Source: Turritopsis dohrnii (taxonomy: Eukaryota > Cnidaria > Hydrozoa > Anthoathecata > Oceaniidae). From it: a DNA stretch of 64,000 nucleotides. The notes below the pieces were generated by a model. That model was not told the origin of the DNA, did not search any database, and was given only the letters and a program-made list of their open reading frames with translations. The stretch is from NCBI GenBank assembly GCA_027922465.2, contig BQMF02000260.1, positions 1 to 64,000 of the forward strand, written 5' to 3'. This document shows positions 1 through 64,000 of the stretch, piece by piece (the first letter of the stretch is position 1; every line of letters starts with the position of its first letter). A program made the translations under genes and the position numbers.

Positions 1-503
1 CTTATCTTGTAGCTCTCTGCCTAGTGGTGGCTTCGGCCGTGCAGAGGGCAACCCATTTAAAAAATATCATTCTGTGCACCATGTTCACATTCCATGCTTG
101 GCTATTGGTGTCTGAGAAAATTTTAAGAAGAATAAATGTAATGCTAAATACATTCGATAAAAACCATTCTTTACGTGTGACCACAGACGATTTTCTCAAG
201 TCGTTTTTGTAAATTTCATTGGTTCTAGTGCCGCATTAAATTCTTATATGAACCTGTAATGCAAAATAATTTGGAAGGTAGTTCGAGAACTGTTGCGTTG
301 CGGAGGATAGGGCATTTAAAAACGAAAACGAAACTTCATAAATGTCTTTTTATCTATTTCCCCCCATTTTAGTCGGTTTTAAGTCCCCATTCCGCGCGCG
401 CGTTTTATTTTACATTTTTTTCAAACTAGCTAAACATCACAACATAAATAACAGAGTACGAATGTACATTTAAAAATCTGAAAACGGATTTCGCTGCTAG
501 CCA
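1..503. other. No gene seen; 3' flank of the collagen gene
   Basis: No convincing coding region. The short open frames on both strands overlap each other and show no family features. The part next to 504 would hold the 3' UTR of the minus-strand collagen gene. There is a short CG-rich run near 393-404. Confidence 0.5.
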
Positions 504-1744
504 TTATGAAAAGCAGACAGGCCCGAGTTCTAATCCAAATTCCTCATTCATGTCTGCTACGTCAAATACAGCAATATCACTGAATGGCAGTTTCAACGTT
601 TGACGCGTCGAGTATTCAAATATCGCTTTATTCCATCTGCCATCTTTTTTGAAGCAGTCATCTTTGAGGACGTTAAGCAGATTCCGACGCCGTGCATTTG
701 TATGTAGTTCTTCGTTTGAACTTGCCAGCAATTTGATGTACGTCATGCTACCACCGAATTCGTCTTTGTAGCCAAACGAATTCTTACAGTGATAGGTGAC
801 GTTTTGACGGACGGCATTACTGCTTAGACGTAGTGACTTGAGTTGGGTGACGTTAGCGTCGTAAATGAACTATGGAAAAATTTTTTATATAAATAGCAAA
901 CACACGTCCATGAGTGTGCAATAGACGTATGACGCGCGAAAGGTGCAAAACATAAAGCGCCGTGAAAGAGCGATTGACTGTACGAAAATGCGACTGTACC
1001 TTTCGGCTGTTCATAACTTCTTTCATAAACCATATATATCTATCTTTCCCATCTTTAACATATTTTCTGTTTTCATACAACGAAACAGTCGGATACACAC
1101 ACGTCTCTAGTGTGGCTGTAAAGTTACAGAATGCCATGAAAGCATCAGATTTGCTGCCACCATTTGGATCGAGCCAATACTTGCCTAAAAGAAAATTAAA
1201 TCCATACGTAAAATGCAATGCGCAAAAGAAATATTTGTTTCAATTTCAATACAATTGCGCATTCAATGATGAGACATAACACGATATGTCGATAATAAAG
1301 TTTAACATTTTATCTCTAACCTGACTCAGAATCTGGAAAGCACATTTGTAAATCTCTGCAAGTCTTCGCTGGGAAATCGAAACTTCCGTCAGGCTTTTGT
1401 TCTGCTTCTATTCGTAATTTCAACTCATCGACATAACGGAATACACCATTTTGATCCGATCTCTTGCTTTTATAATACCTTTGATTATAATAACCATAAC
1501 TATTGTAGCCATAAGAGGGTCCTTTTTCACTTCGCGTATTGCTAGGGTATTGAGTCCACGGAAACATTCCTCCTGGTTCACCAGGTGGTCCTGGTGGACC
1601 AGCTATACCTGCAGGTCCAGGAACACCATATTCACCAGTTGGTCCTCGTGGACCTTGTCTTCCTTTTAAACCAGTTGGTCCAGCATTTCCTGCAGCACCT
1701 GGTTGACCCTCCGGACCAGGCCTTCCACGAGGGCCAACATATCC
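504..1744 (-). CDS. Collagen 3' exons: end of triple helix, telopeptide, COLFI C-propeptide
   Basis: Three exons (1321-1744, 1000-1184, 504-869) join in phase (1, then 0). They encode the last Gly-X-Y repeats, a Tyr-rich telopeptide ([14 protein letters not shown]), a dibasic KSKR site that could be the C-propeptide cleavage point, and the COLFI domain. Diagnostic pieces are [33 protein letters not shown] and the end [10 protein letters not shown] followed by TAA. I count seven cysteines. NVT is the usual glycosylation site before the HCKN motif. This domain drives chain selection and trimerisation in fibrillar procollagens. The frame is intact here, unlike in the middle of the gene. Confidence 0.9.
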
Positions 1745-4700
1745 CTTCAATACAAATTGTACGTAAAAGGATGAGTATGTGAATCGTGTATTTTATCCGA
1801 TAAACCATTACTTACTTCTTTACCAGGAAGTCCCTTTGCGCCGTCCAGTCCATTATCACCTTGTTCACCGTTTGATCCATGCAACCCTGGAACGCCTGTC
1901 ATTCCTCTCCACCCTTTATCACCTTTCTCTCCGCTTTCACCTGTTTTGCCTATGTTACCTTTTTCTCCGCGGATTCCTAGTGCTCCACGTTCACCTTTCG
2001 TTCCTGGATTTCCTGCAGCGCCATCATTACCCTAATGTTACAGAATAGAACGTAAAACCATATATCAACTAGTCAAGTGAAGTAATAAAGAAAATTTACA
2101 AACCAAGGTCCAGGTGCTCCGCCTCTTCCTTTTTCACCCGATTTACCAGCAATTCCTGGTGCTCCAGTTGTTCCTGGCATACCAACAATACCACCTTCAC
2201 CCAAATCACCTTTTTCACCTTTTTCTCCTGGCAGTCCAGGTAGACCGTCTTTACCAGCCTCACCCTATCATATATTTTCTATGAATTACTTCATTTCGTA
2301 TACACTTTCTTGATATTTCAAATAGATTGCAAAAGTTTTGGAATTGAAAATCCAACTCCACTAACGTAGTTGAGAAGCCAACTATCAAGACAGAGAGTAA
2401 GATTATCATAAGTTTAAACCAAAATTAACGAGTAGAAACGATTTATTTCATGCTCATATGATCGGAAAAGTCCTCATTTATATGATGTGAATAAATATAC
2501 ACGTGATGACCTTTTTGTTACGATTTGAGAACAGAACCAATATCTTACGTCAGTTCCTGGTACGCCTGGAATTCCTGGTGGACCAATCGGTCCTTGGAAG
2601 CCAGCTGAACCTTTTTTGCCGGGAATGCCAGGTCTTCCATCAACACCAGCATTACCTTTCGAGCCAACTAAACCTTGTCTTCCGGGAAGACCAGACATTC
2701 CAAGTTGTCCCTGAAAAGTAAAAACTATAGCATAAAATATCAGTGCCCGGTCAAAAAAGTAAATACTTTCCAGTCCACTTACAATCTGTCCAGGGTGTCC
2801 AGTTTCACCAACTTTTCCATTTTTCCCCATTGTACCCTAAACAATCCAAAAGATTGTTGATTGACACATTCATACATCACTAAGGGAACAAAATTTTTGG
2901 TTAGTTACCGGTTGACCGTCTTCACCTGGTTCACCATTAGAACCGTCTTTGCCAGGGTTACCAGGCAATCCGTTTCACCAGGCGAGCCTAGTGGCCCTGC
3001 CACGCCAAATTCCCTTTAGTACCAGGTTTACCACTTGCACCGATAGGACCAGCAGGTCCCCTGTTACCCTGAAATCGCAAAATACTTCCTTTACCCGTGC
3101 TTTGCAGTATGTTGATACTTATTCAACCATTAAAAACAATTCATTTTAATTGTCTAAAAAAGTCACCTGGCCACCTCTACGTCCCATTGGACCTGGCAAT
3201 CCAGATGCTCCTTGTCCACCCTAAATCAATATAACAGTTAAAATAAGTGGCTGTGTGGAAATTGACTATCATTAATCAAGATAAAAATTCTATCTCACTG
3301 ATGGGCCTCTCTTTCCTCGGCTGCCTTTAGCTCCTTTTTTGCCATGTCTCCCTACAAAACAGGTGAATTTTGGATGTAGTTTATTTCATAGAACCTTTCT
3401 TACAAGACAAGAGACACTCAAGAGATGTGGCAAAAAGCATACTCAAATAATCTCCTGATCAGGAATAAATAAAAATGAGAAGTACAAAAAAACCATACAA
3501 CTCCACCAGCTGTTCCATCGAAACCAGCTAAGCCGGGGGATCCTGGTGGACCCTGATCGCCTCTTGGTCCCATTAATCCTTTTGATCCAGCAGGTCCAAC
3601 CATTCCCTAAAAAAACATCCTTTAAAGACTATTGAAAATATGCTATAGAACAATCTTCATGAAAACAAACTTTACCAACGGTCCCGGGCTTCCAGGTGTG
3701 CCAGCAGGACCTCTTGGGCCAGTTGGGCCAGGTTTGCCACGCGCACCATGAATTCCGGCAAACCACGTATTCCAAGCTCTCCTTTAGCACCTGTTGAACC
3801 AGGTGAACCATCTATACCTGGTATACCGTCCGGTCCACGATCACCATCACTACCATCGTCCCCTCGTCTTCCTTTTGCGCCTCGGGCACCCTACACATAA
3901 AGAACAGGGTGATGTAACCAAATTTTTAGATGACAAATGAAAAAGATGAACTAGTACTGATACCGGTCTTCCTTTGGCACCTATTGGTCCTTTTAGGCCA
4001 GGTTTTCCAGTCATTCCGGATTTCCAGGAATTCCAATCATTCCTGGTGGACCTGGCGGTCCTTTAGAGCCAGGAGCACCTTCAGGACCCTCTTCTCCAGT
4101 TTGTCCTGGTTTTCCAGGTGGACCCTACAATAGACATTCCATATTTTACTGTGAGAGTGAATTTACGGAGAAAGTCTTTATTTGTATTTGAGGAAGGTGG
4201 ACAAAAAAATCAATTTACCAATGCACCAGGTCCACCTCGAGGCCCTGGGGTTCCACGGAGGCCTTGAGGGCCAATTTTCCCATTATCTCCTCGTTCTCCT
4301 GGTGCACCTGGATCTCCATTTTTCCCCGGAGGACCAGCTTGCCCAATTGGACCAGGTGGTCCTGTCAACCCTTGCTGACCAGAAGTCCAGGTAGACCAGA
4401 TTCTCCAGGAATTCCATCAGGACCTGTTGGTCCGGCTGGACCAGTTGAACCTTTCATTCCAGATTCACCCTAAAGATGTTCTTAATCATGTCAGTCTTGA
4501 ATAACTAGATGGCTAGTTGCTATTGTTGTTGTAAATTTCCTTACACCTACCTGTTCACCTTTTTTTCCTGATGCTCCATCATCACCAGGCATTCCTGAAG
4601 GTCCACGACTGCCTTTAGTTCCTTGAAGGCCAACAGCACCTCTTTGTCCTCTTGGACCTCGTTGACCTGGATTCCCCGGGCGTCCATCTTTGCCTGGACT

Positions 4701-7700
4701 ACCAGTGATACCTGGTTTTCCAGATTGACCTGGCTTTCCAGTCTGACCAGGTGATCCTCTGTCGCCTGGCGCACCAGTTGCACCAGGTGCTCCGGGAGAT
4801 CCAACTGTTCCTTTCTCTCCCACGATTCCAGGAGCGCCTCTGTCTCCCTGAGATCCTTTTATACCTTGATCACCAGGCATACCAGGATTACCAGGGAAAC
4901 CCATTCTTCCACGTTTTCCTGTCAGACCTGATGGTCCCGTAGGTCCTTCTCGTCCTGGTTTTCCGATTTTTCCAGGAAGTCCAGCAGGACCTGAAGTTCC
5001 AGGATTACCAATGTCTCCAGCTTGACCTTTAAATCCTTTGGCACCTTGTGGACCTATTTCACCTACTTGACCTCGGTTTCCAGCTGGACCAGTTTCACCT
5101 TGCGGGCCAGGAAAACCAGGTTGGCCAACTGGTCCTGGTTTACCAGCTGCTCCCATTGTACCTATTGGTCCAGGCAAACCTTTGGCTCCAGTTTTTCCAT
5201 CTTTCCCTCTCAATCCTTGACTACCTGTTTGACCTTTTAATCCTTCTAAACCAGGAAGACCTCTATCTCCCATTTCTCCTTTCTCCCCCCGTCTTCCCAT
5301 TGCTCCTGGTGTTCCTTTTGGACCAATCAATCCTATTTCTCCAGGTGCTCCGGGAAGTCCATGTTGTCCCTAAAAGTAAAAAGAAATGATCAAACTAACT
5401 GTCTTAAATCGTCAACCTTGTATGAATTCAATTGCAAACTTACAATAGGTCCAGGTGTGCCGGCTGCTCCATCCTGCCCTGGTGGACCCGATGGTCCACG
5501 TCCACCTAATTTTCCTTGTGCTCCAGGAAATCCTCTTGGACCCTAAACAATATAAACTTAAAATCTGAATGGGCTGAAAGTACAACAAGCACGTTTTAAA
5601 ATCAAAAATAAAAGTCCAAAAATGAATATCCTTACAATTGGTCCTCGGTCACCAGGAGCACCATTTTCCCCAGTGTCGCCTTTCAAACCAACATCACCTT
5701 CAACTCCTTTCTCACCAGGAATTCCAGCATCACCTTTTACGCCCTTATATCCTGGTTGTCCATTTCTTCCTGGCAAACCAATGAGCCCCTATACATTTAT
5801 AATGTTATATATATCATACAATGAATGGTTTATGTCAGAGAATCAGAGTTAGTACTAAGTAGCAGGAAAAGCAGGAAAACTGTTGAATATATGAAAACTA
5901 TATAAAAAAACTTAATAACGGAAAGCAATAAGGAAACAATATTCATTACCCTTTCTCCCCTCTGCCCAGGTGCTCCATCTGCACCTCTTGCTCCCCGCTT
6001 ACCCTGAAACAAACAAGATAGTATTATACTCTCCTGACCACCACTCTTTATTGACTTTTTCTTAGTTTTGAAATTTTATTTATCAATACATACACTCAAG
6101 CCATCATCACCAGGATCACCAATTGGGCCTGCTGGACCTACTCCACCCTGAACAAAAGAATGTCCTGAAAACTCAAAATAAATACTACCTCTAGATTGCC
6201 TATAAAAGCACTCAGAATTTATAATTTAAAGATGATGTTGTTTTTTACAATGAATATTCCCAATTTCAAAATAATTTTTGCATCAATGGAAAGCCATTTT
6301 CAATTTCTTTCGACTAGTATATTTTTGTGAAAAATGAAAAAGTGGTTATACAGTTATAACTTTATAAGATATAACATTTTGGCTTCTTTATCTTTTAAAG
6401 ATTTCACATTCTTAAAGTAATCAAGAAATAATAGGAGCATAATTTGAATGAAATTATAATCACTTGTGATATCGCATCTTGAAAAGCAACCTTAAGCCTG
6501 TTTCAGACCTGACGATTACGACGATTACGACGATTGAAATTTAGTGTAATCGTCATAACCGCTGTAATCGTCTAATGTAAACACTTTTGAATTTTACGTC
6601 AATTTCATTATTTTAAGGGCGTGAGGGCACGTGCGTCAAAGGGAAAGAAGTATCGTATATTTGAAACAATTTTGAAGTTGGTATTTTGAGATACTTGAGA
6701 GTGCTCAGGCCTGGCGATTGGCGATTACGACGATTGATATTTTTTTAATCGTCGTAATCGACGTAAATCTTCTGAAAGTTCTTTTGAAGTTTTCGAGTCT
6801 GACGTCAACGGAAACTGAAAGTTTTCACGTCGTGTCGGGAGAGAAAGGCGACAGTAATATCGATATTCTTTGAAGTTTTGGTATTATGTGAACATATCTT
6901 TTGTGAAAAACATTTTCACACAATCTTATATGGCATTTTTTAAACATTGTTGTTTGAAGTCTGTTTTATCTCATTTTCCATTTTGTAGCTAAGAAACGCT
7001 ACTTCTAATGAACCCCGCCCTCTATTAAACGCTGCATCTAAAAGCTGGAGTTTTTAATAAACGCCGCGGTGTGTACTAGAGAAAATATCTTTTTATGATC
7101 ATGAAACAAAAAAAATATAAAATTGATTGAACTTAACTATCACAATTGCATCTTCCTTACCTTCGGTCCAATTACACCAACATTTCCAGGAGATCCGGGA
7201 TTTCCTCTCACTCCCTATCATTAACAAATTGGAAACAATAAATTAAAGTTAATAAATAGATATTCTGTCATGGTTTCTCTGTATTTGTAATTTCTTTGAT
7301 CAGTTACACACTTCGCCGACCGAACCAACTTTTATATTCAATTCCCTGGAAATTCGCCCAATCGAAATGTAAAATGTTGTAGTTTATTAGTACACTTACA
7401 TAAGCTCCTCGAGGACCATTTCTTCCTTGCGGACCATCATTTCCAGCTGGTGCATCTTCTGTATTTGGAGGGATGAAATCATTAACCAGTATACCTCCGC
7501 TTGGTCCAGGACCTTTCACGTCACCCTAAATTGCATTTTCAATTGATTTAATTTTCTTAAAGATGCACTTGTACGAATCACACCTTTCGTCCTCTGCATG
7601 GAATTAGCGATTTTCTGATGAAGTAGATATTTCTTACGCCAACACGCGACTATGTAGTAATATTACACTTACGCCAGTGGTGATAGGATCGATCGGTAGA

Positions 7701-8590
7701 TCTATTATTGGACCAGGTGGTCCGGGTCGTCCTCTTCGTCCTTTTTTACCTGGTTTTCCTTTGGCACCTTCAAAGCCCTAAAAGATATTCAATGGCGAAT
7801 TTTTCGAGTTTTCATCAGATAGTATTTCTCATCCTGTTGATAACTTACTTTAGGTCCTGCATCTCCATCTGGTGCAGATTCACCAGGATCTCCATCTGGA
7901 CCCTGAAGTAAAATAAAGTTTGAACTACATTTGATAAAAAGTATCATTCTCACTTTATCATAAAGGGAGGTTGTTGTCACTGTAATAGATCTAAACGACA
8001 AATTTCAAGTTCACGACCTCATTTTGATGAATTTCTTGCAATATAATTATTGAGGTAATTATTTATTTTTATCAATTATTCATTACTCTTTATGACATTA
8101 TCATAAACGACACAAAATGGAGATCGTGTTCAAATCTATTAATGGACAAAAACGCATCTCACCTTTTCTCCTGGATCACCCACATCTCCAGGATCTCCCT
8201 TGATAAGAATTGTTGTAGGAGGCGGTAAAGGTGGGGTGCACCTCATGAAGCAACCGTCGGAACAACACTTCAATTTTCCGGTACAATCAGCGTCAAGTAA
8301 GCAAGCACCAGGAGCTGGCTCGTTTGGGCATTCTTCAACAATGCGTGGCTCAGGGCATTGACCAGGTTTTTCATTGAGATTTGCTATATAATGAATTAAA
8401 TGTCGCACATAAACTAACCAATATTGTACTACCTTAACTCTTTTTTATATTGCAGTTTATACTGCTTGACTTCAAAGTATACTTTTGAAAAACAAAGACA
8501 AAGCATGTCCTACATACTCAAATCAAACTGTTGGGAACTAAATTGAACCAAGCCAAATAATACTAGCAAGTTGAGTGATGTGAACATCAT
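504..8590 (-). CDS. Fibrillar (clade A type) collagen alpha chain, 25 exons, signal peptide to C-propeptide
   Basis: Secreted extracellular-matrix fibril former. Exons read from splice sites, 5' to 3': 8518-8590, 8163-8383, 7849-7902, 7673-7777, 7400-7525, 7161-7214, 6094-6147, 5950-6003, 5636-5788, 5444-5542, 4551-5369, 4219-4469, 3964-4124, 3676-3890, 3499-3606, 3299-3351, 3167-3220, 2909-3068, 2783-2836, 2549-2710, 2100-2264, 1816-2031, 1321-1744, 1000-1184, 504-869. Order of parts: signal peptide, WAP domain, interrupted Gly-X-Y N-propeptide, long triple helix, Tyr-rich telopeptide, COLFI domain. Many exons are 54 bp or multiples (54, 108, 162, 216), the hallmark of fibrillar collagen genes. 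Exons 4219-4469, 3964-4124, 3676-3890, 3299-3351 and 2909-3068 are short by 1, 1, 1, 1 and 2 bases, which breaks the frame as written. Exon 2100-2264 is 165 bp if the GTAAAT donor is used, adding one residue after Gly-Pro-Trp. WAP plus COLFI is an architecture I know from cnidarian fibrillar collagens. Confidence 0.9.
6500..6850. repeat. Short-motif repeat in a collagen intron
   Basis: Within the 1-kb intron 6148-7160, GATTACGACGATT and its complement AATCGTCGTAATCG recur: tandem copies at about 6512-6537, an imperfect complement at 6547-6572, and a second block at 6717-6765. The two blocks, each followed by similar TTTTGAA...GACGTCAA text, look like two diverged copies of one short element, possibly MITE-like. 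No TSD was confirmed. Confidence 0.5.
8163..8590 (-). CDS. Collagen 5' exons: signal peptide and WAP domain
   Basis: Exon 8518-8590 starts at ATG (8590) in a tandem ATG ATG and encodes a hydrophobic signal peptide ([16 protein letters not shown]). It ends in phase 1 at a GTATGT donor. Exon 8163-8383 follows in phase with a cysteine-rich WAP (four-disulphide-core) domain: CPEP, then [15 protein letters not shown] and MRCTPP. A proline stretch and the first Gly-X-Y triplets come next. In the family the WAP domain sits in the N-propeptide. The start choice is supported by the signal peptide and the phase match. Confidence 0.85.
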
Positions 8591-11202
8591 CTCTCCCCGG
8601 CTGGCAATGAGACGCTCGGTGGTTGTACCAAGCTATCCCAATCTTCCAAGCCTGCACGAGATTCTTCTGACTTGCTCTTCAACTGAGTTTCCTTCTAGTG
8701 TAAAAGTCAATGAATATCATCTCTCAAGAAATCTTTAACTTTAATCGGAAGTGATAATTCAATACTATTCTTTCGAATTTTTTCATTGTATTTTTGAACG
8801 AATCAGAAACGTCAATATCATTGGTTTTTAATTTGGTGTAAAATGGATTGTGCATTACATCCGATATACTTGTGGTTGGACACAAGATTTTATACATATC
8901 AAGGAGACAGAAAAGTTTGTTTCGTGTTAAGGTCACTTCGCACTTATAACCCTCCTCCCTTTTGAGCTTTTGCTGATTCAGCAACCAATTTCAATCTTAT
9001 CAGAAAATTGCTATTCTCCTTTTGAGTAATGGAACACTCACTGGGTATGATTTGGATTGTCAAATACGAAATTTTTTCATGAATTAGGCTTTTCTGATCT
9101 ACAACATCATCAATTTAAATCATCATTGACAGATAATACATTAGACTTGACGATGGACTGGTTTTAGACCTTTTTAAAAGTTCAGTCATGGAAGATCATA
9201 TGTATCAGGAATTCTATCTCGATATTACCTCATTTACGTACGTCTTACTTTCTCTTCAGTACATATAACATTTCAGTAAAGCGTTTCGATAAATCGTTAA
9301 TTTTGTTAAGTTGAAATTTCTATTTGTTTATATTAAATTTCTTATTTTGTACTGGTAATACCAAAGAACAGTTTTGTGTTTTTTTTTTATCTATACACTT
9401 TTAATTCTTTAGTGTCGTAGTTATCTTTCATGAATCAAAAAAAATATTTATAGTAATGTGGACTTAGAAGATAGTAATCCAACCTCCATCTTCCTTATCT
9501 GGCCGAGACAATAAACTGGTGATAATTTTTCATAGACACGTTGTCTTACGCATGCGTGATCATTTCTTTAGTATTCTGGGTTTTTTTAAATAATATTCTG
9601 TCATAACAGTATGGGGTCATAACAGTATTGGTCACATAAGTTGAAGTAACACTTTCAAAGAAAGCATTCCTTATAAGTATATAGTATTCATGAATACTAC
9701 AGACAGTATGTCAACCTCGTACCCAGGGTTTCCTGTCTTTTCGATGTGCGGAAGAAACCTTGGGTACGAGGTTGACGGGAAGCGAGATAACTCAGTATAC
9801 GTGGTCAAAGCTGTGATTAAAGTTAAGAAACGAACGACAACAAAGAAGTCATTGTCTGTGGTTGTTTAGTCAGCAAAACATAAGAATTCTCTGCTCATAA
9901 ACTCATTGATGCGGGATTTCCACTATTTTGATACTCGTGTCGAAATCTAACACCCAATTGGCCAGGTTGATTGATCTTGATACATTTCGGTACGACAAGT
10001 GAATTCAACTTTTTTAAACACATGAATAATTACGTTGAGAACCAATCCATGAACTCAAGTGATATGTGCTGATGCATATATCAAAATACGTAAGTGTAAA
10101 CCATGCTTTATTCACTTTAAACAGTGCCTTGGCACTTTTTTTCAACAGCAATTACAAGTCGTCTTGCACCCAGGTTCGGACATCGTACATATATTTAGAA
10201 GTGCCTAACATTGTCAGAGTTTAAAAGTAAAAAAAAAAACTGGGAAAAAAATTTATTACAAAAACTTTCGAGAACAACAAAGATAAAACAAACAAGTGAC
10301 GTTTATTCATTTACAGATCGTTAAGTTCCACACATATATCATAAACCAGTTTCAGATGACATAAAAACAAGAGAGAGGGAGAACAACACAATAAAATGAT
10401 ATAATGTTATTATGTTACAATCAATACAAAATTGTGAAGGAAGATGAGTAGTTATAAGGAGTGAGAGTAGCTTTCAACCGACCTGCCATTAGACATTTAC
10501 TATAATTTTGTTTGCATAAGTGCAGGCCTTCATAAACACAGGTTTCTCGAAGGAAATCAAGTTTGAATGTATCAACTACTCCCGATAGCCATTGATTCTT
10601 TTTACAATTCTTGAACGCCGGCTGTTTCTAACTTAAGTTTGAAGATTACATGACATGACATTAAATAGGTTTTACATTGCGTCGTGCACCAAAAATAAAA
10701 TAGCTAGAATATTCTAATAGTTGTTTGAGAAAAGATTATAACAATAACTAAAGGATTTTTACACTGTTCATAAAAAGCGTGTGTTAAGCGAACATTTCTT
10801 CGACTATCTTTCACTTCGACCTGTGGATCAACTGTTTAAGAGACTTCTCAAGGATTCGATAACTTGTTCTCATTCACGTTTAAAACGATTCAAAGGTCGG
10901 TTTGTCCGCTTGCAAAATAAAACAGTCAATATGAAAGTTAACGGAAACAAACAGAAACCACTGCACAAATTAAACGGTCAGAAAAAAGTTTCCCCGAAAA
11001 ATTTAAGATCTGGATATAAGTTACCTAACAGTATTACCAATATTGGCGTCTACATTTATAATGTTATGTTAGTTAAATATCAAACACATAATGCTTTACA
11101 ATACTACAATGAAACAATCGTGATATTTTCGAAGGAATGAGGCCCGTATAATTTTCAATCAATAAGCTTCAGTTATATTGGTTATTCGACATTTTTAATC
11201 GA
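8591..11202. other. Intergenic between collagen and TMBIM genes
   Basis: Holds the collagen promoter and 5' UTR side (above 8590), the foldback element at 9710-9776, and AT-rich sequence. The minus ORF at 8724-8984 and the plus ORF at 10781-11140 have no family signature and probably arose by chance. The stretch next to 11203 would be the 3' UTR of the TMBIM gene. Confidence 0.5.
9710..9776. repeat. Short foldback (palindromic) element, copy 1
   Basis: Two 23-bp arms (9710-9732 and 9754-9776) are reverse complements with one mismatch, around a 21-nt loop containing CTTTTCGAT. The outer arm begins GTCAACCTCGTACCCAGGGT. A related copy with longer arms lies at 54789-54885. I read this as a tiny non-autonomous DNA-transposon-like foldback. 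Confidence 0.75.
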
Positions 11203-14200
11203 TCAGTTGTTTCCAAACAAGGACAGTATAAACAGGAAGATGTAGATGATATCCACATACAGCATCATGGCCGCAAACACATAATCTTCTGGATCCAGTT
11301 CGTACTTTCTCCCACCCATGATTAACTGTGTGTCGAATGCCAAAAACTAAGTAATATGAATAAATTAGTTTTTAATTTTCTGCCAATCTGGATACACTTT
11401 TTTTTTATAAGCAGCAAAATTATAAGCAACACTAGTAAATTTTCTCAAAAAAAAGCTAAGCAACAATATTACCAGAATCTTAGATATATTAAAAATATGA
11501 AATTTTGAAATGATGCAGCGCTAGCAGACCTTAAGGGGATTTTTTTTTTGCGTGGATTAATTTTTGCGACAAAGGCGATTTTAGGCAAAATTCGCAAAAA
11601 TAAATCCACGCAAAACGTCAAGACATGAACGATTCGCAAAAAAAATCCACGCAAAATGTTTTTTTCTTTCTCGTCTTTAGTTTAACGTACCGAAAATCAG
11701 AGCAACATGTAGAAAAATGTTTCAAGGAAGATCAGAACCGATAATAGTTTAGTGGGGATGAATGGACACGCGGTAGAGGACTAACGTTTGCCAGACGAAC
11801 ATTTGAAGCCATATTTATAAAATACACGCATTGCACTTTTTTGTCCACATTCGCCAAAATAAATCCATACATTTTCTTTGAGGAGTTCTGACTCGGAAAA
11901 ATTAATACACGCATAATGCTTTCAAACCTTGGCTCGCAAAAATTAATCCACACAAAAATAAATCCCCTTAAGGTAGCTACCGCACCTGTTCTTAAACACT
12001 AGGTCCTAGGTTGCAGTACTAGGTTGTTCGCTATATGCAATGATATGAATGTCCTAGACCTAACACATACATACTTTTACAAATTTAGTTTCATAAAACT
12101 TACAGTAAGATTTTCAGGATGGGGGCATATTATAATATATTTTGGAGTAATGCTTAGCAACAAATTAAGCAACATTACTTTCTAAGGTCTGACCTTGGTT
12201 GCTTATAAAAAACAAACAAACGTGTGTAATGATATTTAACAGAACAGTGAAGATGAAGATGGTTGCTCAGAGAACAGAACAGCACAGAATTGTAAACCGA
12301 ACAACAAAAAGTAAAACTAATAGACATTAAAACATGAACAAAGTTAAGAACTTGACTATAAAAAACTTAACTACTACAACGGGTGGAAATCTTGTTGACA
12401 AAAATGTCTACTTACTGCCATAAACAGGATTGCACCCAGGGTCGCATACACAATATTGACAATCTATGGTTATATGATTACATACAATCATTAGTACATC
12501 AAAACATTAATCAACAGCACACACAACAGCTCATATGGAATAGAGCAGGAAGGATTAGAAATCTGAAAATACTAGTACCCGCATGGATCCAGTTGGAACG
12601 AGTATAGCCGCAAACAGTCCGAAGAAGAACAGGGATATGGCGAAGATAAACAGCGCACCACTGCAAAGGGTGATGTCATACTAAACGAAAAAAAAATGGA
12701 CGTGAGATCAAAGTTAACGTTGATTTGTATTCGACCAAAAGGAGTAAGATTCCATCTTGAAGAAAATTCTTTCAAATCAATCTATCATCTCTTCCAAACT
12801 TGTCACAACATCCAGAATTCAGCCTGATGGATGTTTCTTGTGTTGTATTTACATAATTCGGAAATAACAGTAAAATCATAAAATCTATCTCAATCTGATT
12901 TACCTTTGTTTGTGAAGCAAACGCTATGATGGCGATACTGCAAAACTAAAATAAAGATGACGTTCTCAACGATGAGGGAGAATATTATGAACCAAGTGAA
13001 CATTGCACTATAAACATTTTGCTAAAAGTTGTAGTGAGTCAAAAAAAACAAAAACACTCTCATACAATCAACATCTATGCAACTATATTTCAAACAATTC
13101 TGAAGCGAAATCGTCGTGTTAAAAACATTCATACCATAGTCATTCCAAAAGCAGCTAATACAATTTTTGTGTCATATCGACTTGATATAACAGCAACCAT
13201 ATAGCCAAGGCTCAAAGTAAACAATGTCAACAGAATTAAGTTGATTGGGTGTCTCCTAGCAACTTTGGTGCAGCATGCCAACACAATGTATAACACCAGG
13301 AAGATGGCACTAAAGGAAACCAGGATAGCAATTTCATTATCATACAGAAAACAGTATGCAACTGATATCCGTTTTGGTATAATTTTGTATAGTTATTAGC
13401 GTGTCATAACATCTTACTAGGCAGACAAATAGAGTCCAAGACTTTTTTGAACATATTGTTTGGTTGGCTCACTAAAAGAAAATAAACAAAACCAGTCAAA
13501 ATAACAGATGCCATCTTAAATCATAATCACATGAACAACAATATCCTGCAAACGCAAAAGAATCAATCATTATTTTTGGGTCAACAATATCACAGTCGTA
13601 AATGAAAGACTATTTGACAACAGGAAATCATTTTGAAAAACTTACTGGAAAAGAAAGAAGCACGTCATTGCAATAGTCACCGACATTTGTAATGCAAGAA
13701 TAGCAAATACCTGTACACAAATATACAGTTCATTTTCACAATGCAATAATTATGAATTCATGACCAAAGGAAAGCCTTTCATTGGTTGAAACATTTATGC
13801 ATAAAGTATATATATAGCTACAAAAAATTTGATTTGACAAGATGCCATACTATCTCTGAAAAGGCATTCACTGCAACTTATTTACGATAAGCTGCTTCGA
13901 TATAATAGTATACAGTAATTTTAGACACTATTACAAAGTATTATAAAATAAAGCAACTGACCTTCCGAATGAAACCTAAAATGTAAAGCAGAAAATTGTT
14001 ACAAATAAATTGACAGAAGAACATCATACTGTCATCATTTAAACTTTAAACTAGATACATCAAAGTGCTTTTACAGGCGGTACTTGCAAAAAATTTCTTA
14101 CCTAGCCTGACAGATTTGTTGTCAAATGAAACAATTCCCACGTAATCATCACTTTGTTTACCACCTTCTTCAGCATTAACTAGTGAGGATGAATAGGCCT

Positions 14201-14357
14201 CTTGTGGGGGTGGATAAGCATACCCTGCGTTACCATATGGAGGAGGGTTTTGTTGATATGGTTGAGCAATCACTGTTTGTGGTGGATATGCAGCAGGCAT
14301 TGACTGATACCTTTGATCATTTTGAGCTGCTTCATATGATGGAGGAGGAGCAGCCAT
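11203..14357 (-). CDS. TMBIM / Lifeguard family (BAX inhibitor-1-like) membrane protein, 9 exons
   Basis: Exons 5' to 3': 14102-14357, 13962-13975, 13646-13710, 13418-13471, 13135-13309, 12904-12945, 12579-12680, 12416-12463, 11203-11346. They sum to 900 nt (299 residues plus TGA) and every splice phase matches. The N-terminus is Pro/Tyr/Gln-rich (PPPSYEAA), as in Lifeguard 1-3 (GRINA/FAIM2-like) proteins. Seven hydrophobic segments follow, with family landmarks at GFIRKVFAILALQMSVT, LGYMVAVISSRYDT and the C-terminal DTQLIMGGRKYELDPEDYVF. Members sit in Golgi, ER or plasma membranes, modulate calcium leak and restrain apoptosis. The gene looks intact. Exon 2 is only 14 nt. A MITE occupies the last intron. 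The specific subfamily is my inference from the N-terminus. Confidence 0.93.
11535..11967. mobile_element. MITE with TTAA target duplication in the last TMBIM intron
   Basis: Terminal inverted repeats of about 40 bp start GGGGATTT and contain GTGGATTAATTTTTGCGA. They are flanked on both sides by TTAA (11531-11534 and 11968-11971). The interior holds further copies of a TTCGCAAAAATAAATCCACGC-type motif in both orientations. No transposase is present. A TTAA duplication suggests mobilisation by a piggyBac- or Kolobok-type transposase. Confidence 0.8.
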
Positions 14358-16588
14358 AGTTCAGTTATTTCACTTTTCACTGTCTATATGAAATTCAAAG
14401 CATGAGTTAATTCAAACCAGGAAGATTTGAGAAGAGGCGTTAATATAAAGACACTTTATAATACTGTCATTATCACAAAAACGAAAAACGTCTGAAGAGA
14501 CTAAGCAACCTCGCAAAAATGTCAATAGCTGACACCACTGACTCCAATTCTGGAACTGTGTTTTCGATTAAAGGCTTTATCAGGACCTATATAGCTTGTA
14601 TATACCTTATTCTATTTATATCAAAATACACATAGACATTATTGGGTTGAAATTTCAAGAGAAATTGCTAGGCCATTTTGATATGAAGTAAGACATAAAA
14701 GGAAACTCAAGAAAAAAAATAATATTTATCAAAATTTAAAAAAAAAAGTTGATTAGTAAGTTAGCTGGCCATGAAATAAAACTTTGTGTCCTGAAGTTTC
14801 TGAAGTCATCAATCATTGAGAAAACAGTAAGAATTCATTCATTTCTAATATTTTCCTTGGTGTATCTACCTCGTCAATCGATTTTGTCATCAAATTGTTA
14901 TTCGAAAAAAACTTATATTTTGTTGTTTCGATGGTTTCTTAGAAGCAATGTAATTTTCTAATAAATCCAGACAAATTACATCACAAAATTTGTTAATGGT
15001 CAAAACAAAAACAGATACCAGGTTTAGCAATTTGTTTATCGCTGTATTGCGACCGCTATGACCTGTGTTCAAGTCCAGTCATGTCGCATCTCAATACACC
15101 ACTCCGATGCGCTTTAAAAGCAGCGTGTCAGCCCATTAGGAGCCATCGACTGACTGCACACCGGCCAATGTATCTACACATTGTTTCATGCAGATCAAGG
15201 TCTTCTGAAACAATTGTTAATGTTAAATGAAAACTGTTACATTCGTTTCTAATCAAACCTTTATTCTCGTCTGATTGACAGGGAATTCAGAAAAAATTGG
15301 AATAACTTGGTTGAAGTTTCTAGATTATGTTCTAATAGCAGTCTAATGGAAATTTAGTCAATAAAATTTAAGGATGGATGTGTCTCCTGACTGCAAAGAA
15401 AATTTTAACTTGTCAACTATGCTTTAAAAGGGTTCTATGGTGTGAGAAAGAAAACCTGCAAGTGTGGCATTGTAGCTAAAGTTAATTGGTAGAGATATGA
15501 ATATAGATTAACATAGAAGTTCTTACTAACAACATCGCTAATATTCCTAACCATGAATACACAAAATAAACAAAAAATAGTCATAGAAATATGCATCCAC
15601 ACTCAACAAAAGTGGCACTTATAACTGAAATGAGAAATTTGTGTTTAGTAAAATTAATGATGTCCATCCAATGCTTTTAGCTTACAGTTGTATAATGGTG
15701 GATCTAGCAGGATCTAGTAGTCACAATTTGTTAGGACAGTGTTAGCAATTTAACCTTAAAAGAAAAAAGGTTCAGATAATCCCATTGGTAATATAGATTG
15801 AATTCACAAATTATGTTAATTCGCATCTCCACAAGTTGTGACTACTCTCTAGTTCCGCCACTGGTTGTAATACAACAATGAAATCATTATCCTTTACAAT
15901 TGTTCAAGCTTTACATGTTTTCTTTGTTATGCTCCATTCTGTTGTTTCCTGTTTCTAATATGAGTTCAACACTTTATAAAGAAATCATGATTATCATGGT
16001 GGCTGAACACACTGAAAAGTCATTAAATCAATCTGATTTATCTATCAAATTGGACATGCTGAACAATTTGTTGTCTTCTCAAACAGTTGCAATATGTTTC
16101 GTTTTGTAATCTTAATAATAAAGAAGGCTATTGATAGTTAGGAGTGTTGGCAGAAGTGCCAACTGATGCAAATGTGTGTAAAATGGACATGTTGAACAAT
16201 TTGTATTCGTTTATATTTCTTACATTTTGATTGGAACTCTTAAAGAAGAACTAACAAAAAAATCTTGGTGAATATTTTTTTCATTGAGTACATTTATTTA
16301 TAGTACATAATAATTATGCATTAAAATTTGTGCACAAACGGTTATTTTTGGTCCATGATGACCCTATAACAACTGATTGTTCTATTTCAGGAACGCTTGT
16401 CGCCATTACGTTACAAAATACAACATGGTTTGTACTAAAATTTCTTACTTGTGGCGTATTTATTAAAACTTGTTGAATATAAATTATTAATGATTTGAAC
16501 GAAAAGTTTTAGCTTTTGTTTTTGTTTTTTGTTTTTGTTTTTTTTTTGTTTTTTTTAACAGCTGAGTTACATCTATCTTTGATTTTAA
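14358..16588. other. Intergenic, no gene recognised
   Basis: 5' flank of the TMBIM gene followed by AT-rich sequence. Short ORFs (14749-14961, 15900-16109) are low-complexity and unconvincing. A poly(T)/(TTTTTG) tract lies at 16511-16557. Nothing else supported. Confidence 0.45.
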
Positions 16589-17208
16589 CAGGGGCTAATA
16601 CAGGTCAAATTTCATAGCGGTAACCGCTATTGGGCGCCAAGATCAAGGCGCCCAAATTCAAAAAAAAAGGGAAAAATTTTTTTTTGAAAAGATCAAAAAA
16701 GAATGTGAGAAGAGCAAAACGAAAGAAAGGGAAAAAAGGAATCGTGAGGAGAAACAAAGACAACCTCGTTACCGTCGCTTCTTCTCTCTTTTGTGCTAAA
16801 TCAGACTTACGATTTAGCGTAAAGCGCAGAGAAGAAGCGCTGGGAAAGAAGGGCACTCTGTGAGGTTTCCGTACCTGGTTACCAAGGCTAGGTGATTACT
16901 TTACGAACTGAAACTTTCGAAATGATTATATAGTCCTGTAAAATATACACAAAGTAAGGAAATCAAAAATGGCGGAAGGTAAACACGCCGATTCGCGTGA
17001 TTGAATTTCGAAGAACATTTGAAGATTCTACAGGAGAATGTTACGACACGAATAACAAGAAATGAGAAGTTTTAAGGGACTAAGAATATGTATAGTATGT
17101 TAAAATAGAACGCATTTTAGACCATTCTAGGCCCTCAAATCGAAAATTTTTCGGGGCTTGGCCCCCTCACCCCCAGCTGCCCAAATTCAAATCCTGTATT
17201 AGCCCCTG
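16589..17208. mobile_element. MITE-like element with CAGGGGC ends
   Basis: The ends CAGGGGCTAATACAGG (16589-) and its complement CCTGTATTAGCCCCTG (-17208) form terminal inverted repeats. TTTAA flanks both sides (16584-16588 and 17209-17213). Just inside the left end is a hairpin (GGGCGCC...GGCGCCC, 16633-16653). Long open frames on both strands are A-rich shadows, not genes. Confidence 0.7.
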
Positions 17209-17739
17209 TTTAACATTTCTTTATTATTTTATGTGCTAGTTTTATTGTATATACTTAAGGTGGCTACCTCCCTTGAATACTTCGCTATATGGGGTAGTCT
17301 CCTAGCCTATTATGTTGTAATCTTATCTCAATGTACTCTGTAACTATATGGTACTCTATATGGCAAATAAACTAAATTGATTGATTGATTGATTGTTAGA
17401 GTTTTCAGACACAAATTGCAACTTAATTATACATCATTGATCTTATGATTAATCTAAAATTGAAAATAAATACCTATAAATTAAACGTAGTAAACATTTT
17501 CTAAATTATATCAGGTTTTGGTAAGTTTCCTGGCATGGTATGATGTTCTTGAGAAGAAGAATTCCTATACTTTCAAGATCTAAAAAAAAAGAAGCTCCAA
17601 AAAAGGTTTTAAACGTGCTTAAACACAACAGGCACTTTTCGCTCTTTATGAATTAGAAAAAAGGACAAATTACATAATTGGTGATGTGAGAAGAATATTG
17701 ATCAACGTTTTGTTTGCAGCACATTATTTCATCTCACCT
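17209..17739. other. Short intergenic stretch before the BEL element
   Basis: Contains an (ATTG)n microsatellite at 17376-17394 and otherwise AT-rich sequence up to the 5' LTR. No gene seen. Confidence 0.5.
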
Positions 17740-18471
17740 TGTAAATTGAACAAACTTCAATTCTAGTGTTTATATTAAAAATTTTGTTCCAGTGTGTTCA
17801 GGCCCTTATTATCAGTTTGTTTACATTTTGGGTCATATCTACTTTGCTCTAGAATCCCTTTTTTGTATTCATAGCTCACACAATTAAGGCTCTATTTACT
17901 ATTTAGACAGTATTTTCAAGTTTATATGCTAAGGCTCTATTTATTTTTATATTTGTATGTCAACTTTGCTTAAGGCCCTATTTACAATTTACATGTCCAC
18001 TTTGCTTTTTTGGCCTTTAAATACCAGCTCTTAGGTTTGTCATTCAGTTGTCAACTTGATCTTGAGCAGTCAACATCAAATTTCAAGATGGCCTCTTAAC
18101 TCAACTTTCAAATTTTCAAGTTTGATAACTAACTCATATCTCAAATAATTTTCAACTATCAAAATTTTTTCAATTCAACTTTCAACACTTTGGAGCCACA
18201 CCCTCTTTTCAGACTCACATTCTGGCAAGCTGGTAAGCATCTGGACTTATAATATTTTTTACTTTTTGAACTTTTTTCAGACTTAGAAATTTTTTCAAAC
18301 TAAACTTTTTCAATTAGATTTTTTCAACTTAAACTTTTTCAATTATACTCACATGTACTTTTTATCATATATTTAATTTCCTTTTGTATTTTTCTTCATT
18401 CAGTTTGAATCCATCGAGATTACAAATATACGCCTCGAAATCAAATCATTTCTTGTGTGTGCTCCGAAACA
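17740..18471 (+). repeat. BEL 5' LTR
   Basis: 732 bp, beginning TGTAAATTGAAC and ending GCTCCGAAACA. It matches 24855-25586 throughout by eye. It contains the element promoter; a recurring GGCTCTATTTA/GGCCCTATTTA motif appears three times between 17889 and 17983. Confidence 0.92.
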
Positions 18472-18504
18472 TTCAAACAGCAACCAACCATCACTGGATG
18501 CTAC

Positions 18505-20238
18505 ATGCGTAGATCAACAAGGACAACGGAGAGGATCAACTACTCAGTACTGGACTCAACTGGGGAACGGATCGGATTAACAGACAAGGATACGGACGGA
18601 AGAGAATCGGAGGAGCCAAACGGAAGAGGACTAGCTGAGAGAATACCGGAGGAGCAGATCAACAGAGCTGACGAAAACGTACACGAGGACACAATTGAGA
18701 ACGAAGACGGTGTAGACGAAATTTCCACGCTTGTTGAGAACTGGAGACTTGACGAAACAGAGGAAGAGATCAAGATGGAGAGCAAACGATTGAAGATACT
18801 CATCATCCAACAAGACATTGCCTCTAGAAACGTCGAAGACATCATCATGGAAAATGATCTTGAGGACATGACACTTGATGAAGTCGAAACAGTGACCATA
18901 AAGATTGAGGAATTGAGGACCAAATTCAGAACGGCTCATGCAGAAATCGAACTCAATTTACCCCATGAAGAGTACGAGCAGAAGTTTGTTAAACTCCACG
19001 AACAAACGATTTCCGTGATCAGAGAATTCATGATCAAAATCAAATTAAGACGGAAGGAACTGCGCAAGGAGCAACTTGATAAACAAACTCGCCTCAACCG
19101 ATTGTCACTCACATCACAATCATTCCTGATGAAAGAGGTCAAAAACGCTATGAAGCCTCTTACTCAGAAGTTCAGTCAGAAACCCACAACCTTCACTTTC
19201 GACGAACTGATTCTTGCGAAAAAGGACCTTCAAGCTGATTTACAAGCGGTGAATGCCATATCCAAGCAGATGAAGGACATCCTGACGATGAAGAACGAAG
19301 AATCGGACAGTGAAGCCATCAAAACCATCAACGACAGCTATGACAAACTCGTTACTCTCAAACAAACTTATTCAGACAGTCTCCAAAATGAAATAAAGGA
19401 GAAGGAGATCGTTAAGCAGCAAAGCTTCGAAGCAACCAAACTCAACATCAAGCTGTCGAAATTCAAGGGCTACGACTCTTCAAGTGACATTTATACGTTC
19501 ATAAGTGACTTTAACAAACTCTATATAAAGTCCACACCAACAGCCTTTCTACCAGACCTTCTCAAGAACAATTTCCTTGAAGGTCCGGCCCTCACGCTTG
19601 TTAAGGGGGTCGACACCATTGAGGAGATATGGCGTCGTTTGAAAGCGTCGTATGGTGATGCCAAGCTGCTGCTCACAAAGAAACTGTCCCAGTTAAGTCA
19701 GACGAGCAAAATCTGGAAGACAAGGGATCCAGAGAAGCAGATTGAGACGTTGAGCAAGATTCTGAACCTTATGAGAGACTTACAGAAGTTAGCTGCAGAT
19801 CACAGCATCCAAAATCGCCTATATTACAGTGACGCGATCGAAAAGGTTTACGCACTCCTGGACGATGTACGCATCACAAGGTGGTTTGCTTTGCTTGACG
19901 ATAAAGAGCTGAGCGAGCCCGAAGCATGGAAAGAACTCATTAAATTCCTGGAGAAAGAGCTTTCAGTACAACAGAAGAAGCTCCTTCACTGCTCATCCCA
20001 CGACAAATCTTCATCACAACACTCACGAAGTCAACACGGTGCCCATCCTGCAGAAGTTCATCAAGATCAACCGTACATCCAAGAAAAATGCTTCATCTGC
20101 GGGGAGACGGGTCACGTCAAAACAAATGGCCCAAATCGATCAAAGTTGATACAATACTTCTCATGTCAATTCTTCGCAGGCATGACACCTGCGGAACGCC
20201 TCAGCACACTCAAGAAGAAGGGACTTTGCAGTCAGTGA
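18505..20238 (+). CDS. gag: BEL/Pao Gag-like region up to in-frame TGA
   Basis: First in-frame ATG at 18505, 34 nt after the 5' LTR; the longer frame reaching 18457 starts on GTG inside the LTR. A coiled-coil, Glu/Lys-rich N-terminal half is followed by the conserved BEL Gag-like domain (LNIKLSKFKGYDS ... LEGPALTLVKG ... AWKELIKFLEKELS) and a zinc knuckle starting CFICGETGH, whose fourth metal ligand is not obvious. The frame stops at TGA 20236-20238, directly followed by CTA, then stays open to 24792. The stop falls where the next cysteine of a C..QC-type pair would be expected. Confidence 0.85.
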   Translation: MRRSTRTTERINYSVLDSTGERIGLTDKDTDGRESEEPNGRGLAERIPEEQINRADENVHEDTIENEDGVDEISTLVENWRLDETEEEIKMESKRLKILIIQQDIASRNVEDIIMENDLEDMTLDEVETVTIKIEELRTKFRTAHAEIELNLPHEEYEQKFVKLHEQTISVIREFMIKIKLRRKELRKEQLDKQTRLNRLSLTSQSFLMKEVKNAMKPLTQKFSQKPTTFTFDELILAKKDLQADLQAVNAISKQMKDILTMKNEESDSEAIKTINDSYDKLVTLKQTYSDSLQNEIKEKEIVKQQSFEATKLNIKLSKFKGYDSSSDIYTFISDFNKLYIKSTPTAFLPDLLKNNFLEGPALTLVKGVDTIEEIWRRLKASYGDAKLLLTKKLSQLSQTSKIWKTRDPEKQIETLSKILNLMRDLQKLAADHSIQNRLYYSDAIEKVYALLDDVRITRWFALLDDKELSEPEAWKELIKFLEKELSVQQKKLLHCSSHDKSSSQHSRSQHGAHPAEVHQDQPYIQEKCFICGETGHVKTNGPNRSKLIQYFSCQFFAGMTPAERLSTLKKKGLCSQ

Positions 20239-23200
20239 CTATACCCTGGTGCCAAGTACTCACAAGAGAAACACAAAGAAGGTCGGTGCCAGAGAACCTT
20301 CACCTGCCCTCACCCATCACATGACGGTCACGGATGCCGAAAGCATGTTCTAGTCTGTCAGGAGCATGCAACGTCACAAGAAAACCAACAGATTCTCCAA
20401 AATTTCAAGGACAGATGCATCCTACGCCCTCAACATGCAGACCTTCCAGCATTCGCAAAGGATATCAAACTGTCGTTCTACGCTGAAGTTCAATCACACA
20501 AAGCTTCAACAAGCAAGATCAAGCCTTCAAACTCCAACCCAGCTGAGGAGCCAGTTATTGAAGATAACGCAGTCTACATCCTGCAAACAATCTACGTCAA
20601 TCAACGCAGATGTACGATCTTCTTTGACCTTGGATGCAGTAACATGATAATTTCAGAGCGAGCAATCAGCTACTTTGGTGACCGAGCAACTCTTGAGTTT
20701 AAAGGAGATGTGTCGATTGGCGGAATCGGCGAGATGAAGACCACAAGTCGAGGGATCTACAGCATACGTCTACCCCTCACCAATGGTCGTGACGCTCACC
20801 TCTCCGGGGTTTGTCTGCCTCGAATCACAGCAACCTTCCCGGTCTATCCACTCAATGAAGTTCAAAAGGACATACACCTTGCCTACAGTCAACTTGGTAA
20901 AGATCCTGCAAGTCTACCCATGTTACCACCAGCAATCGGAGGAGACGTTGATGTAATGCTTGGGATCAAGTATTTACGTTACCATCCCAAGGAGATTTTT
21001 CAGATGCCATCTGGATTGACCATTTATGAATCACCGTTCAACAACGCAGATGGTGGAAGAGGTGTCGTTGGGGGTCCCCACCATGTGTTCAACAACATTT
21101 CGAAGCATCATTACAGCAGTCAAGCAATGCAGTCATTCTTGGCTAACCAACAGCAAATGTTCGATGCAGGGATCCTCGCCAATCCTGACGTCGCACTACT
21201 TCACATCAAAGTCGATAAAGACCACAACCAAGACCTTCTGTATCATCAACCAGAAGAAGCCAGCACAGCATTACTGTCACGAAACCAGAAAATTTTCGAA
21301 GACGTTGAAGCAGCTGGAAGCAACATTGATTACAGATGTGTCAATTGCAGAGACTGTAAAACCTGCAAGGAGAACGAATCCACCGAGTCCATTAGCATCA
21401 AGGAGGAAGTGGAACAAGACCTTATCAACAAATCTGTAACCATCGACATCAACAAGAGACAGTGCTACGCAGATCTCCCACTTCTTCACAATCCAGAAGT
21501 AAAGCTCGCCAACAACAAACAGAAAGCCCTGAAAGTATATCATCAGCAGCTAAAGAAACTCGACAAAGAACCCAAGGACAAAGAAGATGTGATTGCCTCG
21601 GAGAAGAAGATGCAATCTTTGGGATTTGTTGCCTACGTTGAAAGCCTCAGCCATCAACAACAACTGATGCTTCAGAACAGCAAGGTGCAAAATTTCATAC
21701 CATGGAGAGCTGTGTGGAACACCAACTCTCTCTCAACCCCATGTCGCGTAGTCTTTGACGCATCACAACCAACAAGTTCCGGGTACAGCCTCAATGACAT
21801 TCTCGCGAAGGGAACAAACAACATGAATCGTCTCGTAGAAATACTCATTCGTTGGACCTCACATCACACAGCCTTTCACACGGATGTGAGGAAAATGTAT
21901 AATTCCGTCAAGTTGAACGAACATCACTGGTGCCTGCAGCGATATATATGGCAAGACGAATTGGACAAATCAAAGTTGCCCAAGGAGAAAGTGATCATGA
22001 CTCTAATCTATGGGGTCAAGTCATCAGGAAACCAATCAGAAAGAGCATTGAGACAAACTGCCCAAATGTCAAAAGAAGATACACCAAAAGCAACTGAGGT
22101 AGTTGAAAACGACACTTTCGTTGATGATGTCCTGAGTGGTGATGAAACACCTGAAGCTGCCATCCAACTTGCCGAAGACTTGGAAGTTGCAATCAACAAA
22201 GGTGGATTTGCGCTCAAAGGAGTAACGTTCTCACATCAACCGCCGAGTCCAGACCTTTCTGCAGATGGCAAAAGCATAAACGTAGCTGGGATGAAATGGT
22301 ACCCCGAAGAAGACACAATCTCGTTGGACATCAGTGAATTGAATTTCGCTAAGAAAATCAGAGGGAAGAAACCTACAACCATCAACACAGTACCTGCCAA
22401 CCTGACCCGTCGCCAATGTGTATCAAAGGTTGCTGAGTTGTATGATATCACAGGCAAAATCACACCTCTTACCGCAGCCATGAAGTTGGACTTGCATCAA
22501 CTCGTCGACAGAGGTTTAGATTGGGACGACAGAATTCCCGATGACCTCCGACCTGTTTGGAATTCGCACTTTGCAATGATGGAGGAAATCCCGACAATCA
22601 GATTTCGTCGTGCAATCGTACCTGAAGATGCAGTTGATCTCAAAATCACAACAATCGACGCAGGAGATGCATCAAAAGACATCGCTTGTGTTGCAATCTA
22701 TGCCAGGTTTAAACGAAAATCTGGAAACTTCTCATGTCAACTGGTTTTCTCCAGATCTCGACTTGTACCAAATGGATCAACACAACCTCGAGCAGAGCTA
22801 CTGGCGGCAACCCTCAACACTCACACTGGCGAAGTTGTCAGGCGGTCGTTCAAAAAGCATCACCAATCATCACTCAAATTAACCGATAGCCAAATTGTTC
22901 TGTTCTGGATCAACGGAAGCGACAAACAACTCAAACCATGGGTCCGGAACAGAGTTCTTGAGATACACAGATTCACCAAGCCGTCAGACTGGAAGTTTGT
23001 CAGGAGCCAAGAGATGATAGCTGACATCGGAACCCGAAGAGGTGCTACCCTCCAGGATGTTGGTCAAAATTCTCCGTGGTATAATGGCCTTCCATGGATG
23101 CGTGAGACCGAAGACAAGTTTCCTGTAACAAGCGTTGACAAGATCAAGCTGAACCAAGAAGATATCACATTCGTCAACAAAGAAAGAATCCTTCCACAAT

Positions 23201-24792
23201 TCGAACAAGCACCAAACAAATGTCCTGTGGAAAAACCATTAGCCCATCTATCCTCAATCACGGAAAGACACAAATTTTCTCAATATCTCCTCGACCCGAA
23301 CAGATTTGATTGGGCAAAGATCATTCGAATAATGGGACTCGTCATCAAATTTGTCAATAATCTGAAAAATCGCCTGAAAAGATCGTCAAAATCAAACCTG
23401 ACAACTCAAACCATCAGTCAAGCTGAGAAATACTTCTTCACGAAAGCAACTGAAGAGGTTAAAGTGTTCACACCAGAGAAGAAGTACAACAAGATCAGCA
23501 AATGTAAAGATGGAATCCTCTACTACGTTGGAAGAATACTGCCGTCTAACGAAGTCACTGCTACCGGAAGACTAACCGAAGCCATGATCGACCTGTCAGC
23601 TTCCATGTTCTTCGTGCCCATTATCGACAGGTACTCACCAATAGCATTCAGTATCGTCAATCACATCCATTGGAAACATCCGGTTGCAAAACATGCCGGT
23701 GTCGAAACTGTGTACAGATATGTCTTACAAGTCGCCTACATCATCGATGGCAAAGAATTGGTGAAATTGATGAGAAAACGCTGTGAGCGATGTCGATACA
23801 TCACAAAGAAGACTGTGGAAGTGGAAATGGGTCCAGTCTCAAGGCACAATTTCAACATAGCACCACCATTTTACTCGACTCAAGTAGATTTATGTGGACC
23901 ACTGAACGCCTACTCAAATTTTCACAAGCGAACTACCGTTAAAATATGGCTTGTGATATTCTGCTGTACAACTACATCAGCAACAAAAATCAATGTTATG
24001 GATGATTACAGCACGCCATCTTTCATCCTATCATTCACAAGATTTGCAAGTCACGTTGGTTACCCGAAATACTTGCTCCCTGATGAAGGAAGTCAACTTG
24101 TTAAGGGATGTGAAACCATGCGTCTTGACTTCACCGACATTCAGAACCATCTCTTCTGCCAAGCCCAAGTGCAATTTGATGTTTGTCCTGTCGCTGGTCA
24201 TCACATGCATGGGAAAGTGGAGCGGAAGATCCGAGAAGTTCGAAAATCCATCACTACAAATTTCCACAACGAAAGATTGTCAGTTCTCCAGTGGGAGACA
24301 GTTGCTGCCCAAATCGCAAACACGATCAATGATATGCCGATAGCAGTCAACAGCCACACAGAATTCGAAGTTGCAGATGTTCTTACACCGAACCGCCTTT
24401 TGATGGGACGAAACAATAACCGAAGTCCTGCATTTCCAGTCAAGATGACAACCAACACTGACAAGTTTACTAAACTTAACCAGAGGATATTCGATGCCTG
24501 GTTTGAAGTCTGGCTTACTGTCCATGTTCCCAACCTGATGCATCGCCCGAAATGGTTCCACAACGATCGTGACATGAAAGTTGGGGATGTCGTTCTGTTC
24601 ACGAAACGAGACGGTCCGATAGCAAACGTGTATCAATTCGGAAAGGTGAAACAGTTGGAATACAGTACTGACGGGAAGATTCGAAAAGTTCTGGTCGAGT
24701 ATCGAAATCACAATGAAAGTGTGAATCGTGTCACACATCGAGCAGTCCGTAGTCTTGTAATGATTCACCCCGTGGACGAATTGAGTGTTTAG
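20239..24792 (+). CDS. pol: BEL/Pao Pol: protease, reverse transcriptase, RNase H, integrase
   Basis: In frame with gag. After the TGA comes a Cys/His-rich stretch (GRCQRTFTC, HPSHD, KHVLVCQEH), then an aspartic protease core FFDLGCSNMIIS (about 20614-20649; DLG instead of the usual DSG/DTG). RT has FHTDVRKMYNSV and the catalytic box FVDD (near 22120). RNase H has TTIDAGDAS and LTDSQIVLFWI. The integrase has an HHCC-like zinc region (KHAGVETVYRYV ... CERCRY), then catalytic QVDLCGP, PDEGSQ and GKVERKIREV. Frame open for 1382 codons from 20644. Pol would be made only by TGA readthrough or from copies lacking the stop. Confidence 0.9.
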   Translation, partial: LYPGAKYSQEKHKEGRCQRTFTCPHPSHDGHGCRKHVLVCQEHATSQENQQILQNFKDRCILRPQHADLPAFAKDIKLSFYAEVQSHKASTSKIKPSNSNPAEEPVIEDNAVYILQTIYVNQRRCTIFFDLGCSNMIISERAISYFGDRATLEFKGDVSIGGIGEMKTTSRGIYSIRLPLTNGRDAHLSGVCLPRITATFPVYPLNEVQKDIHLAYSQLGKDPASLPMLPPAIGGDVDVMLGIKYLRYHPKEIFQMPSGLTIYESPFNNADGGRGVVGGPHHVFNNISKHHYSSQAMQSFLANQQQMFDAGILANPDVALLHIKVDKDHNQDLLYHQPEEASTALLSRNQKIFEDVEAAGSNIDYRCVNCRDCKTCKENESTESISIKEEVEQDLINKSVTIDINKRQCYADLPLLHNPEVKLANNKQKALKVYHQQLKKLDKEPKDKEDVIASEKKMQSLGFVAYVESLSHQQQLMLQNSKVQNFIPWRAVWNTNSLSTPCRVVFDASQPTSSGYSLNDILAKGTNNMNRLVEILIRWTSHHTAFHTDVRKMYNSVKLNEHHWCLQRYIWQDELDKSKLPKEKVIMTLIYGVKSSGNQSERALRQTAQMSKEDTPKATEVVENDTFVDDVLSGDETPEAAIQLAEDLEVAINKGGFALKGVTFSHQPPSPDLSADGKSINVAGMKWYPEEDTISLDISELNFAKKIRGKKPTTINTVPANLTRRQCVSKVAELYDITGKITPLTAAMKLDLHQLVDRGLDWDDRIPDDLRPVWNSHFAMMEEIPTIRFRRAIVPEDAVDLKITTIDAGDASKDIACVAIYARFKRKSGNFSCQLVFSRSRLVPNGSTQPRAELLAATLNTHTGEVVRRSFKKHHQSSLKLTDSQIVLFWINGSDKQLKPWVRNRVLEIHRFTKPSDWKFVRSQEMIADIGTRRGATLQDVGQNSPWYNGLPWMRETEDKFPVTSVDKIKLNQEDITFVNKERILPQFEQAPNKCPVEKPLAHLSSITERHKFSQYLLDPNRFDWAKIIRIMGLVIKFVNNLKNRLKRSSKSNLTTQTISQAEKYFFTKATEEVKVFTPEKKYNKISKCKDGILYYVGRILPSNEVTATGRLTEAMIDLSASMFFVPIIDRYSPIAFSIVNHIHWKHPVAKHAGVETVYRYVLQVAYIIDGKELVKLMRKRCERCRYITKKTVEVEMGPVSRHNFNIAPPFYSTQVDLCGPLNAYSNFHKRTTVKIWLVIFCCTTTSATKINVMDDYSTPSFILSFTRFASHVGYPKYLLPDEGSQLVKGCETMRLDFTDIQNHLFCQAQVQFDVCPVAGHHMHGKVERKIREVRKSITTNFHNERLSVLQWETVAAQIANTINDMPIAVNSHTEFEVADVLTPNRLLMGRNNNRSPAFPVKMTTNTDKFTKLNQRIFDAWFEVWLTVHVPNLMHRPKWFHNDRDMKVGDVVLFTKRDGPIANVYQFGKVKQLEYSTDGKIRKVLVEYRNHNESVNRVTHRAVRSLVMIHPVDELSV

Positions 24793-24847
24793 GAAGAATT
24801 TTCAATGTTGGAAAACGAACAATGAACAAAATTTTGAATTTTCTGCT

Positions 24848-24854
24848 GGGGGAA
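24848..24854 (+). promoter_or_regulatory. Polypurine tract of the BEL element
   Basis: GGGGGAA lies immediately upstream of the 3' LTR start at 24855, the position where a plus-strand primer is expected. Short but purely purine. Confidence 0.6.
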
Positions 24855-25586
24855 TGTAAATTGAACAAACTTCAATTCTAGTGTTTATATTAAAAATTTT
24901 GTTCCAGTGTGTTCAGGCCCTTATTATCAGTTTGTTTACATTTTGGGTCATATCTACTTTGCTCTAGAATCCCTTTTTTGTATTCATAGCTCACACAATT
25001 AAGGCTCTATTTACTATTTAGACAGTATTTTCAAGTTTATATGCTAAGGCTCTATTTATTTTTATATTTGTATGTCAACTTTGCTTAAGGCCCTATTTAC
25101 AATTTACATGTCCACTTTGCTTTTTTGGCCTTTAAATACCAGCTCTTAGGTTTGTCATTCAGTTGTCAACTTGATCTTGAGCAGTCAACATCAAATTTCA
25201 AGATGGCCTCTTAACTCAACTTTCAAATTTTCAAGTTTGATAACTAACTCATATCTCAAATAATTTTCAACTATCAAAATTTTTTCAATTCAACTTTCAA
25301 CACTTTGGAGCCACACCCTCTTTTCAGACTCACATTCTGGCAAGCTGGTAAGCATCTGGACTTATAATATTTTTTACTTTTTGAACTTTTTTCAGACTTA
25401 GAAATTTTTTCAAACTAAACTTTTTCAATTAGATTTTTTCAACTTAAACTTTTTCAATTATACTCACATGTACTTTTTATCATATATTTAATTTCCTTTT
25501 GTATTTTTCTTCATTCAGTTTGAATCCATCGAGATTACAAATATACGCCTCGAAATCAAATCATTTCTTGTGTGTGCTCCGAAACA
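24855..25586 (+). repeat. BEL 3' LTR
   Basis: 732 bp copy of the 5' LTR with the same ends. It is followed by the target duplication CACCT. The plus ORF at 25499-25723 crosses its edge and is not a gene. Confidence 0.92.
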
Positions 25587-27705
25587 CACCTTTGGGCAAA
25601 AAAATTGGGACAGTAGTTTGTATTCCCAAAATGAAACCCAAATTATTGTTATCTTTGACCAAAATACTGCATATTTTATGTTACAGTACGTCACTTCACA
25701 TTTTAAGACAATTTTATAAATAAATTTTGAAATAGTACTATCTTGCTGAAATTAAAATTTCATAGCCAAAAATTATCCATCTAAAGGTCTTTGGAAAGTT
25801 CTGAAATTACTGGTGGACTTAAAGAAATCTGCATTTATTTTGTTGTTCCATTTCATAGGTTGGGTGGGGTAAAATGGGTCTGTTTTCGGTAAATTTTGAC
25901 TTTGACTCAGATTTTAAGTATGAAAATCTTCATAAGCTCAAATAGTTTTGCTTTTTTCTCAGCAAGATACTATTTGTGATAATAAGTACATGCAAAAAAA
26001 TCTCTCTCCAGCCTGTCAAGAGTCTGGGGAGAGGGATTTTTTTTTTAGGTTTATTAGAGCCATTTTACTGCACCCTTGGGTTTAATGGGTCTAACATGAA
26101 ATGATACTTAAAATTGGGAAAAATGGGTTTAACAAGTGAAACATTGACTGACTATACAACCCAAAGTTCTATTGTAAACAGAATAACCATAAACTAAGAG
26201 TAAAATTAAAAAAAAACATATTGAAACAATGCATAAACAAACCTTTCATTTTTTATCAAAATTTCTGCACAATAAAAAAATGATTAAGTTGGATCAACAC
26301 ATTTGCACATTATACAACATTTAAGAGCTAACTAAATTCCTAATGTTTCCTCGCAAAAGCGCAGAAGCAAACAGGGCAGATAAAAAAGAAGACTAGAACA
26401 GAATTCTTCTTCAGATGATGAGCAAAGCAGTACCTGAACAGTAAACACTATACAGTAAAACGTCCTGCAAAATAATTAACAGACAAATTAAAAGAAACCT
26501 TTTGAACGAACCATCAACATTATCGTCTAACAATAATGACATGATAAAAACAAGTTGAAATGTAATGAAAATGTTCAGATTCAAATGAATTCCTTTCTAT
26601 CAAGTTTTGAGACCATTGTGTACAGGCTGGGATAAAGTTCCATCCTATAACCATTCTTTACTCGCTATATTTGATGTTGCTACCACTCTTATTAAGGTAG
26701 GAACAAGTTGCAATCATAAAAGCAGTGACGACATACAAAATGAATAAAAAGACCCACTTTAACCCATCTACAATTGCAGACAATTTCTCAAAAATAAGAA
26801 TAAAAATGAAAATTTCTCCAATTGGCTCAAAATCTATGATATTCAAACTAATGTTTTCAACCCACCACTTTATTTTGTCCACCATCGGTTTTGTCCATCA
26901 ACGGTAGAATTTTTTGCAATATTTTGCCTTTCCATCATTTTTTCCATTAAAGGAGAATTAACGTCAAAATTAATGTGCCTTTTTTTCTCGATAGTATTGT
27001 TAAAGAAGAACTCATGTTCAAAATTTCAGCTTCATTGCACCATGTTTCGTCAAGTTATGACCAAATAAAGTTTTCTATCTTTTCGAAACTGTGACGTCAC
27101 GTATGTCCAAGGTTAAGTTTGGGTCTGTGATCTAACATTTATGATCACGCTAACAATAAATGAAATCGATTAACTTTTTCTTTTTCAATTGACTATTGAA
27201 ATGTTTTTAAACATCAAGAAAGAAAACGTATTTACAAACACCTTTAGAAAAAGTCATCTATAAAATTTTGTGGTTTAATAAGTGGTTTAAAAAGCAAATG
27301 TAAAACATAAAATTTGTCTACACTTACTATTCCTGAATCACTCTTTTGGTTTGTAGCATTATATACATACACTATGATATATAACTTAGCAGGATGGCTT
27401 TGAGGGATCACATTCTTTTGTAAACCTTGTAAACTCTTCTTTTGTAAATCAATGAGGAATTTCAAAATGAAGTTAAAATTTCTAAAATCTCTGAAAATTC
27501 TTCTTTTTTTTCATGACAAAGAAAAGGAAAAAAAAATTCTAAATTATTCTGATATTCGTCTGATTGAGTAAGTAATTTTTAGTAAAGAGAACTTTGAGGA
27601 TATTTTTTAATTGTAAACCTTTATTTGAACAAAGAAGCGTAAATTGTGTTAATTTCAAGTGCAATTTTTATATAGACCCATAAAAAGGAAAATTTATGAT
27701 TATTA
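25587..27705. other. Intergenic, no gene recognised
   Basis: AT-rich. The opposed ORFs at 26658-26885 and 26725-26907 overlap on both strands and show no family feature. No RNA gene or clear repeat seen. Confidence 0.45.
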
Positions 27706-28122
27706 GGGGCCAGTCACAAATCGATTTTAGGTTTAGATAACGTCATATGACGTTAGTGGGTGGGTGGGTTAATTCAAATGACGTTAAAAAATTCATAACA
27801 GAAACATCGATTTTGAAAGTGCTATTTTTTGCGAGAACACTCTCCACTACCGTGGTTCTTTTTGCAAGACTTCCCGATTGTGGTAATTCGGGTTATTTTC
27901 CAGTTTTATTGTCGGCTATGTTCCGAATCTATGTATGTTGTTGTTGGGAGATGGTAATGTATGATGTTTTTTTTTAACTAACTAGCGTTTTTACAGAAAT
28001 ACTCAATTACATTGATTTTTGGCCATTTTCGACATATGACGTTATGGGTGGTGGGTGGGTGGGTAATATTCGTCACGTCATATGACGTTATTTGAACCTA
28101 AAATCGATTTGTGACTGACCCC
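27706..28122. mobile_element. MITE, PIF/Harbinger-like (TTA target duplication)
   Basis: Terminal inverted repeats of at least 45 bp begin GGGGCCAGTCACAAATCG on the left; the right end is the complement with small differences. TTA flanks both ends (27703-27705, 28123-28125). Each arm contains ACGTCATATGACGT palindromes and GTGGGTGGGTGGG runs. A 3-bp TWA duplication with GGG-starting ends is typical of PIF/Harbinger. No transposase. Confidence 0.85.
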
Positions 28123-29410
28123 TTATATTCATTGATTGTGTGGTTTTGCTCTACACAACCAGGAAACAAACAGGAGTAAACTAAAAATAGGAGTCTTTCT
28201 GCTGCAAAACATAAATATCTTTTGCCTCTTTCCTCTCTTCTCTTTTTTAAGATTGGAAAAAGACTTTTTTTATTGCTTTAGATTTCTCACTTATTCTCCT
28301 TTCATTTTAAAATACACAATTTTTGAAAATGAAAGGGGAATTATACTAAATCAAGATTCTCACTTCGTTTTTCGTTGTGAAAAGAAGTGATTTACAAATG
28401 AACGGAAGTGACCCCTCCGAGCCATCGCAGAATAGCAACATTGTACTATTCACTGCCCCAAGTTCCATTACTTTTTCTTGCCAACCTTCTCCATTTTATC
28501 CCCGAAAGAGATCAACGAAAATCACACTCTTTACTCATTCTTACCAAGAGGGAATCTAAAACCAATTATATAGCTTAACAGCATGTTAGGATGTAAACTT
28601 TTCTTCGAAAATACTAATGTTATTTCAATCATTTTATTCAATATTGGCTTGATCTTTCTTTCCCAAATCGAAAGCCTGTGTGATCGCAATTTTATTTTTC
28701 ACAAGATCAGCAAGTTTCGATTGACACTCCATCTGGTTGATTTCGAAGATATTTCCCCTATAAACCAAGAAATGATAATCATTTTGACAAGGTGGAGAAG
28801 GGGGTGCGTACGTCATATATGATAACCACGAAATAGTAAGTCGAGCACTATACATCTCACGGGCGGCGCGGGAGGCCAAAAATTATGGGTACACTTTTTT
28901 TGTGAACATGTGTTGTTTGGCGGAAGAAGTATTCTGATCATTTTCGAAAAAATGAGGAATGCAAGAAGGGACTCTATAATTCTTCAATATTAGAGAGAAT
29001 TTTAATTGAAAAATAAAAAACCTATGACGTCGCTAATTATGCGCATGTCCAAAAAGTACCGTGTTTTTCAACAAGGAAATTTCTAGATAGGGTGATTTAA
29101 AAAGGCTGAAACTTTGCAGCAATACCCAAAAATTATAGAAGCAGGGTATGAATGAATTATGTTTTTGAAGTTTTTTCACATTGTTACCAAGTTGTCGTTC
29201 AAACCTGAAAAAGATGAATATGAGTAGGGACATGATTGCACAAGCTTATTAAGCAGGACCTAGAATGCACCATATCCATATGTTTCACCCTACTCTAAAA
29301 GGTTCTTGTCTTCAAATCCTTTTCTACATGCTCTGCGCTTTTTTCTCGTCCTCTTGACTTTCTCGGACGATCTGCGGTTCGACTCCTCTCTACACGTTTC
29401 AAATCTGCAT
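28123..29410. other. Intergenic, no gene recognised
   Basis: Only short unsupported ORFs on both strands. A GC-rich patch GGGCGGCGCGGGAGG lies near 28860. No supported feature. Confidence 0.45.
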
Positions 29411-30110
29411 TTAGCCTGGTGTCATTCCCAGCCTTTGAAAGACAGGGAGGAGCCCTGTTTCACCATCATCATATGCAATGACTGCTGAGGCTACTGCAGT
29501 TTTGAAAGTAGCATTACCTACATACATTCGCTTTGGACATCGTGTCCATATATATAAATTATTTAGTGCCTCATTGACGTTTTGTGTTTGTCCGTGAAGA
29601 CATTTTTTAAGAAGCTCTTCTTTTCCAAGATCTTCGTTTGAAAAAACAGGAGCTATAACAGTTGAAACAGCTTTATCCATACTAATGTTATCTTTATAAG
29701 TGCTCAGCCCACTTAATTTGTCACTTTGGTACTTGCACCACGAGTCTTTATGGCGCAGACAATACCGATGTCGTTTTTCTGGATCGAAGAATGTAATAAA
29801 ATCGCAGCTACTGATTTCCACAAATTATTAGAATTCTGTTTTTTGGTCATGTTATAATGATTTTGTAAATGTTCATGATTTTATCTCTGTCAGTCGTCCT
29901 TTTCCTCGACCGATCCCCTTGCCTTCAGAGAGTTTTACGCCTTTGTAGTTGGTTTTTATCTTTCGTGTACTAATATACTTCTGCACATGACCAATGCATT
30001 CACCTTTTGTGATGGTGTGGCCTGGGTATGGGTTTGTACTGCAAACCTCTGCAAATGATTAAGTATCCCCATCACCAATATAAAAATGTAGGCCTACTGA
30101 AAAATCCTGT
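29411..30110 (-). pseudogene. Mutator-like transposase fragment (decayed)
   Basis: Read on the minus strand, the region 30110-29830 gives HFYIGDGDT, a stop, PYPGH, ECIGHVQKYI and KLSEGKG in pieces broken by stops. The ORF 29411-29821 then gives the C-terminal part, with RHKDSWCKYQSDK, KKCLHGQTQNVNEALN, TRCPKRMYVG and AVIAYDDGETG. I recognise this pattern from a transposase-like family common in cnidarian and arthropod genomes (Mutator-like, inferred). Several stops and frame changes make it a relic; the catalytic N-terminal part is not present. Confidence 0.7.
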
Positions 30111-30141
30111 TCAATCCAGTAACCTCCATTGCGCCGGAGCT

Positions 30142-31071
30142 TTATTATTATTATTAAAAACATATTTACACAGGTTGACTTCGTCAGAAAAATAAAATTC
30201 TACTATATGAAGGACCTGCAACATAAGATAAAAACTACATAAAACGTACTGGCTGGAAAGAATAACTCAGAAAAGAATTGAGTCTGAGATTGAAAATGAA
30301 ATTGAGGTCACTAAGTAATTTGCAAATTAGACATAAGCAATTGAACTCAATCAAAACTTAAAATTTGATATAAACCTTTTAAAGTTTACAAAAGAAATTT
30401 CTTTCCTACAGTCTTGTGGAATTTTGTTAAAAATTAATGCTCCTTGAACGGTAAAGGATTTCCTACCAGCTTCATTACGACAACTTGGGATGATCAACCG
30501 ATTTCCGTTTCCCCTCGTGTGAATCTCGTGATCAAATCTCTGGAAGGTGAAGATGTTACTGTTAGGTGTAATACCATGGAGATATTTGAAGACTTCAATT
30601 GCGGTTCTTCGTTGGACTTTGTTTGATAAATTGTTATTGTTTGCTTTGCCGATGGTTTTAAAAGATCTTTTCTCGATCTGTTTCCCTTTGGTGTGAAATA
30701 CGGGGATACCGGCATGTATTGGTGCGCAGTATAACAAGATTGGCTCGATCATCGATCTGTATAGAGTTTTTGCTGCTTCTGACGTTAGTTATGGACGAAC
30801 TCTCCTTAGTAAATTTAATCCTTGTTTAGCACGTTTGAATAGTTTCTTAGTATGGCACGATAGAGTGGAGGTTTGGTTTACAGTGATGCCAAGATATTCG
30901 GAACAGGTTGCGTAATTAATTGATGATCCGAGAATGGTTAGATCACACGATGGCTGAGTCCTTAACTTTTGACTAGTTCCATAAATGACAGATTCCGTTT
31001 TTCCAGCTTTGAGGTTCAGTACAAGGTTATTTTCCTGAAACCATCTGAACAGCCTTTATAATTGTTGCTCT
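30142..31071 (-). pseudogene. CR1/L2-like non-LTR retrotransposon, 3' part of reverse transcriptase
   Basis: The minus strand encodes the RT thumb and C-terminal region: WFQENNLVLNLKAGKTE, EYLGITVNQTSTLS, SMIEPILLYCAPI, VFKYLHGITPN and a terminal AALIFNKIPQ-type segment (30351-30752 is the longest open part). Stops interrupt it (for example just upstream of LTSEAAKTLYRS). The 3' end is an (ATT)n tract at about 30142-30155, typical of CR1/L2 tails. Upstream RT sequence is cut exactly at the Polinton left end (31072) and does not resume beyond 46524. Confidence 0.75.
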
Positions 31072-31278
31072 AGTAGTAGGTGAGGGTCAATATAGGCCCA
31101 CTTTTCGATATTCATAATTTTATCGAGAATTTACTATATTTTTTAACGGTGGAAATAAGGGGGATTATTAACGTGAAACGCGTTAATAAGTGTTATCGTG
31201 AATGAATTTCAATTAGTATAGAGGTTTGGTGTGTATCCCATCATCAGCTACGATTCTTTTGTCATAATAAGCGCTGAG
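31072..31278 (+). repeat. Polinton left TIR
   Basis: 207 bp, starting AGTAGTAGG. Its inner part overlaps the 3' end of polB (from 31213). It contains an internal palindrome-like AACGTGAAACGCGTTAATAA and the run ATTCATAATTTTATCGAGAA, both shared with the right TIR. Confidence 0.9.
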
Positions 31279-34200
31279 ACCTAGTTTCTTTTGTGTGTAC
31301 GTGACGATCTTATGATTACTTACCCTAAACCCTGTATTTTGTGCCATGTCCTTACTACCATCCAAAGCTTCTTTGTATCGCTGCCAACTCATTTCATTTT
31401 GTCTTTTTGAAATTCCCTTACAACTAAATTTTGACTTACCTAAATCTTGATTCTCCGCAAAATAACATTTACTGGTGAGCGCAATCATTCGCGTACCATT
31501 GAACTCTGCCTTGAATAAACCCGGTGTTCTATCATGGTATTTACTAGTACTTAAAAATTCTGCTTTACCTTGATTGAAATAATAATCCTTAAGTTCGGGT
31601 TTAACGATATCATCCAACGACTTAGACGAAAGAGCCATGTACATACTATCCGTATCCATTTGAATCAATTCAAAATCCCTCCTGTCAATATATTTATCGA
31701 GAAAATCGTAGTAAAACTCAAGCATCCTCAATTTAGCAAATTGGTACACGGCGATACCGCATTGATAAGGTCGATTTATATTGACTTGACGTTTTCTCTC
31801 TTTGATCTCAAACGTCTCATTAATGACTTCAAGATCGTCAAAGAAAGGGCTTCTGAACGCCTTATCGACATTCTCCTCGGATTTTGTGTACGCATTATTG
31901 GTATGTTTTTCGAGATCTTCAATCATTTTACCGTAGAACGAATTACCTTTCAGTTTATGAGTGTCACCGAGTTGTTTTAATGCAGGGTTCGAATCACCAT
32001 CTCGTCTCGCATCGGTTACTTCTTTAGGGAACCATTTGAACGGCCTGCTCGCTGTATATTTCAGAATTTTATATACGCCAGTCACCTTCAAACCGTGATC
32101 TATATACCACTTCAACAACGGTGTATATAATAAAATCTTCTTTGCCTTACAAACCCCCAATAGCTTTTTAGTTCCTTTGATACTCATCCTATTTGTAGCT
32201 GTTTGATAATCCTTCATATGTTGAGGTACTAATCTCTCAGGAATTTTATCGACAACAAACAGAGGTGAAAACTCTTCAAATTTAGCTTTTAACCCTTCCG
32301 GAACATGAATATCTACCTGACAAAAACCAAAAATAGAACCGTCACATACACCCTCGGAAAACTCTTTCAAATACTCCGGATCTGTAGGATTTTCGACCTC
32401 GATGTAACTCTCTTTTCCACAGGGCATCTCCTGCCCCGAACAAAACAGATACAAACTATTCGCATCAAAACCAACAACAGACTCACAATCCCTAGCGTCT
32501 TTATATTTATGAGGTCGTATCTTTGACACACCTCTTTCGGCGTATCTGGAAAACACAATACTCGGACCACCAACCATACCGGTTTTCAACAACTCGTAAG
32601 CTTTGTTTTTCGGACACGCCTCACAATCTTTCCGTATTTTTGAACAGTCTTTGCAACCTTGTTTATAACATTCCTTCGAACATTTACACGTACAAGGTTG
32701 TCCGGGTGCATACAAATCGGGCTCTCCTTTCTTTTTCATTTTCAACGCTTTGTTCAAAACATAAGTCATCGAAATTCCAGGAATAGATACAGCATCCTTC
32801 AACATATCGATCTCGTCTCCATAATAATATTCTCGCGTCTTCTCCAAAGCTTCAACAAACGGTACAACATCAGCCAAGTTATATTCTTTTAACCAATCCA
32901 ACATCGTAACACACCCACGTTTCTCAAATTCAACCTTAAAATCTTCATATTCTTGAGTAGTGATTAAAATCTTTTTCTTGAGACTCGAGTAAAAGTCTTC
33001 ATATTTAACAGTGCCTATGTGAGAAAGTTTCTCAAAACTATCCAACCATTCATAAGGAAAGACGAGTTTTTGTTCTTCACAATTGTTTGCTTTACACCAA
33101 CCATCAAAAGAAAGACCCGGTGCAAGATAAGATTTCACATCTAAAAATTTGAACTGACCGGTCGTCAAAAACATATAGCTATTCTCTTTCTTAGCCACAG
33201 AGATTGAACCGGCCTGTTCTGTCATATGATTAACAAAGTGCTTCTTGATCATATTGAGATCGTATTTACCGCTATTGAAACCTAGCACAGGAACCTGATT
33301 ACACCAAGCTTCGTGTCGCATAACTACGGAGGATGGAAGCGAATCTTTGTCGGGCAAATAATATTTTTCACTTACACATTTCGAGACGCCCTCCCACCGT
33401 TTTTCTAAATCTAAAATAAAGTCTTTGATGAGCTTTTCCGGATCCGAATTTACAAGAAAGGTGGGTTTATTTGTAAAGTTATCGGTAATAGCAACGCTGA
33501 CTGCGATATGTTTAGTGTCAAAAGTCAGATCACTTGTAACTTGTTGGTCGAGTTTATGGAGTATCGTTTCGAAATCAAACACGATAAAGTATGGGTATGG
33601 AACAAACTTCTTTTCAAGCTCAACGGTACTCAACTCCGGTATTTCACACGCCCAAACTGAAACAACATCATAACCAAGACTCCTAATTTTTGTCTCCATG
33701 TCGAGTGTAGCTCGATATTTTTTCGGATCACCATTTATACAAGGACATCCATGCCATTTACAACCATAATATTGATAGACAGTATTACTTTCAGGTTCAT
33801 ACCCATCTACAAGAATCTCTCGCTTGTTAATCTTCACACACCTCTCACCACCATGACCACAAAGAGCGTGATGAATATGTCTACCTGTGATTTCAGATTG
33901 TTTTTCAATCCATCGACAACCGGCATAACTGAACTGGGTGTTACCTCCATAGAATACCTTCTCAGAACTGTTCATGATATGCTTAAACTTTTCTCCTTTG
34001 CATATCAACTTGGTTTTTCCTCCTGAACAAAGGTTTTCTGTTACGTGTCTATTATAGTGACCATGTCTATTAAACCTTTGTTCGCAACCGGCACATTCCC
34101 AGTGTTTCGTCAAACCTTCAAGATCCTTTATGTAGAAGAAATGACCCTCGTAGAGACCAATATCAACACAAGGTAAACTTTTTCTGAACTGGTTTTTACC

Positions 34201-35220
34201 AAACACCAATTTCCAAACCTGTTGGTTTTTCGGCTCATATAGACGGATGTTGACATTAAACTGTTTGGCAATACCTTCAAAATCAACAAGTTTTGTAGCT
34301 CGTACATCCTTAACTTTTAGGTTCTGATCATCATAAAAATCTCGAGCTAGTTCTAACGCTTTGCTAGTAGTGCGTTTAGCAGGTCTTTGTTTGTTTTTAG
34401 CATACCCAAAGTAGATAGCAAGACATCTCCATACACACAGATTGTCGTTTTTATCATCTATCGCATGGATACATCTTTTCTCACGAAGCCAATCAGGCAG
34501 AGGACCACAACCCATGAGCGGTTCATTGCTGTGTATGACTTTTATGATAATTCGAGTAAACTCAACCCGCCCCTGATAGACACCCGGACTATCGAAAACC
34601 TCGGCTGCTGGTAGATACGCCTTAGACCAAACACCATCATCGTCCAAATCTAACCTTCGACTCTCACATCGTTTGATATACTCCTCGATTGCGGATAAAC
34701 TTGTATAAGTACCTTCTCCAGGAAGCGTCTTTTCATACTTTACAAGTTCCCCATTTCCCCGATAAATTTTAGCGGTAAAACTGTAAACAATCCTCGAACG
34801 CATTTCGATATCTTCTCTGATTCGATTGAAAATTATATTTGATAGTTCTGAATTCAAATTACCGGTAACCTCATACCTGTTCATTCTTGGATGGGTTTCA
34901 ATCAAGTTGATTTGTGGTCGTTGATCTAATTCTCGAACAACATCATCATCCTCATCTCTCTCTTTTCTAACCTTTTTATACAGATTGAGAACCTTATCTT
35001 TCAAAGTTTTGAAAGCTTTACTAGTTTTCTCCTTAATAGGTTTAGGTACATGATTTACCAACCAATCTCTCCATTCATCCAACTTACTTTTCACAACAGG
35101 TCTATTTTTCGACATTTCTCGCTGTTCAAAGATATCCATATCTTGTTGGGTAGGAATAAATGGAACAGGTCTTGGTGGTGGAACAGGTCGGATAGGTGGG
35201 TTTGCTAATAATTCGATCAA
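31213..35220 (-). CDS. polB: Protein-primed family B DNA polymerase (PolB) with N-terminal accessory domains
   Basis: Replicates the element by protein priming. Residues counted from 35220. An N-terminal region has an OTU-like motif DNLCVWRCLA (about 260), a C2H2 zinc finger (HWECAGCEQRF..., about 375) and a nuclease-like YYGCKWHGCPC segment (about 480). Then come 3'-5' exonuclease FDFET (about 550) and GFNSGKYD, and polymerase motifs DANSLYL (about 920), KLKGNSFYGK (about 1095) and MDTDSMYM (about 1190). Codon 35220 is TTG. The frame is open upstream to 35358 with no ATG and encodes a SAP/HeH-like segment (VVELKALARERGLHGYSKLR), so the true start is upstream, non-AUG or mutated. The C-terminal 22 codons lie in the TIR. 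Confidence 0.93.
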   Translation of the reverse strand: MIELLANPPIRPVPPPRPVPFIPTQQDMDIFEQREMSKNRPVVKSKLDEWRDWLVNHVPKPIKEKTSKAFKTLKDKVLNLYKKVRKERDEDDDVVRELDQRPQINLIETHPRMNRYEVTGNLNSELSNIIFNRIREDIEMRSRIVYSFTAKIYRGNGELVKYEKTLPGEGTYTSLSAIEEYIKRCESRRLDLDDDGVWSKAYLPAAEVFDSPGVYQGRVEFTRIIIKVIHSNEPLMGCGPLPDWLREKRCIHAIDDKNDNLCVWRCLAIYFGYAKNKQRPAKRTTSKALELARDFYDDQNLKVKDVRATKLVDFEGIAKQFNVNIRLYEPKNQQVWKLVFGKNQFRKSLPCVDIGLYEGHFFYIKDLEGLTKHWECAGCEQRFNRHGHYNRHVTENLCSGGKTKLICKGEKFKHIMNSSEKVFYGGNTQFSYAGCRWIEKQSEITGRHIHHALCGHGGERCVKINKREILVDGYEPESNTVYQYYGCKWHGCPCINGDPKKYRATLDMETKIRSLGYDVVSVWACEIPELSTVELEKKFVPYPYFIVFDFETILHKLDQQVTSDLTFDTKHIAVSVAITDNFTNKPTFLVNSDPEKLIKDFILDLEKRWEGVSKCVSEKYYLPDKDSLPSSVVMRHEAWCNQVPVLGFNSGKYDLNMIKKHFVNHMTEQAGSISVAKKENSYMFLTTGQFKFLDVKSYLAPGLSFDGWCKANNCEEQKLVFPYEWLDSFEKLSHIGTVKYEDFYSSLKKKILITTQEYEDFKVEFEKRGCVTMLDWLKEYNLADVVPFVEALEKTREYYYGDEIDMLKDAVSIPGISMTYVLNKALKMKKKGEPDLYAPGQPCTCKCSKECYKQGCKDCSKIRKDCEACPKNKAYELLKTGMVGGPSIVFSRYAERGVSKIRPHKYKDARDCESVVGFDANSLYLFCSGQEMPCGKESYIEVENPTDPEYLKEFSEGVCDGSIFGFCQVDIHVPEGLKAKFEEFSPLFVVDKIPERLVPQHMKDYQTATNRMSIKGTKKLLGVCKAKKILLYTPLLKWYIDHGLKVTGVYKILKYTASRPFKWFPKEVTDARRDGDSNPALKQLGDTHKLKGNSFYGKMIEDLEKHTNNAYTKSEENVDKAFRSPFFDDLEVINETFEIKERKRQVNINRPYQCGIAVYQFAKLRMLEFYYDFLDKYIDRRDFELIQMDTDSMYMALSSKSLDDIVKPELKDYYFNQGKAEFLSTSKYHDRTPGLFKAEFNGTRMIALTSKCYFAENQDLGKSKFSCKGISKRQNEMSWQRYKEALDGSKDMAQNTGFRVSNHKIVTYTQKKLGLSAYYDKRIVADDGIHTKPLY

Positions 35221-35409
35221 CTCAGCTTTTCTGAGTTTTGAGTAGCCATGTAAACCGCGTTCTCTAGCGAGAGCTTTTAATTCAACAACAGTTTTTCTAG
35301 TAGTTGTAATATATATATCACGATTATATCTTTTTAAATCACTTTTTAAAATTTTCGATTATCATTTTCCAATTTTTCATCCAAAAGATTCGTAACCTTT
35401 GTGTTCTAT

Positions 35410-35438
35410 TTTTGTTACTCGTTGATTAAGTAACAAAA
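35410..35438. terminator. Hairpin, 10-bp stem, 9-nt loop, 3' of the SAP gene
   Basis: TTTTGTTACT (35410-35419) pairs with AGTAACAAAA (35429-35438) around a 9-nt loop. It lies 16 nt beyond the stop of the SAP ORF (minus strand). It shares the GTTAC-N9-GTAAC core with 42138-42162 and 44314-44338. Likely a transcript-end signal (inference). Confidence 0.6.
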
Positions 35439-35453
35439 GCGAGGTCAATTTAT

Positions 35454-35735
35454 TTATTTTTTGTAAACTCTCTTCTCTCTCTTAGCGTTATAACGTTTTT
35501 GAGAGCTGAGATATTTTTCTCTGTTATTTTTTATCCAGTTTAAACAGTATTTATTAACCGTTTGTTTCGTATCAGGATCGAGAATATAAGATGGATCCTC
35601 ATCATTTTTCTCAAGCACCTCGAGTAATTTAGCTTTGTTCATTAGGTTAGCATATTTTATTTTTCGTGACGCACATAATTTTCGTAAAGCGTCACGAGTC
35701 ATTGACTTGTAATCTGATTCTGTTTTGTCGGTCAT
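35454..35735 (-). CDS. Small SAP-domain DNA-binding protein
   Basis: 93 aa, ATG at 35735. Residues about 8-42 form a SAP-like helix-extension-helix (YKSMTRDALRKLCASRKIKY ... KAKLLEVLEKND). The tail is very basic (RYNAKREKRVYKK). Small SAP proteins recur in Polinton-like elements and large DNA viruses, where they probably bind DNA. It sits directly upstream of polB in the same orientation, which carries a second SAP-like segment in its ATG-less extension. It is divergent from integrase across a palindromic spacer. Confidence 0.7.
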   Translation of the reverse strand: MTDKTESDYKSMTRDALRKLCASRKIKYANLMNKAKLLEVLEKNDEDPSYILDPDTKQTVNKYCLNWIKNNREKYLSSQKRYNAKREKRVYKK

Positions 35736-35742
35736 GTTTATG

Positions 35743-35836
35743 TTTATTATCTTTATATAAAGATAATAAACAACGTTTAAGTCACTTTTCTCGTGTCATT
35801 TTTGTTAAAAAAAAATGAGCTAAATAAACGTTGTTT
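35743..35836. promoter_or_regulatory. Palindromic divergent promoter between SAP gene and integrase
   Basis: 35743-35770 is a perfect 28-nt palindrome centred on TTTATATAAA. AAACAACGTTTA (35768-35779) is repeated inverted as TAAACGTTGTTT (35825-35836), just before the integrase ATG. A symmetric TATA-rich spacer between divergent genes suggests a bidirectional promoter. Confidence 0.55.
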
Positions 35837-35846
35837 ATAAATAAAA

Positions 35847-36830
35847 ATGTCAGACACTAAACTTCAAGAGATTTATTATCAACCTCAAAACTTGTGGAAA
35901 GGACAAAAGGCTGTTTGCAATCTAAGAGGATTCGGCTTCAAACTGAAGGTAATTAAGAAATGGCTATCAAAACAAGCTTTGTGGCAAGTACATTTACCCG
36001 CACCGAAACACGTTGAACGTTCACATTATGAAGTGACTAAACCGAATGAGATTCACCAATTTGATATATTGTACATGCCTAGTGATATGCTGTATGGTAA
36101 TAAATACAAGTACATCTTATCCGGTATCGATGTTGCTTCACGTTACAAGGTGGCGCGACCTTTGAAGACTAAGAAAGCCAAAGAGGTTGCCGATATGATA
36201 AGAGATATCTATAGAGTTGGACCCTTAAACTATCCAAAAGTATTTCAATGTGATAACGGTTCAGAATTCAAAGCGGATGTGACAAAATTGTTGGGGAAGA
36301 ATAACGTCGAAATTAAAAGAGTAACTACTAAATATAAGCATACCCATACAGCGTTTGTCGAGGCGTTGAACAAGATACTTGCCGAAAATTTATTCAAAAT
36401 ACAAGATGCTCAAGAACTGAACGATTCGGAAAAGGTATCATCTACGTGGGTCAAATATTTGTATAAACTTGTGGATAGATTAAACGATACGAAGACTCGG
36501 ATGATCGATATGAAACCGAAAGATGCTATTAAAATGAAAGAGGTACTTCTCGCTAAACGAGAGAGCTATCCACCCGAAGAAAAATTACCTCAAGATGGTT
36601 TGTATAGATATCTATTGCAACCGGGTGAAGAGCACGATGACCATCGAAAAAGAGCAACAGATAGGATATGGTCAAAGAAGACTTATAGATTGAGTGAGGT
36701 GATAGATCAACCAGGTAACCGTGTAATGTATTACCTTCAAGATGGACCTGAACGAGCTTTTGTAAAAGAAGAGTTGATGTTGATACCTGAAGATACAGAA
36801 TTACCTCCTGATTATGTGCAAGGTTGGTGA
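35847..36830 (+). CDS. int: Polinton integrase, retroviral DD35E type
   Basis: 327 aa, ATG at 35847. Catalytic triad D73 (HQFDILYMP), D136 (FQCDNGSEF) and E172 (AFVEALNKILAE), with 35 residues between D136 and E172: a DD35E rve core. The N-terminal region is short and lacks a clear HHCC zinc finger in this reading. The C-terminal part (RIWSKKTYRLSEVI ... RAFVKEELMLIP) looks like the SH3/chromo-like DNA-binding tail seen in Polinton integrases. It inserts the linear element into the genome. Intact. Confidence 0.93.
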   Translation: MSDTKLQEIYYQPQNLWKGQKAVCNLRGFGFKLKVIKKWLSKQALWQVHLPAPKHVERSHYEVTKPNEIHQFDILYMPSDMLYGNKYKYILSGIDVASRYKVARPLKTKKAKEVADMIRDIYRVGPLNYPKVFQCDNGSEFKADVTKLLGKNNVEIKRVTTKYKHTHTAFVEALNKILAENLFKIQDAQELNDSEKVSSTWVKYLYKLVDRLNDTKTRMIDMKPKDAIKMKEVLLAKRESYPPEEKLPQDGLYRYLLQPGEEHDDHRKRATDRIWSKKTYRLSEVIDQPGNRVMYYLQDGPERAFVKEELMLIPEDTELPPDYVQGW

Positions 36831-36853
36831 ATCATACATCTCATACAAAAAGT

Positions 36854-36878
36854 ATCTTTACTTGTTTCTAGTAAAGAT
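36854..36878. terminator. Hairpin 3' of integrase
   Basis: ATCTTTACT (36854-36862) pairs with AGTAAAGAT (36870-36878), loop 7 nt, 23 nt after the integrase stop. A further small hairpin AGACC-TTTC-GGTCT at 36958-36971 lies just 3' of the convergent 72-aa gene. Confidence 0.5.
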
Positions 36879-36984
36879 GAGTCGACGAGATTTTATCTAA
36901 CGCCATATAATGTCATAATCAAAGAATTGTCTTTCTGGATTCTTTTGAGATTGTTTGAGACCTTTCGGTCTGACAAAGGCCTCT

Positions 36985-37203
36985 CTAGAGATGCCAACCA
37001 TAATCATTTAATTCAATGGAAAGTCTTTCAGGCAACCACACCTTATATAAATTTCCCGTTCCGTCTTGCACTTCTGCATACATAGCCTTTGTAGAAACAA
37101 ATTTAACATGATAAATCACGTTTTCAGGTAGATCCCTCCACTTTATGATCGATGTAGATTGTTCGATTATTTGTTCAAATGTTTCAACTGTTGGAAATTC
37201 CAT
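36985..37203 (-). CDS. Small conserved-looking 72-aa protein, function unknown
   Basis: ATG at 37203, stop at 36985. Beta-rich pattern SIIKWRDLPENVIYHVKFV ... YAEVQDGTGNLYKVWLPERL. This W..L..N..Y.V....T......DG.G....VWLP spacing recalls small proteins that recur in other invertebrate virus-like elements, possibly OB-fold-like (weak inference). Convergent with integrase. Confidence 0.5.
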   Translation of the reverse strand: MEFPTVETFEQIIEQSTSIIKWRDLPENVIYHVKFVSTKAMYAEVQDGTGNLYKVWLPERLSIELNDYGWHL

Positions 37204-37425
37204 TGTCTATATACTTGTTTCATATCTTTTTATATCAGTTTTTTTGTGTGTACGTGGTAAGTTTCTATTACATAACAAATAACAACACATAACAGTTTCT
37301 ATTATATAACCACAAATTACTCATAATTGTAAACAATTAAATATCTCATAAAAATGTAGTAAAAAGCAGTTTGTAGTAGTTTCATTTTTATAACATAAAT
37401 GAGCTAACAATACATATAACATACA

Positions 37426-37499
37426 GATCAGCGTAGTCTAGTGGATAAGAACGCTAACTTGTAACAACAAGGTCGTGTGTTCGAACCCCACGCAGTTCG
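37426..37499 (+). repeat. tRNA-like sequence (SINE head or tRNA relic) inside the Polinton
   Basis: 74 bp with a good A-box (TAGTCTAGTGG) and B-box-like GTGTTCGAACCCC at tRNA spacing. Five of seven acceptor pairs form (GATCAGC against GCAGTTC), the T-stem has four of five pairs, but the anticodon stem does not pair. This fits a tRNA-derived SINE head or decayed tRNA better than a functional tRNA. No A-rich tail or target duplication was confirmed downstream. Confidence 0.5.
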
Positions 37500-38402
37500 T
37501 CTGAGAGGAAGTATATATACTTCGGCGGTTGTAGATCTCTCATGTTCTGGTTGTAAAACTTGCATGAGTGCGCACTTCCCCGCAGTTGTGTTGAATATAT
37601 CGCGGAATGGTTAGCATTGCGTCTGGGTGATTTATCACTGTCAGGTTTCTCTGGTCCATAGAGACATTCAGGTTACCGTCATTTCGATCGAAATTCAACA
37701 AACGCCAGGGCTTAGAAGTGTTAGCATGTATCCACAATGCCGGCTATAATTGCAAACTACATACGCTGATCAGCGAAATAGTACATACCATATACTAAAC
37801 ATCATAGTAATCGCTAAACCAAAGAACTTTTTTTTTTTTTTTTTTTTGTTTGTGTTGGAGAGCTAGTCACTTTGAGTGAAATATGATACGCTTGCATAAC
37901 ATTAATCATTTTGTTATGTAAACAAAATAAAAAACAAAATTATAGCGTTCCGAGGGACACCACAAGCAGACACTGAGGTCTAAATGAATGATATAAAACC
38001 CAAGAGCGGAATAATTTGAAAATTGTGGTGAACAGGCGACAGAGTCTGCCGGAAAGGGAAGGTCTAGTGGAGCGGCTAGATTGGAACTGGATGGTGCCGT
38101 CCGCTCCCGGTATTCACCACAAAATGTGCCAAAAGTTGTCGGGAAAAAAACAATGTGACTAGATGTAATATACTCGAACAGATCATGAACGGCCATTGCG
38201 TGCGTAGTAGTCGGAGTTCGTAAGTAGTCACACACAAATAGTCTAAGATCTAGGGGTAGAGCTCAGAGCTGGTGGATTGGAGAAGCCAGGGTGGAGTGCC
38301 GGTTAGATCGAAGACAATGAATTAAAAACCCTCTAGGGTATCACAACAACAACAACAACAACAACAAAAACCCTAGGGGGTTCTCCTAAGGGAGTTTTGT
38401 TT
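37500..38402. other. Non-coding insert with a duplicated gene end
   Basis: No credible gene. Segment 37788-37919 is a diverged direct copy of parts of 38418-38608 (the 3' end of the 385-aa gene), with about 85 bp replaced by a poly(T) run (37830-37849). Between the copies lie about 480 bp of unrelated sequence, a (CAA)n tract at 38342-38367 and a CCCTAGGGGGTTCTCC patch. This is where a protease or other gene could have been lost. Confidence 0.6.
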
Positions 38403-39560
38403 TCAATAATAATAATAATACCATATACTAAACATCGTGGTAATCGCTAAAACCAAAGCTATTTTCTCTTCTTCATGAGATGGGGGTGAATCTGTTTGAC
38501 TCACTACTCTTTTATGAACTTCCTTTTGTGAACTTTTATTTTTTGTTGGAGAGCTAGTCACTTTGGGTGAAATATGATGCTCTTGCATAACATTAATCAT
38601 TTTGTTTCTTCCGAGGCTCAAGTTGTCATTAGATATGAGAATTTTATTATTATAACCAGACACTCCCGACTTGATGTTTAGATTCATGTCACTAGGTAAC
38701 ATGTAAATACCTTGTCCAACAGAATAATCAACTTTGCTTGAAGCGTAATTTAAAGTATCTTGATAACGTTTAATGTCATCTTGAATATCAACTCTGCGAT
38801 TAACAATGTCTTCAAAGTTGTTCATAAAAACTCTTTGAGCTGTCAAAGAGCTTGAATTATTACCTAAAATAGAAGAACGAGCAGAGGCTTGGGAACTAAG
38901 AATAAGATAAGCATATGCTCTAACACTCTCTGAAATTTTTACAAGACCTGTTTTTGTAAAGCCTTTAGATTTTTCTATAATCCATCGTGTCATGGAGTCG
39001 TCTGTGAAATAACTCACACCTGGCGTTGGATAGTCTCTACGTCTTTTTTGATACGAGCTGTAAAAATATTGCCCTTTGTATTTTTTAGGATCAGAATCGA
39101 CACCATATTCACTACAGATTTTTAAAAACTCTTCTTTGTTATAAGGATTATCATATTGGTTGAAACTATCTTCAAAAGGTAGAGGTGTCTGCAGACGCTT
39201 AATGATTCGTCTAATATGATAATAGACGTGAAAACGATATACTGCTCTAATCATAGGAGTAGAGCGACCTTCTTTCAGATGTTCAGAACTGACTCCACAA
39301 GCGCTTGAAGCACACCAAGTGACAAAATTGAGTTGGGTTTGCCATAATTTAAACGGTTGTTCCTGCCAAATTTTCATACGTTGATCATTCTCTTCCATTT
39401 CGTAATTAGTAAATATATTTGGAAAAGTTGCGGGGAAAGAACCGCTCTCAGAGACAATAATTGTTTGTTTGTATAAATCTTTAGCATTCAATATCTGAAG
39501 GTATTGTCCTCCATTTGGCTTATAAAGCGCATTGGGAACATATTTAAAAATATCCTCCAT
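38403..39560 (-). CDS. Conserved Polinton 385-aa protein, probable virion/assembly protein
   Basis: ATG at 39560. The N-terminal half contains a recognisable block LWQTQLNFVTWCASSACGVS followed by YRFHVYYHIRRI and PLPFEDSFNQYDNPYN, which I recall from other animal Polintons. The C-terminus is Ser/Thr/Lys-rich and ends in a hydrophobic segment (IALVLAITTMFSIWYYYYY), possibly a tail anchor. The last codons are encoded by an (AAT)n microsatellite at 38404-38420. Divergent from the minor capsid gene with 39 bp between starts. Role not established. Confidence 0.7.
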   Translation of the reverse strand: MEDIFKYVPNALYKPNGGQYLQILNAKDLYKQTIIVSESGSFPATFPNIFTNYEMEENDQRMKIWQEQPFKLWQTQLNFVTWCASSACGVSSEHLKEGRSTPMIRAVYRFHVYYHIRRIIKRLQTPLPFEDSFNQYDNPYNKEEFLKICSEYGVDSDPKKYKGQYFYSSYQKRRRDYPTPGVSYFTDDSMTRWIIEKSKGFTKTGLVKISESVRAYAYLILSSQASARSSILGNNSSSLTAQRVFMNNFEDIVNRRVDIQDDIKRYQDTLNYASSKVDYSVGQGIYMLPSDMNLNIKSGVSGYNNKILISNDNLSLGRNKMINVMQEHHISPKVTSSPTKNKSSQKEVHKRVVSQTDSPPSHEEEKIALVLAITTMFSIWYYYYY

Positions 39561-39599
39561 TATTATTTAATATTATTATCTTATATTTAATACAAGAAA

Positions 39600-40160
39600 A
39601 TGTATATCACAGCAAATCTCGTAAGGGGTGAGAAGACCATAAATCTACCTTACCCCATTCAAAACTTGGATGGCTCAAAAGAAATTGCATTGGTTGATAT
39701 GTTTGCAGACAATGTTACGTATGAAATAACCACAGACCTAACACTGACTATGCTTGGTTATAGGAAAGCTAAAAAGTTGGTACCTCAAGGAACATTCACG
39801 AGCAGGGAATTGAATGCCTTTTTAGCAGGTACCTTTTTAGCAGGTGATGTAGAACTTACCTCATTAGGCAAAAACCCTCAAGTAATCAAAACAAATAAGC
39901 TCGCTAACGTAACCAAAATTAATTTGCATCTCTCTGAACTTGACAACACTCAAAATCTTGAGAATGGAAAGCTAAGTGATATTTTACTAACCTATCACAT
40001 GGCTGAACATAGCGACTTCACACATGTTGAGCCTAAAAACCCTCAGTACAAAAAATTAAAAAATGGTGTATTTCAGTCTCTCACGTTGAAACTCACAGAT
40101 CAGCATGGCAATATGCTAAAAGAAGACCTGGGAAGAACCATTGTTTTGCACATCCGCTAA
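39600..40160 (+). CDS. Polinton minor capsid (penton-like) protein
   Basis: 186 aa, ATG at 39600. All-beta pattern without membrane segments. The C-terminal stretch PQYKKLKNGVFQSLTLKL ... DLGRTIVLHIR matches the penton-type single jelly-roll protein that sits beside the major capsid gene in Polintons. It would form the capsid vertices. Position immediately upstream of the capsid gene in the same orientation supports the call. Confidence 0.75.
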   Translation: MYITANLVRGEKTINLPYPIQNLDGSKEIALVDMFADNVTYEITTDLTLTMLGYRKAKKLVPQGTFTSRELNAFLAGTFLAGDVELTSLGKNPQVIKTNKLANVTKINLHLSELDNTQNLENGKLSDILLTYHMAEHSDFTHVEPKNPQYKKLKNGVFQSLTLKLTDQHGNMLKEDLGRTIVLHIR

Positions 40161-40203
40161 ACCGAGATAAAAAGTAATAATTAATTATATATCATAATTA
40201 ATA
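40161..40203. promoter_or_regulatory. AT-rich palindrome between capsid genes
   Basis: ATTAATTAT and its complement ATAATTAAT flank a 5-nt centre just upstream of the major capsid ATG. Could be a late promoter or the minor-capsid transcript end. Confidence 0.35.
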
Positions 40204-41514
40204 ATGGAGTATGGAAAGAGGTTAAATCCAGAACGTTCACTTAGAACTGCCCGCGGTGTAAAAGGCTCTCGTCAAAAAGTAATTGTCACACACAATCCGA
40301 GTGAGATCGATCAAAATCAGTTATTATTGGTTAGGTTTCCAAATTTAGGAAGCGATGATGTTATTATTCCAGGAACAGCTAATCTAAGTTTTGATATTGA
40401 ACTCGAGTCGAGAGCTGACACGAAAAGAACATTGGTCAGTAACATTGGGAGAGCTATCGTTAAAAAGTTGGCTGTCAAGTTCGAAGGTAGCGAGATATTG
40501 AGCATCGATGACTTTGATCTTTTTGGGTGTTACAGAGATTTATGGTTAACCAAGTTTGAAAAGAGAAACGCGATAAGACAGGGTATCATCATCGATGATG
40601 GGTGTACAGAAAATTGTATGAAATTGAGGATTGGTGCTTCCGATAAACCCACCACCCCTATTGAAGCGGACAAAGCCATTGCTGACACCTATAAAAACAA
40701 GTTTGTCATTCCACTCGACTTTGAGATGCTAGATAGTACTATTCCATATTATCAAGCGGGTTTAGGGAATAGGCTTTGCTACGAGATCACATTTAACGAC
40801 TATAACCGAGTTATCTATTCTGACCCTCCAACTTCTGCCGCAAAAAACCCAGATGCTAAATACAAAATATCTAACATCTCTCTTGAATATGAGCTTGTGA
40901 CACAACCCAAGTTGGCTAGACAAATCGCTTCTGAATATCAAAACATGGCTTTGCTCTATGATAGGATTTTGCGGCACAGACAAATTAGAGTAAACAAGTC
41001 AGACACAACGTGGAATTGGTCATTCAACACACCTGCCAAATCTTTGAAGGGTATCTTAGTTCTGTTTGAAGAAGAAGAATCCTACAAACGAGATACCGGT
41101 AAATTCTACAATCCAAAGATCAAAAAAGTATCTGTCATCGTTGAGGGTAAGCCTAACCAACTTTTTGCTCAAGGGATGCAGCCGTTTGAACAATACAATG
41201 AGATTTGCAAGTATTTTGCTGAAGGAAAACCAAAAGATAATAGCGTCGGCGAAAACCGAAAGCGCTTGGGATTACATGATGTAAAAGTCTCTGATTACTT
41301 GACAAACAAGTATGCTCTATGGTTAGATTTCAGAACAATTGATGAGAATGCCTTGCATGGGACCGGTCGAAAGATTGAAAATGCGAGTGAAGGTATCACT
41401 TTACAGATTGAAAAGACCGCTGAAACTGCAGGAAACTTAAACGCATATATATATCTAATAATGGACGCTCAATTAAATATTCAAAACGGAGAATTTATGT
41501 CTGCATTATATTAG
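40204..41514 (+). CDS. Polinton major capsid protein (double jelly-roll type)
   Basis: 436 aa, ATG at 40204. Landmarks: IDQNQLLLVRFPNLGSDDVI near the N-terminus, IVKKLAVKFEGSEI, FVIPLDFEMLDSTIPYYQAG, and the C-terminal TNKYALWLDFRTIDENALHG ... LQIEKTAETAGNLNAYIYLI. Two beta-rich halves fit the double jelly-roll fold of Polinton and adenovirus-like capsids. It lies between minor capsid and ATPase, the usual neighbourhood. Frame intact. Confidence 0.85.
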   Translation: MEYGKRLNPERSLRTARGVKGSRQKVIVTHNPSEIDQNQLLLVRFPNLGSDDVIIPGTANLSFDIELESRADTKRTLVSNIGRAIVKKLAVKFEGSEILSIDDFDLFGCYRDLWLTKFEKRNAIRQGIIIDDGCTENCMKLRIGASDKPTTPIEADKAIADTYKNKFVIPLDFEMLDSTIPYYQAGLGNRLCYEITFNDYNRVIYSDPPTSAAKNPDAKYKISNISLEYELVTQPKLARQIASEYQNMALLYDRILRHRQIRVNKSDTTWNWSFNTPAKSLKGILVLFEEEESYKRDTGKFYNPKIKKVSVIVEGKPNQLFAQGMQPFEQYNEICKYFAEGKPKDNSVGENRKRLGLHDVKVSDYLTNKYALWLDFRTIDENALHGTGRKIENASEGITLQIEKTAETAGNLNAYIYLIMDAQLNIQNGEFMSALY

Positions 41515-41518
41515 TAAA

Positions 41519-42124
41519 ATGAACATACTTTACATGAAAGAACCTCACACAGCATTATTCGTTGGACCAACATCGTGCGGCAAAACGGATCGTGTTGTAA
41601 AATTATTAGAAAATGAATATCTCAATCACTTTGATTACATCGTGATTATATGTCCAACTTTGAGGTGGAATCAAACATACAGAGATCGGAAGTGGTTTTG
41701 GACTGACAACTATGTGATTTTAATTGAACCGTAAGGTCGCTTGTATGAATGGATTAAGGAAATGACCACTAATTGTGCTGGATATAAAACCTTATTCCTC
41801 ATTGACGACATAATCGCTGATGAGGAATTGGACAAAAAGAGACAGCCTTTGCTCGAGTTGGCAATTAGTGGTCGCCATCGAAACCATTCGCTATGGTTAC
41901 TTACACAATCATACACGGCTATACCTAAAAATTTACGACGGCAAGCTAAAATGTTATATGTGTGGTATCCAAAAGATAGAAACGATCTAGCCGCCATTCA
42001 TGAAGAGAACGATGTCATTGATTCGCGAGAAGAATTGAAAAATGTCAAGGAAAAACTGAAAGGAGGGAAACACACATGCCTAGTCATGAGAATGGAACAC
42101 CCAAGAACGCACGTGATTTGTTAA
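41519..42124 (+). pseudogene. FtsK/A32-type genome-packaging ATPase with one in-frame stop
   Basis: ATG at 41519, four bases after the capsid stop. Walker A is GPTSCGKT (codons 14-21), followed by YIVIICPTL. A TAA at 41732-41734 interrupts the frame after 71 codons. The same frame then stays open from 41735 to 42124 with Walker B LFLIDDI, the sensor-like LLTQSYTAIPKNLRRQ and C-terminal KGGKHTCLVMRMEHP. So one substitution breaks an otherwise complete gene of about 201 codons. The family pumps the genome into the capsid. Sequence error or stop readthrough cannot be excluded. Confidence 0.88.
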
Positions 42125-42137
42125 ACAGGTTGATATA

Positions 42138-42162
42138 TTTGTTACATGACTCTTGTAACAAA
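42138..42162. terminator. Hairpin between convergent ATPase and PPP1R15-like genes
   Basis: TTTGTTAC (42138-42145) pairs with GTAACAAA (42155-42162), loop 9 nt. Same GTTAC-N9-GTAAC design as at 35410 and 44314. It sits between two convergent stops (42124 and 42173), so it can serve both transcripts. A direct repeat TATAAGACTACTGTAAG follows at 42168 and 42190. Confidence 0.6.
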
Positions 42163-42172
42163 AACTATAAGA

Positions 42173-42421
42173 CTACTGTAAGTCTCCTATAAGACTACTG
42201 TAAGAGAATAATTTACGTCTCAATACAGGATCTAGAATTTTACCAATATGTTTAATCCTCGATTCAAAGCGTACTCTGTCAACAGCAGCCTCTATCCAGT
42301 TACTTCTACGAGATTCACAAGCAGAGATATAATGGACCATTACTATATCATTAAAAGTAACCCTTTTTGTATCTTGATGGGAAAATATAATATCATCATC
42401 TGAGGATTCATCATCGAACAT
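42173..42421 (-). CDS. PPP1R15/GADD34-like eIF2alpha-phosphatase adaptor (82 aa)
   Basis: ATG at 42421, stop at 42173. An acidic N-terminus (DDESSDDD) is followed by KRVTF at residues 19-23, an RVxF protein-phosphatase-1 docking motif. Then come VMVHY (27-31), W42, DRVRFESRI (48-56) and LDPVLRR (63-69). That order and spacing is the conserved core of PPP1R15 proteins (GADD34/CReP; Pfam PP1c_bdg): PP1 docking, then the helix that recruits eIF2alpha. Viral proteins of this type (herpesvirus ICP34.5, African swine fever virus DP71L) reverse PKR-driven translation arrest. Here it would do so for a virus-like transposon (inference). It is divergent from the 214-aa gene across the 44-bp repeats and convergent with the ATPase. 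Cellular capture or chance similarity are alternatives; the match is motif-based, not computed. Confidence 0.72.
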   Translation of the reverse strand: MFDDESSDDDIIFSHQDTKRVTFNDIVMVHYISACESRRSNWIEAAVDRVRFESRIKHIGKILDPVLRRKLFSYSSLIGDLQ

Positions 42422-42499
42422 AATTGTTTAAGTAAACAATGTGTATTTATTTAACAATGTTAGAATATATCAACTTTATATTATTAAACATCATCATCC

Positions 42500-42680
42500 T
42501 CTTATAATTATTTAAGACAAAATAATTATAAGAGGATAGCAAACTCTTATACAGCAAATTTCAACAAAATTATAAGAAGATAGCAAACTCTTATACAGCA
42601 AATTTCAACAAAATTATAAGAGGATAGCAAACTCTTATACAGCAAATTTCAACAAAATTATAAGAGAGTATAAGAAAATT
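42500..42680. promoter_or_regulatory. 44-bp tandem repeats and palindrome in a divergent promoter
   Basis: Three tandem 44-bp units start at 42526, 42570 and 42614, with a partial fourth at 42658. Each contains TATAAGA...TCTTATA, able to form a hairpin. The first is also half of a longer inverted repeat ATCCTCTTATAATTAT / ATAATTATAAGAGGAT at 42506-42537. Located between the divergent PPP1R15-like and 214-aa genes. Confidence 0.7.
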
Positions 42681-42697
42681 ATAACAAACACAACAAA

Positions 42698-43342
42698 ATG
42701 ATAGAATATGTCAACTTTATATTATTAAGCATACTGCTGATCTCGCTATTTTACTTTTATTTTGTGTTAAAAAAATACCTCTCTCTAATAAAAATGGCGG
42801 AAACAGCGATCGATAATTTAATCAACCAGAGTTATGATGTTCCGGGTGAATTTCCACCTTCAGATGGTAAAAGACAAAAACTGCTAGAGTGTGTCTTAAC
42901 TGGAAATAGCAAGCTATACTTAGGGAAAATGTACACGGAAGAGCAAATTAACAAACTCAAAGATGGAGATGTAGAAAAACTTTTTAGTATCTATGAAGCT
43001 AAACTATCAGGTCAAATGGTAAAATCCTTGGGGAAATCACTGATACATATTTATTCCATGGGGGCTTGTACAACATTAGGAATAAACAATCAAGATGCGT
43101 TGAGCAATGACCTGGAAACTGACCCCTTCTTAAACTCTGCTCTTCAAAGATTTACATGTGACTTATATTACAAGTTCGGCTCATTATTAGCACCACTCAG
43201 TGTTGGACTTATTACCGGGAGGCATTATATCAATGAAAGGAATTTAAATAAATCCGATGATAATATAAATACAGTAGATAATAAAAATGTCAGAAGAACA
43301 GACTCCCATTCAAGTGACAACGAAGAACCCAAAAAAGGTTGA
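42698..43342 (+). CDS. Conserved Polinton protein, 214 aa, with N-terminal membrane segment
   Basis: ATG at 42698 gives an N-terminal hydrophobic helix (FILLSILLISLFYFYFVL); an internal ATG at 42794 would start the soluble part. The core KLFSIYEAKLSGQMVKSLG ... ADxEADPF-like LSNDLETDPFLNSALQRFT ... FGSLLAPLSVGLITGRHY resembles a protein present in many animal Polintons. It could be a virion component. Its 3' end overlaps the start of the 55-aa ORF (43287) in another frame. Function unknown. Confidence 0.7.
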   Translation: MIEYVNFILLSILLISLFYFYFVLKKYLSLIKMAETAIDNLINQSYDVPGEFPPSDGKRQKLLECVLTGNSKLYLGKMYTEEQINKLKDGDVEKLFSIYEAKLSGQMVKSLGKSLIHIYSMGACTTLGINNQDALSNDLETDPFLNSALQRFTCDLYYKFGSLLAPLSVGLITGRHYINERNLNKSDDNINTVDNKNVRRTDSHSSDNEEPKKG

Positions 43343-43454
43343 AGCGGGTAAGAAGTTGGCGGAATACAACCGTAAAAAACGAGAACAATTAAAACAAGTG
43401 TCACCTCAAAAAGAAATGGAGACTCTCTCACCAAACCAAATGAACAACCCATGA
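43287..43454 (+). CDS. Small basic Polinton protein (55 aa)
   Basis: ATG at 43287, TGA at 43452-43454. The core KNPKKVEAGKKLAEYNRKKR is very basic, and I recall similar small proteins at this place in other Polintons. It overlaps the end of the 214-aa gene and the start of the next by 4 nt (ATGA), an operon-like packing that suggests a shared transcript. Confidence 0.6.
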   Translation: MSEEQTPIQVTTKNPKKVEAGKKLAEYNRKKREQLKQVSPQKEMETLSPNQMNNP

Positions 43455-43621
43455 ACTACATCTATAGTGTAGGTGGAATAATAGCTCTCGGTTTAGTTGG
43501 TGGATTTGCTTATTTTGTGTATAAAAAGAAAGAGCAAATATTACCCCATGGGTCACCATCCACCCCCATTCCACAAAAATCTAAAATACCAGTGAAAATC
43601 AATAAACATGAAATGGAATAA
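43451..43621 (+). CDS. Small single-pass membrane protein (56 aa)
   Basis: ATG at 43451 overlaps the previous stop (ATGA). An N-terminal transmembrane helix (VGGIIALGLVGGFAYFVY) is followed by lysines and a Pro/Lys/Ser-rich tail. Likely a virion membrane-active or scaffold peptide by position; no firm homologue recognised. Confidence 0.5.
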   Translation: MNYIYSVGGIIALGLVGGFAYFVYKKKEQILPHGSPSTPIPQKSKIPVKINKHEME

Positions 43622-43648
43622 AAAGAAAAAAATGTATATATAACAAAC

Positions 43649-43871
43649 ATGGACAAGAAAAGTATCATCAACGATTTATATCACGCATCAGTCATATCTC
43701 GCTACCGGCTACTCTATGCTTGTAAAAAAGGTGTTAAAAATGACACCTCCCTCTATTCAAAAGTTCGACTTGGAAGATACGGTAAAACTAGTTGTCATTA
43801 TCGCCATTAGTGAAGTGACAAAGGACTACTTAATCAAACAAAAGATTTTGCCTGAAAATATCAATATCTAA
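43649..43871 (+). CDS. Two overlapping small ORFs, possibly one frameshifted gene
   Basis: ORF a (43649-43810, 53 aa) starts MDKKSIINDLYHASVIS. ORF b (43716-43871, 51 aa) starts at an internal ATG and carries a hydrophobic, conserved-looking block KFDLEDTVKLVVIIAISEV ... QKILP. ORF a reads sensibly up to about 43720 and ORF b after it. The switch lies near an A6 run (43723-43728), so a one-base indel or a programmed shift could join them. I cannot tell which product is real. Confidence 0.5.
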
Positions 43872-43873
43872 AT

Positions 43874-44296
43874 ATGGCTTCTATCGCAATGATGTTGGGT
43901 GGAGCTTTGGCTAACGCTTTGGCTTTCACAGGATCAAGCTATCTGTTTTCAAGTTTATCTAAAGACAGAATCGATAGGGAAAGAAAACGTCATGATTTGG
44001 CCATAGAAAAATTACAAAAAGCACAAATAGAATGGCAGCAAAAACGACAGGAAAGGATTGATTTTATCAATAAACAACTATTGCTCGAAAAGAAGGCTGA
44101 TTCAAAATTCGTAGAGCTAAATGATGCAATGAGAGAGTACAATAGGGTGTTTAGTAATCATCTTGAACCGCTACCACGAGAGCCTGTATTGAGCGACTTT
44201 TATACACCGAGTCATGATCAACATGAAAGAGAATTGGCTTTTATAGCTCTAAGTATGCTCGGAATTGGTGGAATTGTGTGGTATTTTGAAAGATGA
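43874..44296 (+). CDS. Conserved Polinton coiled-coil protein (140 aa)
   Basis: ATG at 43874, two bases after the previous stop. A Gly/Ala-rich hydrophobic start (MLGGALANALAFTGSSYLFS) is followed by a coiled coil (RKRHDLAIEKLQKAQIEWQQ ... ERIDFINKQLL), a Pro-rich turn and a C-terminal hydrophobic segment (LSMLGIGGIVWYF). The pattern recurs in animal Polintons beside the capsid block. Probably a minor virion protein; function unknown. Confidence 0.65.
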   Translation: MASIAMMLGGALANALAFTGSSYLFSSLSKDRIDRERKRHDLAIEKLQKAQIEWQQKRQERIDFINKQLLLEKKADSKFVELNDAMREYNRVFSNHLEPLPREPVLSDFYTPSHDQHERELAFIALSMLGIGGIVWYFER

Positions 44297-44313
44297 AGAC
44301 CATCAACAAAAAT

Positions 44314-44338
44314 TATGTTACACGATACATGTAACATA
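44314..44338. terminator. Hairpin between convergent 140-aa and 428-aa genes
   Basis: TATGTTAC (44314-44321) pairs with GTAACATA (44331-44338), loop 9 nt, between stops at 44296 (+) and 44354 (-). Third instance of the GTTAC-N9-GTAAC design. Confidence 0.6.
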
Positions 44339-44353
44339 TACACTTTCAGATGG

Positions 44354-45640
44354 TTACCGTCTAGTGACAAGGTACGTATAGATCAACCCCCCAACCCCTA
44401 CAATCAGAGCCCATAAATTTTGACTTAACCAACCTACAACTTCTTTTGCTCTAGTGAGTATCCATGATACGATAGACCCAATTATTCCTGGTAAAGCCTC
44501 TGCCGCTCTAGATGCTAATCTACCTAGAAGTGATGCTAACGCTTTGAGTTTATTTTTTATCCATTCCTTTGCATCGTCCTTTTTATCACCACCTTTGTCA
44601 GGATTTTGTGAAGAGTTTCCAGCTGCTGATGGTAACAAAGCTTCCACAATAACACCGATAGCCATACCAAACGCTGTCAGAATGCTAACGATTGTTATAC
44701 CTTGTTCACGGAATAGTGTTCGTATCCTTTCACCCAATGTGGTATCTTTGTCGAGGACTTTAGCAATGGTTTCTTTGATGCTCGTAACTTGACTGTTTAA
44801 TTTACCTTTGAGAACATTAATATTCTCTTTCCTAGCTTTCAACTCTTCACGTAATCCCTCCATTCTCTCTTCAACCTCTTTTCGTTGTTCATCTGTGTAT
44901 GTTGCATCATTTTCCATTTCTTCCAACTTGTTTTTCTCCTTATCGATATGCTGTTCTATTCGAACCTTTTTTGCAACCTCTTCCTGAAGACCTCCTCTTA
45001 TGTTTCTCAGCGCCTTATCCAATCCTAACAGCTCGCGCACAGGATATTCAAATAGATCACCGGTCTGAGTTGTTTCATGATCGACAGATTGTTGTCTTAT
45101 TAATGAAATTAAATCTTCCGTACTATTTGCAATGTTCCCCGTAATTTCCTCAAGCTCTACATCACTCGATTTTGTGATTTTAGATGATGAAGGGAGTTCT
45201 TCTTGTATTTTATTTAACATAACTGCTTGTCGTGCTGTTATTTTGCCAATAGGTATATCAAACCCTAATTTACGTAACCCCTCCTTACCCAATATATCAG
45301 CTATAGTACCGGTAGCCCTTAGTCTTCCATTGTTTGTCAATGGTTTGCTACTGTCTTTGTAGTATAATTTACCTTCTCTGATTTCAAATAGATCGGTATG
45401 TTTGGAATTAGGTTTTTCCTGATTGAGACTTTCAGATAATCTATCATACAGCCCTTCAACTAGTTCTTTCAAAACTCTAGTATTCAGACTGTGACCTCCA
45501 AATGATGTTTCTCGGTCACCTGATGTATGTATCTGTACATGAGTTCGGTCACCGGTTTGTATGAGAGGAAACGTTTCATCGGTTGTTTCATCTGTCGTCA
45601 TCCCATGTTCTCCAAAGGGGTCAATGTCAATGTCTGCCAT
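44354..45640 (-). CDS. Large membrane-associated Polinton protein (428 aa)
   Basis: ATG at 45640. An acidic Thr-rich start is followed by a region with RLRATGTIADILGKEGLRKL, then a long coiled coil (about 215-290: EEVAKKVRIEQHIDKEKNKL ...), then LGERIRTLFREQGITIVSIL and a hydrophobic helix (TAFGMAIGVIVEALL), a Lys/Asp linker, and amphipathic plus transmembrane helices at the C-terminus (LWALIVGVGGLIYTYLVTRR). I recognise the C-terminal half from many cnidarian Polinton predictions. Possibly membrane-lytic during entry or assembly (inference). Confidence 0.75.
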   Translation of the reverse strand: MADIDIDPFGEHGMTTDETTDETFPLIQTGDRTHVQIHTSGDRETSFGGHSLNTRVLKELVEGLYDRLSESLNQEKPNSKHTDLFEIREGKLYYKDSSKPLTNNGRLRATGTIADILGKEGLRKLGFDIPIGKITARQAVMLNKIQEELPSSSKITKSSDVELEEITGNIANSTEDLISLIRQQSVDHETTQTGDLFEYPVRELLGLDKALRNIRGGLQEEVAKKVRIEQHIDKEKNKLEEMENDATYTDEQRKEVEERMEGLREELKARKENINVLKGKLNSQVTSIKETIAKVLDKDTTLGERIRTLFREQGITIVSILTAFGMAIGVIVEALLPSAAGNSSQNPDKGGDKKDDAKEWIKNKLKALASLLGRLASRAAEALPGIIGSIVSWILTRAKEVVGWLSQNLWALIVGVGGLIYTYLVTRR

Positions 45641-45647
45641 TTTATTT

Positions 45648-45695
45648 ATTTAGAGGATAATTTATTATTAATTATGTTATAACAACCCTCTAAAT
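45648..45695. promoter_or_regulatory. Inverted repeat in the divergent 428-aa/197-aa promoter
   Basis: ATTTAGAGG (45648-45656) and CCTCTAAAT (45687-45695) bracket an AT-rich spacer between two divergent starts (45640 and 45696). Symmetric layout as at 35743-35836. Confidence 0.5.
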
Positions 45696-46289
45696 ATGAA
45701 TGTTAAAATTTATCCAAAACTACCAACTGCTCCTGAGGATTTGAATGAGCAGGAAAAGTTTAACGCAAGCGTAATAAATTCAGAATTTGAAGAGTTGATA
45801 AAACTGAAGAACAAGTTTAGCATCAAGCTCAAGAGATACAACAAGGCGATAGAACGATCGATGCTACTAAATGCTAGCTCAAGCGCTATAGCCATTGGCT
45901 CTAGCATCGGTTCAATTGCAACAGGGGCTACTATTATTGGAATGCCTATTTCTGCAGGATTAGGTGGTGTAGCCCTAGCCGGCACTATCTGTACCGGACT
46001 TACCACAGTTGTCATCAAAAGATATCAAAAGAAAGTAGAAAAAGTGATAAAATTATATGATATTGTTACATCCTCAATCGCTGTGTTCGAAACTAACATA
46101 AGTCAGGCGCTGACTGATGGAAGGATCAATTACAAAGAATTCCAGGTTTTGCAGGGAACATATTACAAAGCTTTAGAAGGACTCAGTTCTACAGATAGAA
46201 AGATGGAGACTGAAACCCAAAATCAATTTCAAAAAAGTTTGATGGTAGAACTTCAAAACCTGAAAAAATCCATAAACGAAAATGGTTAG
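45696..46289 (+). CDS. Polinton membrane protein with Gly/Ala-rich hydrophobic core (197 aa)
   Basis: ATG at 45696. A helical N-terminal region, then a hydrophobic Gly/Ala/Ile core (about 62-108: SAIAIGSSIGSIATGATIIG ... GGVALAGTICTGLTTVVI), then two helical segments. It resembles pore-forming or membrane-active small proteins in composition, but no specific family was recognised. Last gene before the right TIR, whose edge is 20 nt beyond the stop. Confidence 0.6.
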   Translation: MNVKIYPKLPTAPEDLNEQEKFNASVINSEFEELIKLKNKFSIKLKRYNKAIERSMLLNASSSAIAIGSSIGSIATGATIIGMPISAGLGGVALAGTICTGLTTVVIKRYQKKVEKVIKLYDIVTSSIAVFETNISQALTDGRINYKEFQVLQGTYYKALEGLSSTDRKMETETQNQFQKSLMVELQNLKKSINENG

Positions 46290-46308
46290 TAGGATGTGCT
46301 TGTGTGTG

Positions 46309-46524
46309 CTCAGCGCTTATTATGACAAACGAATCGTAGCCGATGATGGGATACACACCAAACCTCTATACTAATCGAAATTTCATGATAACACTTATTA
46401 ACGTGAAACGCGTTAATAATGTCATGGGGAAATCCCCCCTTATTTTCACCGTTAAAAATATAGTAAATTCTCGATAAAATTATGAACATCGAGGGTGTGG
46501 GTGAAATTACTCTCGCCTACTACT
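46309..46524 (-). repeat. Polinton right TIR, carrying a copy of the polB 3' end
   Basis: 216 bp, inverted relative to 31072-31278. On the plus strand 46312-46373 encodes SAYYDKRIVADDGIHTKPLY and a stop, the same as the PolB C-terminus, because the TIR extends into the gene. The arms differ by scattered substitutions and a few indels (for example GTGGAAATAAGGGGG against GTGAAAATAAGGGGG). Confidence 0.9.
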
Positions 46525-46738
46525 TAAATCAGTTCATAAATTAGTTCACCTTACTAAAACAAGTGCAGCAGGTTCGACTCCTGTGCCAGACTTTATTTTG
46601 AGGTAAGTATATTACCGGTGATAAAGTGACAGATTGTCTGGAAGTCACACACTTGTTTTACTGAAGTGATTGAAAACTTTTCATATCATATTTATAACTG
46701 ATTTTGAATCAATCATATAAAAACAAAGAAAAAAACAG

Positions 46739-48122
46739 CTTTATTTAAAAGAAAAATTAAATATCTCCCTGATTTGAAGGTAGCAATCAATTTGTCATTA
46801 TACGATATTTCTGGAGTTGAAGTTGATGATGAAGAAGAAAGAGAAGACGAGGATAACAACGGGGATAACATTTTCCAAGTATATCAATTAATTATATTTC
46901 TTTATTCACTTGAAATATAGGACATTAGTTAGATAGTAAAAAATAGCAAAAATAAATTTCTACATAGCTAACTGATGATCTTGAAGATGGCAATGAAGAT
47001 AGTCTGAAAAGTAACATTGCAGTGAGAAGCACATGTAAATGCAAAGGCAAATGTCTGAAGCAATGTCCTTGTCGGGGTAATGGTATTCCTTGCCTTCACA
47101 AACAATGTTATTGCTCCAGAGCAAAATGTGAAAACAAAACCAATGTTCAATTGAACAAGGTAAACTTGAATAAATGATTTTGGTCAAGACTAGGGGAAAA
47201 ATTTATCCTATGAATGAACTGTTTATAATTTATGCTTTAGTTTACCAAACCCACAAAGAAACGTATTCAACCTTCCGATCTTTGTGAATTACAAAAAGAG
47301 CGCATAAATAATGCTAAAGCTGAGTGTGAGGTATCAAATTCTATGTACATGAAAAAATTTGAAACAAAATTATCTTGTAAAGAAACTATATACACATCTT
47401 TTTTTACAACAAACATGCATATGAGAGGCTCAAATTCTTAAAAACTTTTAAGAACCTTTTAAGAACCTTGTAACAAGACATGATTTGACATCCTGTAAAG
47501 CCCTATATGAGATAAAAAGGCAAAATCTGCTTGTGCTGAACTTCGCTAATTATGTCAAACTATTATATTTAACCTGGCAAAACATGTTTCTTACAAAGAA
47601 AGATGTATATATATACACAATATCAATTCCACATTAGGAACATTGCAAGGATATGGGTCATCAAGACCTTATCAACCTGATATCACGCATGACCGTTCTG
47701 TCACCTAGTACTTGGGAACAAGCTAAAAGACCACCACCAGATGTTACCAATGTCCCAAGTAATTTACCATGGTGTCAGTGTGGAAAGTGCAAACTCATGC
47801 CTACGGAAAATGAAAACATTTGCTGTAAGAATGCAGAAAGGAATCATGAGCACAGAGACTTCGAACACATCATATTGAATGATAGGACATTGGAAGTGGC
47901 CATGAGAGCCAATTCTGATTGGTCGCATTATCCCTTTGACGCAACAAAAAATGAATGTTGGAGATACACAGCATATCGACAATACATAATGTGGGTGTGG
48001 GGTCATCTTGGGAAAGCAACAGGAAGATAATACCCTCTTGCATTGTTAATATAATTAGGGATAGATACCCAGATCTGGTTAGTAATTACACAGGCTTTTT
48101 AGATACTGGATACAATTATTAA
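46739..48122 (+). pseudogene. CXC-domain / P2X7-ballast-like gene, 5'-truncated and frameshifted
   Basis: Exons by splice site and phase: 46739-46878 (...SLYDISGVEVDDEEERED), 46968-47159 (Cys-rich CXC-like domain CKCKGKCLKQCPCRGNG ... CLHKQCYC), 47241-47330, and 47638-48122. The last has WCQCGKCKLMPTENENICC and ECWRYTAYRQYIMWVWGHLG, the zinc-binding ballast-like domain known from the P2X7 C-terminus and from many invertebrate stand-alone proteins. After HLGK the frame runs into a stop at 48028, but the expected tail (IPSCIVNIIRDRYPDL ... NYTGF) continues in another frame to 48122, so one indel lies near 48015. No start codon or upstream exon is visible before the Polinton end at 46524. Confidence 0.7.
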
Positions 48123-48168
48123 GTACTTATATTTGATTTTGAAGCATCTGTGTTCGTTTAACATGGGT

Positions 48169-51100
48169 TTAAATCAAATCATCCATTGTTGGCCTAGGTA
48201 TGTGAGCAATATTTGTAGCTAACATCTTTGTCTGAATTCGTGCATTTGATCTTCCACTTAAGCCTTTATCCCTATGGCGTCTCCTCATAATTTTTGCTAT
48301 CAACTCTAGTGTAAAATATAGCTCATTACTACTGCCAACATCATATTATATTTTTGTGTTATCAAGTCATAGTACTAACCAGGAATGTACTTGTACTCCT
48401 TTTTCTCGGGTACTGGAGATAAAAACCAACTCTTTGTTCTTTTCCCATATCTTCCAACAAAAACTGGGGTTCCATCTTTTTTTGTCAATTGCTTTCTATT
48501 CAAATGACGGTTGAAGTCAAGAAATGCTAACTGACCTCTGGTGATGTACGCATCATTTTTATATCCAATCCTTTTTGGAGTATGTGTTAGCCTCAGGTTA
48601 TGGAATGACTATAATAGTGTAATGAAAAACAAATAATTTATTGTCACACATTTTATTATATTATACTTCAGTTGATACAAAAAGCGAAATGACACATTCA
48701 AGTCAATCACAAGTAGGAAAAAATAAAGATGAATTCAAACCTCAAGCATTCCAGTATGCCTGTTCCGAACGTAGTATTTCAGGCTTTTCATCCAAGTAGC
48801 ATTCAAAAAGGCTGCTCTGAATGCATTGGATGCTGCACTACCGGCATCTAACCATTCCTTTTCCTCAAGTTTGATATCTCCATGTGCACAGTAACTATGA
48901 TCATTGCATATATGATGGATAATGCGAATCCAGAGCATGACTAATTTGAATTCATCTTGGCCGCAATTAGAACAACAGTACCAAAAATGATTTGCCACAC
49001 TTGATGCCCAGGGCAGTAAAGCTTGTGTTGCTTTTTTCTTACCAATCTAATGGAAATGAACGTGTTATTTTATTTATGTGCTATTTGGTATTATTTATTA
49101 TGTATATATCTATCCAGTTTTTAACATCTTTGTAAATATAGTGCGTGGCTACCAGGTAAACTGCCACTTTATCACCGGTTATATACCTACCTGTTGTAAG
49201 ACACTTGGCACAGGAGTTGAACCTGCTACACTATTATTACAGAAAAACAGAAATAATAGAAAAATGATTATACCTCAGCTATTTTTTTCGGAATCTTTGT
49301 TGCTTTATGCCAAACATCAAGACTGTGAAAGATGTTTTGATACTTTGGATTTTTAGCTAAAGTTTTGCACATAATTTATAGGCCTTATTTCACACACTGT
49401 TTACTTTGTATAAATATGAGGAACAAATAATCAACAATATTGAACATCAAATATCACACAGTTACCCATTATGGATTTGATGGTCATATGAGAGTCTGTC
49501 CACACTTCAGCCAACTGTTCTCCCACTTCTTCAATCATCCAATTTAATGCTTTGACAAAGAGATGAACCTCTAATTTCGTTGATTGTAAATTAAACTAAA
49601 CAAACCATTATCACTATGATTAAATGATTAATAGACTTCATGCCGGGAGACAAAAAATCTGTTATTCGACTCTCAACAAATGAAGAAGTTATCCTTAGTT
49701 AAGTTAATGAAACAAACCTCTCTTTTGTCACCATGAAAAGATACAAGCAATTTCCCACTTTCATAATCACTGAAGGTGTATGCACCTTTTGTAGCAGAAT
49801 AACCTGTTTACAAAATGATGCCAATTCTAGCTCCAGTACAACTTAAGTATATATATATAACAAATAAAGTTGAAACCACTCTCTACCTGGTGAGTCCATT
49901 TGACAATCACCACAAATTATTAAGTCTGTTCCTCTATCTTTGATATCTGCAAGATTTTGTGCCACCTCCTCATCATATTCTTGTTGTACAGCTGGCGAGA
50001 CATACAATCTTTGATTGGCATAGAACGTTGATACACTTGTAGAACTGAGATTTAAAAATTTGCATAAACGATGGAATTAATGAAGTTGACCACCAGAGAG
50101 AACTACAGCAGAATCAACTTCATAATTGATACTGAGTCCAGCAGCATAAAACCTGCTGGAGTACCAAATTTGTTTGTGACCATCTCCACAAACCCATTCC
50201 AATTTCATGCAATAGCCAACATGTGTATCCTTAATCTCTATAATTGGCTGATTACACCTTTCAACACGACAATGTACACCTGGGTGATTTAAAGAACGAA
50301 ACAATTACAAATTAAATTTTACAGATTTTTGTGATTTAGAAAATTATATGAACCTAATAAGGATTTTAGCTGTCGAAGAGAAGCCAAGCACTTAGGCTCT
50401 TGAATGTTACTGAGTTCTTCTTCCAGAGGACCGTATTTCACCGAATTGAACCCAATCTCATCAGGAATTTGAAGGGCTTCTTCTTCATTCCCTTGGCACA
50501 CATCATTTTGAATAACATGTTCCTCTTCATCATTAAGGGTCATGTCTATACAAACTACATCTTCACCAAAGCTAAATTTAAGATAAGGAATTACAATAAG
50601 TGAAAAAAACTAAATAATTATAGGACTATATTCAAAATCTATATGAGAAAATGCTAAACTATTTTGTCCACTTTAAAGTATATATATATTATAATATACT
50701 TATCATTCAATTGCTGAGTATTCAATTTACTAATTTTACCACATCGAATATCATCAGTTTTTCTGAAATATGATAAAAAGAAAGTGAAAGTGGTAAGCTG
50801 TTTTTCCTTTAGACAAGTGAATTATTTCCAGAAATTCCGGGAAAAATACCTTCTGTCAATTTTGGATGGAGTTGAATGAAAGTCATGATTTAAAGAGGTA
50901 AGCTCCGACAATTCACTAAAAATTTCAAAATGGTTACAGGAACATTTGTAAACAACGAACCTATCAAATCTGAAATCTTCAAAAAGAGTCATGGGAGGGA
51001 ACTACAATAATAAAGCCTAAATAATTCTATGTTCGTTAAACTATCTACAAAATACGTAATAATACATCATTTCTACACTGACCTATCACCATTACAATCT

Positions 51101-51796
51101 CCAAGGAATCTGTTAAGCAAAAGATCATCATCTTTGTGGGACTTAGCAATCAACACCTTACTTAAATTGAATAGAATCAAAGTTATTCAAGCAGTCAGTT
51201 ATTAAGCATCTTACAAAGATAAGAGAGAAGAAAACATAATACACCACCATATATTATACCTGGGACTTTTCTCTACAGGTTGTTGTGTAACAAGTTTTTC
51301 TTTTTCATCCTGGTTTTTTACCAAGATTACAGACGTTGAGGAACCAGGTGAACCAAAAATAGATGCGCATTCAAGTGGTGAATTGAATGATGGGGAACCA
51401 AGTGGTGAAGTAAAGAGGGAAGAAGAAGGAGAGCCCAGATCTGGATCGGAATACTCAATTTCAACGGTATCATAGCCAGAATTTTTATAGCTTCTGTTTA
51501 GTAATGGCTAAGCGTTTACAAGATCCAGGTTCTGACTCTAGAGAACTTCTTCTTTTCTTGTTTCCCCCAGCAGCAGCAGGAGTAATTCCCTCATTGAACG
51601 TAAGTAAACCTACATGGACAATCGAACAGACTTTTCTGGGAAAATCATTTTGAGATGCACAAGACAAAAGCCACTCAAAACAACTGAAGTTCGTGTTGAA
51701 ATTTTGCCTTAAAACTTTGAACTTTTGAAGTAAATCCTCCGCTTTTTTACCATACCCGATTGTGAACTTTATATGTTTACCACGATTATTCGCCAT
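48169..51796 (-). pseudogene. Transposase-like (RNase H-fold, Kolobok-like?) gene, about 13 exons, one premature stop
   Basis: Exons checked in phase, 3' end first: 48169-48305, 48380-48608, 48741-49046, 49274-49356, 49466-49595, 49718-49803, 49887-50279, 50354-50571. Further exons are likely near 50702-50763, 50850-50914, 51083-51161 and 51260-51480, and the first is 51485-51796 (ATG 51796). Key blocks: LIICGDCQMDSPG, ATKGAYTFSDYESGKL, AEVWTDSHMTIKSIM and FHSLDVWHKATKIPKK, giving a D..D..D/H pattern of a DDE-type nuclease. The family is common in cnidarian, mollusc and fish genomes; the Kolobok link is tentative. In exon 49887-50279 an in-frame TAA (50077-50079) interrupts SGGQLH and FHRLCKFLNLSSTS. 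Convergent with the ballast gene, 46 bp apart. Confidence 0.68.
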
Positions 51797-52208
51797 TTTG
51801 ATTTTGATTTTGATTTGTCGCTCGTTCCAGACCTATTTTCTATTGTTCTAAAGAGAGATTCCCACTGCTGACATCAGCACAGTGCATCTTGCAGCTCTAC
51901 TTATAACAGTTCATTATCTTTAAGTAAAATTTCGAAAGTATTCTTGTGGCAAGTACTTTTACTGCTTCCGTTTTGCGCCATCTGGCTCTTTTATTTTTTG
52001 TTTTGCTTGCAGTTAGCGTTATTCTTTTTTTTCATGATGTCCGTTATTTGTATCAATAGAAGGCTCGTAGTTTTTTTTTTCAGTGAAAAGGGACGAACAA
52101 AGATGTGACACTAATTACATTAATGAAATGTTTTTTTTGCTTTTTTTTGTTCTCTCGTATTTCTTTCTGTTCATATCTCAGTTGAATTTCTCAAGCAACA
52201 ATGGCTAG
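51797..52208. other. Upstream flank of the transposase-like gene
   Basis: A (TTTTGA)n-like stretch at 51797-51818 next to the ATG, then T-rich sequence. No TIR for the 46.7-51.8 kb pair was found here. No gene seen. Confidence 0.4.
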
Positions 52209-52641
52209 TCTATATATTAATATTCGACTCTCTGTTTGTTTGTTTGTTTGTTTGTTTGTCACGCAAAATGGTAGGTGAACTGTGAGAGAAATCATTTTTT
52301 ATCTTTTGCGACGTCAGCATGAAGCCATTCCATTGAGACCCAAATAGAACGCGACGTTTAGGGAAAATTATCTCGGTAACTAATAGGGATAACTGACGTT
52401 TTTTGGGGTCCGCGATACAGGCGATGGGGTGACGAAAAATTTGGATCTAATTTTTTGGGGGACAGTTCTATGACGTCATAAAATTTTTTGATCAACGCTA
52501 TCTCTGTAACGGTTGGTCGTAGTGGAACTATCCCATACATTTTTTCGGTTTTTCGAGCTCGACAACATGGGTACCGTATCATTGCCAATTCTGTAATTTT
52601 ATTTTTCGTGAACTCAACGCAGGCTTGGCATGGGCGGCTAG
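52209..52641 (+). mobile_element. Non-autonomous Helitron-like element, copy 1 of a tandem pair
   Basis: Starts TCTATATATTAATA and ends GGCGGCTAG, abutting copy 2. It includes a (GTTT)n run at about 52237-52259 and a body near-identical in layout to copy 2 (GCAAAATGGTAG, CCATTCCATTGAGACCCAAA, ATCTCTGTAACGGTTG). TC...CTAG ends fit Helitrons. Confidence 0.65.
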
Positions 52642-53099
52642 TCTATATATTAATAGCCGATTTTCTGTCTGTTTGTTTGTTTGTCTGCCTGTTTGTCTGT
52701 TACGCAAAATGGTAGTGTGGGCTGTGAGAGAAATTATTTCTTATCTTATCTTTTGCGCTACATCAGTGTGAAGCCATTCCATTGAGACCCAAATAGAACA
52801 CGACGTTTAGGGTAAATTACCTCGGTAACCAATACTGACAACTGACGTTTTTGGGGGTCCGCGATACAGGCGACGGGTTGACGAAAATTTGGGTCTAATT
52901 TTTGGGGGAGCCGGGTCTGTGACGTCATCAAAATTTTTGATCAGCGCTATCTCTGTAACGGTTGATCGTAACAAATCGATCCCATACATTTTTGATCAGT
53001 TTTTCGAGCTCTACAACATTGCCAATTTCTAAATTTAATTTTTCGTGAACTCAATGCAGGTTGAACATGGGCGGCGGGCGACGCCGCCTTGGCGGCTGG
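52642..53099 (+). mobile_element. Non-autonomous Helitron-like element, copy 2
   Basis: Starts TCTATATATTAATA at 52642 and ends CTGG at 53099 after a GC hairpin GCCGCC-TT-GGCGGC (53083-53096), then T. A subterminal hairpin followed by CTRR is the Helitron 3' signature. No coding capacity; the 52358-52588 and 52807-52989 minus ORFs are matching non-coding frames in the two copies. Confidence 0.7.
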
Positions 53100-53996
53100 T
53101 ACTATTTTATTTATGGATTTAAAAAATTGCTAAAATAAATGGTGAGAGTCTTCATACTAACTCACCAGATATTTTAATTTTGAATTTGTTCATGTTTTGT
53201 TTTTTTAGCATAAATATTGTCTTTTTAGCACAAACATCAACAGATCGACCTGATTTAAATGAGTCGTGGAACATTTATGTGGAAGGAGAGGTGGCAGAGG
53301 ATGCCGAAGAGCAAGAAGGTTGAGGGGGAGGGCAGGAAAATCAGCATAGAGGGCGGAAAATTATAACTAGCACCATGAATTTATATGAACACTGTTTTCT
53401 TAGTGAGTTCAGTTTTGATATAAATTTATGGCGCCAATTTTCATTAGATGTTTTTTAAATGTACCGTTTTTTAGCCTCTTAGTTTAATCTTGTGCTCCGT
53501 TTTGCTTGCCTGAAATAAATTTGCTTTTGAAAATGAGAATGCTAGTAAAGTCTTCGTGCAACGGAAGGAACATGTAATCGCACAGTTTGTTTGGTATATT
53601 TTTATTAAATTTTACATAAGACTTTTAATAAATAACACAGTTAATATAATATTTATTATGTTATTTATAATGCTGTGTTAATCTCATATAGACTATTGTA
53701 TTCAGCTTCTATCTTTATGGTTAAAATGTTTAATGTAGGCTAATTTTGGTGTTCGGGATTCACCGTAACTAGCTGGAAGTGAACGCCTTATTTGTAAGAA
53801 TATCTTAAGAATATTTCCAGGGTGAGTTTCATAAGAATAGCGGGACATGGTGAAATCAGATACAGTAAATGCGCAAACAAATATATTCACAAATACGCAA
53901 ATCAATATGAACATCAAACATAAAGCTGTTTTCATAAGATATTTTTTTGTAGCCATAGAATACTTCACCCTCAACGAAATTTCACTATGCTTATAA
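53100..53996. other. Stretch with a possible terminal exon and a small ORF
   Basis: An acceptor-like TTTTTAG at 53222-53228 precedes an open segment (CACAAACATCAACAG..., STDRPDLNESWNIYVEGEV) ending at TGA near 53323, possibly the last exon of an unseen plus-strand gene. On the minus strand, 53702-54010 encodes a protein with a strong signal-anchor (ALCLMFILICVFVNIFVC) but no recognised domain; its first codons lie in the adjacent MITE arm. Both are weak. Confidence 0.3.
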
Positions 53997-54420
53997 AGCT
54001 CGGTTCCCATTAAGATTTAAAATGTTGAGCAACATTCGTACAACAAGTGTTGTACTACAATTGTACAACTGTCGTTGTGCAATCACATGTTTCCATTAAA
54101 TCTTTGATAAATTCTACATTCATTCAAAAAACGTATAAGATTATGTACTTTACAGAACATCGTGCGCTGTTGAGCAACTGCTCTCTGCTGTGTTCCATTG
54201 AAGTTTTACTTAAATAATGTCAACTATCGCCGACTGTTGTAGAGATAGAAAAATTTCTATCTCCACAACATGTGTTGTGCAACATGTCTTCTGTTGTACA
54301 ACAATCGTTCTGTTGCACGACATTTGTTTCCATCAATTGATATTGAATATCGTAAATTCTGTCTGTGCTACTGTTGTACGACTGTTGCTCAACATTTTCG
54401 ATTCTAATGGGAACCGAGCT
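53997..54420. mobile_element. MITE with TAA target duplication
   Basis: Terminal inverted repeats of about 38 bp start AGCTCGGTTCCCATTA. Left and right arms match with three or four mismatches. TAA flanks both ends (53994-53996 and 54421-54423). The interior is rich in GTTGTACAAC/GTTGTGCAAC palindromes. A 3-bp TWA-type duplication suggests PIF/Harbinger mobilisation. Confidence 0.85.
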
Positions 54421-55468
54421 TAAGAAGTATATGTATATGACTACGTTTCAAATGGGAAAGCAAAGTGATGAAATGTGTATAGTGACCAATACAATGCAAA
54501 TACTACGTAACATGTAAGTTAACACTTTCAAACTAACAAGTTGGCGTGAGAATGTCCCAACGGGCAAAATCGTCAAAAAATCACTGTGACGAAGAGCACA
54601 TTCTTTGAAATAGTGTGTATATTTCGTTAGAAACGACTCCTTCGCAAAGATTGTTCAACAAACTTGGCCACTGTGGTGTTTGTCTCACAAGTTGCGATCC
54701 TGCCATCATTTATAGCTACAGTTAAAAATCTTATAACAGAAAAATCAAATTCATGATGAAATGTAAAACGAAAATAAAAATGGCTACATCAACCTCGAAC
54801 CCAGGGCTTCTTGCCTTTTCGATATATGGATACTTCGTCGCCATCCCGTATATCGAAAAGGCAAGAAACCCTGGGTTCGAGGTGACAATCCAAAATTCTT
54901 TGTCCATTCGTCCAAGTCCATACCTTTATTCATTTCAACTTTTGTAGAAATTCACGTTTCCATCAATTTGCCTTAATTGAATAACCGTCCATCCTGGGAT
55001 ATCATCTGTCATATGTACTTGAACCAATAGATATTTCATAAACTCCTGTTAAAGCTGGAACATTGTGGCTCTATTCGACAAAACCCTAAACATGATTCAG
55101 GTTGTGTAGAAGATACCACATCCTGGCTTGTTGCATTAACGATTTTGTTCGATACTTTGGAAAAGTACAGATCATGTCTTGAAACACAAGATGGTGAATT
55201 TTGAGCATAATATAGTTCCAGCAAACATAACCCATACATGAAAATGTTTCACCTTATTTCCAATCAATTCTCTCCAATCGTGATCACACCCAATGGATTT
55301 TTGTTGATTTCCAGATTTAAAGAATAAAATAGAAACAAACGATCTAATATTGGAGTATAACCCGATCTCGCATCGAGGAACCAGTCTATGGTAATAGTGT
55401 CTGAAGCTAAAGAATACTTGATTCCAAAATAGAAAACTTTTGCTTGTTATTTTCGAAATATGTATCAA
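54421..55468. other. Intergenic with one foldback element
   Basis: No gene recognised. Holds the foldback element 54789-54885 and, at 55325-55395, one copy of a direct repeat shared with 60306-60378. Confidence 0.5.
54789..54885. repeat. Foldback element, copy 2
   Basis: Arms of about 37 bp (54789-54826, 54849-54885) beginning TCAACCTCGAACCCAGGGCT and containing TTGCCTTTTCGATATA are inverted with few mismatches around a short centre. The outer 23 bp match copy 1 at 9710-9776, showing one repeat family. Confidence 0.75.
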
Positions 55469-55578
55469 GACAAATCCAATTTTATTGCTACAAATTTTCG
55501 GTGGCTTCCGCACACCATGATCACGTACAAGTTTTTTCATAAAAGTTCCTAATTTATAAAACATTAATAATAGAAAAA

Positions 55579-57132
55579 TTAGTAAAGTGAAGTAATAGTT
55601 CTGTTAAGAGAAGGTTTGTCTCGGTTGATGAGTAAGCTCTCCTTCAGAGTTAATTTAAAGTCATTACTATTACTACCTATGCTAGTAAAATTACAAAACG
55701 ATGGAGTATAATCACAAACAAATCTATGGCCTCGAACCGCAGAAGGATGGTATAGACCGCTCACGGGTTTCTCAGTGAGATGCGATATACCTAAGTGTTC
55801 ACACATTCTGACCTTAAAATGGCGGATAGTTTTGCCGTAATAGGTGGCGTTGCAGCCACCGCACTTAAACTGATAAACAAGGCCAGAGCGTAGTAGCTTG
55901 GGAATGCGATCCTTAAACTGAAAAAAATTCCTGAGTCTACAAGTAGAGCGGAAAACAAATCGAACCGAGCAGTGAGGTAAATTGCTACGGAAAATACGAG
56001 ACAAACGAGTTCGAACCTGCAAAGAGAGACTGCCAAGAAACGGTAACATAATAAACAATTCTCTCTTAGCAACCGTGGGAATAGCTTCTTTGTTAGGAAG
56101 ACGTATCTTGTTGAGAAAAACTTTGATACAAAAATCTATGACATTCCTAGGATATTTGTTTTTACATAATATGATTCTGAGGTAACTAACTTCTTGATGA
56201 AACCTATCATAATCCGAACATAAACGATAACAACGGTACAAAAGTGAAAAAATTAGTCCGTGCTTAAAATATTCGGGAATAAAACTATCAAAATGGCTAT
56301 AAACACCACTAAATGTGGGTTTACGGTAGACATTGGTACAAAAACTACCACTCTCACGACTAACCAAAATATCCAAGAAAGGCAAACAATTATTATGCTC
56401 AACCTCCTTGGTGAAACGAGTATTAGGATGGAGAGAGTTCATATACGTAACAAATGATGCAACATGTTCAGCAGAGGAAAATAAAACAAATATATCATCA
56501 ACATAACGTCGATAATACAAAGGTTTAAATTCAACAGGACACTCTTCAAGCCATTTCTTTTCATAATAACACATGAAGACATTAGGTAAGGTTGGCCCAA
56601 GAGGACTACCCATGGCCACGCCATCGACCTGTTTATAATAAACATCATTAAAATCAAAAAAAGATTCAGTGGCGGCTAATTCAAGAAGTTTACGAAACTC
56701 TTTTTTAGGTAACCCGTTAACTCTTGTGCTATCGTCATCAAACAACTCATTAACACATATATCAATAGTCTCTTGAAGAGGGATGTTAGTGAACAAGGAC
56801 TCAACATCGACACTAGCCATAAACATAGAGTTTTCTTTCAAAATCTCTTCAGAAAAAGTGAAGGAATCTTTAACTGTATATTCATTGATAGTAAGGGAAG
56901 CTAAAATAGGTACAAGAAACTTGGCCAAGCTATATGTAAGAGTGCCTATAGCAGAAAGAATGGGTCAAAAAGGAGGCACACCATTCTTGGGTTCTTTATG
57001 AACTTTAGCTAAACCATAAAGAACACCAGGTCTAGAGCCAGTTGGACTGAGTTTCTTGTAAGTAGCATCGTCAATATAGCCATTATTGAGCATACTTCTA
57101 AACGCAGATTTCAATCTCTTTTCCATATTAAT
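55579..57132 (-). pseudogene. Penelope-like RT and GIY-YIG endonuclease, 3' part
   Basis: Open frame from 56928 (TTG, not a true start) to 55579. Upstream the same frame continues (KLSPTGSRPGVLYGLAKVHK) but has a TGA at 56965-56967. RT motifs: ASVDVESLFTNIPL, GVAMGSPLGP and the catalytic RYVDDIFVLF. The C-terminal GIY-YIG nuclease appears as LVYQFKCGGCNATYYGKT ... FKVRMCEHLG. This domain pair defines Penelope-like elements. Damaged by the stop and by the upstream insertion. Confidence 0.88.
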
Positions 57133-57990
57133 AACAAGAAGCCGCTTGGCTTGAAGACTTCAGGACGTAACACAACGATGCATATTTAGTCTCAAAATAC
57201 AACGTTGCCGAATTGCCAAATTATGTTCAAATCTAATAAAATGACTGGCAAATTTAAAATCAGCAACTTCTAATGGTGCGTTGTAGAAATTTTTATGAAT
57301 ATTGCAGAACTTTCTAAGTTTGATCCAAATTTGGCCCGAATTACCCATTTCTGGTCAAATCTGACAAAATGACTGACAAATTCGTAATCAGCACCTTTCA
57401 AATGTGATCGGTGCAAAAATTTTTGAAATTTGAAGAACTTTCTAAATTTTGGTCCAAATTTGACCTAAATTGGCCAATTTTAGTCAAACCTGGCAAAATA
57501 ATTGTCAAATTTGAAATCAGCACCTTTCAATTGTGATCTTTGCAAATTTTTGTGAAAAGTGAAGAATTTTTGGAATTTTGTCCAAATTTAGCCTAAATTG
57601 CCCAATTTTAGTCAAACCTGACAAAATCATTGTCAAATTTGAAATCAGCACCTTTCAATTGTGATCCGTGCAAAATTTCATGAAAATTGAAGAACTTTTG
57701 AAATTTGGTCCAAATTTGGCCTAAATTGCCCAATTTTAGTCAAACCTGGCAATATCATTGTCAAATTCCAAATCAGCACCTTTCAATTGTGATCCGTGCA
57801 AAATTTCATGAAAATTGGTCAACTGGAAGTCCTAATTTGACCAAATTTGCGAATTCGGCAACAATGTCATGTAAACGCTACACGAAAACGTTCATAACTT
57901 GGAGTAGTAGTAGGAGGAGGAGGAGGAGGAGGAGGAGAAACCACGGGTATTTTAAATACTTTACTCCACCACGGCTGTCCTAAAGTCAAT
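57133..57990. repeat. 858-bp insertion with about 128-bp tandem repeats, inside the Penelope RT
   Basis: AATCAGCACCTTTCAA recurs at 57385, 57515, 57643 and 57771 (spacing 130, 128, 128), with a more diverged unit near 57257. Each unit contains CCCAATTTTAGTCAAACCTG. A GGA microsatellite (57909-57936) lies near the right end. No coding sequence. The AAT trinucleotide borders both sides. Confidence 0.8.
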
Positions 57991-58854
57991 AAAATTAATA
58001 TCCTTTCCAGGTGGAATATTAATCTTAACAAATTTAGATTGATCTGTGAGTAATGACTCAACAGCATTAACATATACAGATTTGTCAATGATAACAACAG
58101 TGTTACCCTTATCAGCTTTTTGAATAACGAGGTTCTTTTGTTGAATAGGATTAGAAAATGCCTCAAACTCCTCTTTTGAGAGATTAGAGGGCCTAGAGCT
58201 GTTAGAATTATAATCGTGAAATGAAGTGAGACAAGTGTCCTGAAGCCTAGCTTTGATAGACGCTAAGGCTTCATCGGACAGATCATCTTTCTTAATATCA
58301 CGAAACAAAAGTTCAAAAGGTAGTAAATAATCAGCATAATCTAACTGTTTAGGTGGAATAGCAAAATTAAGACCCTTTGCTAGCAAACGTTTTTCACTTT
58401 CAGACAGGACATAACTAGAAAAATTGAAAATTACTTTGTCAGGATCTGTACAATCATCATCAGAGTTCCCATCTTTGTTACCAACCAAATTACTTAATTT
58501 TTTCTTCTGAATGTTGTCGTGAAGCTGTATTTTCTTGTCATTACTGACCAAAAACAGGGTGCAGACATGTGTGTAATCGAAGAACGATGTACTATCAGCG
58601 AGTGATTTTTTAACGAGGTTCACTTCTGAGCGTAAAGTTCTAACTTTCTGTCTCTTGATCTTGATCTCCTCAGTTAAAAAACTACGTTGACATTTCCGAT
58701 ATGTTACAGAGTTACGTAGTTGGCGGCTAGGCATTTTGAATTGTAGGAATTTAGGGATGACGTTATTCAATTGACAATTTTCAAGAAAGGTAATATCTAG
58801 TTCAGCTTTACGTAGTTTATAATCTACCTTCTCCAATTTACGGCAGAGTTTCAC
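57991..58854 (-). pseudogene. Penelope-like N-terminal part of the RT protein
   Basis: Open to 58854 (GTG; true start unclear). Lys/Leu-rich N-terminal region, then LSESEKRLLAKGLNFAIPPK, LSKEEFEAFSNPIQQKNLVI and the RT-family lead-in QKADKGNTVVIIDKSVYVNA. The last nine codons before the 57961 stop belong to the insertion. It belongs with 55579-57132. Confidence 0.85.
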
Positions 58855-58964
58855 TGTGACGTTTCCATGTATTTCCGGATGACTTCAACGACCGCACGAT
58901 CTTTTGGAAAACGTAGTTGCACCAGGAAAAGTAACAATAATGCTGCCACTCCATCTTAATATTT

Positions 58965-59913
58965 GTTTCACCAAGGAGGTTGAGCATAATAATTGTTTGC
59001 CTTTCTTGGATATTTTGGTTAGTCGTGAGAGTGGTAGTTTTTGTACCAATGTCTACCGTAAACCCACATTTAGTGGTGTTTATAGCCATTTTGATAGTTT
59101 TATTCCCGAATATTTTAAGCACGGACTAATTTTTTCACTTTTGTACCGTTGTTATCGTTTATGTTCGGATTATGATAGGTTTCATCAAGAAGTTAGTTAC
59201 CTCAGAATCATATTATGTAAAAACAAATATCCTAGGAATGTCATAGATTTTTGTATCAAAGTTTTTCTCAACAAGATACGTCTTCCTAACAAAGAAGCTA
59301 TTCCCACGGTTGCTAAGAGAGAATTGTTTATTATGTTACCGTTTCTTGGCAGTCTCTCTTTGCAGGTTCGAACTCGTTTGTCTCGTATTTTCCGTAGCAA
59401 TTTACCTCACTGCTCGGTTCGATTTGTTTTCCGCTCTACTTGTAGACTCAGGAATTTTTTTCAGTTTAAGGATCGCATTCCCAAGCTACTACGCTCTGGC
59501 CTTGTTTATCAGTTTAAGTGCGGTGGCTGCAACGCCACCTATTACGGCAAAACTATCCGCCATTTTAAGGTCAGAATGTGTGAACACTTAGGTATATTGC
59601 ATCTCACTGAGAAACCCGTGAGCGGTCTATACTATCCTTCTGCGGTTCGGGGCCATAGATTTGTTTGTGATTATACTCCATCGTTTTGTAATTTTACTAG
59701 CATAGGTAGTGATAGTAATGACTTTAAATTAACTCTGAAGGAGAGCTTACTCATCAACCGAGACAAACCTTCTCTTAACAGAACTATTACTTCACTTTAC
59801 TAATTTTTCTATTGTTAATGTTTTATAAATTAGGAACTTTTATGAAAAAACTTGTACGTGATCATGGTGTGCGGAAGCCACCGAAAATTTGTAGCAATAA
59901 AATTGGATTTGTC
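58965..59913 (+). mobile_element. 5'-truncated Penelope-like copy, inverted
   Basis: 949 bp, near-identical to the reverse complement of 55469-56417 (also 949 bp). It encodes the RT C-terminus and the GIY-YIG domain to the stop at about 59803, with a few substitutions (for example LGILHL for LGISHL, YYPS for YHPS). No RT active site. Head-to-head with the longer copy. Confidence 0.88.
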
Positions 59914-60106
59914 AACATTCTTTTTTTTCTGCATTCAATCAAGATGTATCAAGACGTTTAAAATTATTTGGTCAAAATAGTTTGAATGTAGAAAAGGTTA
60001 TCAAAATTTTTAAGAAAGACAGACGGGACGGAGGAAATTACAAGAAACAATTTAAGTTTTGAGTTCTATATTTGATTGCAAGATGAATGTTAATATATAA
60101 AACTAT

Positions 60107-60190
60107 CACCGCCATCCGCGAAATCCACCACGACCACGGCCACGGCCACGGCCACGAGGTTTGGCACCGGGCGGACTTGACGTGAAAAAA
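60107..60190 (-). CDS. Possible terminal exon encoding a Gly-Arg-rich tail
   Basis: The minus strand reads SPPGAKPRGRGRGRGRGGFR, then GWR and a stop near 60107. RG-rich tails occur in RNA-binding proteins (Sm/LSm, fibrillarin-like). No upstream exon was found, so this may be a relic of a captured gene end. Weak. Confidence 0.3.
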
Positions 60191-60305
60191 GATACAAATT
60201 GAATAAAATAGAAGCAAACAAGGATACCAGGAGCGGGTGGGCGGGAAATCTGGATTACGTTTCGGGCGCTTCGCGCCCTTACGTAAACCTCAATTCTATT
60301 TCACA

Positions 60306-60378
60306 AAATAGAAACAAACGATCCAATATTGGAGTATAGCCCGATCTCGCATCGAGGAATCCAGGCTATGGAAAATAG
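60306..60378 (+). repeat. Direct repeat of 55325-55395
   Basis: About 73 bp sharing AAAATAGAAACAAACGAT, ATATTGGAGTATA and CCCGATCTCGCATCGAGGA with 55325-55395 in the same orientation, with a few mismatches. The two copies flank the whole Penelope cluster. Could be two copies of a small repeat family or the edges of an older element into which the Penelope copies inserted. Confidence 0.6.
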
Positions 60379-60415
60379 CTTAAAGCTATTGCTCATAGCC
60401 ACCGTCAACCTCTCT

Positions 60416-61594
60416 TCAAAGCCTTTCAGATCTCAAAATATTTCCTTGAAACCCAGATTCATTAGTTATGTTTTTGTGATAAAATTTTCGAAAAGTTGAG
60501 TCAGATTTCCATTTTCCTCTTTTAACAATTTCCGTAAGGGAAATACCAGAAGACGAAGCTTTCGAAGTTGAGGCTGATCTGGTCGAGTGTGCTTTAAAGA
60601 TTTTTGTATCAATGCAACACATATCTTGCATATCTACTATCCATCTAGACACAGTGCAGGACCTAACAGGATGATAAGGTCGGACCAAAGATATTAGAAG
60701 TTGTTTATAATTGCCTCTTCTAGACTCAGTTCTCTTAAGATATTGATCTATTGTCCGACAAACACACAGACGGACATCTGTGTCATAAACTTTAAATTCA
60801 AACTTAGGCGCCTTTTGGCCTGGTTTCCAGGTTTTTGAAACTTCAGAAAAAGTGAAGATGTAAACATCCGGATATTTTGCTAAAAAGTCGATGTACAAAT
60901 TAGTAATTTCAGAAACTCTTGAAGCTGCTATCAATGATAACAAAGTTACTAACTTATAAGTAAGCAATTTGTCAGAAATAGAATCATCACTTGGAAGTGT
61001 TTTTATGAATTTCAAAGCCATTTCAACGTCCCAAATGAATTTATATCTAGGCACCGGTGGCCTCTCATTGAAAATTCCTGTCAATAAACTTGATACCTTG
61101 GGATGTTTGCCAACTAAAATTCCTTCCACAGGTTCCTGATAGGCAGAAATTGTCGATCGGTGAGACGCAATATAATTGTAACCGTAACCCTGGTCAAAAC
61201 GTTCCGCTAAATAATCTAGAATTATAGGTACATCACATGAAGTGGGATTAGCCTGTTTCCCACTACACCAACTATCAAACTTTCTCCAGGCCGTTTCATA
61301 ATTAGATTTTGTTCCATCTCTTCGTGGATTGGAGATGAGATTGGAAGCCCTTTCCGAAATTCCTTCTGCAGATAGTTTTTTTCCTGAGACTTTCCATGCC
61401 AGGAGTCTCAAGGAGTGGTTGCTTAAGAGATTTTCGTGACAGGGTAGAAGAATTGGAATTGCTACAGCCATTTCCATTAGTTTTGGGAACCAAGACTTAG
61501 TTTGCCAATTTGGTGTTATTAGAATTAGGTTTGATCGTTCCCTTTGAACTTTTGCTAATACCCTTCCTATCAAATTGAATGGGCGAGAAAGCAT
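60416..61594 (-). CDS. DIRS tyrosine recombinase
   Basis: 392-codon frame, ATG at 61594. An N-terminal SAM-like domain (SNYETAWRKFDSWC ... DVPIILDYLAE) is followed by the catalytic domain with Arg in AASRVSEI (about 225), HSTR (about 337) and the nucleophile Tyr in FRKFYHK (about 370). It integrates circular cDNA without target duplication in this class. This ORF seems open; the upstream reading frames of the element are broken. Confidence 0.85.
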   Translation of the reverse strand: MLSRPFNLIGRVLAKVQRERSNLILITPNWQTKSWFPKLMEMAVAIPILLPCHENLLSNHSLRLLAWKVSGKKLSAEGISERASNLISNPRRDGTKSNYETAWRKFDSWCSGKQANPTSCDVPIILDYLAERFDQGYGYNYIASHRSTISAYQEPVEGILVGKHPKVSSLLTGIFNERPPVPRYKFIWDVEMALKFIKTLPSDDSISDKLLTYKLVTLLSLIAASRVSEITNLYIDFLAKYPDVYIFTFSEVSKTWKPGQKAPKFEFKVYDTDVRLCVCRTIDQYLKRTESRRGNYKQLLISLVRPYHPVRSCTVSRWIVDMQDMCCIDTKIFKAHSTRSASTSKASSSGISLTEIVKRGKWKSDSTFRKFYHKNITNESGFQGNILRSERL

Positions 61595-62130
61595 AATTTA
61601 AACCCTGGGGCCAACTTGCCTGAAATGCATCTCTGCCCAGACTGAAGGGGACTGTTTTCCACGAAAAGTACTTTTTCAGTTGTTTTGAAACCCTTGACGC
61701 AAAGAGATCTATCTCTGGGGTTCCGAATATCTGGCAAAGTCTCTGAAATACTACGCTGTCCAATTTCCACTCGCTGCAATCTCTCACGTTCCTGGACTCG
61801 AAATCTGCTTCCTTGTTTAATGTCCCTGGGAGGTGCTCTGCTGTAAGCGTGATCCCCCGAGAAATTAAATAATTCCAAATTTGCTTGTTTATTCTCACCA
61901 GTTCCTGGTTGTCCGTCCCTCCCATTTTCACAAAGTAGGTGAGGGCCACCATGCTGTCCATCTGAATACGTATGCTGTTTAGATAATTCCTGTTCTGAGT
62001 GAACGTCAAGATGGCAAAATTTGCCGCTTTCATCTCTAGAATGTTTATGTGTAGGTCTCATTTCTTCTCTGATTATGGTCCCTCTGTCCTCTTTCCCTGA
62101 CAGTAAGCCCTCAACCCTCTTTTGAGGCAT
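61497..62130 (-). pseudogene. DIRS RNase H domain, broken
   Basis: Pieces in two frames: SDASKEG just upstream with in-frame stops (62110-62150), then IRIQMDSMVALTYFVKMGG, LTAEHLPGTLNKEADFESR and PEIDLFASRVSKQL in 61497-62033. The SDAS and DS/EAD acidic residues fit DIRS RNase H. Multiple stops between 62030 and 62150. Confidence 0.75.
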
Positions 62131-62140
62131 CCGACTTTAT

Positions 62141-63468
62141 TTACAATTGGGGTGGCTTCCAAAGAACAGACCTTCCGTTGTTCAAACGCATGTTGTGTAT
62201 CCACCATTCTATTTCTGCTCTCCCATGGGGGGAGAGTACGATTTGTTTTTCGTATGACAGATAAAAATTTAACTCTTGTATCACTTGTTTCTGCAAAAAT
62301 CTGTACTGTAGAGGGGCTGGCAGAACTGCCATTGTTGTTGATGTCCCTATCAGTTGAGAAACCTCCCTTATGGAAAACTTTTTCTTGTCCAGCATTTTTA
62401 GGCATGTCACAATTATCTTTTGAACTTTTTCTTCTGATAGGGACATTTCCATCTTTACTGAATCTATGATGATCCCTAAGAATTCTATCTTTTTTGTTGG
62501 GGCTAATTCGGATTTTTCACATTGATTACGAAGCCTAGATGTTGTAATAGAAAACTCAATGTGTCCCTGGCTATCTCTCACTTCTCCTTGGAAGATGCCA
62601 TCAAAAGAATGTCATCCAGATATATTGTCAGCCTTATCTGTAATTTTCTTAGAAGTGTTATTGGAACCTTCAATGATTTTGTGAACACTAGTGGTGCAGG
62701 AGGCAGACCAAAGCACAAACAGAAGAATTGATAAAGCGAACCTTCCCATTCGAAAAGTAAGAACTTCTGTGAATTCTGATGGATGGGCATAGAGAAGTAC
62801 GCATCCTTGAGATTTACCTTGCACATCCAATCGTTGGGCGAAAGAAGTTCTTTTACAAGGAATAGACCTTCCATTTCGAAATGTGGACAATGAATGAAAC
62901 CGTTCAAATATTTTAGATTTATCACAAGTCTGACCCCCCATCTTTTTTGAGAACTGTAAAAATATTGCTCAAAAACTGGTCTTGAGAGGTTTTTACTTTT
63001 GAAATTGCACCCTTTACCAACATTTGCTCTATTTCCTGTCTCACTAGTTTCTTTTCTTCCTTTGTTAAGTTGTCTGCTTTGAGCAAAAAAGTTTGGTGAG
63101 GAGTCTCTATAAAGAGAATTTTGTAGCCTTGAACTATGTCTAGAACTGAAGGATCTTTTGTCAACTTTTTCCAGTTCTCGAGAAAGAAATTTACTCTTCC
63201 GGCCAGTGGTATACCCTGACTTATCCTGACCGGAAACAAGTTTCTCACCAATCTGTGAACTTTTGGATAGTCCTGAACTGAAAGAACTTGAGAAAAAGAA
63301 GTTTGACTTACCAATTCTGTTATTTCCACTTTGGGATTGGTTGCCTTGGTAGTCGTTGAAATAATTGTGCCCCCTTTCACTTGAACCGAGGAAGGGGCCC
63401 CCATGAAAGGGCTGCTGGTTCAAACCCAATTTTGGCTGATAGGACGATTTTTTGTTTCTTCCATCCAT
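62141..63468 (-). pseudogene. DIRS reverse transcriptase, stop and frameshift
   Basis: RT motifs: WGVRLVINLKYLNGFI, CKVNLKDAYFSMPIH, CFGLPPAPLVFT and catalytic IYLDDILLMASS, ending at TGA 62578-62580. The following residues continue in frame (EIARDTLSFLLQHLGFVINV) for about 20 codons, then a one-base loss in an A5 run near 62520 moves the reading to the frame of 62141-62581 (KKIEFLGIIIDSVKMEMSLS). Confidence 0.8.
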
Positions 63469-64000
63469 AATATTAAAGAATTCCTTTGGTTTTTTTTTAA
63501 CTTCACAAATTCGAGCAATTTTTCATCAAATTTCTCTCCAAAGAGACGATTGGAGATGTCTTCTTGTAAAATGTCCTTATTTACCTTCATCATGTCCTTC
63601 ACCTTGGTCTTGTGGCCTTTGAGAATGGACATTAGGGCATTTCGGCGTCGATAATAAGAAATTGCGTTGAAGGCCTGGCCAAGTAGGGTGACTGTCATAT
63701 CCATCAGTCTGGAACAGTCTTTGGCATTGTTAGGCAGTGTTTAGCATTTCAGTAACTCCGTCAGTCATATCACTTTCGTTCATACTGGAAGTTTGCTCAA
63801 CGGCATTATCTTTCTGCATCTCTTAGAATTCCCACACTTGCGAAAGGGGACCAAAAACATTGGATACCTTGTCCTGAATTGAACTGAATGCTTTATCAAG
63901 AGATAGTGTTTCTTTGGTTTTCATCTCAAGTATCAAGGATTTAATATTTGCATCCATCTCCTTTTTGTTGTTCAAATTATCGGGAATGGGATACTGATAA
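63420..64000 (-). pseudogene. DIRS Gag-like region, partial
   Basis: Frame 63420-63704 encodes YYRRRNALMSILKGHKTKV ... ISNRLFGEKFDEKLLEFV, a Gag-like pattern of DIRS ORF1. It overlaps the RT frame start. Upstream to 64000 only fragments in changing frames are readable. Cut by the window edge. Confidence 0.6.

Follow-up and report, generated by a model that had tools for sequence, protein, structure and literature searches.

Some animal viruses are known to carry their own version of the switch with which the cell restarts protein synthesis after stress. Viral orthologues of GADD34 listed in a section of PMC10807198 are gamma34.5, DP71L and protein 7 of TGEV. For DP71L, passages of PMC5346070 indicate that V16 and F18 of the docking motif and the two leucines of its LSAVL segment matter, and quote the eIF2alpha-binding motif of Rojas et al., Rx[Gnl]x1-2Wxxx[Arlv]x[Dn][Rg]xRFxx[Rlvk][Ivc], in which capital letters denote preferred residues. 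The PPP1R15A (GADD34) residues at the actin and eIF2alpha interfaces are named in part of PMC8500838. Among Polintons, an adenovirus-like cysteine protease is present in 74%, according to a portion of PMC4028283.

The window examined here, a stretch of 64,000 nucleotides, appears from its sequence to hold a PPP1R15-type core in a new type of carrier, a Polinton-like element, of which we have one copy. The core is encoded by an 82-aa ORF that probably represents a captured, stripped-down PPP1R15-type targeting subunit of PP1, an accessory gene of a Polinton/adintovirus-like element that would recruit PP1 to dephosphorylate eIF2alpha. The basis for this reading is sequence homology, conserved contact residues, an intact reading frame and the position of the ORF in the element. 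The ORF lies between a packaging ATPase and a 214-aa gene, inside a 15,453-bp element (31072-46524) bounded by terminal inverted repeats (TIRs), with the following features.

31072-31278: left terminal inverted repeat, which begins AGTAGTAGG
31213-35139, minus strand: 1308-aa ORF, read as a protein-primed DNA polymerase B from motifs by eye
35847-36830, plus strand: RVE integrase (Pfam rve, E 1.8e-10)
39600-40160, plus strand: 186-aa ORF, a penton candidate from its position alone (cf. part of PMC4028283)
40204-41514, plus strand: major capsid protein candidate, with 3248 database relatives and a low-confidence model
41519-42124, plus strand: packaging ATPase with one in-frame stop near 41732, its two pieces scanned apart
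42173-42421, minus strand: 82-aa PPP1R15/GADD34-core-like ORF, ATG to TAG, supported by Pfam, PDB and PPP1R15B alignment
42456-42491, plus strand: beginning of the 214-aa gene in a second, diverged copy (92% across 36 nt), adjoining the ORF
42524-42666: tandem repeat with a 44-bp unit, 3.2 copies, lying in the shared upstream region
42698-43342, plus strand: 214-aa gene, divergent neighbour of the ORF
46309-46524: right terminal inverted repeat

The two TIRs are identical at 182 positions in 222 alignment columns. A 6-bp target-site duplication is a hallmark of Polintons; here the bases adjoining the two TIR ends differ. We take the 1308-aa ORF to be a putative protein-primed polymerase B on the strength of motifs seen by eye. 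It matched no polymerase family at the thresholds used, whether in Pfam, PHROGs or NCBIfam, which is unexpected for a Polinton polymerase. The capsid candidate, considered as the double jelly-roll major capsid protein expected of a Polinton, has no Pfam match and was modelled with low confidence (pLDDT 41.8). Its ten viral fold matches at E ≤0.001 comprise five named capsid proteins, one asfarvirus B646L (which we take to be the p72 capsid gene), three unnamed proteins and one uncharacterised; the best of them are mostly capsid proteins of large DNA viruses, with TM-scores of about 0.2. The downstream piece of the ATPase (41762-42124) matched Pox_A32 (E 1.6e-5) and the terminase family phrog_2666 (E 9.6e-11). 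The in-frame stop in the ATPase means that the present copy has decayed at least in part; the capsid-candidate, integrase and polymerase-like frames are open, unlike that of the ATPase. No Pfam protease match was found among the ORFs scanned, other small or broken frames lying outside that scan. The earlier note on this DNA had called the element a capsid-encoding Polinton, a description that the TIRs, integrase and ATPase uphold, the capsid gene standing as a candidate and the polymerase as a reading from motifs only.

Several other observations were made along the window. Between the integrase and a 385-aa gene (37428-38403) the frames are fragmented and look, by eye, like inserted other repeats. 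The right end of the element has two unassigned genes, for a 428-aa protein (44354-45640, minus strand) with the look of a coiled coil and a hydrophobic C-terminal part, also by eye, and for a 197-aa protein (45696-46289, plus strand) matching DUF4461 (PF14688) at E 1.5e-5, with 25.4 bits narrowly over the cut-off of 24. Just beyond the element, 47653-48030 (plus strand) matches the P2X7 intracellular domain (PF20478, E 1.6e-12). Further along, two ORFs in opposite orientation (55579-56826, minus strand, and 58940-59803, plus strand) are near-identical by eye over their common part, the former with a match to RVT_1 (E 4.7e-7). Next to the 82-aa ORF, two copies of the beginning of the 214-aa gene stand 241 bp apart (42456-42732), with the 44-bp tandem repeats between; the duplicated gene start and the repeats are signs of local rearrangement.

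The 82-aa frame runs from ATG to TAG at the coordinates first proposed for it, and on the minus strand; a plus-strand reading of the same interval is interrupted by same-frame stops. All the segments that the earlier note had listed are there, in the order it gave: the acidic start, KRVTF (residues 19-23), VMVHY (27-31), Trp42, DRVRFESRI (48-56) and LDPVLRR (63-69). The main ones map as follows, all on the minus strand.

42392-42421, minus strand: acidic N-terminus, residues 1-10, six of the ten being Asp or Glu
42353-42367, minus strand: KRVTF, residues 19-23, an RVxF-type PP1-docking motif that aligns with KKVTF of PPP1R15B
42254-42298, minus strand: WIEAAVDRVRFESRI, residues 42-56, the invariant Trp and the predicted actin- and eIF2alpha-facing helix (contacts from part of PMC8500838)
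42215-42235, minus strand: LDPVLRR, residues 63-69, counterpart by alignment of the second helix (R612 of PPP1R15A; LSAVL of DP71L)

When the 573-bp spacer was shuffled 2000 times with its dinucleotides preserved, an ATG-initiated ORF of at least 82 aa arose in 8 cases. By codon usage the coding frame is the best of the six; its score ranks among the lowest 12% of 293 true-frame windows and is reached by 0.5% of 1465 wrong-frame windows from the element's other genes. Since 7.6% of 472 host-background windows also reach it, codon usage alone is weak evidence. A/T-rich, TATA-like strings, weak as such signals go, precede the ATG by 33 and 59 nt, and neither AATAAA nor ATTAAA is found within 300 nt past the stop. 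The AlphaFold model of the ORF product had a pLDDT of 55.5, too low for use.

Search of the ORF product against the Pfam profile PF10488 (PP1c_bdg), which the earlier note had proposed as a check, gave a match above the cut-off, with 29.1 bits against a gathering score of 26.1 and an E-value of 1e-6 for one protein, or about 1e-4 once corrected for the window's 95 ATG-ORFs of at least 60 aa. The match spans residues 13-59 of the ORF and positions 164-210 of the 230 in the profile. None of nine controls (eight shuffles and the reversal of the ORF protein) matched PF10488, one unrelated family appearing in one shuffled control at E 0.048. Phmmer searches of the PDB returned five matches at E up to 10, headed by human PPP1R15B (E 2.8e-5, 27.3 bits, residues 14-58) and followed by DP71L (E 1.3e-4, 25.1 bits, residues 16-70), the sole viral match; PPP1R15A is absent from the five. 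Without gaps, 19 of 46 residues (41%) are identical to human PPP1R15B, and the best gapless identity to this 46-residue core in 20,000 shuffles was 13. The motif W...[ARLV].[DN][RG].RF..[RLVK][IVC] occurs once in the six frames of the window and in none of 200,000 protein shuffles.

How close the relationship is depends on the length of the query. Human PPP1R15B, as a 46-residue query, scored 24.5 bits against PPP1R15A, below the 27.3 bits of the ORF against PPP1R15B, and a 68-residue PPP1R15A query scored 37.1 bits against PPP1R15B and 32.4 against DP71L. The ORF thus appears to lie within the range of the family by the short core and to be more distant than PPP1R15A, PPP1R15B and DP71L are mutually by the longer one; the description "as close as the human paralogues are" holds with the short query only, fails with the longer, and was dropped. 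A phage or prokaryotic family for the ORF was also set aside, there being no match in PHROG, NCBIfam or phage records, a collection that may omit the window's own genome or near kin. As Pfam, the PDB and the identity to PPP1R15B agree, the PPP1R15/GADD34-type core first suggested by eye is borne out, and the family assignment, a matter of sequence comparison, is well-founded.

Contact residues were compared on the PPP1R15A letters of PDB entries 7nzm and 7nxv. Five of the seven listed actin and eIF2alpha contacts are kept in the ORF, namely D588 (D48), R591 (R51), F592 (F52), R595 (R55) and R612 (R68), and the hinge residue Trp582 is kept as W42. All three of the actin-facing residues, F592, R595 and R612, are retained, the pairing of R68 with R612 involving a four-residue gap placed by hand in the shorter linker. 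The eIF2alpha-facing residues are kept at two of four positions (D48 and R51), with R587 replaced by V47 and R594 by S54. KRVTF and Trp42 stand at the spacing of PPP1R15B with no gap, and the counterparts of DP71L V16/F18 and of the LSAVL leucines are, in the PDB alignment, V21/F23 and L63/L67. The part of the Rojas motif from W to I is found in the ORF, and a Ser at the [Gnl] position makes the full string fail; because the capitals stand for preferred residues, we count this as one departure and not as loss of the core. The further claim, of a minimal eIF2alpha-adaptor core, stands as regards the PF10488 match, the order of the segments and five of the seven contacts, and is weakened by the replacement of two of the four eIF2alpha-facing residues and by the one position at which the Rojas motif is departed from.

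Relatives of the ORF itself were not found at E ≤1 among about 5.8 billion proteins, where one candidate shared words with it; the same database yielded 3248 relatives of the capsid candidate. The search for the same ORF in other Polintons, suggested at the outset, thus came back empty, though thousands of capsid relatives were available. Either the gene belongs to a narrow lineage, or it has diverged beyond the reach of a word-based search, or it is a one-off insertion, and a single copy is the basis of the claim of selected Polinton cargo. A query joining the ORF with the PPP1R15B core gave 11 matches among 14 candidates, all PPP1R15B-like: ten anonymous ORFs of 70-116 aa, which from their sequences we read as probable vertebrate exons, and one PDB chain, none recognisably viral. 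In IMG/VR, a collection that may omit records of the window's own genome or near kin, there was no confirmed relative of the ORF, the capsid candidate, the polymerase-like ORF, the integrase or alignments A1 and A2; because the element's other genes are absent there too, the absence of the ORF says little. Searching IMG/VR for the Trp helix with a degenerate DNA pattern gave one locus, by our reading in a phage head-type gene, which was dismissed as a chance match.

In the literature, no paper was found on a Polinton with GADD34 or eIF2alpha, most subscription journals lying outside the search, in keeping with the earlier note's remark that this was not known as described Polinton cargo. Among the matches listed, no title or opening of an abstract joins Polintons with PP1 or eIF2alpha, and the main text of a preprint on animal-virus gene transfer, which includes adintoviruses, contains none of the terms GADD34, phosphatase, eIF2, ICP34.5 or PKR.

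Three other accounts of the ORF have to be weighed against that of a captured adaptor. One is that a piece of host PPP1R15 landed recently in a single, decayed Polinton copy, where it has no function and is no gene of the element; this seems unlikely to us. Such an origin would suit an ORF with no relatives found beside a capsid candidate with thousands, a neighbouring ATPase that carries a stop codon, and the rearranged surroundings with their duplicated gene start and 44-bp repeats; against it, the ORF has an unbroken frame between an ATG and a stop codon of its own, and its codon score is higher than that of 99.5% of wrong-frame windows, although windows from the host background attain it in 7.6% of cases. 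In seven of the ten anonymous PPP1R15B-like matches a Gln precedes VTF and the leads before it are unlike one another, which we read as an intron end, and the ORF passes that point without an intron. A fresh, unconstrained copy would also sit poorly with contact residues kept at 41% identity to PPP1R15B, the comparison being with the human protein and not with the host's own PPP1R15.

The segments of the PPP1R15 core are all kept in order, the Trp hinge and second helix among them, and this argues against a product that recruits PP1, perhaps with actin, to some other substrate such as an immune kinase, an account that we find very unlikely even though two of the four eIF2alpha-contacting residues of PPP1R15A are replaced. 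Gamma34.5 does also direct PP1 to IKKbeta, according to a section of PMC10807198; DP71L, however, likewise has Val at the R587 position, and is reported in passages of PMC5346070 to drive eIF2alpha dephosphorylation. It is scarcely credible that the resemblance arose by chance in a low-GC spacer. The match is short and motif-driven, 8 of 2000 shuffled spacers held an ORF of equal length and no relative of the ORF was found, but the PF10488 and PDB matches, the identity to PPP1R15B and the shuffle and scrambled controls all speak against it; a chance ORF or an artefact of composition was rejected on the shuffles, the motif count and the scrambled controls.

If the ORF is indeed a captured PPP1R15-type adaptor, KRVTF and the strand that follows would dock on PP1c and Trp42 would position the hinge. 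The WIEAAVDRVRFESRI helix would then bind G-actin through F52 and R55 and present R51 and D48 to eIF2alpha, with R68 of the LDPVLRR helix as a second actin contact. Phosphate would be removed from Ser51 of eIF2alpha, and translation of the element's proteins could go on even if the host switches on an eIF2alpha kinase while the element replicates. Expression, binding to PP1, actin and eIF2alpha, catalysis and benefit to the element are what we infer. PKR is a vertebrate kinase, and the eIF2alpha kinases outside vertebrates would be GCN2, PERK and HRI. PKR as the target, as the earlier note had it, is not supported; the kinase countered would depend on the host, and PKR should not be assumed.

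More broadly, Polintons might carry their own eIF2alpha-phosphatase adaptors, as asfarviruses and herpesviruses do, with a capsid-encoding transposon in an animal genome actively countering the integrated stress response and the adaptor forming one old viral lineage. We regard this as decidedly unlikely. If Polintons do carry such adaptors, an old viral lineage would be suggested over a fresh host capture by what the ORF and DP71L have in common, the AAVDR-x-RF string and a short linker between the helices, and its odds are lowered because DP71L scores higher against PPP1R15A (32.4 bits) than against the ORF (25.1). We judge it an open issue whether Polintons act as viruses in conflict with host defences or merely as transposons that have capsid genes, and a translation-control antagonist in a Polinton would, if true, be direct evidence of conflict with the host stress response. 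It would also extend PPP1R15 mimicry beyond herpes simplex virus, African swine fever virus and TGEV, the cases given in part of PMC10807198. The idea can be tested with one small protein.

Set beside known systems, the element resembles Polintons/Mavericks (polintoviruses, adintoviruses), as described in portions of PMC4028283, in its size within their 15-20 kb, its TIRs, RVE integrase, FtsK-type ATPase and capsid candidate, and differs from them in having no recognised cysteine protease gene among the ORFs scanned and in carrying a PPP1R15-like ORF. ICP34.5 (gamma34.5) of herpes simplex virus is a viral PPP1R15 mimic according to passages of PMC5346070 and PMC10807198; it is described with an RARA motif, which by eye the ORF lacks, and the likeness is one of published description.

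The cellular animal proteins PPP1R15B/CReP and PPP1R15A/GADD34 share with the ORF the RVxF segment, the next strand, the invariant Trp, a helix with the counterparts of D588, R591, F592 and R595, and the Leu and Arg of the second helix. They have a long N-terminal part that is missing in the ORF, which is only 82 aa long, has an inter-helix linker four residues shorter and replaces R587 and R594. DP71L of African swine fever virus belongs to a different virus class, is closer to human PPP1R15A (32.4 bits) than to the ORF (25.1 bits), and has LSAVL where the ORF has LDPVL, the ORF in turn having VTF and YIS as in PPP1R15B. It is likewise minimal and of similar length (71 aa), and its residues 11-64 align with residues 16-70 of the ORF with one 1-residue gap, the AAVDR-x-RF string and the short linker between helices being common to both.
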